Shown piece by piece: positions 1-37,202 of a stretch of DNA of 37,202 nucleotides. The translations under genes were made by a program, and so were the position numbers. The DNA is from a virus: positions 1 to 37,202 of the IMG/VR virus record IMGVR_UViG_3300009428_000024. One strand, 5' to 3'. Positions within the stretch are counted from its first letter, which is position 1. Each line of letters starts with the position of its first letter. The notes under the pieces are model-generated. The model was not told where the DNA came from. It saw only the letters and a list, made by a program, of their open reading frames with translations, and ran no database searches.

Positions 1-28
1 CTGGTTGTACTGTATCTATTGCTGCCAT
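1..28 (-). CDS. Start of a further gene, cut by the window edge
   Basis: Only nine codons are visible, reading MAAIDTVQP. The start is supported by a strong ribosome binding site: AGGAG at 35-39 overlaps the TAG stop of the 1176-residue fibre gene, six bases before the ATG. This spacing matches the other tightly coupled genes here, so translation very probably continues into the next structural gene. Product unknown; too little sequence is present to assign a family. Confidence 0.55.
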
Positions 29-37
29 TGTCTACTC

Positions 38-3000
38 CTATGCCTGTACCAGGGACATTCTATCCATTCTAGGAGCGCCATCGCCCCCTGATTGTCTATA
101 CTCCCACTCAATGAATGGGTGAATGTGTGTGGTGTTTAATGTTATTGTAAATACGAGTCCTTGTCCACTGTTAGTAACAGTCAATGTTGCAACAGTATTG
201 CTGTCGGCAACTTCGACTACATTGAGAGGACCTCCGTTGTTCCAATATCCTCCAGCTTCCATAACTGCGAACCCACACGTTGATGCTATTCTAAAAGTTG
301 CTTGCCATGATTTCCATGTTGTCGCGGCGTATGTAAACGTCCATGTTTTATTTGCTGCATATGTTCCGGAATATCCTACGGTCCCATTTATCTTACCACT
401 AGATACAACACTTCCTATGGCATGTGTATGAGATGCAAGATCATTGTGGCCATTGAAGATACCAGTACTTCCTGACACCCGAAGTTTCTCAGTTGGTGCA
501 GTGTCTCCTATTCCTACTCTACCAGTGCTGCCTTTAATTTTAATTCGGTTATGGAAATTTCCACTTGTGTCTTTGTTTCGTAGATTAATATCACTGTAGT
601 TACCACTATTTCCAACGAAGTTGTTATCAATATATAATTGAGCGTCTCCAGTGGTGTATTCAAAACTACCATATAAAGTAGAATGGTCTAGATATTTAGC
701 TTGGAATCCAATTGTTTGTGAATCCGCTGTAGAGTGAGCTGCAATCTTAGCATTGGCTCTTGACACACTTAAAGGATGATTTGGAGCCGTAAGTCCGACA
801 CCAACATTGCCATTTGTTAATACTGTGAAGGCTCCAGATTCTTCTACTTGAAATTTAGCATTTGATGCTGCAGATGTTCCTGAAGGTATACCAACAGTAA
901 GAGGCCAGTAGTTTAACCCAACTCTTCCACCGTCTTGCACATAAAAAGTTTCATTGCTAGAGGCATCTGTCGTTTTCAAAGTAAATCCGGAACCTCCACC
1001 AGCGCCTTTAATTTCTAATTTAGAATCTGGGTCTGTAACTCCTATACCAACATAATTGCTAGCGCCATCAATTCTCATAATTTCTGTATTATAAGATGAG
1101 AACGTCATGTGTCCCGCTGTTCCATTTCCAGATGTTACTTGGAAATCCATATTTCGTACTGAATTAAAATACATAGCCGCATTAGCATCTTCATTCTTTA
1201 ACTGTAATGTTCCATCAGATATTATGATAGCATTCTGAGAACCATTTGTTCCAGTATTTCTAAATCGTAATGTTCTTGAGGTACTTGATGTGCCATCTAG
1301 TCTCAATACTTCACCATCGCCAAACACATTTAAATTAGAACCTGTAGGGAGCGAATTAAAATTACCATAATTTACAATGGATGTTCCGTCAGGCTTTACT
1401 AAGAATCTTGTTTGTTGTACAGCAGTACCAGAACCTGTGGCGTCAGATAGACCCCAACCGTGTGTATTATCGGCATACACCATTCCAGTTTTCCACTTGA
1501 CAGTACCGCCTCTAGCAAAGTCTAATCTTGATGGTCGAGCACTTTCGTCACTAGGACTATCAATCTTTACTGTGCCAAGGTTACTTGCATGAGCTTGTTT
1601 AAAGATTGCAATATAATCACTAGAGTCGTTAGACAAAACATCGAGAGATGCAGCTGGCGTGGCAGTACCAATACCAACTTCACCGGCAGCTAGGATATAT
1701 AAACGGCCCGACCCAGCGCTGGTGCCTAACGCAAGTTTCCCTACAGATGAGATACCAAAGTCAGCATCAGCTAATCCATTGACTGCCCAATCACCAGAAC
1801 CCATATAAGCTCTTGTAGTAGTATCTTCTACAAATCTCATTGCCGGATGGTCACCAGCTCTTTTTATTTGAATAATGCCATTAACTTCTAGCTTTTCACC
1901 TGGAGTAGTTGTTCCAATACCAACTGTTCCATTATTTCGTACAACCATTTTAGCGGCTGCGCCTGCATTCTGTATATGGAAATCATTTCCTTGGGCGCTT
2001 AATTCTACATTGCCTCCATTATCAGCTAGCTGAATTCCTGCTACACCGTCGGTCGAGGTAAATGAAGCCACTACATTTGTCGCACCTGAATTTAATGCTA
2101 GTGTCGTTCCTACCAATGCACCGGTCAATGTTCCACCAGCTAATGGTAGCTTTGTAGCTAATGCACTAGTCAGTGTTGTGTTGTAGGACGCATCGTCATT
2201 AATAGCAGCTGCTAGTTCATTCAAGTCATTTAATGTACTTGGTGCGCCACCTATTAGTTCTGTTAACTTATTAGATACATATGCTGTTGTAGCTAGCTGT
2301 GTTGTGCTAACTGTGTTAGCAGCAGTAGGTGCTGATGGCGTTCCAGTTAATGCTGGTGATATCTTACCTTCTGCAACTTTGTTTGTAACGAATGCTGTTG
2401 TAGCTACGGTTGTACTTGCAACACTATTTGCTTGAGTTGTTGCTGTAGTTGCTGTATTAATTGTTCCGTTTAGATCACCACTAAATGTTGTAGCAGTCAC
2501 TATACCATTTGCTGTAACACCAGTTGTTGTTGTCTCAAACTTATTTACATTGTCGTAATATAATTTAACAGCACCATTACTAATGAATCGTGCCATGTAG
2601 TCTGTACCAGCATTACCTGTTAGCTGTATCTCTGAACCATTAGTTTGTATTTCTAGGTCTCCAGTTCCGCGATCCTTAATGACACTAAACCCGCCTGTGT
2701 GATATATTTGTAAGTCTTGATCAGCACCTAGGTTAAGACGTTTGTTATCATCTAAGTTCAGATGACCACCACTGATAGTTGTGTCACCTTGAAGTGTTAA
2801 TATATGTCCGAGTTTTGCACTAGTAACAGAATCATCTATTAGCGATGCTGTACTAACAGAGTTCGTTGTAGGAGCATTGATAGTAGTTTGTGTAAAGGTA
2901 AGAACTTCAATTGCTGCTGCCGTTGCAGGTGCTGTACTAAAATGTAATACCTGATTAGATAAACTGTATGTTGACTTGTTCTGATATACACCATCTATGT

Positions 3001-3568
3001 ATACCATTGTGTTATTTTCATCTATTGGATTAATAGATAATGTAAACGCTGTCGTTGAATTGTCACCAGTAAAAGCATCTTGATTTAAATTGTTTCCTGA
3101 CACAGTTGCTTTAACTGTGTGTACTACAATTTGATGTCCAGTAGGAACATTGTCTTCAAAGGTTATTGTAGTTCCACTGAGTGCATAGTCTGCTGGATTT
3201 TGAAACACTCCTTCAATAAATGCTATAACATTATCTTCACTAGCAGGTGCTATCGATAACGCATAGGCAGCTGTAGATCCATTACCTGTAAATTTATCAG
3301 TATTCCATGTATCAGAACTTCCGCCACCAATCTCTGACCACGCACCACTTTTATATCCCTCAAATACATTGAGAGTAGAGTTGTATCGCATCATACCTAC
3401 GGCAGGAGATCCATCTCTCTGAGCTGTCGTGCCAACTGGCAGCGTAAGACTACCTGTACCAGTCAAGTCTATATCAGAAAATGTCGAGCTCAGGTTATTG
3501 GAGTTTAAGGTTAGTGAACCTCTATCACCTACTAAGTCTGCTATGTTCCTCGATTTACTACGTGCCAT
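38..3568 (-). CDS. Large tail fibre protein with GIG-x-P repeats
   Basis: A 1176-residue predicted fibre subunit, likely part of the virion and involved in host contact. The N-terminal ~85 residues contain LPVGTTAQR...VGMMRYN...FEGY, a segment common at the start of phage fibres. Two tandem ~70-residue units follow, marked by FTGNGSTAAYALSI / FTGDNSTTAFTLSI and IEGVFQNP / IDGVYQNK. The middle has fibre-type ATTAFV / ATTAYV and KLPLAGGTLTGALVG segments. The C-terminal half carries five VGIG-or-VGVG-x-x-x-P-x-x-x-L-x-V/I motifs (for example VGIGTTTPGEKLEV), known from phage fibres and YadA-like stalks. The last ~130 residues (after LASHTHAIG) have no repeats and may be the receptor-binding tip. 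The ATG lies three bases past the previous stop; a late promoter word is at 3643-3650. The exact receptor is not predictable. Confidence 0.85.
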   Translation of the reverse strand: MARSKSRNIADLVGDRGSLTLNSNNLSSTFSDIDLTGTGSLTLPVGTTAQRDGSPAVGMMRYNSTLNVFEGYKSGAWSEIGGGSSDTWNTDKFTGNGSTAAYALSIAPASEDNVIAFIEGVFQNPADYALSGTTITFEDNVPTGHQIVVHTVKATVSGNNLNQDAFTGDNSTTAFTLSINPIDENNTMVYIDGVYQNKSTYSLSNQVLHFSTAPATAAAIEVLTFTQTTINAPTTNSVSTASLIDDSVTSAKLGHILTLQGDTTISGGHLNLDDNKRLNLGADQDLQIYHTGGFSVIKDRGTGDLEIQTNGSEIQLTGNAGTDYMARFISNGAVKLYYDNVNKFETTTTGVTANGIVTATTFSGDLNGTINTATTATTQANSVASTTVATTAFVTNKVAEGKISPALTGTPSAPTAANTVSTTQLATTAYVSNKLTELIGGAPSTLNDLNELAAAINDDASYNTTLTSALATKLPLAGGTLTGALVGTTLALNSGATNVVASFTSTDGVAGIQLADNGGNVELSAQGNDFHIQNAGAAAKMVVRNNGTVGIGTTTPGEKLEVNGIIQIKRAGDHPAMRFVEDTTTRAYMGSGDWAVNGLADADFGISSVGKLALGTSAGSGRLYILAAGEVGIGTATPAASLDVLSNDSSDYIAIFKQAHASNLGTVKIDSPSDESARPSRLDFARGGTVKWKTGMVYADNTHGWGLSDATGSGTAVQQTRFLVKPDGTSIVNYGNFNSLPTGSNLNVFGDGEVLRLDGTSSTSRTLRFRNTGTNGSQNAIIISDGTLQLKNEDANAAMYFNSVRNMDFQVTSGNGTAGHMTFSSYNTEIMRIDGASNYVGIGVTDPDSKLEIKGAGGGSGFTLKTTDASSNETFYVQDGGRVGLNYWPLTVGIPSGTSAASNAKFQVEESGAFTVLTNGNVGVGLTAPNHPLSVSRANAKIAAHSTADSQTIGFQAKYLDHSTLYGSFEYTTGDAQLYIDNNFVGNSGNYSDINLRNKDTSGNFHNRIKIKGSTGRVGIGDTAPTEKLRVSGSTGIFNGHNDLASHTHAIGSVVSSGKINGTVGYSGTYAANKTWTFTYAATTWKSWQATFRIASTCGFAVMEAGGYWNNGGPLNVVEVADSNTVATLTVTNSGQGLVFTITLNTTHIHPFIEWEYRQSGGDGAPRMDRMSLVQA

Positions 3569-3571
3569 TTC

Positions 3572-4276
3572 TTAACCCCATGCTATGTCCCCATTTGCAT
3601 AATATACTTTTAATGCTCTGCCTGATGTGTCGAGCAATGTATTATTTATAGTGACATTACCATTAAAATATGCAGTCCCACCTACTGCAAGTGAGTCTGT
3701 TGGAGAAGTATTTCCTATTCCAACATTGTTGTTTGCTGATATTGTAATACTGTTTGCAGATCCTACATGGAATGCAAACACCTCAAGTACATCGTCAACA
3801 TCTGCTGCGTTAGTCAATACTACATTTGCACTATTGGTTGCACTGTAGTCAGTTGTGTGCTCTAATAACACACCGTTAAGATATACAGTAACGCCTGAGT
3901 TGGCTGTGTAGTTTAATGATTGGCTGTCGTTATCATTTCCAGCAAAGTTAGTTTGTCCAGTAGATGCAGTGAACTCAAATCTAGTAAACGTATTAATTGT
4001 ACCAGCGCCGGTAGAGTTATCTGCTTCCCAATACATGGTACCATTGGCATAGGCTTTCATTACCAGGCCATCTGTACCTGGTGCCGTTGATGGGAATGAT
4101 TGAGAGTTAACTGAGAGAGTAGATAATTTAGAACCAATTTCAAAAACTACAGTGCTGTTGGCACTATACATTATACCATCGGCTGTATTGATAGCTAGTT
4201 CGGCAGTATCTAATTTACTGGTAGTTGGAGGAGTACCACTTACGGCAGACCTCTTGATCTTTATAATCGACGACAT
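3572..4276 (-). CDS. Short fibre protein with IKRS N-terminus
   Basis: A 234-residue protein that looks like a compact version of the neighbouring fibres. Its N-terminus (SSIIKIKRSAVSGTPP...LDTAELAINTADG) matches the starts of the 422- and 987-residue proteins and resembles the Mtd_N (major tropism determinant N-terminal) type of domain, probably the virion attachment end. The middle has one unit of the FTASTGQTNF...VYLNGVLLEHTTDYSA type, shared with the 1176-residue fibre, and near the end one VGIGNTSPTDSLAV motif. It ends in DIAWG, without the DGG tag of its relatives. The start is supported by AGAGGAAG five bases before ATG. Unlike most junctions here, 76 bases with two hairpins separate it from the upstream gene. 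Structural role inferred. Confidence 0.75.
   Translation of the reverse strand: MSSIIKIKRSAVSGTPPTTSKLDTAELAINTADGIMYSANSTVVFEIGSKLSTLSVNSQSFPSTAPGTDGLVMKAYANGTMYWEADNSTGAGTINTFTRFEFTASTGQTNFAGNDNDSQSLNYTANSGVTVYLNGVLLEHTTDYSATNSANVVLTNAADVDDVLEVFAFHVGSANSITISANNNVGIGNTSPTDSLAVGGTAYFNGNVTINNTLLDTSGRALKVYYANGDIAWG
3643..3650 (-). promoter_or_regulatory. Late promoter word TATAAATA
   Basis: A perfect T4 late promoter -10 word on the minus strand, inside the 3' end of the 234-residue gene and about 75 bases before the start of the 1176-residue fibre. T4 late promoters need only this element, with sigma gp55 and the clamp. Confidence 0.55.
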
Positions 4277-4294
4277 TTAGTCTTCCTCTGTCTT

Positions 4295-4336
4295 GCTCTA
4301 TATAGAGCGAGTTTATAGCCCCATATAGATGAGGCT
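4295..4336. other. Two adjacent inverted repeats in the 4277-4352 intergenic gap
   Basis: GCTCTATATAGAGC (4295-4308) is a perfect 14-base palindrome. AGCCCCATATAGATGAGGCT (4317-4336) forms a seven-pair stem with one mismatch and a four-base loop. Neither is followed by a T-run in the minus-strand transcript, so a classic terminator is not clear. They may be an RNA-processing or stability element in the leader of the 234-residue gene. Confidence 0.4.
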
Positions 4337-4346
4337 TTATACTAAT

Positions 4347-4354
4347 TATTTATT
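4347..4354 (-). promoter_or_regulatory. Possible late promoter (AATAAATA)
   Basis: On the minus strand this reads AATAAATA, a fit to the relaxed NATAAATA late motif described for marine T4-like phages. It overlaps the stop of the 422-residue gene and lies about 70 bases before the 234-residue gene, close to the spacing at 3643 and 5699. An AT-only word of this kind also occurs by chance, so support is positional. Confidence 0.35.
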
Positions 4355-5621
4355 AGTAACTTCCACCGTCGATAATAGCATCTAGTTGTCCTAGATTTCC
4401 TGTGCTAGTTGAATTGGCAGCGTTATATGTTACTGTTGTAGATGGCTCAGTAGCAATACTGTTGACCACAACAAAACTATTTGCTGAAGCATCTCTGAAG
4501 ATACCAGAGTAGAATAAACTTGATGTGTTACCATACTCGCCATAGAAGCCAATATCAGCTGCATCAGTAAATGTATTTGTGTCACCTTGATTGTCAGCAA
4601 GTTTCAATGCTGCGTCATCTAAAGTAACGGTCGTGCTATTAACTGTTGTTGAAGTTCCTGATACAGTAAAGTTACCGTGAATAGTTAAGTCTTCACCAAC
4701 TGTTACTGATTTACCAAATCCTGCTCCACCAGATACAATCAAAGCACCGGATGTGTTTGATGTTGAGTTGGAAGCATTAGAAATGTTAAGAATGTTTGTA
4801 GTGTTTGCAGATGTTGTATTTGCAAAGAAGAAGGCTGTTGTATTACCTACTTTAAAGTTTGCAGCATCAGATGTAATCATTACATTGCTTGATGTAGCTA
4901 ATACACTATTTGTACCGTCTTGTACTCTTACACTTGTGTGTGCTAATGTTGTGTTAGATGTTCCATCACCTACTGCAAATGATCCAGCATTAGTTTGTAC
5001 TACTGAGTCATCTAAGCTAACTTTAATAGCTGATGTAGATGTGTTGGTGATCGTTACGTTGTTGCCACCATTTAATGTTATTGTGTCAGTATCACTATCA
5101 CCAGTCTTAGTCATTATGACAGTACCAGTAGATGCTGAACCACCTGCTGCTAAGTCATAGTCACCATCACCATGTATTGTTAACTGAGTTGAGTTACCAG
5201 AAACTATAACACCATTAGCACCGACTACACTTAATGTGTCTGTTGATCCATCGCCGCCACCTGTAGGTGTCATTACGATTTGACCAATTGTGCTATTACC
5301 TGTTGTAGTTACTGCGTACGTTGATCCGTCTACTGTTACCTGAGTACTGTTGCCTGAAACAACCGTTCCATTAGTACCAGCAATAACAATGCTATCGTTT
5401 GATAGTGTTGCATTATCAACGGTTAATGTAACAGTACCTTGAGTAGAGTTACCACCTTGTACTACATTGTACTGATCACCACTGACGTTAATGATCTGTC
5501 CATTGGCTCTAGCGGTAAATAGTTTCTTATCTGCCAGATTGATTGCTAATTCGCCTGACTCCAATGCTGATGGGACCGCTGATCCCGTACTAGATCGTTT
5601 AATTTTTATGACTGATGCCAT
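4353..5621 (-). CDS. Fibre protein with IKRS N-terminus and DGGSY tail
   Basis: A 422-residue predicted virion fibre. It opens with ASVIKIKRSSTGSAVP...LESGELAINLADKKLF, the Mtd_N-like start shared with two other proteins here. The body is rich in Thr, Asn, Val and Gly and has three internal repeats of about 45-50 residues built around VI-x-GNSTQVT / VTLTV / STIGQIVMT. The C-terminal third (GALIVSGGAGFGKSVTVG...STTVTLDDAALKLA...DIGFYGEY) is a module common in marine T4-like structural proteins. The last residues are IIDGGSY, a tag also seen in two other proteins of this block. AGGAG lies six bases before the ATG, overlapping the upstream stop. A TATAAATA word is at 5699-5706. Precise position in the virion unknown. 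Confidence 0.8.
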   Translation of the reverse strand: MASVIKIKRSSTGSAVPSALESGELAINLADKKLFTARANGQIINVSGDQYNVVQGGNSTQGTVTLTVDNATLSNDSIVIAGTNGTVVSGNSTQVTVDGSTYAVTTTGNSTIGQIVMTPTGGGDGSTDTLSVVGANGVIVSGNSTQLTIHGDGDYDLAAGGSASTGTVIMTKTGDSDTDTITLNGGNNVTITNTSTSAIKVSLDDSVVQTNAGSFAVGDGTSNTTLAHTSVRVQDGTNSVLATSSNVMITSDAANFKVGNTTAFFFANTTSANTTNILNISNASNSTSNTSGALIVSGGAGFGKSVTVGEDLTIHGNFTVSGTSTTVNSTTVTLDDAALKLADNQGDTNTFTDAADIGFYGEYGNTSSLFYSGIFRDASANSFVVVNSIATEPSTTVTYNAANSTSTGNLGQLDAIIDGGSY

Positions 5622-5624
5622 CTC

Positions 5625-5855
5625 TTACTCCTGTTTTAATAGACCAAGTCTTTCTTGTTTGAAAGCGCTTATTCGTTTAGTTGGCTTAACCTTGGTATTA
5701 TTTATAGATTCAAGCTGTTTGATCTGTATCCGCTGAACCTGTACCTCTGTGGTAAGCTGCATGTTTTTTTCCATCAATTCATTTATGATCTGTTGTTGGT
5801 TTTGTATATACTGACTAACCATCTCCAAATCTGTTCCATCAAAATTATCCATCAT
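5625..5855 (-). CDS. Small coiled-coil protein
   Basis: A 76-residue protein, unrecognised. Residues ~12-52 (MVSQYIQNQQQIINELMEKN and on to IQIKQLESINN) are a clear amphipathic coiled-coil candidate; the C-terminal 20 residues are basic (KVKPTKRISAFKQER). Two consecutive ATGs are present. AAGGA is only four bases before the first and seven before the second, so the second Met (start 5852) may be the real one. It sits between two fibre genes and its 3' end carries the late promoter word for the next one. A structural linker or assembly helper is plausible but not shown. Confidence 0.65.
   Translation of the reverse strand: MMDNFDGTDLEMVSQYIQNQQQIINELMEKNMQLTTEVQVQRIQIKQLESINNTKVKPTKRISAFKQERLGLLKQE
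5699..5706 (-). promoter_or_regulatory. Late promoter word TATAAATA
   Basis: A perfect TATAAATA on the minus strand, inside the coiled-coil gene and about 78 bases before the 422-residue fibre start. It has the same layout as the word at 3643-3650. Confidence 0.55.
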
Positions 5856-5864
5856 GTTATCCTT

Positions 5865-6608
5865 CTAATATGTCCCGCCGTCTAAGTCATCAAACGTTGG
5901 GGTATCGCCTGATATTTGCATCACTTGACCATTCGATCCAGTTGCTTGTGCCATTGTAGAAGTATTGGCTGCGTAGAATACTCCTTTAGCTGTAAATGTA
6001 TTTAGTCCCGTACCACCATCACTTGTCTTCAAAGGCGATGCTAGCGAATCTATTGTGGCGTTAAACAGTGTCTGGTTGCTTATACCGGTCGCTAATGTGT
6101 TCCCACTATACTTTGCACCACTTACGAATATTTGCTTGCCAGAGACGACCTGTGAAGGTAAGCTCTGCCCTATGAAGTGAAGCGTACCAGATGCATAATC
6201 AAAGAACCACTCGTCGTTGTTTCCGCTACCTGTCTCATATAACTGAGTTCCATTTGCAGCTGGGTTGCCTGATCCACTACTGTCCACATATACTTTCAAC
6301 TGATATGTAGCACCAAACGATGGTGGGATCCAATTTATTACATTGGTCTTCCATGTACGTAATGCAGTTGCCGTTGCATCTGCTGTAGTGCTTTGTTGAT
6401 CATATACTACTGTTACGGATCCATTTGATGCTGGAATGCTACCTGGTATAGATGATATATCAGACCATATTGATGTAGGCTTGATAATAAATTCTGAGAC
6501 CGTAGCTTCGTTAGCTGCTTTCTTATTGGCGTTAGTATCTGTCTTAGCTTTACTAAACCCGATCTTCTTCCATAGTAGGTCAACTTTTTGTGTATCTGTA
6601 ATTGCCAT
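5865..6608 (-). CDS. Conserved marine T4-like structural protein with DGGTY tail
   Basis: A 247-residue protein of a type often found among structural genes of marine T4-like phages, recognised by its start AITDTQKVDLLWKKIGFSKA, the segment RTWKTNVINWIPPSFGATYQ (~residues 84-103) and GNNDEWFFDYASGTLHFIG (~128-146). The C-terminal part has a fibre-like SPLKTSDGGTGLNTFTAKG stretch and ends in DDLDGGTY. I recall the family but not a specific function; it is probably a virion component, perhaps part of a fibre base. It starts by TAATG overlap with the stop of the 987-residue gene, so the two are translationally coupled. No late promoter word is seen directly before it, so it probably depends on the promoter at 10178-10185. 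Confidence 0.8.
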   Translation of the reverse strand: MAITDTQKVDLLWKKIGFSKAKTDTNANKKAANEATVSEFIIKPTSIWSDISSIPGSIPASNGSVTVVYDQQSTTADATATALRTWKTNVINWIPPSFGATYQLKVYVDSSGSGNPAANGTQLYETGSGNNDEWFFDYASGTLHFIGQSLPSQVVSGKQIFVSGAKYSGNTLATGISNQTLFNATIDSLASPLKTSDGGTGLNTFTAKGVFYAANTSTMAQATGSNGQVMQISGDTPTFDDLDGGTY

Positions 6609-9571
6609 TATGCTATACTAAGTCCTGTTATGCTGTCACCGGGATCTATACCAATGCTCACGAGTATCTGGTTACCGAATGAGCTAGATGCATTTTGATC
6701 TCCAAGTGTTAATGTAAATGCCTGAGATGAATATGTTGTTCCATCTATAATTTTATCACCAGCGGTCTGTGCACATCCATCATCTCCGTTACCACCAGCG
6801 CCAACATTGGCTCCTGGAGTACCTGCTCCTGCATATACAGCTCCTGCATTTAACCATCCATTTACTGATGATGTACTATCAATAGATGTTCCTGGTGCTG
6901 CTATGTGGAATGATGATACTTTACCTGATAATGTAATAGTGAAATTTGCCATTACCGATCTTCTAAATGCAAATCTAAAGTATTGTCTTCCAGACCTACC
7001 AGTATTTAGGTTCGGTCCTACAGGAAGATATCCTGAACTTAGATTTGTAGTAAAATGTTTAACTGTTCCAAATCTTGTGACAGCCTCATCGGTACCTGCT
7101 ATAGTTTGTGATCCTGTCCAAGCGGCGCCTGTATAGTAATTAGTTGAACTATTAAATGATGGAGTAGCGCCAGAGAATCCTGTGACTATTCTTTTACCAT
7201 CGTCATTGTATGTTGCACCTAAAGAATCAGATACCACTATCAATGTTTCATTGACACCTGATGAGTTTCCATTTTGTGCTTGTATTTGTGTATTGGAATA
7301 TTGTAATGTAGATCCGGTTCCATTTACATTCTTACCAGACATTGCCATTCCTTCTACACATCTTCCACCACCACTTACATTTACCTGGAATGTCTCACAA
7401 GCCACATTTGCACCTACGCCTGTATTGGCAATTGGTTGATTTGAGTTCATTGTTGATGATGGTAATATTTGTTGATAGTTTCTTGTTTGTGTATTGATAG
7501 CTGATCCACTATCACTCTCTGTGTTTGTTCCATTCTGGACAGTAAGAGGTGATGTAGTATCTCTGAATGTTTGGCCAGCAACATTAGACACTAACACCCC
7601 AGCTACATTTAAAATAGCATCGTTTGTATAATATGGAATACCAGATACGTAGGCTAATGTTCCAGCTGTGTTCTGTGTTACCGTCATCCCATTAAAAGCA
7701 AGCACTGGTGTTCCAGTTAAGTTGTCTGTAATAAAGTCTATCTGAGCTGTGTTACCAGTAGTTGTATGTACTAGCTTATATGAGTGTGCGCCAGTAGTAT
7801 GCGATGCCTTACTAATCTGGGCTCTGAATCCTTTATATAACCCTGGAGCAAATGTTCTTGTTGTTGCTGATACACTACCACCTGATCCATTGTAGTTGTA
7901 ATAGTCTTCCTCTGCAACTACGAGATTAGTAACCGTACCTGCATTATTGCTACTATTGAATGCAACAGCGCCACTTGCACCACCGTCGATGTAAGCACTT
8001 AGTGTACCACCATCTGCATTATACGTCAAAGATGAGTTTGCAGTTCCTGTTGTGTTTACAGCACCACCACCTGTATATCTTCGTGTAGGTGTATTGCCAA
8101 CTGACAGAGCCGTAGTTCCACCTGATGCATCTATAAAGCCATGTGCTACCTTTGGACTAGATCCAACTGAGCTACTTGTGAATGAAATGTTCTTAGATAC
8201 GAGTCCAGATGGAGCTGCTATTGCTGTATTAAATATTTTTATGTTTCCAGTTATCGTATGTGGTATCACACTTGGGTCAGCTGTCGCATGAGTGTTTACA
8301 CTATAACTAACTGTGTTGTTGCCAGTGCCAGTACCTGCAGTGTACGTTTTAGGAAGTCTTGCACCTTGAGGTCCACCTCCAACAGATGTGTTAGATATTG
8401 ATTGAGTACTGCTGTCACCCCAGTTAACAAAGAACGTGGCTACGACATCATTAGCATTTGTAGTATTACTTTTCAGATATACTGTCTGATTGATGTTTGC
8501 CTCTGTTATTACATTACCTCCAGATGATGCATCATACATTTGAAATGCTGATATTGGATCTGATGTATAAAGTATTACTGCATCAACAGTTGACACTGTA
8601 GCTGTATTACCTGAACCTTTTGCATTACTATTTTTAGCTGTAACTGTTATATCAAAAGGTGAGTTTGAATTATCTGTATATGTATGCGATGGTGTTGAAT
8701 CTGTTGTATTGTTTGAATAGTTACCATCACCCCAACTAATATCGAATAGGTTTGGGTTACCAGTCGTTACGATATTCAGTGTTGTGTTCAGAGGCGTGCC
8801 GCCTGCTGTGCCAGATGCTACTGTAAATGATACATCACGCACGTATGTATTTTGATACACATTATACAATGCTTCATTAACTTTGTCAATGGCATCTGAA
8901 ATTTTATCGTTGTAAACTATATCAACTGCACCGCCTTCTCCAGCTGATGCTTTATTGTTTGACCATGCACCATCAGTAGGAACGCCAACTATAATAGTGT
9001 TGCCATTCAATTGAGCTGATACATTATCAACATATTGTTTTGTAGATACTTGGAATGGAGATGTAGGATCTGCTGCGACTGTCATCTGGTTAGCAAATAC
9101 CTGTAGATATCTATTAGTAGTATCACCAAGTGTAAATGTATTACCAGATGTAGGAATAATACTACTGTTAACCGTAGCACCTAAACTGATTGTGTCTCCA
9201 CCATCACCAAGTGTTAATGAACTACCTCTTAATATGATATCACCATTAACGGCTAATGTATTAGCAATCGTAATGTTTTGTGCATTTATTACATTAGCAG
9301 TTTGTGTACCTTGAGAAGTTAAGTTTAATGTTTTAAAATTATCTACGAATCCTGAAGCATTAGTAACAACAGCTGACGATACAGTCAGTACACCATTTGC
9401 ATGGTCTAGCTTATGTACATCAGATGCACCACCAATTTTAATGACGCCTGTACCAGGCATTCCAATGTAGAAATTATTAGACGCAAAAGAATAAGCTATT
9501 TCACCATTTGCTAAACTTGAAGGAGTAGCATTGGTACTGCTACGTTTAATCTGGATTATTGAATCTGTCAT
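6608..9571 (-). CDS. PKD-domain tail fibre with IKRS N-terminus
   Basis: A 987-residue predicted fibre or adhesin. Residues 1-55 form the IKRSS...LANGEIAYSFA start shared with two neighbours (Mtd_N-like). Residues ~85-190 are fibre-type (GDIILRGSSLTLGDGG, FQVSTKQYVDNVSAQLNG). A PKD-type Ig domain follows at ~247-315, with WGDG at 280-283 and SHTYTD at ~295-300; a second PKD-like unit has NWGDSS at ~383-388. The long middle is Thr/Asn/Gly-rich beta sequence. The C-terminus (VNGWLNAGAVYAGAG, NGDDGCAQTAGDKI, FTLTLGDQNASSSFGNQILV) is a tip domain I recognise from other marine T4-like structural proteins. PKD domains often bind polysaccharide or protein at surfaces, so host contact is a fair inference. 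It is coupled by TAATG overlaps on both sides. Confidence 0.8.
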   Translation of the reverse strand: MTDSIIQIKRSSTNATPSSLANGEIAYSFASNNFYIGMPGTGVIKIGGASDVHKLDHANGVLTVSSAVVTNASGFVDNFKTLNLTSQGTQTANVINAQNITIANTLAVNGDIILRGSSLTLGDGGDTISLGATVNSSIIPTSGNTFTLGDTTNRYLQVFANQMTVAADPTSPFQVSTKQYVDNVSAQLNGNTIIVGVPTDGAWSNNKASAGEGGAVDIVYNDKISDAIDKVNEALYNVYQNTYVRDVSFTVASGTAGGTPLNTTLNIVTTGNPNLFDISWGDGNYSNNTTDSTPSHTYTDNSNSPFDITVTAKNSNAKGSGNTATVSTVDAVILYTSDPISAFQMYDASSGGNVITEANINQTVYLKSNTTNANDVVATFFVNWGDSSTQSISNTSVGGGPQGARLPKTYTAGTGTGNNTVSYSVNTHATADPSVIPHTITGNIKIFNTAIAAPSGLVSKNISFTSSSVGSSPKVAHGFIDASGGTTALSVGNTPTRRYTGGGAVNTTGTANSSLTYNADGGTLSAYIDGGASGAVAFNSSNNAGTVTNLVVAEEDYYNYNGSGGSVSATTRTFAPGLYKGFRAQISKASHTTGAHSYKLVHTTTGNTAQIDFITDNLTGTPVLAFNGMTVTQNTAGTLAYVSGIPYYTNDAILNVAGVLVSNVAGQTFRDTTSPLTVQNGTNTESDSGSAINTQTRNYQQILPSSTMNSNQPIANTGVGANVACETFQVNVSGGGRCVEGMAMSGKNVNGTGSTLQYSNTQIQAQNGNSSGVNETLIVVSDSLGATYNDDGKRIVTGFSGATPSFNSSTNYYTGAAWTGSQTIAGTDEAVTRFGTVKHFTTNLSSGYLPVGPNLNTGRSGRQYFRFAFRRSVMANFTITLSGKVSSFHIAAPGTSIDSTSSVNGWLNAGAVYAGAGTPGANVGAGGNGDDGCAQTAGDKIIDGTTYSSQAFTLTLGDQNASSSFGNQILVSIGIDPGDSITGLSIA

Positions 9572-9822
9572 TAGAACGAACCTCCATCAATGTCTGGATT
9601 TTTCAACACATAGTTATTTGACGAAGCCTCGTATACTAACGTACCTCCGTCGACTAAATTGAGATCATTAACATCATTCAATGATGCTATTGTTTCTTTA
9701 CCCGTGGCTGATGTAGATAATGTAATAGCGTTAGCGCCAAATCGATTACCTGCTATTTGTCCTGTTTGGCCTACATTAACTTTGATTGATGTTTGCGAAT
9801 CATTGAATAGTGTGTTAGCCAT
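9571..9822 (-). CDS. Small structural protein with DGGSF tail
   Basis: An 83-residue protein. It has the fibre-like sequence IASLNDVNDLNLVDGGTLVY and ends in NPDIDGGSF, the short C-terminal tag also present at the ends of the 247- and 422-residue proteins. Small proteins with this LNDV...DGGTLVY layout accompany fibre genes in marine T4-like phages. The start and stop both overlap neighbours by one base (TAATG), so it is in one coupled unit with the 109- and 987-residue genes. Likely a virion component; exact role unknown. Confidence 0.7.
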   Translation of the reverse strand: MANTLFNDSQTSIKVNVGQTGQIAGNRFGANAITLSTSATGKETIASLNDVNDLNLVDGGTLVYEASSNNYVLKNPDIDGGSF

Positions 9823-10151
9823 TATCTTGTTACCTCTGGCGTTACAGTGACCATCCCTTCAAGTATTCTACTCTTAACACTAGATGAGTCTGTTAGCTCA
9901 ACATCATATACATACCTGCCAGCACTCAACGCAGATGTTACTGCATTGTTCATAGATAAAGTAAGAGCACCAGTATTGTTGGCTAATAGGGTTCCAAAGG
10001 CAACAGCAGTACTTGATGTGTAAGATTTACGCATCTGTGCAGCCGCACTCATTCCTGTGAGATCCAATTGACTACCTGCTGTGTTTGTTAATGAGACTGT
10101 GGTAGCGAAATCAGTACCTTGATCTATTACGATGTTGACTTTTGTTCCCAT
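9822..10151 (-). CDS. Ig-like structural protein (109 residues)
   Basis: A 109-residue protein with an all-beta pattern: FATTVSLTNTAGSQLDLTGM, AAAQMRKSYTS, GALTLSMNNAVTSALSAGRY, VYDVELTDSS, then ILEGMVTVTPEVTR. This layout (LDLTGY...AQMRKS...GRYVYDVE...EGxVTVTPxVTR) is familiar from structural genes of marine T4-like phages and resembles the Ig-like N-terminal domain of baseplate adaptor proteins such as BppU. GGAG lies six bases before the ATG. It is the first gene of fibre block B, immediately downstream of the late promoter word at 10178-10185. Probably a connector or fibre-attachment protein; that role is inferred. Confidence 0.75.
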   Translation of the reverse strand: MGTKVNIVIDQGTDFATTVSLTNTAGSQLDLTGMSAAAQMRKSYTSSTAVAFGTLLANNTGALTLSMNNAVTSALSAGRYVYDVELTDSSSVKSRILEGMVTVTPEVTR

Positions 10152-10163
10152 CTTTTACTCCAG

Positions 10164-10171
10164 TATAAATA
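10164..10171 (+). promoter_or_regulatory. Late promoter word TATAAATA facing the plus-strand gene
   Basis: The only NATAAATA-type word on the plus strand in the window, 38 bases before the ATG of the only plus-strand gene. It is the left arm of a 22-base imperfect palindrome whose right arm is the promoter word for the opposite strand. Confidence 0.65.
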
Positions 10172-10177
10172 CCTTTA

Positions 10178-10185
10178 TATTTATA
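10178..10185 (-). promoter_or_regulatory. Late promoter word TATAAATA for fibre block B
   Basis: Plus-strand TATTTATA, thus TATAAATA on the minus strand, 26 bases before the 109-residue gene with a GGAG ribosome binding site in between. It would drive the coupled 109-83-987-247 residue genes. Only six bases separate it from the opposing word, so the two promoters could hardly be occupied together. Confidence 0.65.
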
Positions 10186-10209
10186 ACAACAGTGACACGA
10201 GGTTACATT

Positions 10210-10554
10210 ATGAGATTAAGAACAGATTTTAAATACGCATTGATTGATGAATACTATACTTATTGGGATGCATTTGATAATCTTCCAGAGTTTTACAGCA
10301 CATTACATGCTGTAGATGAGACAGTATTTAAGTATACTATATCAAAAACAGAGAAGTGTACGGCAACAACTGGGTGCGTTCAACGAAAACTGTATTCACA
10401 AAATGAGATGTGGATTGTATATTACCACAATGATAGAAAGGTATTAGAAGTTATTGATAATGCTAGCAGCTCTGAGATGGTAGAGCCACTAGCAGATAAG
10501 AGGTTTGGTGTCAGATCTACTATTGTTGAGACTGATCAGTTTCAGCTGACGTAA
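10210..10554 (+). CDS. Hypothetical protein, only plus-strand gene
   Basis: A 114-residue protein starting MRLRTDFKYALIDEYYTYWD. I do not recognise the family. It is charged and aromatic, with two cysteines close together (KCTATTGCVQRK, ~residues 48-59), and has no signal peptide or membrane segment. The frame is open further upstream, but the ATG at 10210 is favoured because GAGG lies eight bases before it and the late promoter word TATAAATA ends 38 bases before it; a longer start would lie upstream of the transcript. Its codon use and composition resemble a real globular protein, not the fibre genes. Its last 35 bases overlap the 3' end of the oppositely oriented oxygenase gene. Confidence 0.7.
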   Translation: MRLRTDFKYALIDEYYTYWDAFDNLPEFYSTLHAVDETVFKYTISKTEKCTATTGCVQRKLYSQNEMWIVYYHNDRKVLEVIDNASSSEMVEPLADKRFGVRSTIVETDQFQLT

Positions 10555-11254
10555 TCTCATCAACAATATCTTCCCATATAGTTGGATCCCCAACTACGAA
10601 GCCCAATGTAATCCTAGGTCCACCATAAGCAGAGTGCCACATAATTTTATCATGTTCTTGCTTCTCACCATAGTATCCTAATTTACAATGCCAGTCGTTT
10701 GGTTTGTCTTGTATATGAACTAACTTATCATCAGCTGGTCTAAGGCTTCCAGGTTTTTCTTGACTAGCATCCATATGTCTCCAATAGCCTGTTCCATCTG
10801 ACCATGTGAATAGACAATTGAACCCTGGTACATTCCAATTAGTATGCCATGCAATATATCCTTCTGGAGGATAAAACATTTTTAATGCGCAGAATTTAAA
10901 ACCAATATAGTTACCAATGACATCATCTATCCATTCGCTCTTTGCTTTATACTTCTCAATCCATTCAAATTCTTCTTTGGTAAACTTGTGTCCTTCGTGT
11001 TTGATTACTTGATTCATACTCTGGACATTTAAATCATATCCCCACGAGTCTGGTGGAAATCCATCATGGGTTTCTGCAGCGGATGAATTCAAACATTCAA
11101 GTGAAGTCGAATATTCGGGTCGTCCTTCTTTTAAGAACTTTCCTTTCTTTGCCCAATTAGGTAAATTCTTATCGGGTCTGTTTTCTAATATGAACTCTTT
11201 ATATTCATTTAAAGGTTTCAAAATTTCCGTAGGTAGCGTTAAGACTTGCCTCAT
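10520..11254 (-). CDS. Probable Fe(II)/2-oxoglutarate-dependent oxygenase
   Basis: About 244 residues with the layout of a double-stranded beta-helix oxygenase: FYPPEGYIAWHTNWNVPG (first His of the metal site), LFTWSDGTGYW, and a second His with downstream Arg in WHSAYGGPRITLGFVV. Counted from the chosen start, these are His137, Asn139, His207 and Arg214. The usual HxD/E is HxN here, so metal binding may differ. Prolyl/aspartyl hydroxylase-like proteins of this kind are common in marine T4-like phages. The frame begins at 11275, but that ATG has no ribosome binding site; the ATG at 11254 follows AGGGAG at ten bases, so I chose it. It overlaps the glycosyltransferase gene by 50 bases and is probably co-transcribed with it. 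A substrate in the fibres is possible but unproven. Confidence 0.65.
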   Translation of the reverse strand: MRQVLTLPTEILKPLNEYKEFILENRPDKNLPNWAKKGKFLKEGRPEYSTSLECLNSSAAETHDGFPPDSWGYDLNVQSMNQVIKHEGHKFTKEEFEWIEKYKAKSEWIDDVIGNYIGFKFCALKMFYPPEGYIAWHTNWNVPGFNCLFTWSDGTGYWRHMDASQEKPGSLRPADDKLVHIQDKPNDWHCKLGYYGEKQEHDKIMWHSAYGGPRITLGFVVGDPTIWEDIVDEITSAETDQSQQ

Positions 11255-12071
11255 GTATTGTTGTCTCCCTAACATACGCTGGTGGTATGGTATAGTGCAA
11301 CACAGCTTTACTGTGTCCTGATTTAATTTCCGTTTCCTTATATCCTGTTACAAAATTATATTTTGCATCATTAGGTAAACGCTTAATATTAACACCTAAA
11401 GAATCATTCTGCTCATGGATCACTCTCCAAAAAGCAAACGTATCCCAGTAGGCTAAACTTCTAGGGTATGGATGAATCCCATCAAAGTTTTCACTTTCGT
11501 TATGAAGTCTATAATATCTAATCCACTCACTCCATAACTTATCGGTTTTATCGTTCTTTCTATAGACTAGCATACCGCAATGCCATCTAAACTTATGTGC
11601 CTTTCCATCTCTGAACAATTGAATATGTTCTTCATTATAATGTTCCAGCTCTCTTGGTTCCCCATTATTTTGATCTGCGTCTTGGAAGTATACGACCTTA
11701 GAATTGTATGGTCTATTCTCCGTCATCATCAAATCTACATCTGGCCCTGCTGCCTCCATATGATCAAACACTTCATCTAGTTCCTCAGAAATGACCATAC
11801 TGTCAGCATCAAGATAGGCAGTTATATCAAATGGTGTTTTGTCTAATGCCCATAGCTTTGTTCTATTATGAACTGGTACAGGTGCAAAGACATGATCAAA
11901 CAATTCTCTATCCGCATCGGTGATCCATTCCTCATGAGCAAACACTGCTACTTGAGCATGTGGTAGCTCATCCTTTAATGATTCGACACAAGCCCTCAGC
12001 GCTTCATAGTATGCATATGAGAGAGTAGCTACTAGTAGATAACCTTTAGTTTCACTCACTTCTTTCTGCAT
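11205..12071 (-). CDS. GT-A type glycosyltransferase (GT8-like)
   Basis: A 288-residue predicted glycosyltransferase. The first ~35 residues (YLLVATLSYAYYEALRACVE) fit the nucleotide-binding start of a GT-A fold. RTKLWALDKTPFDITAYLDADSM (residues 70-92) contains the DxD metal/nucleotide-sugar motif as Asp88-Ala-Asp90, in a context like GT8 enzymes such as glycogenin. FRWHCGMLVYRK (~161-172) and YWDTFAFWRVI are likely parts of the acceptor side. The gene overlaps the 180-residue gene by 20 bases and the oxygenase gene by 50, so the three form one unit. AAGG directly abuts the ATG, which is a poor spacing, so coupling to the upstream gene is likely. Acceptor unknown: fibre protein or host surface glycan are both possible. 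Confidence 0.75.
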   Translation of the reverse strand: MQKEVSETKGYLLVATLSYAYYEALRACVESLKDELPHAQVAVFAHEEWITDADRELFDHVFAPVPVHNRTKLWALDKTPFDITAYLDADSMVISEELDEVFDHMEAAGPDVDLMMTENRPYNSKVVYFQDADQNNGEPRELEHYNEEHIQLFRDGKAHKFRWHCGMLVYRKNDKTDKLWSEWIRYYRLHNESENFDGIHPYPRSLAYWDTFAFWRVIHEQNDSLGVNIKRLPNDAKYNFVTGYKETEIKSGHSKAVLHYTIPPAYVRETTIHEASLNATYGNFETFK

Positions 12072-12594
12072 CCTTAATGATACATGCTATTCCAAAAGCC
12101 TGGGCTTCAATTGGGTTAGTAGCCTTACGTATCTTTCTACGCCAGGCTTTATTTTCATCTGCCTTAACTACATCCATATTTAAAAACTGTTGCTTTAGTT
12201 CCCACAGATCACTACGTTGCTTCTGTTGCTTTTCGTTCAATGCAGATTCTTTACTGGCCTCCATTAAACTTTCCTGCAGCTTCTGCTCTCTTCTAGTATT
12301 GTGCATGATCTCATCTTCATCAAATTGTTTCTTAATATCACTGTACAATGGATGCTTTGGATCTTTTGGAATACCCATTTCCTTAACAACATTTCCTGTA
12401 CCTGGTCCATTTGGTCCATGGTGCATTAACACGCAAGCAAGCTCAGTATGTTTGTTGTTTGTATAGTGGGGATACACTATAGTCGGTAGGTCAGGGTTCA
12501 TCTGGAACTGAGGTATACGCAGTCCTGATTCCTTTTCTTTCTCTTTGGTTGGTGTTTCGATGGAAGCTCCATCAGGTATTTTAACATCAGTCAT
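12052..12594 (-). CDS. Hypothetical charged protein heading the enzyme cassette
   Basis: A 180-residue protein I do not recognise. The N-terminal third is Pro-rich (RIPQFQMNPDLPTIVYPHYT) and includes VLMHHGPNGPGTGN. Residues ~88-140 are a charged, probably helical or coiled-coil stretch (RREQKLQESLMEASKESALN, QQKQRSDLWELKQQF). The C-terminus has AWRRKIRKATNPIEAQAFGI. No catalytic motif is visible. It is the first gene after the sigma70-like promoter at 12620-12648; AGGA lies about 12 bases before the ATG. Position suggests it works with the glycosyltransferase and oxygenase, perhaps as an adaptor, but this is only context. Confidence 0.65.
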   Translation of the reverse strand: MTDVKIPDGASIETPTKEKEKESGLRIPQFQMNPDLPTIVYPHYTNNKHTELACVLMHHGPNGPGTGNVVKEMGIPKDPKHPLYSDIKKQFDEDEIMHNTRREQKLQESLMEASKESALNEKQQKQRSDLWELKQQFLNMDVVKADENKAWRRKIRKATNPIEAQAFGIACIIKDAERSE

Positions 12595-12619
12595 AATATA
12601 TTATATTCCTAAAAGCTAC

Positions 12620-12648
12620 ATTATACATGCAGCACATTATAAAGTCAA
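12620..12648 (-). promoter_or_regulatory. Sigma70-like promoter of the enzyme cassette
   Basis: On the minus strand TTGACT (12643-12648), a 17-base spacer and a perfect TATAAT (12620-12625). The start of transcription would be near 12613, leaving a leader of about 18 bases containing AGGA. It lies in the 57-base gap between the 1721- and 180-residue genes. A seven-pair inverted repeat (GCTGCAT/ATGTAGC) overlaps the -10 box. This is a host-type promoter, unlike the late words before the structural genes. Confidence 0.65.
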
Positions 12649-12651
12649 CAG

Positions 12652-15600
12652 CTAGCTTATTCTAACCCACAACTTAATTGTTGTGACAGTTTCCGATGAT
12701 GCTTGAACTGTAAGTCCAGACCATGCATGCGTGTAACTGCCGGTGTACTGGGAAACATATTCACCTACATACGTACCTACGAATCCTTTTACATACTGCT
12801 TACTAAAGGTTCCTATAAAGGTTCCCAAGTATGCTCTATCGAAAGATCCAGAGTACGTTCCCTCGTACTGTCTTGTAAAGTATCCAGTAAATTGTTGCGT
12901 GGTTGTACCACTATATGCCTTGGAGTATTGGCCTATCCACGCATGTGTATATGTTGTGTTAAATGTTCCTTCATATGCTTTTGAGTACTGAGCCTCATAA
13001 GCCTTATTATATATGCCAGTGTATACAGTGCTGAAATATCCTTCAAAGACACCTTCATACTGACCTGTATAGGATGCAGTATATTGTCCTACGTATTCAC
13101 CAACATATGCCTTTGTGTAGTATCCTATGTAGCCGCCTTCATATTGTCTTGTAAAGTATCCAGTATAAGATCCCTCATATGTTTTTGACCACTGATGGGT
13201 ATACTGTCCTAAGTAAACACCTACAAATGTCTGTCCATAAGATCCATGGAATACACCTTCATATTGTTTAGTGTATTGTCCAAGATATGTTCCTGTGTAC
13301 AATCCAACATACAGTTTAGAGTATTGTCCTTCATAGATTCCTTCATAGTGTCCAACATAGTTATGAGCACCTTCATACTGTGTGCTGTAGTATCCTATAT
13401 ACACACCTTCATATTGTTTAGTCCAGTTACGAGCAAAGTATCCTGTATACTGTCCTGTGTATGTTCCTGAGTATGTTCGTGTACCTTCATATATTTTGTT
13501 ATAGTTGGTACTCCAATTAGCACTTAGGTATGTTGTATTAAAGTACCCTGTCCAGTCTCCTTGGTACTGTCCAGTATAATCTCTTGTTCCTTCATACTGA
13601 GCAGCGTATGCTTTAGTAAATGATAATACGTAAGCACTCTCATAGTATGAGGCATATAGACCAGTCCATTGTCTACTTCCACCAAACTGTCCTTCCCATG
13701 CACGATCATAGTATCCAACATACGTTGCGTTGAATGCACCTGTCCATTGTCTTGTGCCAGTATATTGTGCTGCAAATTGTCCAGTCCAATATCTGTTATA
13801 GTAACCAGTATACTGACCTGCCCATATGTGTTCATAATATCCAACATATGTTTTTGTATAACTTGTAGTCCAATTTTTTAGATAGTTGCCAGCATAGGCT
13901 TTTACATAGTTGCCTGAGTATGCTTTTGTATAGTTCGATCCATATGTTCCAGTATATGATCCAGAATAATATCCAGTGTACCCACCAGAATAATATCCAG
14001 TGTATGTTGTTGAGTACTGTGCTGTAAACTGAGTTGAGTAGGTGCCTGTATAGTATCCAACATAAGTTCCTGCATACTGGGTTGTTCTTGTTACACGAGC
14101 ATAGTTGCCTGCGTATGATGTACTGAAGTATCCTGTGTATTGTCCAGTATATTGTCCTGTATAATTACCAGAATATGTTTTAGTATAATTGCCAGAATAG
14201 GTTGTACTAAAGTACCCAGTATACTGCCCAGTATATTGTCCTGTATAATTACCAGCATACTGTGTCGTTCTAGTTACTCTTGCATAGTTTCCAGCATACG
14301 TTGTACTAAAGTATCCAGTATATTGTCCGGTATATGTTCCTGTGTATTGCCCAGTGTATTGAGTCGATCTAGTTACTCTTGCATAGTTACCAGTAAATTG
14401 TGTATCATAGTATCCAGTGTATGTTCCGGTGTATTGTCCAGCATACTGGGTTGTTCTTGTTACACGAGTATAGTTACCAGTAAATTGTGTATCATAGTAT
14501 CCAGTGTATGTTCCTGTGTATTGTCCAGCATACTGTGTCGTTCTGGTTACACGAGCATAGTTGCCAGTGTATGTGGTAGCAAAGTATCCTGTGAATGTGT
14601 TGTCATATGATCCACCATATTGGCTATTGTAGTACCCAGTATAGCTAGAACTAAAGTACCCTGTATATTGTCCGGTATATGTTGTAGAGTATGATCCAGC
14701 ATATTGTGTGGATCTAGTAACACGTGAGTATGCACCAGCCCACTGTCCGGAACTATAATAAGCAGTATAGAAAGACGGGCTCGATGGATTAGTTCCCGTC
14801 CATGCTTGGCCACCATTCAATGGATTATTACCTGCTATAAAGAAAGCTGGGAACCCACCAGGACCTGTATATTGACCTGTCCATATTTTTGAATAATTAG
14901 TACCTGGAAAATATATTGGTCCATACTTTCCTGGTGTTGAACTACCAGGGCCTTGATATGTAGCACCATAAGCGCCGGAGTATTGTACTTGTGGAGCAGG
15001 GCCCAACCAAACCGTAGCCCAGGCTGCGCCAGCATAGTACCCAGTATAGCTAGAACTAAAGTACCCTGTGTATTGTCCTGATCTAGTTACTCTTGAATAG
15101 TTGCCAGTGTATTGTGTGGATCTAGTTACCCTTGTATAATACCCAGTATATGCTTTGGTATATTGACCAGAGAATGAGCCTACGTAATTTGTCTGTCTAG
15201 TTACTCTTGAATAGTTTCCAGCATAGGATGTACTGAAGTATCCTGTGTATTGACCTGTATACTGTCCTGCGTAGTTACCAGAATATGTTTTAGTATAATT
15301 GCCAGAATAGGTTGTACTAAAGTACCCAGTGTATTGACCTGTATACTGTCCTGCGTAGTTACCAGAATATGTTTTAGTATAATTGCCAGAATAGGTCGTA
15401 CTAAAGTATCCAGTATATTGACCACTATATTGTCCTGCGTAGTTACCAGCGTACTGTGTTGTTCTTGTTACACGAGCATAGTTGCCAGTGTATGTGGTAC
15501 TGAAGTATCCAGTATATTGCCCAGTGTATGTTCCAGAGTATTGTCCAGCATACTGGGTTGTTCTTGTTACACGAGCATAGTTACCAGTATATTGTCTATC

Positions 15601-17817
15601 AAAGTACCCAGTGTATGTTCCAGAGTACTGTCCAGCGTATTGGGTTGATCTAGTTACTCTTGAATAGTTGCCAGTGTATGTTGTACTAAAGTATCCAGTA
15701 TATTGTCCGGTATAGTACCCAGTGTAGGCGCCTGAGAAGTATCCTGTAAACTGAGCTGTCCTTGTAACTCTTGTCCACTGGCTGGCGTAGTTGCCAGTAT
15801 AGTACCCAATATATGCCCCTTCCCAGTATCCAGTATATTGTTTTAGATAGTTCTTATTGTAGTACCCAGTATATGCTTGGTTATAATACCCAGTGTATGT
15901 TGCTGTGTATATTTTATCCCAATTGTAATCATAGTACCCTGTATATTGTTTTGTGTAATTGCCGGCATAAGTTCCTGCAAATGCTCCTTGTAAAAAGTAT
16001 CCAGTATAGAATGTTGTCGTACTAGCATACTGGCCTTCATAAGATCGCTGGCCTTCCCATGCGTGTGTATAATATCCTACATATGCTTTTGTAAAGTAAT
16101 TAGAATATTGGTTTCCATAGGCTCTTACACCCTCATATAATTTTTGATATGATTTTTGATAATTAACACCAAGATATACTTTTTCCCAATACCCAGTGTA
16201 TTGTCCTGTGTAGGTTCTTGTTCCAGTATAGAGTTTAGAATAAACACCAGTGTATGTTTTGGTCCAGCTACCTATGTATGCCTTTGACCAATATCCAACA
16301 TATTGTCCTGTGTATGTTCTATCACCAGCATACGCACCTTCATATGATCCCTCATATAATTTTACATAGTGCTTAGAATATAAACCTGCCCAGTTACCTT
16401 CATACAGTTTTGTGAACTGCTTTACACCTTCGTAATATCCTGTGTAGGTACCGGTAAAATATCCTGTGTATTGGGTCTCAAAAGAACCCTCCCATTGTCT
16501 ATCAAAAGATCCTTCATATTGCTTTGAATAGCTACCAACATAAGCACCAGTAAACCCGCCAACAAAGTATCCGCTAAACGCACCTTCGTATGTCCCCTCG
16601 TATTGTTTTAAATAAAGTTTGCTATATACGCCTTCGTATTCTTTGGTATAGTTTCCTAACCATACATGACTGTACGATGTGGAATAGTATCCGGTAAATG
16701 CTCCCTCGTATTGTTTATCAAAAGAGCCTTCATACTGTCCAGTATATTGTCCTACATAGGCTCTTGTGTATCCGCCAGCATATCCTGCAACCCATTGCTT
16801 AGTATATTGTTTTGTATAAACGCCAGTATAAGTCTTAGTATAGTTTCCTGTAAAGCTACCCTCATATGCCTTGCTAAAGTATCCTGTAAATGCACCTTCG
16901 TATTGTGCTTCATATTCTTTTGTGTAGGATCCGACATATTGTCCGACGTATGCTTTTGTAAATGTATGCTCAATTGGTCCTTCATAATTACCAGTATATG
17001 ATTGCCCATATTGGCCTTCCCATATATGTGTATATGTTGCACCATATTGTCCTGAATAATTACCAATATATTGTTGAGCAGAAATGCTGTTTCTTGTATC
17101 AGTTATATTATCACTAACTTGTTGCCATACCTGTCCACCACCAGATGGATCTGATGCAGATAGTTTGTATGATCCAACCCCACTATCAGTTACTTCATTT
17201 CTGAATCTAGCAACTAGTAATTGTATCTCTACATCTGACATCTCTTTGATAGATGTGCCACTTAATCTTACTGGACGTACCACCGTTGGTGCTGATACAC
17301 CCTGTGTTTTTCTCCATAGCTTGTATGTTGTTTCAACACTGTTGTCAGTGTTCTTTACAAAGTATCCTGTGTCAGTATATAATGATGCGTTAGGATTTGT
17401 TTGTGACATCCAATATGATCCAAGACCATTTGATACTAAATTAGATAATGCCGCTGTTATGATTGATGATGTTAGATCATTACTATGCTCTGATGCATAT
17501 GATGTAGCATTTACAAACAACGGATATACTATTGACGACTCACTAGCTGTTGTTGTGTTTTGGTATAATGTATATGTGGTAGTGTTTAATGCATTTGTGG
17601 ATGGATGTGTACCCACTGACTCGGATCGAGTCGTATCTAAGAATGCTCCTCTACTTGTACCACCAACATTGATGTTGATAGTTCCTGCATGTAAAGTATT
17701 AATAACAAAAGCATCTAAAACTTTATGGACGGCATAATCCATTTCCGAAGATTGCATCTGTTGCAGTCCTAAGAAACCTCCGCCTCCGGTTGCTTTTATT
17801 TTTAGTGGATTAGCCAT
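12652..17817 (-). CDS. Giant aromatic-tetrad (Tyr-x-Gly-x) repeat protein
   Basis: A 1721-residue predicted virion fibre or sheath-like protein. Residues 1-245 are a non-repeat head starting ANPLKIKATGGGGFLG, with related segments (GLGSYWMS...FVKNTDN; GVGSYKLS...DNITDTRN), a head type I recall from marine T4-like phages. From ~250 to ~1700 the chain is almost wholly four-residue units, aromatic-x-Gly/Lys/Arg-x (such as YTGQ, YTGY, YEGS, YSKA). The outer thirds contain charged YEG and YSK/YTK units; the central part is low-charge and contains 13 RVTR-x-x-Q/N inserts. An island at ~910-1000 (WLGPAP, GPGSSTPGKYGPIYFPG) breaks the array. AGGA is four bases before the ATG. Beta structure with Tyr over Gly is inferred; function unknown. 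Confidence 0.85.
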   Translation of the reverse strand: MANPLKIKATGGGGFLGLQQMQSSEMDYAVHKVLDAFVINTLHAGTININVGGTSRGAFLDTTRSESVGTHPSTNALNTTTYTLYQNTTTASESSIVYPLFVNATSYASEHSNDLTSSIITAALSNLVSNGLGSYWMSQTNPNASLYTDTGYFVKNTDNSVETTYKLWRKTQGVSAPTVVRPVRLSGTSIKEMSDVEIQLLVARFRNEVTDSGVGSYKLSASDPSGGGQVWQQVSDNITDTRNSISAQQYIGNYSGQYGATYTHIWEGQYGQSYTGNYEGPIEHTFTKAYVGQYVGSYTKEYEAQYEGAFTGYFSKAYEGSFTGNYTKTYTGVYTKQYTKQWVAGYAGGYTRAYVGQYTGQYEGSFDKQYEGAFTGYYSTSYSHVWLGNYTKEYEGVYSKLYLKQYEGTYEGAFSGYFVGGFTGAYVGSYSKQYEGSFDRQWEGSFETQYTGYFTGTYTGYYEGVKQFTKLYEGNWAGLYSKHYVKLYEGSYEGAYAGDRTYTGQYVGYWSKAYIGSWTKTYTGVYSKLYTGTRTYTGQYTGYWEKVYLGVNYQKSYQKLYEGVRAYGNQYSNYFTKAYVGYYTHAWEGQRSYEGQYASTTTFYTGYFLQGAFAGTYAGNYTKQYTGYYDYNWDKIYTATYTGYYNQAYTGYYNKNYLKQYTGYWEGAYIGYYTGNYASQWTRVTRTAQFTGYFSGAYTGYYTGQYTGYFSTTYTGNYSRVTRSTQYAGQYSGTYTGYFDRQYTGNYARVTRTTQYAGQYSGTYTGQYTGYFSTTYTGNYARVTRTTQYAGNYAGQYSGQYTGYFSTTYSGNYTKTYSGNYAGQYTGQYTGYFSTTYSGNYTKTYSGNYAGQYTGQYTGYFSTSYAGNYSRVTRQTNYVGSFSGQYTKAYTGYYTRVTRSTQYTGNYSRVTRSGQYTGYFSSSYTGYYAGAAWATVWLGPAPQVQYSGAYGATYQGPGSSTPGKYGPIYFPGTNYSKIWTGQYTGPGGFPAFFIAGNNPLNGGQAWTGTNPSSPSFYTAYYSSGQWAGAYSRVTRSTQYAGSYSTTYTGQYTGYFSSSYTGYYNSQYGGSYDNTFTGYFATTYTGNYARVTRTTQYAGQYTGTYTGYYDTQFTGNYTRVTRTTQYAGQYTGTYTGYYDTQFTGNYARVTRSTQYTGQYTGTYTGQYTGYFSTTYAGNYARVTRTTQYAGNYTGQYTGQYTGYFSTTYSGNYTKTYSGNYTGQYTGQYTGYFSTSYAGNYARVTRTTQYAGTYVGYYTGTYSTQFTAQYSTTYTGYYSGGYTGYYSGSYTGTYGSNYTKAYSGNYVKAYAGNYLKNWTTSYTKTYVGYYEHIWAGQYTGYYNRYWTGQFAAQYTGTRQWTGAFNATYVGYYDRAWEGQFGGSRQWTGLYASYYESAYVLSFTKAYAAQYEGTRDYTGQYQGDWTGYFNTTYLSANWSTNYNKIYEGTRTYSGTYTGQYTGYFARNWTKQYEGVYIGYYSTQYEGAHNYVGHYEGIYEGQYSKLYVGLYTGTYLGQYTKQYEGVFHGSYGQTFVGVYLGQYTHQWSKTYEGSYTGYFTRQYEGGYIGYYTKAYVGEYVGQYTASYTGQYEGVFEGYFSTVYTGIYNKAYEAQYSKAYEGTFNTTYTHAWIGQYSKAYSGTTTQQFTGYFTRQYEGTYSGSFDRAYLGTFIGTFSKQYVKGFVGTYVGEYVSQYTGSYTHAWSGLTVQASSETVTTIKLWVRIS
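14384..14557 (-). repeat. Direct repeat, 2 x 87 bp, 82/87 identical
   Basis: Two adjacent 87-base units (14384-14470, 14471-14557) differing at five bases by eye. Each encodes 29 residues: the tetrads YAGQ YTGT YTGY YDTQ FTGN plus one RVTR element. Together with the 84-bp repeat at 15247 this shows that the array grows by in-frame higher-order units. Confidence 0.8.
15247..15414 (-). repeat. Direct repeat, 2 x 84 bp, 82/84 identical
   Basis: Units 15247-15330 and 15331-15414 differ at two bases by eye. Each encodes 28 residues (seven tetrads, including FSTT, YSGN, YTKT, YAGQ). Bases 15275-15330 are also identical to 14165-14220, exactly 1110 bases away and in the same frame. Confidence 0.85.
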
Positions 17818-17823
17818 TAAGTC

Positions 17824-20808
17824 CTATGCCTGTAGTTTATACTTTGAGTCGCCCCATACATTACCAGTATTTATGAAGGTTGTTCTCGTCGCATTATAAC
17901 CAATTATGGCTGCTCCAGGTACTCCTCCATTTCCACTGTTAGCGTATTGGGTCTTCAAAGCACCATCGTTAGCTTCATTCAACGATGCATCATCGTGATT
18001 AAAGCCTCCTGCTGCGGCACCTCTTTGACCTAATAGTCCTCCTGTTCCTCCATGGATACCATATGCAACTGCACTATTGGATCCATTAATAAGGGAATTG
18101 TTTTCTAATATGTTAGTAATTGATCCACTAACTATTGCATAACCAGCACCATAACCACCTGTGCCACCAACTCTCTGTAGAGTTGATCCTGTTACAGGAT
18201 AACCACCTGATCCACCGCCACCACCGCCACCGGCGATAGTACCATAATTTTCTATGAACAATTCAACTGCTGGTGATGTTCTAATTGCAGGGCCTCCGGA
18301 AGTTGCATCACTCCCTGTTCTTGTTGCAGTATTTGTATCCCCAGGGTGTCCGGCTGATCCAATAATTCTTGCATCTGGATGTACTAATATTCTTACCCTA
18401 TGTTTGATAGAGTTGGATGCCAAATTGATAGCACCAAGACCAGTTGACACATCCATTGCCGCAGTAGTATTAGTTGAGTGTACATCACACCCATCTACTA
18501 TAATATTAACAAGCTGAGGTCTTTGTGATACAGCTTTGCCTTGTCCCACTAAGTAATCTCGTAAGTTGAATCTTTGTGTAGTACTTGAAATGGTTACATC
18601 AGTTCTTTCATATCCAATATGAGATAGAACCCAATTGGCTCCTTCTTTAATATAAATGGCTTTGCTTTCTTTCCATCCACCAGCTTTCTTAACGTGAACT
18701 GATTCTGTCTGTTTCCAAGCACCACTTTGTTTGATACGAGCAACACCGCCCTCAGTAAGCTCTCCGGTTTTCAATCCAATGAAGTTTGTTGTACCTGAAT
18801 ATATCTGATCGTATGATGGATTGCCTATCCATGATGAGGTGTAGTTTCCAGATACGCCAACGTATGTTGTTGGAGTATTGCCCAGCCATGCTCCCCCATA
18901 CAGTTTAGTGTATTGGCCAACGTATGATTTAGTGTATTGTCCTAACCAGGTATGTGTATATATTTTACCATATGAATTACCATACTGGCCCACATATGTC
19001 TTTTCCCATATATGTGAATAACTTACTTCACGAGTTCTAGCAAACACACCCTCATACTGTCCCGTATAAGCTCCCTCATATGTGCCTTCGTAATAACCTA
19101 TGTATGCCTTCTCATAGTATCCTGTATATGATCCTGCCCATGCATGAGTATATTGTGTAGAGTATACACCCTCATAAGTATTTGCAAAGAGACCTGTACC
19201 ATCTGTTTTGGCGCCGTACGTTGCTAGTCCTTCATACTGACCAGTGTATACACCTTGCCAATAGTTTCCATAGTATCCAGTATAGTATCCTGTGTACTGT
19301 CCAGCATATGTTCTACTACCACCATATTGCCCTTCATATAGTTTTGTGTAGTATCCTGCATATAACCCAGTATATGTTACTGATGTGACGTGTGTATAGT
19401 TAGGACCGTCAAAATATTTTTCAACTGATTGACTATATGCACCTTGCCAATATCCCACATAGTAAGCCTGGCCTGCATATGAACCTTCCCAGTTACCTGT
19501 CCAAACTCTACTATAAGTTTTATCAAATGAATGATTTCTTTGGCCTGTCCATTGTGCAGCACCTGTCCATTGGCGCGCAACACTTTGTAGATATGAAGCA
19601 CCATAGCTTTGACTAGTCGAGCTTTCCCACCCACTCACCCAAACTCGATAATTGTAAAATTGTAAATTAGGATAGGATCCACCGATACTTCCAGCTACGA
19701 AATTTCCCGCAACTCCATATGATCCAGTTGGTCCTGACTGTGAAACATAACTGCTAGAAAAGTATGCTAAACTTGTCCACGTGCTTGCAAAATTACCTTC
19801 TGCAGGCGCAGGACCTAGCCATGTCTTTGACCAATATCCTGTAATAGGTTCGCCATCATATGTATAGTATACACCAATGTAGGTGGAACTGTAGGATACT
19901 TCGCCACTTTGGACCCATTGTCTTACACCTGACCATTGACTGCCACCCTCACCACCACCTGAATGGAAGTACCCTGTACCTTCCCATACTAGACCACCAG
20001 AGTAATATCCAGTGTATGAACTGTTTACATTGAAGTAACCTGTGTACTGAGCAGTACCACCAAACGTACCAGTGTATTGTCCTGTGTATGTTTTAATGTA
20101 GTTAGAATTTGTAGTGGTCGTACTCGAATGAAGATAATTCATAGGCGCTTGGCCATATGAAACAAATATTCCATTCCAGTTAGCTATGGTATAAAATCCA
20201 CTGTATGTACTTTGGTATACACCTGTGTAGGTTCCTACAAAAGAACCTTCCCATTGATGGGACCATGCATGTGAATATTGACCAGTGTATTGGCCAGAGT
20301 AGGTTCTATCGCCTGCCCATAGCTTAGAATATATACCTGTCCAAGGACCATTCTGATAGTTACCAGTGTAGGTACCTTCCCAAGCTCTAGTATAAGGACC
20401 ACCTAACCAAAGATGAGTATACTGTCCAGTGTATTGTCCTTCGTATTGTCTATCATAGTATCCTGTGTATACTCCTTCCCAAGCATGAGTATATGAGCCT
20501 TCCCAGGCATGAGTATACTGACCAACATAAACACCTTCATACAATCCAGTATATGTACCTGCATATGCTTTAGTGTACACTGCTACATAGGCTTTAGAAT
20601 ATAATCCTTCATACAGAACTGACCAGACCTTTCCATAGTATCCTATGTAGCCGCCTTCATATTGTCGTGAGTATATGCCTTCGTACTGTTGCTCATAGCC
20701 ACCAGTGAAGAATGCTTTTAATGTACGTGAAGTGTTGCCAAGGTACGTGCTATCAAATGCACGTGTAGTGCTACTCGTATACGAATGTGAATAATTTATT
20801 CCCGCCAC
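17824..20808 (-). CDS. Aromatic-tetrad fibre with glycine-rich adhesin tip
   Basis: A 994-residue predicted tail fibre. The start is GTG with GGGAG five bases upstream. Residues ~37-677 are Tyr-x-Gly/Lys-x tetrads (YEGI YSRQ YEGG, YTHA WEGS) like the 1721-residue neighbour, with interruptions including a WLGPAP island. Residues ~690-735 hold three IK/VK/IK...G-x-W units (IKQSGAWKQ, VKKAGGWKE, IKEGANWVL), a module frequent in phage fibres before the tip. The C-terminal ~250 residues (RVRILVHPDARIIG, FIENYGTIAGGGGGGGSGG, GGTGGYGAGYAI, GGTGGLLGQRGAAAGG, FINTGNVWGDSKYKLQA) form a glycine-rich tip comparable to polyglycine-type phage adhesins such as gp38 of T-even phages. Receptor binding by the tip and a spacer role for the tetrads are inferred. 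Six bases separate it from the next gene. Confidence 0.85.
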   Translation of the reverse strand: MAGINYSHSYTSSTTRAFDSTYLGNTSRTLKAFFTGGYEQQYEGIYSRQYEGGYIGYYGKVWSVLYEGLYSKAYVAVYTKAYAGTYTGLYEGVYVGQYTHAWEGSYTHAWEGVYTGYYDRQYEGQYTGQYTHLWLGGPYTRAWEGTYTGNYQNGPWTGIYSKLWAGDRTYSGQYTGQYSHAWSHQWEGSFVGTYTGVYQSTYSGFYTIANWNGIFVSYGQAPMNYLHSSTTTTNSNYIKTYTGQYTGTFGGTAQYTGYFNVNSSYTGYYSGGLVWEGTGYFHSGGGEGGSQWSGVRQWVQSGEVSYSSTYIGVYYTYDGEPITGYWSKTWLGPAPAEGNFASTWTSLAYFSSSYVSQSGPTGSYGVAGNFVAGSIGGSYPNLQFYNYRVWVSGWESSTSQSYGASYLQSVARQWTGAAQWTGQRNHSFDKTYSRVWTGNWEGSYAGQAYYVGYWQGAYSQSVEKYFDGPNYTHVTSVTYTGLYAGYYTKLYEGQYGGSRTYAGQYTGYYTGYYGNYWQGVYTGQYEGLATYGAKTDGTGLFANTYEGVYSTQYTHAWAGSYTGYYEKAYIGYYEGTYEGAYTGQYEGVFARTREVSYSHIWEKTYVGQYGNSYGKIYTHTWLGQYTKSYVGQYTKLYGGAWLGNTPTTYVGVSGNYTSSWIGNPSYDQIYSGTTNFIGLKTGELTEGGVARIKQSGAWKQTESVHVKKAGGWKESKAIYIKEGANWVLSHIGYERTDVTISSTTQRFNLRDYLVGQGKAVSQRPQLVNIIVDGCDVHSTNTTAAMDVSTGLGAINLASNSIKHRVRILVHPDARIIGSAGHPGDTNTATRTGSDATSGGPAIRTSPAVELFIENYGTIAGGGGGGGSGGYPVTGSTLQRVGGTGGYGAGYAIVSGSITNILENNSLINGSNSAVAYGIHGGTGGLLGQRGAAAGGFNHDDASLNEANDGALKTQYANSGNGGVPGAAIIGYNATRTTFINTGNVWGDSKYKLQA
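17868..17875 (-). promoter_or_regulatory. Possible late promoter (CATAAATA)
   Basis: Minus-strand CATAAATA, about 50 bases before the 1721-residue gene, inside the last codons of the 994-residue gene. It fits the relaxed NATAAATA motif but not the perfect T4 word. Confidence 0.35.
18777..20697 (-). repeat. Second in-frame aromatic tetrad array
   Basis: About 640 residues of aromatic-x-Gly/Lys/His-x units in the 994-residue protein. Trp is more frequent than in the larger array (WEGS, WLGG, WAGD) and the RVTR element is absent, but G-x-R-x-Tyr/Trp punctuation is present (AGDRTYSG, GGSRTYAG). The DNA copies are more diverged than in the centre of the larger array. Boundaries are approximate. 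Confidence 0.8.
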
Positions 20809-20820
20809 TTAGGCTCCCAC

Positions 20821-21129
20821 TTATGATATCGTGTGATACCATACATCACCATCTGCACCATCGCTGGCTGTAGGCGCGTTGGTATTCACGAAGATTGTTT
20901 GATCTGTTAGAGTGTTACCACTTGCTAGAAAATCTACACCAGTCATTTTAACTGCGGTTGTTGAAGCAGCGGTAATAAAACCTTTTGCGTCAACCGTTAC
21001 TGATGGAACGTGAGTGTTGCTGCCTGAATAAGCAGCTGCTGTTACACCACTGTTGGCCAATGCCTCTTTCTTTAAAACGGAACCTGAAGATACTATCTCT
21101 GTAGTACCGTGTTTGATTTGATCAGCCAT
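20821..21129 (-). CDS. Small fibre-repeat protein
   Basis: A 102-residue protein made of segments known from phage fibres: SGVTAAAYSGSNTHVPSVTV then DAKGFITAASTTAV (the fibre repeat usually ending VTVDAKGRITAAS), followed by TNAPTASDGADGDVWYHTIS. It could be a short independent fibre or a connector between the S74 fibre and the aromatic-tetrad fibres. The start overlaps the S74 gene stop by one base (TAATG), so it is translationally coupled; a TATAAATA word lies 122 bases upstream at 21251-21258. It is small compared with proteins that carry several copies of this repeat. Confidence 0.7.
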   Translation of the reverse strand: MADQIKHGTTEIVSSGSVLKKEALANSGVTAAAYSGSNTHVPSVTVDAKGFITAASTTAVKMTGVDFLASGNTLTDQTIFVNTNAPTASDGADGDVWYHTIS

Positions 21130-24100
21130 TACTCTTCATCTCCCTCTTTGTCAGCTTGCATGTAATAATCTACCTTTGCAGACAACTCTTTAACTGCTTC
21201 TACTAACAATGGAATAAGTGCATTGTAGTTGACCGTCTTGTTGCCCTGATTATTTATAGATACTGCATCCGGTAATATGTCTTCTATTTCTTGAGCTATG
21301 ACTCCGTAATCGTTTGTCCCTTCTCTGTGATCAAGAATTTTATTGTTCCATGTAAATGAATACCCACTAATGTTGTTTACTTTATTAAGTGCTGAATCTA
21401 TTACTAATACATTATCTTTTAGTCTTTGGTCTGATGAGTAGTTACCAATTATATCGTTGGTAGCATATATGTTATCTGCTACTAGAGAAGTTGTATTAGC
21501 TACTGTAGTTCCAACTGTTACTGATGTACCAAATATTCCAGTACGGAATTTTTTACTTGCTGTGCCCAGATCGATAGCATTTGTTACTCTTGGTACAAAT
21601 GTAGAACTGAATGTTGCATCGGTGAATACTATGTTAGCTGTGGATCCACTTCCTGTTGATGATCCAAATATTACTTGCGTATGTGCATTTGCACCAGTAC
21701 CTAAATTTATAGTATCAGCTACGTTAAATATTTTACCACTAATTGAACTTAATGATAATGATGTATCTGAAGGAAGTATAGCTGTTCCTGATACAACTAA
21801 GTTAGCACAAGAAATACCACCAACACCTATATTGTGTTGAGTCGTGTTAGCTGTTATAGTCAGATCACCAGTAGTGCCTGTTCTTGACCAGGTACTGTTT
21901 CCTTCAAACCCTGATGTTGAACGAACTCTTAATGTACTTGTATTTGCTTGGCCAGTAACATCTATGTCACCGCCGGCAGAAATATCTCCACTAGTATTAA
22001 CTGTAGTTGAGAAAGTCTCCCATCGAAGAGCGCTGCTACCTAAATCATTGCCACTTGTTTGTGGTATGATGTTAGAATTAATCTTTCCGTTAAGAACAAC
22101 TAGGTCTGTTGCTGCTGCACCTAATGTACTAGCACCAGTAACAACATGCGTTCCGCCAACGGTTACATTCTTAGCAAATGCTGCAAGCTCTGCTACTGCT
22201 AGTTCATCTGATAAGGTTGCTTTACCAGTAAGGGTTGATGTCGTTCCGACTGATAATGTAGTACCAATAGCACCACCTGCTGATGTTGACATTGAAGCAC
22301 TACCAACAGATCCAGACGTGACTATGTCTCCGTCACTGGATGCTACGGTCATATGACCACCTACATCAATACCGCCATCCAATGATGCCAGGCCTGATGA
22401 ATTAATCACACCTAATGTTGATGTACCTGTGACACCTAAGGTTGAACCGAATGTTACGGTACCGACCGTAGTCAGTGTACCTTGCATGTGAGTATTTAAA
22501 TCTATATCTACTGTGTCTAAATTTGTGATTCCGTCTACATCTAAGTTTCCAGTGACGTCCATATTACTGCTAAAGTTACCAGTAGTTCCTGCCACAATCC
22601 ATCTATGTGTTGTGTTACCAAGGTTTACAGTATTACTAGATGGCATTAATCCAAATGTTGAACTACCGACTCTTGATTTGACAATCATTTGATCGCTTAC
22701 TGTTGTGCCGTTACCAACCGTAGTTGTTCTAACGCCACCAGACATTGCAACACTTAATGCTGTGTTTACTGTAAAGTCTGCATCGACATTACCGGTTCCA
22801 CTAACTGTTAAGTCTCCACCAATACCTGCATCGTCGTCCACTGTTAGATCATCAGCTCTCAAATCATCGAACATGCCGTCCCATCTTAGAGATGCAGTTC
22901 CTAATGAAAGAGTGCCGTTTGATTTAGGTGTTATCCCTGTTGCGGAATATCCTGTAAATGTTAAATCATCTCCAGTAGCATTTCCTAATACTACAGTACC
23001 ATTTAATGTGGTGTTACCATCTACATTTAATGTCGCGTCTAGGTCTACGCCTTTAACTACATTCAACGTTTCGTTGAACACTACCGTGGCATCGGATCTT
23101 AAAAAGTCTGAAGCACCCTGGCCAATATTAACATTTGATAATAAGGCATTGTTTGCTGCTGAGCTGTATACATTAGCTCCAGTAAATGAAGCAAGTGCTG
23201 TTGATGCTATGTTTGATGATATGTTTAGATTACCAGATTCAATTACTGTGTTTGTTGAAGTAATTGTTGTTAATCCATTATCGATGTCTACAGTGTCGTT
23301 AATATCTAATGGCGAGTTGAATACACTCGTACCTGCATTAGATGTAAATGTTGTTGCGTCGTTTGTAATTAACACAACATCTGACCCTATGTTCAAATCC
23401 TCTGAAGCTGATGTAATGTTTACATTAGCTGTGAATACTGTGTTAGCATCCACGTTCATTTCTAAACCAGTAATAGCTAAGTTAGCTGAAGTGATGTCAG
23501 TTAAACTATTATCAATATCTATGTTAGCATTAATATCTAATGGCGTGTTGAATATGTTGATTCCAGCATTAGATGTAAACGTGTTAGTAGTTGGATCAAT
23601 GTTGATTGCATGAGTAGTAGAGTTACTCTGCGTAACATTTAATGCACCAGCTAGTATATCAAAGCTAGCAGCATCAAAGTTTACGTTTGATGTAATATTA
23701 AGTTCACCATTTTCAATAACGGTATTAGTAGACGTTATATGAGTTAGTGCATTATCAATATCCATGTTGGCATTGATATCCATTGGCGTATTAAATACGT
23801 TCAATGTAGCATTAGATGAGAATACAGACGACGTACTATTGACAGATACATTAGAACTAAACTCTACGTTTGCACCTGTGAAATAAGCATTGGATTGTGC
23901 AAATAAAATTGCTCCAGTTGATGATCCGTTAGCTTTGAGAACAGTATTAGAAACAATAATTAAATTATCTTTTGCAGCTTTTGTTCCGTATACAGAACCA
24001 GTTGCAGTAGCACCTGTTAATTCATGTTCTACTATTAATGTGTTTGCACTGAAGTATCCATTGACAGAGGCATTACCAGATGTTCTTGCACCTTGTGTGT

Positions 24101-24224
24101 TGGCCGCAACAGTCACTACAACCTTTTCCATGTCGTATGTAATTCTGTTTGTTAGGTCAACCCATTCTCTAAACGTATCCGCAGCTGGCGTGACGTTTGC
24201 ACTTGTATAATTATTACTTGCCAT
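21129..24224 (-). CDS. Tail fibre with C-terminal S74 self-cleaving chaperone
   Basis: A 1031-residue fibre. The N-terminus has TFREWVDLTNRITYDMEK (residues 17-34), a start I know from marine T4-like fibres and probably the attachment end. Three related units at about 142, 223 and 300 carry NVFNTPMDINANMDIDN, NIFNTPLDINANIDIDN and SVFNSPLDINDTVDIDN. The rest is beta-rich with many LDVDG / VTGTST motifs. The last ~101 residues are a peptidase S74 intramolecular chaperone: SDQRLK places Ser931 and Lys936 of the expected Ser-Lys dyad, followed by YSFTWN, DYGVIAQEIEDILPDAV and VNYNALIPLLVEAVKEL. In this family the chaperone drives trimer folding and is then cut off just before the Ser, leaving ~930 residues. 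The start overlaps the 75-residue gene by 11 bases. Confidence 0.9.
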   Translation of the reverse strand: MASNNYTSANVTPAADTFREWVDLTNRITYDMEKVVVTVAANTQGARTSGNASVNGYFSANTLIVEHELTGATATGSVYGTKAAKDNLIIVSNTVLKANGSSTGAILFAQSNAYFTGANVEFSSNVSVNSTSSVFSSNATLNVFNTPMDINANMDIDNALTHITSTNTVIENGELNITSNVNFDAASFDILAGALNVTQSNSTTHAINIDPTTNTFTSNAGINIFNTPLDINANIDIDNSLTDITSANLAITGLEMNVDANTVFTANVNITSASEDLNIGSDVVLITNDATTFTSNAGTSVFNSPLDINDTVDIDNGLTTITSTNTVIESGNLNISSNIASTALASFTGANVYSSAANNALLSNVNIGQGASDFLRSDATVVFNETLNVVKGVDLDATLNVDGNTTLNGTVVLGNATGDDLTFTGYSATGITPKSNGTLSLGTASLRWDGMFDDLRADDLTVDDDAGIGGDLTVSGTGNVDADFTVNTALSVAMSGGVRTTTVGNGTTVSDQMIVKSRVGSSTFGLMPSSNTVNLGNTTHRWIVAGTTGNFSSNMDVTGNLDVDGITNLDTVDIDLNTHMQGTLTTVGTVTFGSTLGVTGTSTLGVINSSGLASLDGGIDVGGHMTVASSDGDIVTSGSVGSASMSTSAGGAIGTTLSVGTTSTLTGKATLSDELAVAELAAFAKNVTVGGTHVVTGASTLGAAATDLVVLNGKINSNIIPQTSGNDLGSSALRWETFSTTVNTSGDISAGGDIDVTGQANTSTLRVRSTSGFEGNSTWSRTGTTGDLTITANTTQHNIGVGGISCANLVVSGTAILPSDTSLSLSSISGKIFNVADTINLGTGANAHTQVIFGSSTGSGSTANIVFTDATFSSTFVPRVTNAIDLGTASKKFRTGIFGTSVTVGTTVANTTSLVADNIYATNDIIGNYSSDQRLKDNVLVIDSALNKVNNISGYSFTWNNKILDHREGTNDYGVIAQEIEDILPDAVSINNQGNKTVNYNALIPLLVEAVKELSAKVDYYMQADKEGDEE
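21251..21258 (-). promoter_or_regulatory. Late promoter word TATAAATA inside the S74 domain
   Basis: A perfect minus-strand TATAAATA within the chaperone coding region, 122 bases before the 102-residue gene. It could give the 102-994-1721 residue genes transcripts independent of the S74 fibre. Confidence 0.5.
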
Positions 24225-24441
24225 CTGTTATAACCCTCGTAAGCTGTGTCAGCATATTTTTAATCTCTTGCATATCATTCTTAACCATTTGTACTTCTGC
24301 TGATAATTCTTCTACAGCACTACCTCTTGCGCGAGCTGCTTTGTATTGAGCAAAAGCAGCTGCATCAGTATTTATCAAAGCCATTGAACTAGTGTCTCTA
24401 GCAAACTCTCTTTTTTCTGTCTGTATAAGTCGTCTAGCCAT
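24214..24441 (-). CDS. Small coiled-coil protein after the DUF4815 gene
   Basis: A 75-residue protein, unrecognised. The N-terminal half is basic (ARRLIQTEKREFARDTSS; AAAFAQYKAARARG); the C-terminal half is an amphipathic helix with heptad-like spacing (VEELSAEVQMVKNDMQEIKN and on to MLTQLTRVI), a good trimer or dimer coiled-coil candidate. The ATG is one base past the TAA of the 2250-residue gene, and its 3' end overlaps the S74 fibre by 11 bases (ATGGCAAGTAA serves both). Tight coupling suggests an assembly partner of one of these large proteins; that is inference. Confidence 0.7.
   Translation of the reverse strand: MARRLIQTEKREFARDTSSMALINTDAAAFAQYKAARARGSAVEELSAEVQMVKNDMQEIKNMLTQLTRVITDGK
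24369..24376 (-). promoter_or_regulatory. Weak late promoter candidate (GATAAATA)
   Basis: Minus-strand GATAAATA within the coiled-coil gene, about 145 bases before the S74 fibre. It fits only the relaxed NATAAATA form. Confidence 0.25.
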
Positions 24442-24442
24442 G

Positions 24443-27400
24443 TTACAATGATACCGCTAGTGCTCGGTAGTCCCTTACATATGGTGATGTATTTAAACTA
24501 TCAGATAGCATTACTATCTTAATAGCTAGTTGTTTATATCCTACAAACTTCTCTCCATCAGCATTATAGTATGTTGCTTGATGTGCAACAGGTGCTTTTG
24601 GATCTCTAAACACTTGGTTTTTATGAGATGCATCTACTTTGAAATGCTGAGCACCATCTATCTTCGTAAATGGTATTTGGTCTGCTACTGTCAATGAAGT
24701 TGCACTTGCTCTTGCTGTTACAGTAGTAATAATATAATCTGTATCTCTATCTACATTGACAATCTTAATAAGGTCGCCATTTGCATATTGGTTCTGGAAG
24801 TCAGAATTAGTACCAGTTATTGTGGCACTACCTGATGATGTAGCTACAGTACCAGTTTGTAATGTAACACTTGGTGTGTCTGCAAACTCATAACTATACT
24901 CTACTACGTCCTGTCTGTCAACAGCTGATGACTTTTTAGATTTGTTTTTAACTGCCTGAAGTTCAGACCAGCTAGTATCTACAAAAGCAGTTCCATCAGC
25001 TTGGTTTAATACTTTAGCATATAGCTTAATATCAGTACCCTGTGGCTTCCATGCATTAACAAATACTTTAATATCTTCTGCATCGAGTCCTTCTGCTAGC
25101 GTTACTGTTCTTGAAATATACTTAGCAGCAGCTGATCCAGCTGAACCCTTATACTCATTGAGATCAGTATTGTTAATAATGTTTTCATACACTACTAATG
25201 ATTGTGATTGTAAATCAATAGATGGTGATAATGATATTCTATCTGTACTTAATGTTTGTAGTACGGTAAGAGACTTAGCACCTGAGTTAGATGTAATCTC
25301 ATTAGACTTACTCATTACTTTAATTTTCTGTGATGGGTAGTTTCTATCGTTGTACTTAAATCTTTCACTGTCAGAGTTACCAGACGCTGCTGATAGCTTA
25401 CTTGTTATTCTAGGAACAACTGTTGTACCTGACGGTGTGTTTCTATATAGCTGCGGTTCAAAATAACTTAGGCTAGTATCAACAACGGCTCCAACCTCTG
25501 TGTTGGCTCCTGATCTAGTACCAATTAATTGATCGCCATCTGCAAATAAGAATGTACTATTTGTTGCAGTACTATCATTAACTATTATAGTAGTTGTGTT
25601 AGCATCTAGTGAACCAAATGTAGCAGTTGGTGTATGAATATACCCACCACCTGATTTAGTAATTGATGATGCACCTTCTAGTATAATTTGTGTAGTGTTG
25701 CTAATTGACTTGACTGTGACCACATCATATGCACTGCTGTCTCCAGCTAATACTATTTTATTACCAGCTGCTAGTAATGAGAAGTTTGTTCCTGTACCTG
25801 TTACAGTAGAGCTTCCTGCAGTGAAACTAACAGTTCCTGTTGCATTAGCAGCTAATTTAAATACTTCTTCTCCACCCTCAAATGTTCCATTGATTGTAAA
25901 GTTCTCAGCAGTAAACCATTCGTGATCATCGTTTGTTAATTTTACTTGGCCACTCTTACTTTCAAACACTGCAACAAATATATCGAACTTCATATCCTCA
26001 TCGAGGAATTCTGTCCATGTTCTGTTGTTGGTAGATAGGAACATTGTTCCTTGACCCCAGTCTTGATTGATCTGCTTACTTGAATTGTTCAGTTCATTCT
26101 GTCCTGCTTTAGCAGTGTACACAGAATAGTTTGGTGAGTTTCCATCAGGAAGAATTACAATAGCATATTCTTTATTGGCTTCAACAAATACTGGCGATGG
26201 GAACACAACGTTTGTTGCGCCACTACCATTTGTAGATGTTGTTATTTCTGAAGCTAGCATATGTGTTCTACTGAATGGCAGTACACCTGAACTAGGTGAT
26301 CCGTCACTCACGTTTCTTATTTCTACCGTAACACCCTGTGATGGATCTTTAGATGAGAAATATAAATTCATAGATGAAAGATATGCGCCCTCTGAGTCAG
26401 AAGGAAGTGATGCAGAATCTACCATAAATGTTTGAGCTAATGGATCCGGTCCTAGCTCACCTATGTTACACATAGGCTGTCTAAACCATCCGCCGCCATT
26501 GCCGCCTTCGCCTCCAATGCCCAAACCACCCCACCAGCCTCTTTCAAAAGATAAATCCCAACACTCACTGACCACTGGTCGAGCTGGAATAGTAACGGTA
26601 GCATTGGATGAAGGAATAATTACTGGCACTGTGTTAGCCGGTATAGTAATTACATTGGCTGTTACGACAGGAGGATTAGTATCGTCCCTACCTTCATCTG
26701 GATTGTCGACTACGTTATTAGCCTCAACAGTAACAATTACTGGAGGTGGTATAGTAGTGACTACTTCAGTGGTTGTAGACTCTGATGAATTTACAATTCT
26801 TTCAGAAGTGGATGAAGAAGGTACTGTTGATCTTGTCGATGTTGTTATTGATCCTGAATCGACTGAGAAGTTATAACAATTGAAATTGCTAGTTGCTCTT
26901 GACACTAGTTCACCTATCTGTGATAGGTTAGATATATCTGCTACTACAAACTTTCTTTCACCAGCAAAGAATGTTGCTGCTGGTATTGATAGTCTGCCCA
27001 TTAAGGTACCATTGCTATCTGATTTTAGTTCAGATCCGAAAGTTCCAGTAATGTGGAACACTGAATTTCTATTAGCAGCTGATACTTGGTTTTGTGGTAC
27101 TGTTAGTAACAGAGGTCGTACGTGCTCAGTAACAGCTACTTCATCAAAGTATACGTAATGTCTCAATCCTGGTCTTAGACCATTAGCAATAAAGTCCACT
27201 GTTATAGGTGGAATGTATGGCTGGAATGAAATGTCCGTAACAAAATCACCAACGTGTTTTGTAGTAGTTGAAGTTGATGAGCTGAATGATGCAGTAGATC
27301 TTTCTATCTGCTGATTTATTACAGTCTCCATCGTATCTGTTCTTGTAGTGTCAGTTGATGTGGATCCTGATAGAGATGTTGTTATATCTTCTGATACAAC

Positions 27401-30400
27401 TCTCTCTGATGTTAATTGGTTAGGAGCAATCTTATTGAGCTCTCCAATCAAACTAAGTGTCGGTGATGCAACATCGATGTCTATCTGTACTGCTGACTCT
27501 GGTGCGTTCTGATGATCTACATCACTAACATAGTTAGGATATAAGTTTAGAACACCATTATACTCCCAGAACATAGAAGTACATTTTCTTGTTTGTGTAG
27601 CATTTGGTTGCTTAATTAATTCTTTCTGCTGGTATCTAAGCGTAACCATATCACCTGATTTAGTAACTTTACTACCACCTTCATACTTCAGTTGAAGTGA
27701 ATATGTTTCAAATTTAGAAGTAAGGAGATTACGTGATTGATCGTACCCTGCTTTAAACTCATCGTTTAAAGGATTACCAGTTGTAATCGATGAGAAGTTA
27801 TCTACAAGGAAACCATTTTTAAATCTGTTCTGTGTTGGATCCGTTCTGCCAGGTAACGTCTGGTCGCTTGACATTTTCTCAAGCATGTTAAGAGATGTAT
27901 AGTATTCAAGGTTCTGTACACGCTCGTCAATTACTTTGATATCCTTCATGGTATATCGTTTCTGTTGAGTCGCTTTTATTTTAACACCTAAGTCAGGACG
28001 TCCATAGTACCTTGCTGTCTTAGCATCTAATGATGGGAACACTGGTACGTCGATTGTAGCCAGCTGCATTGAATCATCTGGTTTCTCAGGTAGTGTTGGG
28101 TTAACTGATGGTACACCTTGTACTATAGTAAATCCATTTTTCTCTACTACCAATCTATCCTTACGTGGTAAGTAATAATCTACAGTAGCTGACCATAGCT
28201 CGTTTGGTGATGCTACGTCATTGTTATTGTCCATTGTCTCAACAGATGATGGGTTAACTGTAGCTGCACCAAGCGTTGCTGCTTCTACAGCAGTATTAGC
28301 CATGTTAGGTCTAAAGTCAATTGCATCTCGTAATGAGAATTCTTTACCATCTGATGGAGATACGAATACTGGTATCTCTTGTGTTGTAATCTTATCTGCT
28401 GGAGTAACTGCTGACGCGTCATCTACCTTATCATGATATGATTGGTAGGAATAGAATCCAGTACCAGCTGATATGTCTTTAACAAAATGCTTAACTTTAA
28501 CAACTATAAAGTCATTAGTGTCAATTGAGAGTCTTGCTGAAGATTTTAATTTTAATCTTGATAGTCCATAATGACCATCTTTTTGTCCGTTGTCTAATTC
28601 AAATGATGAAGTGTAATCATCTGATGCTGTCTCTGCATATGCACTTTCATTCCAGTACACGTTAGTTAGACTTAGTGCATCAGGTATACCTAAACTCCAT
28701 GGTCCTGTTGCACCACCAGCATTGCTAGATGTGTCAATTTTAACATATGATGTTTTGAGTGTTTTCTTTAAACCAGCTTCTGCTGAGTCTTGTACGTTTG
28801 AAACAATAGTAGCTGCCAGTCCGCCAGATGCTAATGCCACGCCAAGGTTTACAGTAAGTGTTTGATCGCTTGATGAGATAGCTGCGTTTGATGCTGCTCT
28901 ATCTGATAAAGCAACTACTGACCCTTTAGGGAATGTACGTAGAACAGTTGCGGCCGCATTGGCTGCTAATGCTTTATTAACAATTAAGCTAGTATCAGAA
29001 AGTATGCTGTTAATTTGTCTTACATGGCCACCAACTTTAATGTGATCACCAGCTACAAGTGTTGCTGTAGTACAGCTAGTTACCGTAGTGTTACTACCAC
29101 TAACAACAGCATTTTGACTTACGTTAGCGGATGCTGCTGCATCGACGCTAGCTCTTGATATTACTAGAATTGTTTTCTCTTGTGTTTCATTTAAGAAGCC
29201 GTCAGATGTACCGAAGCCATATGTTTCGGATCCAGATACAGACATAGAGGCTGATCCATTTGCTGCTGCAAACGTAACCGCTGTAGATTTCTTCTTAACA
29301 AAAGATGCATTACCTACAGTCTTAACACCGCGCTGACCTACTGGGAATACAAGTTTGTTGAAATCTGCGTCTTTAATTTGTGCTGTGCTGTCTGATTCTA
29401 ATACTATATCAGCTGCACCTCTTTCAGTAGCGTTTGAATTACCAGGCGTATAAGATGTTGATGCATAGTGATATAATCCTTTTGCATGTTTCTTAAATGC
29501 TTTACCACTAAACATTTTAATGTCATATATGTATGCTTGATATTCTGTTGATGGAGCACCAATATTGTCGTCGTCTAACTCAAGGCCTCTTACTCTTGCT
29601 GTACCAATAACATTAACAGTACTTGCCATAGCAACCGTGTTAGATGATTGTGCTGGTACGTCAACGTTGTTGTTTGATAGCGCATGTAGAGGTCCATCAA
29701 GAATTAGAATTTGGTCATTAGTGTCTGCACCAAACTGTCCTTTCAATTCTTTTACTTGTACAAAATGTCCAAAGTTTACAGATACTGCTTGTGCAGCTGC
29801 ATTCGTTGATGATATAGCTTTAGGAAGTTTTACTCTTGTAGTACCAATTGTTTCGAACCTATGTCCTTTAACATAACCTTTACCAGTACCAACAACTATA
29901 CTCAACTGAGTGTTTCCACTATTGCCTGCAATACCTTCTGTACTTACTACAAATGGATCTACGACATAGTCGCCACTTTCTTCAAATGTTCTATTAGCTA
30001 ATTCGTCAGCCATGCTTGATAGTACTGGCTTTTGATTCTGAGAAATTCTTTGTCCGTTTTGGAATTTAACTAATGATAAGAAGTTGTTAGATGTGTCTGC
30101 AACTGTAGTTGTGTTGACAGTAAGCACTGGACTTAATTTTAATCTATCAGCACCCGGTGCATTTTCATTATTATATCCTGATGCATTATCGAGTAATGTT
30201 GTATCAATCGAACTATTAACTACAGCTTCAGTCGTAACTATGCCTACAGATAATTCATGTGGTCTATTTGTGTATGAAGATACTATAATGTCTTGCTCTT
30301 CAAATCTTTGGAATGCACCTTTCTGATATACGATACCATCAGATACCTTCATTTGATATGAGGATCCAACTACGTTAAATTCATTGTTGCCTGCTTTCTG

Positions 30401-31195
30401 GAAAGATGTATTCGCAATAGTTACATTGGCTGTTTTAGATAACTGAATTCTACCAACAAACTTATCTGTTGCTATCTCTAGTTGAGTGTTAGCTCTAGTA
30501 ATGGATATTGCTGGATAGTCTTGAATAGAGTATCCTGTACCATTGGCAGTAATTAATATATGTGATACAGATCCATTAGATGAGAAAGTAACTACATTAC
30601 CAGCAGCTCCTACTCCATGTAAAGCAGATGAAATTACAACTGTATCTGCGTTTGAATAGTTTGCACCTTTAGATGTTATTACAACATCACCACCAGCTGT
30701 CTGGTCGTGATCAGCTGCTAGAGCTGTTGCTGCAGGATAGATTTCCAATACTTGGCCAGCTACAAAAGCCTTCTCATCGCCTGTGCCTGTATTGATATAG
30801 TTAAAGTATAATGAGTTTAGATTAGGGTTCTGTGTTTCTAATCCTGAGGATCTACTGACAAGCTGAGCTGTCAAGTTAGCACTTGATCTAATGTAATCGT
30901 TTACTGAAAATAAGTTTACGTTTACATCAACCGGTGTAGCTGACTGTGTCTTGTCGAGAATCTTAGCATACTTGATTTTGGAATCAAACGAAAATGAACA
31001 ACCCTTAATGATGGTTCCTTCTTTAAATTGGAATCCACCAAAGCGCTCTATCTGTTTCTGTAAGATAGTCTGTAGCTGAGTTACTTCTCTAGCTTGTAGA
31101 GGAACCGCTGGACGGAACAATACTTTGTGAAAGTCTTTTGTTTCATCATAATCGTCAAAGTATGGTGATATGTTTAAATCTGTGTCTATTGGCAT
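24443..31195 (-). CDS. Giant DUF4815-type virion protein
   Basis: A 2250-residue structural protein, the largest gene here. The N-terminus (DDYDETKDFHKVLFRPAVPL, REVTQLQTILQKQIERFGGF, IKGCSF) is the DUF4815 type seen in giant structural genes of T4-like and other myoviruses. Later features in order: a Ser/Thr-rich stretch with TSLSGSTSTDTTRTDTMETV; FQPYIPPITVDFIANGLRPG...HYVYFDE, a conserved segment in such proteins; a second Ser/Thr-rich region with Pro-rich TIPPPVIVTV; a Trp/Gly-rich patch (GWWGGLGIGGEGGNGGGWF); and DPLAQTFMVD, which opens a C-terminal beta domain. It ends YVRDYRALAVSL. It occupies the place after gp8 where T4 has gp9-gp11, so a baseplate-peripheral role linking the wedge to the fibres is likely but inferred. 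AGAGG lies five bases before the ATG, overlapping the gp8 stop. Confidence 0.85.
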   Translation of the reverse strand: MPIDTDLNISPYFDDYDETKDFHKVLFRPAVPLQAREVTQLQTILQKQIERFGGFQFKEGTIIKGCSFSFDSKIKYAKILDKTQSATPVDVNVNLFSVNDYIRSSANLTAQLVSRSSGLETQNPNLNSLYFNYINTGTGDEKAFVAGQVLEIYPAATALAADHDQTAGGDVVITSKGANYSNADTVVISSALHGVGAAGNVVTFSSNGSVSHILITANGTGYSIQDYPAISITRANTQLEIATDKFVGRIQLSKTANVTIANTSFQKAGNNEFNVVGSSYQMKVSDGIVYQKGAFQRFEEQDIIVSSYTNRPHELSVGIVTTEAVVNSSIDTTLLDNASGYNNENAPGADRLKLSPVLTVNTTTVADTSNNFLSLVKFQNGQRISQNQKPVLSSMADELANRTFEESGDYVVDPFVVSTEGIAGNSGNTQLSIVVGTGKGYVKGHRFETIGTTRVKLPKAISSTNAAAQAVSVNFGHFVQVKELKGQFGADTNDQILILDGPLHALSNNNVDVPAQSSNTVAMASTVNVIGTARVRGLELDDDNIGAPSTEYQAYIYDIKMFSGKAFKKHAKGLYHYASTSYTPGNSNATERGAADIVLESDSTAQIKDADFNKLVFPVGQRGVKTVGNASFVKKKSTAVTFAAANGSASMSVSGSETYGFGTSDGFLNETQEKTILVISRASVDAAASANVSQNAVVSGSNTTVTSCTTATLVAGDHIKVGGHVRQINSILSDTSLIVNKALAANAAATVLRTFPKGSVVALSDRAASNAAISSSDQTLTVNLGVALASGGLAATIVSNVQDSAEAGLKKTLKTSYVKIDTSSNAGGATGPWSLGIPDALSLTNVYWNESAYAETASDDYTSSFELDNGQKDGHYGLSRLKLKSSARLSIDTNDFIVVKVKHFVKDISAGTGFYSYQSYHDKVDDASAVTPADKITTQEIPVFVSPSDGKEFSLRDAIDFRPNMANTAVEAATLGAATVNPSSVETMDNNNDVASPNELWSATVDYYLPRKDRLVVEKNGFTIVQGVPSVNPTLPEKPDDSMQLATIDVPVFPSLDAKTARYYGRPDLGVKIKATQQKRYTMKDIKVIDERVQNLEYYTSLNMLEKMSSDQTLPGRTDPTQNRFKNGFLVDNFSSITTGNPLNDEFKAGYDQSRNLLTSKFETYSLQLKYEGGSKVTKSGDMVTLRYQQKELIKQPNATQTRKCTSMFWEYNGVLNLYPNYVSDVDHQNAPESAVQIDIDVASPTLSLIGELNKIAPNQLTSERVVSEDITTSLSGSTSTDTTRTDTMETVINQQIERSTASFSSSTSTTTKHVGDFVTDISFQPYIPPITVDFIANGLRPGLRHYVYFDEVAVTEHVRPLLLTVPQNQVSAANRNSVFHITGTFGSELKSDSNGTLMGRLSIPAATFFAGERKFVVADISNLSQIGELVSRATSNFNCYNFSVDSGSITTSTRSTVPSSSTSERIVNSSESTTTEVVTTIPPPVIVTVEANNVVDNPDEGRDDTNPPVVTANVITIPANTVPVIIPSSNATVTIPARPVVSECWDLSFERGWWGGLGIGGEGGNGGGWFRQPMCNIGELGPDPLAQTFMVDSASLPSDSEGAYLSSMNLYFSSKDPSQGVTVEIRNVSDGSPSSGVLPFSRTHMLASEITTSTNGSGATNVVFPSPVFVEANKEYAIVILPDGNSPNYSVYTAKAGQNELNNSSKQINQDWGQGTMFLSTNNRTWTEFLDEDMKFDIFVAVFESKSGQVKLTNDDHEWFTAENFTINGTFEGGEEVFKLAANATGTVSFTAGSSTVTGTGTNFSLLAAGNKIVLAGDSSAYDVVTVKSISNTTQIILEGASSITKSGGGYIHTPTATFGSLDANTTTIIVNDSTATNSTFLFADGDQLIGTRSGANTEVGAVVDTSLSYFEPQLYRNTPSGTTVVPRITSKLSAASGNSDSERFKYNDRNYPSQKIKVMSKSNEITSNSGAKSLTVLQTLSTDRISLSPSIDLQSQSLVVYENIINNTDLNEYKGSAGSAAAKYISRTVTLAEGLDAEDIKVFVNAWKPQGTDIKLYAKVLNQADGTAFVDTSWSELQAVKNKSKKSSAVDRQDVVEYSYEFADTPSVTLQTGTVATSSGSATITGTNSDFQNQYANGDLIKIVNVDRDTDYIITTVTARASATSLTVADQIPFTKIDGAQHFKVDASHKNQVFRDPKAPVAHQATYYNADGEKFVGYKQLAIKIVMLSDSLNTSPYVRDYRALAVSL

Positions 31196-31203
31196 TGTTT
31201 CCT

Positions 31204-33333
31204 CTAAAATTCAATCAGCAGTTTTATTCTTTCTGTTTGGGCTGCACTTCTGGTTATTGGCTGACCGTTCTCTATATAAAGAACTTCGCCACTCCCTTGT
31301 ACTAAGTCTGGTTGTCTAATTCCTGTAAAGTATCCTCTACCAGAGCTTGTTTGTCCGTTGAAACTATAGTATGTTCCTGATGCTGTATCAGATGCTAACC
31401 AGTTTCCTTGAACCCTTGTTATTGCAACGCTTGTACTATTTATAACCTCAATGACACCTGTCGCATCAGTTGAGTCCTGTTTAATTATTTCGTCTGAAGT
31501 AAATGCTACAGACGCTTGATTACTAAATCCTGTTAACACTAATCTCTGATCAAACGAATTAGTATCTGATGTTGACCTGGATGGGTTAGTTAGTGCTGAA
31601 ATGACATTGGCAGATGTGTTAGCGGCGTTCACTATTCTTAGTGATGTATTGCTACCACTAGTAATGAAATTACCATATACATTTGCTACTGCAATCGTAC
31701 CAGCTGCTCTTGATTTTACTACACCATGAGCTCCGTTCGCAACTGCGTTGTCGCCTGCTGATTGTGTAACTACATCATTAACTGCAAACGAGGTTCCGGA
31801 TCCAGCAGAGCCATCAGTCAAAGTAGTGTTAGCTATTGATAGCTGGACATTGGCAAACAATGGATCTTTCAATAGACCAAATTGTCTAAAGTCATTGTTA
31901 ATAGAAATGTTGCCGCCTTCGTTATTAGCAAAGTCTACTGATATGCCTATGGTGGATCCATCTAATTCAGTTATTGGATCTGAACCATGGCCGCCCTTTG
32001 GTCCTATAATAATAGAAACATTAGCATTGTTAGCTTGGCCTATAATAGGATTGCCATCAGAGTCATTACCTTCAACAATACCTGTGTTACCAAATACCTG
32101 GGCTGTTCCAAATGTATATCCGGATCCCCTGTTGATTATGTCTACAGTATCAACTGCAAATGTAGCTGTGTTTACAATTGCTCTTGCTTCTAATCCAGTA
32201 CCGTCACCTATGACAGATATACGTGGTGAGATTTCAAATCGTGATGTGCTGTCGATTGCTGTTGTAAATTGGGTAGCTAATAATACTCTTCTGGCTGAAC
32301 CAGTAACAATATATTCACTAATAGTTCTTTGTTGTCCTGCACCAGCACCTGCTGTAATATAGAACACGCTTCCTTTATAGAAGTCTGTATTTGATGATAG
32401 AGATGAGGTTGTTGATTCTATTCTATCAATCAATGCTGTGGCTGAAGACGTTTGTCCTTTTACAAACACATTACTTTGTTGTCCAAAGAAGTTGCCTGCA
32501 ATGTCTGTAAACCTTAATAAGGTTGTATTAGCCTCAACGATAACACCATTAGCAACATTGTTTGCTGTATTGATATCACCATTGGCATGCTTACCAAATA
32601 GATCTGCCTTTTCTATAACAAAAGTACCTGTAATAGATGTTGGTGTCACATTGGCACTTACGAGAGATTCGAGCTCGTGTATTAATGTATTAGATGCTAC
32701 GTTGGCTACTTTAACAACACCATTCGCTACAGAGAAATATCTGGAACCACCTGTGTTAACATTAATAACATCAATAGCTCCACTCACTGCATTTGCCTCT
32801 ACAGCTGTATTAGCAATGATTGGTACCTTGGATGCAGTAGCAAATTTACTATGATCTGCATCAGTCATGAAGTACATAAGCACCCACTGGTATTTGTCCG
32901 CAGTAGTTATATACACATCATCGTCTGCAGTAGTTGCTGCTTTTGTTGGTTGAGATGTAGATGCAGCTCCTTTATTATTAAACAAACATTTGAATACGCT
33001 ATACCCACCTGACTCTGGAACTACTACAAAGAAGTTAGTAAGAGCAGCTGCTGTATTAGTGTATTGATTGTATACCGTACCAGACGTCCACGCATTATTG
33101 TCTACCATATGCTTTACGTCGACAGCATTTACTTTTTTACCAAATACCATATCTCTGTATATTTGATAATAGGTATCTTCTTCTGATCCACTTGGTGTTG
33201 GAGGGTTGATGTCGGTAGGCCACGGAACGTGTCTACCAGCAAATACATAATACAATGAATTAGCTTGTTCGGAAATAGATTCGACGAATTGCTTTGCGTT
33301 ATGTGTATTAAATTGTTTTGTTATCTTTTTCAT
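31204..33333 (-). CDS. 8: Baseplate wedge protein, gp8-like, enlarged
   Basis: A 709-residue counterpart of T4 baseplate wedge gp8 (334 residues). Both ends match the family: near the N-terminus ANSLYYVFAGRHVPWP (cf. FGRSEPW in T4) and, at the very C-terminus, GSGEVLYIENGQPITRSAAQ then TERIKLLIEF (cf. SGEMIYMENRPPI...TEEINILFTF). ITTADKYQWVLMYFMTDAD (~143-161) corresponds to the GDGYVWEYLFEIP segment. Roughly residues 200-640 are Ala/Asn/Val/Thr-rich beta sequence absent from T4 gp8 and similar in style to the fibres, suggesting an inserted surface domain. It starts by TAATG overlap with the gp7-like gene. In T4, gp8 dimers join gp7 and gp10 in each wedge. T4 comparisons are from memory, not an alignment. 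Confidence 0.85.
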   Translation of the reverse strand: MKKITKQFNTHNAKQFVESISEQANSLYYVFAGRHVPWPTDINPPTPSGSEEDTYYQIYRDMVFGKKVNAVDVKHMVDNNAWTSGTVYNQYTNTAAALTNFFVVVPESGGYSVFKCLFNNKGAASTSQPTKAATTADDDVYITTADKYQWVLMYFMTDADHSKFATASKVPIIANTAVEANAVSGAIDVINVNTGGSRYFSVANGVVKVANVASNTLIHELESLVSANVTPTSITGTFVIEKADLFGKHANGDINTANNVANGVIVEANTTLLRFTDIAGNFFGQQSNVFVKGQTSSATALIDRIESTTSSLSSNTDFYKGSVFYITAGAGAGQQRTISEYIVTGSARRVLLATQFTTAIDSTSRFEISPRISVIGDGTGLEARAIVNTATFAVDTVDIINRGSGYTFGTAQVFGNTGIVEGNDSDGNPIIGQANNANVSIIIGPKGGHGSDPITELDGSTIGISVDFANNEGGNISINNDFRQFGLLKDPLFANVQLSIANTTLTDGSAGSGTSFAVNDVVTQSAGDNAVANGAHGVVKSRAAGTIAVANVYGNFITSGSNTSLRIVNAANTSANVISALTNPSRSTSDTNSFDQRLVLTGFSNQASVAFTSDEIIKQDSTDATGVIEVINSTSVAITRVQGNWLASDTASGTYYSFNGQTSSGRGYFTGIRQPDLVQGSGEVLYIENGQPITRSAAQTERIKLLIEF
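31437..31444 (-). promoter_or_regulatory. Late promoter word TATAAATA within the gp8-like gene
   Basis: A perfect minus-strand TATAAATA about 240 bases before the DUF4815 gene. The leader would be long, so it is less convincing than the words at 3643, 5699 and 10178. Confidence 0.4.
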
Positions 33334-36300
33334 TAGCTTGCTGTGAATACTCCTCCACCGTTTGTAGTACCAGCAGTAACAGATGAGTTGGAAAGTCCCA
33401 CTTGTGTATTAGCTATAGTCTCTCTATTGACTTGGCCAAACAGTTTCGTTCCAGCTACGTGCGCTACCTTTAATAATACTTCTCTATATTTATCCAACGA
33501 CAAACCAGACTCTACTACGTAAGAGTGAGACTGATAGTAATCATTGTCATGTATGTATTTAGTGTTCAAGAACGATTCTTGGTCTGCCCAATATCCTTCT
33601 CCAATACCAGTGGTCGTAACATTAGCTGTTCCCGATACCACAATGTTTGATTCTGTGTTAGATGACTTTAATGTTAGACTAGCATTGTGCTGATAACCAA
33701 ACCCAGAATCGATCATATCAACTGATGTTACAATTCCATTAGCTGCTTGGGTCTTTGTTATTAAACTAGCATTGTCACCAATAGGTCTTGTATTGTCATC
33801 GATGATCACTGATGTTATAGTTCCATTTGCACCTGAAGAAGCTCCAAATATAAAACTACCTGGTGCATCATTAAAGCCTACACTAAATGATAATCGTCGT
33901 AAACTTACTGAGTCATCTGTCTGAGCATATACTTGGCCTTTGGCTGTCTGTGTTTGCGACACAACAGATACGACACTTGCAACACCTGTCTGTGCTGATA
34001 GAACACCCGATACAGCATTCACTGTTGAGTTAGATACAAACGGTGACGTGTTTGTTGCGTTGACAGTAAATGTTCCATTAGAGAATTCTGATTTCAATCT
34101 AGGATTCTGTATGGATAATGTAGTTGCTGATGCTGCGTATATCTCACCGGTGGCTACTATAGATGGATTACCAGAGCTGTGTACTTGTCTAAGTGATTCA
34201 CCAATAGTAAATGGACCAGTATTACTGCTCAATGTTATCTGCTGGCCTGCAAGTGCTACGGTTTGATTTACATTCTCGCCTGTAGTGAATACGCCGTTCT
34301 TATTGATTATATTTACAACTAGGTCCTTTCTATCATACTTAGCAATACCTTTCGTGTAAACGCTTGTGAAAGGGTCTGAGCTGTAGTTATTACCCGGGTT
34401 GATGTTTCCTAGTCCAGCTATGGTTCCTATGGTTCCTGTGAACCTAGTGAGCACGTTATCGATGATAGTTGTATAATCGCCGTTTGGATCTTTAGGGAAA
34501 CCGTATCCATAATCAAAGTTACCTGTTACTGCTAAACTGGATCCGCCTGACATATTACTAAGGTTGGCTACGGAGTTAGACATGAAGCCTGCTCCAGCAG
34601 TAATTACCTGTGCCGATAATACTGCTCCAGATCCATTTGTTGTTACGTTAGCTGTTGCTGACGTTGTTGGTCGACCGCCGCCACGACCACCAAGATCAAA
34701 TGTAATGATCTGGCCATTTGAATACCCTGTACCAGCTGTATTGACTGTCACTGTATCTAAGAATCCAATACCACTGTTGCCGCCGTCAATAACACAATCA
34801 AGGAACAATACATTAGCAGTGTTCTTATCACCAACAAAGTCTGTGTATATTGTTACGTCTTCTGTATTTTCTAAAGTCGATATGTCAAAAGCAGCACCTG
34901 CTCCAGTACTAACGACTGTTACGTTGGCGTGTGTATTAGAATCTCTACCAATAATAGGTGCAGCTAAGTTAGCTGAGAACGCTGTGGCCAATCCGTTTGA
35001 ATATTTTGTATTTGCAAAACCTACTTGAGAGGTATTGGATCCAAGCACTCTTGCTGTTACTGAGTTGTTTGCAACAGTATCTACAACGCCTTGGGTACCT
35101 GCAGCACCTTCAAAGAAGATATCGGAGACACCAGAAGCAACTCCATCGGCCTGAAGTGTGGCTATTGCATGAGACTGCACACCATGAATTTTTTTGTTCT
35201 GATTAAATATACCAGTTATGTCTGCAATTGTCATCGTAGTTGAGTTAGCAATGTCTGTTATAACTGCATTGGCTCCGGATGTAGTGACGTTAATTGTTGT
35301 TACGTTTGCTGTGACAGCTGTGTCTGCTACTTTCTGTACGTTGTCATTTGCTGACCATGTACCAAAGGATCCATTAACTGTTATCACTGTTGAGTTAACT
35401 GCAGTGACAATTCCATTAGCAAGACTCTCATGTCCTCTAACAACATCAGATACCGAGAAAGTTCCAGCCTTTGGTGTAGTGAATGATAGTTCAACCGAGC
35501 TCTCTTCAAACACTTCTTCTTTTTCTTGGAAGTTATGTGTAGCTACAGCTTTTGCAATAGTTAGTTTTCGTTGATCACCAAACGTACCAAGGACCGGTGC
35601 AATATCATATGTGCCATTAGCACCATTGATTGTGGTTGCAATAATATATCCATTGGCAATTACATTACCACCAGAGTCTTTACCATTAACCCATGGGTTA
35701 GATGTTTTGGATGTGTTAGCAATATAGTGTTCTACATTAGCATTAAGGTTAGCGCCAGACAAGAAGCTAACTTGCTCTACTGTCTGATCTACTGTTTCAA
35801 ATCTAAAGAAGGCTGCCTTATCTATTTTCTTCTCGTGCCAGTCGAACGCTGTTGGATGTGTAGTGTTACTATATGTCTGTGCTGTGTTAATAACATTACT
35901 GACCAATAAGTTTTGATCGTTTACTATTGTCTCTGTAAATGATGAGTTAGTAGAAAAACCAAAACCACCATTAGCTAAATTAAAGTCAATCAATCCAGTA
36001 GCATCAGCAATAGAATTTACTCTTATTTTACCTTGCTTACCAGAGCTGGCTTGAATGTCAAACGTGTCACCAATAGAAAAACCTTTTCCACCTAATGTAA
36101 TGTCAACAGAAGAAAGAGATCCAACAACCACTGGCATGTCATCTTGCAGACCTGTATCTGATGGAGCGACTACTTCTGTTCGTACAAACAGTCCTCTAAC
36201 ATTCGATAGATACATTACATGGACTTTAATATTATTGATAAGTCTTGTAGCAATAGATTCAACAAAGGCCTTTGCGCCAGATGTTGCACCAACTATTTCT

Positions 36301-36761
36301 TTTTGTTCTAAACTAATTAAGTTGGTCAAGCTATCTGCTCTAACCTCGATGTACTGAGGTCGAATATACTCTGCATTAGATAAACGTAATACATCATCAG
36401 ATGGATATGCTATCGATGCATTGTCATCGAATAAAATTCTAAAAAGTAATTCTATAGATCGAGGTGATCCTTTTGATTTGTAAAAGTCAAGTATATTTTT
36501 TAAGGTAAGTTGTGTGTCTGCTTTGAAAGATCCAGGAAAGCCATCTAGGAATGTCTTCTTAAAGAATTCTAAAAATTGTTCTGTAGTGTTATCAATGTCG
36601 TGATATTCTAATAGGTTTCTAGCAACCTTAGATGTAGGCTGTGTTTCAAGCCACTCATAGTATGCTTGTATGAAAGCCATAAACACCGGACCTTCATCAT
36701 GATAGAACTCAGGAAGCTGGTCCTTGACGAAAATTGATATCTTGTCTTCAACAGTATGCAT
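33333..36761 (-). CDS. 7: Baseplate wedge protein, gp7-like
   Basis: A 1142-residue protein between gp6- and gp8-like genes. The N-terminal ~190 residues (FMAFIQAYYEWLETQP, TEQFLEFFKKTFL, LDFYKSKGSPRSIELLFRIL, then ADSLTNLISLEQKEIVGATSGA) match what I recall of the C-terminal third of T4 gp7 (EAYIQYLS, YDFYSTKGIEASYKFLFKVLYNEE, SDSLTEDLVGQTIYTATG). The C-terminus (YIHDNDYYQSHSYVVESGLS and YREVLLKVAHVAGTKLFG) parallels the SRSYYVMKIKS...VHPVGFGF segment. The ~800 residues between are beta-rich repeats (VVGSLSSVDITLGGKGFSIG, GYSNGQIITFDLGGRG, YSSDPFTSVYTKG) without an obvious T4 equivalent. In T4, gp7 ties gp6, gp8 and gp10 into the wedge. It starts by TAATG overlap with gp6. The DNA also holds a weak GATAAATA at 33487. 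Confidence 0.8.
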   Translation of the reverse strand: MHTVEDKISIFVKDQLPEFYHDEGPVFMAFIQAYYEWLETQPTSKVARNLLEYHDIDNTTEQFLEFFKKTFLDGFPGSFKADTQLTLKNILDFYKSKGSPRSIELLFRILFDDNASIAYPSDDVLRLSNAEYIRPQYIEVRADSLTNLISLEQKEIVGATSGAKAFVESIATRLINNIKVHVMYLSNVRGLFVRTEVVAPSDTGLQDDMPVVVGSLSSVDITLGGKGFSIGDTFDIQASSGKQGKIRVNSIADATGLIDFNLANGGFGFSTNSSFTETIVNDQNLLVSNVINTAQTYSNTTHPTAFDWHEKKIDKAAFFRFETVDQTVEQVSFLSGANLNANVEHYIANTSKTSNPWVNGKDSGGNVIANGYIIATTINGANGTYDIAPVLGTFGDQRKLTIAKAVATHNFQEKEEVFEESSVELSFTTPKAGTFSVSDVVRGHESLANGIVTAVNSTVITVNGSFGTWSANDNVQKVADTAVTANVTTINVTTSGANAVITDIANSTTMTIADITGIFNQNKKIHGVQSHAIATLQADGVASGVSDIFFEGAAGTQGVVDTVANNSVTARVLGSNTSQVGFANTKYSNGLATAFSANLAAPIIGRDSNTHANVTVVSTGAGAAFDISTLENTEDVTIYTDFVGDKNTANVLFLDCVIDGGNSGIGFLDTVTVNTAGTGYSNGQIITFDLGGRGGGRPTTSATANVTTNGSGAVLSAQVITAGAGFMSNSVANLSNMSGGSSLAVTGNFDYGYGFPKDPNGDYTTIIDNVLTRFTGTIGTIAGLGNINPGNNYSSDPFTSVYTKGIAKYDRKDLVVNIINKNGVFTTGENVNQTVALAGQQITLSSNTGPFTIGESLRQVHSSGNPSIVATGEIYAASATTLSIQNPRLKSEFSNGTFTVNATNTSPFVSNSTVNAVSGVLSAQTGVASVVSVVSQTQTAKGQVYAQTDDSVSLRRLSFSVGFNDAPGSFIFGASSGANGTITSVIIDDNTRPIGDNASLITKTQAANGIVTSVDMIDSGFGYQHNASLTLKSSNTESNIVVSGTANVTTTGIGEGYWADQESFLNTKYIHDNDYYQSHSYVVESGLSLDKYREVLLKVAHVAGTKLFGQVNRETIANTQVGLSNSSVTAGTTNGGGVFTAS
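33487..33494 (-). promoter_or_regulatory. Weak late promoter candidate (GATAAATA)
   Basis: Minus-strand GATAAATA about 155 bases before the gp8-like gene, inside the gp7-like gene. It fits only the relaxed motif and could be chance. Confidence 0.25.
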
Positions 36762-37202
36762 TATACTCTCTCTTGTGTTACCGTGATAGAAGGCTTCTCA
36801 TTATATTTCATTATAATATTTTTTGAGCTCTTTAATGTTTGTTTAGATGGGAACACACTTAATGTAATCCCTGCACCAGAATAAGCTGATACATTTAAAT
36901 TTGTTATCTGTACTACACCGGTGTCATAGTTGACTGATCCAATATTAGATTCAACTATCTCTACTTGTCCAGAACTGTCTTGAATGACTTGCATTACACC
37001 TAACCCATTGTCTCTCAAGAAGCATCCTACTTTGTTTAAGAATGTAAATGAAGATGATGTACATGGTGCTGTGCCATCTACGAACACGTTGTTAACTGGT
37101 ATCTCTCTGTATATTGGATTATCAAATAGCAATGTAAAGCTAGTTGCTGCACCGATACTAGGTATCATGGTCTTCTGTAAACGAAGAGCCGCGTTGTTAT
37201 TA
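36761..37202 (-). CDS. 6: C-terminal part of baseplate wedge protein gp6
   Basis: The frame is open to the window edge: before the internal Met at 37168 it reads NNAALRLQKT, so the gene almost certainly starts outside the window and 146 residues are visible. The end part (VGCFLRDNGLGVMQVIQ, NIGSVNYDTGVVQITNLNVS, ITLSVFPSKQTLKSSKNIIM) has the pattern of gp6 C-termini in T4-like phages, a strand-rich domain with a YxTGxV turn followed by a short segment before the stop. The next genes are gp7- and gp8-like, in the T4 order, which supports the call. In T4, gp6 dimers form the inner ring of the baseplate. The possibility that this is a separate short gene starting at 37168 is small, since no ribosome binding site precedes that ATG. 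Confidence 0.7.
   Translation of the reverse strand, partial: NNNAALRLQKTMIPSIGAATSFTLLFDNPIYREIPVNNVFVDGTAPCTSSSFTFLNKVGCFLRDNGLGVMQVIQDSSGQVEIVESNIGSVNYDTGVVQITNLNVSAYSGAGITLSVFPSKQTLKSSKNIIMKYNEKPSITVTQERV

Follow-up and report, generated by a model that had tools for sequence, protein, structure and literature searches.

A 1,721-residue protein built largely of four-residue aromatic units is encoded in the window, the 37,202-nt stretch of DNA analysed here, a linear 37-kb virus record (IMG/VR IMGVR_UViG_3300009428_000024). The protein is probably, with a confidence of roughly 0.7, a tail or baseplate adhesion fibre of a T4-like phage, folded as one giant hairpin whose antiparallel arms meet at a receptor-binding tip midway, and acted on by a linked gene cassette. 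The repeat, the family, the gene linkage, the mirror symmetry and the mid-tract tip position are read directly from the sequence, and the hairpin fold of a short relative and the OX fold are predicted, whereas virion location, receptor binding, trimeric state and the substrate of the enzymes are inferred. The parts of the protein are as follows.

12652..17817, minus strand: tetrad fibre protein, family ND, a single uninterrupted ORF of 1,721 aa (family profile E 3e-119)
17077..17817, minus strand: N-terminal domain, residues 1-247, three repeated strand-strand-helix-strand-hairpin modules (AF2 model of the short relative L033, alignments A1 and A5, module listing)
15073..17070, minus strand: arm 1 of the proposed tetrad hairpin, residues 250-915 (tetrad and mirror analyses)
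14728..15072, minus strand: putative distal tip, non-tetrad, residues 916-1030 (11 of 12 tract prolines; hairpin centre at about 972)
12721..14727, minus strand: arm 2 of the proposed tetrad hairpin, residues 1031-1699 (mirror analysis)
12655..12720, minus strand: conserved closing strand SGLTVQASSETVTTIKLWVRIS, residues 1700-1721, an LWVRxA-type C-terminus (end of AF2 strand E279-323 in L033)

The tetrad tract spans residues 250-1699 (nt 12721-17070) and follows the pattern [YFW]-x-[G/K]-x. Tetrad position 1 is Tyr in 73% of units, Phe in 19% and Trp in 8%; position 3 is Gly in 60% and Lys in 16%. Residues 246-1698 contain 297 Tyr, 59 Phe, 28 Trp, 221 Gly and 232 Thr, and the tract also has 106 Ser. 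Over the same residues, 294 aromatic pairs are separated by exactly four positions, compared with 101 ± 7.5 (maximum 127) in 2,000 shuffles (z = 26). The giant tetrad protein that an earlier note had placed at 12720-17070 is thus real. The note's description of the spacing as strict and almost unbroken was overstated. The N-terminal domain, the conserved C-terminus, the second tetrad ORF and the linked modification-enzyme genes described below go beyond what the note reported. Across the whole protein, 240 of 404 aromatic spacings are exactly 4, and another 110 are split 1+3 or 3+1 at YY or YF pairs. The remainder comprise about 12 six-residue spacers (YxGTRTY), about 15 nine-residue spacers (YARVTRTTQY) and a few others. 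The longest run without a break is 45 tetrads (residues 286-465), about 35 breaks interrupt the tract, and a block of about 115 residues (approximately 916-1030) has no tetrads at all.

Compared with its relative L002, the tract shows 75% protein identity, a dN of 0.19 and saturated synonymous sites, so it is a selected protein and not a DNA artefact; the values indicate evolution under purifying selection. DNA tandem repeats are missing from most of the gene, with local arrays of 84-99 nt at 14.2-15.7 kb. Between 14001 and 16000, coinciding with these arrays, GC skew is positive across the inner tract and trends negative elsewhere.

The gene lies among baseplate and tail-fibre genes, listed here with the linked cassette.

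31204..37168, minus strand: three baseplate-wedge proteins (phrog_438, phrog_17744, phrog_219)
24443..31195, minus strand: 2,250-aa protein (phrog_358, E 2.1e-279), by its position likely a VrlC-like baseplate protein
17824..20808, minus strand: second tetrad protein, 994 aa, tetrads to about residue 670, C-terminal Gp38-type adhesin (PF05268, phrog_2056)
12052..12594, minus strand: cassette gene B, 180 aa, directly after ND in 132 of 132 whole-cassette loci
11205..12071, minus strand: cassette gene GT, GT-A/GT8-like glycosyltransferase, DxD at D88 and D90 (Pfam and PDB profile matches of relatives)
10520..11275, minus strand: cassette gene OX, prolyl-hydroxylase-fold protein (AF2, Foldseek, VIA-align, conservation)
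9822..10151, minus strand: small protein, L-shaped tail-fibre assembly type (phrog_1084, phrog_3304)

Along the minus strand, the three baseplate-wedge proteins are followed by the phrog_358 protein, a tail-fibre/baseplate protein, a small ORF, the second tetrad protein, the 1,721-aa protein, B, GT, OX, the tail-fibre-assembly type protein and more tail-fibre genes. The tetrad gene of phage C48C1 occupies the same position. This setting, together with the Gp38 adhesin of the neighbouring tetrad protein, counts in favour of an adhesion fibre. In pelagimyophages, a host-recognition cluster is located between VrlC and the neck genes (PMC7029224), and the window locus resembles it by analogy of arrangement. 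The second tetrad protein matches PF05268 at 39.7 bits (cut-off 25) and phrog_2056 at E 7.6e-15. Its largest non-tetrad blocks (270-305 and 355-389) lie on either side of the centre at about 327, and its mirror signal is weak, reached by 11 of 300 controls.

Searches of Pfam, PHROG and NCBIfam with the tetrad protein found no family that covers it. Its PDB sequence matches (E 0.009-0.26) were to low-complexity repeats and were rejected, and literature searches found no earlier work on such tetrad repeats. From IMG/VR loci and phage C48C1, 128 distinct full-length ND members were collected. They are 313-3,347 aa long, with tetrad tracts of about 45 to 3,075 residues. All 128 have the N-terminal domain of about 245 aa, and 112 have the LWVRxA-type C-terminal motif under a strict regular expression, with close variants in most others. 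The first IMG/VR scan returned 7 loci with ND relatives, and a single profile scan returned at least 276 stretches; the family is, by these searches, common in IMG/VR, although none of the family libraries searched contains it.

Among 50,697 phage records, the only named relative is C48C1 (Kyanoviridae according to its record), whose protein WJE88074 is 3,347 aa long and whose gene order matches the window. The YTG-rich tracts that the earlier note attributed to marine T4-like phages were found in none of the named T4-like phages. A match to an S-RIM2 "structural protein" was rejected because its tract, VTGNLTGNVTG, is another repeat behind another N-terminus. Ten related records were checked for the psbA gene; it turned up in none, which gives no indication of a cyanophage that carries psbA. 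Scanning genome contigs with alignment A3 matched two MAG contigs. On a Bdellovibrionales MAG contig (L168:2453-3169), a relative of OX with 41% identity lies next to a B-like ORF, and the 9 kb analysed there contain no tetrad protein. A contig of a Rhodobacteraceae bin (L169:3-2843) carries the end of a tetrad protein followed by B, GT and OX, and by this gene content probably comes from a phage whose DNA was binned together with that of its host.

The fold was modelled on a short member. AF2 was run on the 325-aa ND member L033 as a monomer with an alignment of 63 sequences and gave a model with pLDDT 89.8 and pTM 0.78; the tetrad tract has moderate confidence (pLDDT 73-76). The order strand-strand-helix-strand-hairpin is repeated three times. 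Hairpin strands in modules 1 and 2 are 12 residues each. In module 3, strands 237-272 and 279-323 (36 and 45 residues) pair and contain the tetrads, so the tract is an insertion into this hairpin, and the conserved C-terminus falls in the last strand. In the short member, the tetrad tract is therefore predicted to be the β-hairpin of module 3 drawn out to great length, with the LWVRxA strand closing it. The earlier note had proposed extended β-structure in a rod, sheet or fibre. The long antiparallel strands of the model support an extended rod or fibre, whereas the evidence points to one giant hairpin and not to a sheet of independent tetrads. Foldseek searches of the L033 tetrad model against PDB and BFVD returned nothing below E 1e-3. 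VIA-align matches of the L033 tract (best Z 3.1; T4 gp11 Z 2.1) were mainly long hairpin stems, mostly of pore-forming toxins, and were regarded as noise.

If long members fold as one giant hairpin, a turn or tip is expected mid-tract and the arms are expected in register. In 18 of 30 family clusters, where 3 would be expected, the distance of the longest non-tetrad gap from the centre is no more than 10% of the half-length (P 2.6e-11). With tracts of at least 300 residues, the count is 9 of 19 clusters (P 3.6e-5). The window has its longest gap at tract fraction 0.52 and its second at 0.49, and the main gaps of L014, L016, L017, L018 and L021 are at 0.48-0.53. Prolines break β-strands. In the window, 11 of the 12 found in the tract fall within its central fifth, as do all 12 in L017; in L021, 8 of 9 cluster at the centre.

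Register was assessed against rotation nulls, as the raw mirror statistic peaks centrally partly through trivial overlap. With arm 2 of the window read backwards, 118 of 193 arm-1 aromatics stand opposite aromatics at one register. The rotation null gives 73 ± 11, none of 300 rotations reaches 118, and the parallel reading gives 62. Mirrored aromatics number 204 of 230 in L014, 288 of 313 in L016 and 318 of 355 in L018 (0 of 300 rotations each), three members that share anchors with the window and are not independent of it. Phase switches in the window at 465, 499, 533, 564 and 590 face mirrored switches at 461, 499, 534, 564 and 590 (axis 972.5); four pairs agree within 1 residue (rotation P 0.011). 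The corresponding test gives P 0.0013 in L018 and, in the separate cluster of L099, seven mirrored pairs within 1 residue (P 0.0028). Taking all window switches at a tolerance of 8 residues, the mirror test is weak (P 0.16), and the inner nine-residue spacers mirror as a zone, not residue for residue. The mirror test fails in the proline-rich L006/L036/L074 group and in L097, L008 and C48C1; some exceptions (L007, C48C1) have inserted domains in one arm. Feature order is reversed within one reading strand, which DNA inversion cannot produce, so antiparallel strand pairing is its natural cause.

Two observations on arm length and content were made in passing. The near-identical phages L014 (10001-16366) and L015 (10001-16282) are set apart chiefly by an indel of 28 residues in arm 2, either a real event or a repeat-assembly error. 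In C48C1 (L001:13983-24026) and L007 (9962-16231), one arm holds inserted non-tetrad domains of about 110-160 residues, which by eye look like carbohydrate-binding jelly rolls.

Other folds of the tract were weighed against the giant hairpin. Most long repetitive phage fibres are built from locally folding units, and the tract could likewise form short hairpins or a β-solenoid or β-prism stacked along a single axis that leads from an N-terminus on the phage to a distal C-terminus. Inserts confined to one arm in several relatives, among them L007 and C48C1, would suit such a fibre. We consider it improbable, since local folding predicts neither a mid-tract tip, nor mirrored register and phase switches, nor central prolines, and does not predict the pairing of the C-terminal strand with the N-terminal module in the L033 model. 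A disordered, heavily glycosylated mucin- or silk-like polymer, serving as spacer, glue or condensate, would be in keeping with the low complexity, the Thr and Ser content and the adjoining glycosyltransferase gene. It is set against continuous strands in the modelled tract, purifying selection with saturated synonymous sites, and a register that stays constant, with a phase that is mirrored, across more than 1,000 residues, which a disordered chain would not need; this reading is decidedly improbable. Assembly of the hairpins into a transmembrane β-barrel for DNA delivery, like the stem of a pore-former, is suggested by the toxin stems among the VIA-align matches. These are at noise level and any long hairpin would match them, arms of about 720 residues far exceed a membrane crossing, and the locus is a tail-fibre region, which together make a barrel barely credible. 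The giant hairpin is the reading followed below.

The order ND-(ND)-B-GT-OX is found in 132 of 132 loci with all four genes, and the B, GT and OX frames mostly overlap. ND-selected loci with sufficient downstream DNA have GT and OX in 52 of 54 cases, the exceptions being L008, where a second ND gene leaves the locus, and L020, where a frame change interrupts the tract ORF. OX-selected loci with sufficient upstream DNA have an ND or tetrad protein in 55 of 55 cases. These counts are partly non-independent, as some loci overlap or stem from near-identical phages. The linkage suggests that B, GT and OX form a dedicated maturation cassette for the tetrad fibre. B proteins of the family are about 150 aa and are possibly assembly factors. 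GT has D88 and D90 invariant in 36 sequences. At E<0.01, 5 of 36 relatives match Pfam GT8 (best 3.4e-6) and 9 of 36 match Nucleotid_trans (best 3.5e-7); the window protein itself matched no Pfam family. The first PDB match of the GT profile is glycogenin-1 (E 0.03), around the DxD motif.

The AF2 model of OX has pLDDT 94.1 and pTM 0.91. Foldseek ranks 1-24 are all 2OG oxygenases (ABH2, E 8e-4), and a PDB sequence-profile search with OX returned no match. VIA-align gave PHD2 (Z 10.4), P. putida P4H (Z 10.0) and the PBCV-1 collagen prolyl hydroxylase vCPH (Z 9.6); nearly all matches listed are 2-oxoglutarate oxygenases or halogenases, with prolyl hydroxylases at the top. OX is predicted to have the double-stranded β-helix fold of 2-oxoglutarate/Fe(II) oxygenases. 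Its iron site is H144-x-N146...H214, not HxD/E, and is invariant in 75 sequences, as is R221, a basic residue after the second His at the 2-oxoglutarate-binding position. The HxN triad makes catalysis uncertain: OX could be a variant enzyme, or it could have ceased to be an oxygenase.

That OX and GT modify the fibre we infer from gene linkage and fold. The two could instead merely share the operon and act elsewhere, on the host surface (LPS, for example) or on some other substrate. Pelagimyophage host-recognition clusters encode GT8-family glycosyltransferases proposed to modify the host O-antigen (PMC7029224), and the non-canonical OX triad also favours this reading. A gene set for the host surface need not track one fibre gene, whereas this one follows the tetrad gene directly, in invariant order and mostly overlapping frames, across 132 loci; moreover, protein hydroxylases make up most of the top structural matches of OX. 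We regard action on another substrate as rather unlikely and keep to fibre modification.

In the proposed mechanism, the three modules of the N-terminal ~245 residues presumably anchor the fibre at the baseplate or fibre base, and the hairpin loop of module 3 would be expanded to the tetrad tract of about 1,450 residues. Strand 1, about 670 residues, would run outward from the base to the non-repetitive tip (residues ~916-1030), which would contact the host. Strand 2 would return antiparallel to strand 1 until the LWVRxA strand closes the module. Each strand would place Tyr/Phe/Trp and Gly on one face and polar Thr/Ser/Gln on the other, with the aromatic/Gly faces most likely buried among several hairpins, perhaps in a trimer by analogy with T4 gp37. 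Fully extended, an arm could span up to ~240 nm in the window (722 residues × 0.33 nm) and ~470 nm in L018; twist and packing would shorten both. B, GT and OX would act on the fibre, for example by hydroxylation and glycosylation, for folding, solubility or sugars.

A bolder proposal, which we advance tentatively and hold to be somewhat likelier wrong than right, is that these proteins form a new fibre class. It would be a two-arm Tyr/Gly tetrad β-ribbon with arms that measure up to ~1,400 residues each (hundreds of nm) and extend equally toward a swappable tip, and it would be matured by a dedicated hydroxylase-fold protein and glycosyltransferase acting on the tetrads. Hairpin needles that end in a tip are already known; what is new, as far as the present searches extend, is the family, the tetrad unit, the size and the cassette linked to it. 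To our knowledge, a β-hairpin of comparable length is without precedent. If the reading is true, the hairpin fold is legible from sequence alone, the residue order of one half mirroring the other. Phages would gain a simple route to longer fibres and tip exchange, and designed β-fibres a new building block. The conservation of a glycosyltransferase gene and a hydroxylase-fold gene suggests phage fibres that are modified after translation, a little-known class, and makes the substrates of phage-borne 2-oxoglutarate-oxygenase-like genes and of GT8 enzymes in host-recognition clusters directly testable.

Several known systems share parts of this arrangement. Mimivirus collagens with L230, a lysyl hydroxylase and glycosyltransferase, are viral fibrous proteins with their own modifiers (PMC9546862). 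As with mimivirus collagen/L230 and the PBCV-1 prolyl hydroxylase, the virus here encodes a long repetitive protein together with hydroxylase-fold and glycosyltransferase genes. Unlike in the mimivirus system, these genes are separate, OX has an HxN triad and a putative activity, and the arms are almost proline-free; the longest collagen Gly-X-Y run in the tract is 3 triplets. GT is linked to glycogenin and GT8 through its relatives' Pfam matches and the glycogenin-1 profile match described above. The T-even Gp38 adhesin domain (PF05268) is fused to a tetrad tract as the C-terminus of the neighbouring ORF 17824-20808, while the 1,721-aa protein itself is without it.

GxHxH is the iron-binding motif of the T4 gp37 needle, whose core holds seven His-coordinated irons, and it occurs at no site in the 128 ND members. 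No match indicating gp37 homology was found in PHROG, Pfam or PDB sequences, or by Foldseek below E 1e-3. In the needle (D10/D11), residues 811-881 and 1010-1026 together build the collar and the receptor-binding tip lies between these segments; each chain contributes two antiparallel strands, six per trimer (PMC6957217, PMC9659904). A strand glycine packs against an aromatic of a neighbouring chain (PMC6957217). The tetrad fibre would share the antiparallel hairpin with both ends in the base and a tip midway, here from the L033 model and the mirror and tip tests. The stem strands are about 50 residues in gp37 and ~670-720 here, about 14-fold longer. By this comparison, the T4 gp37 needle appears to be the closest working analogue of the tetrad fibre.
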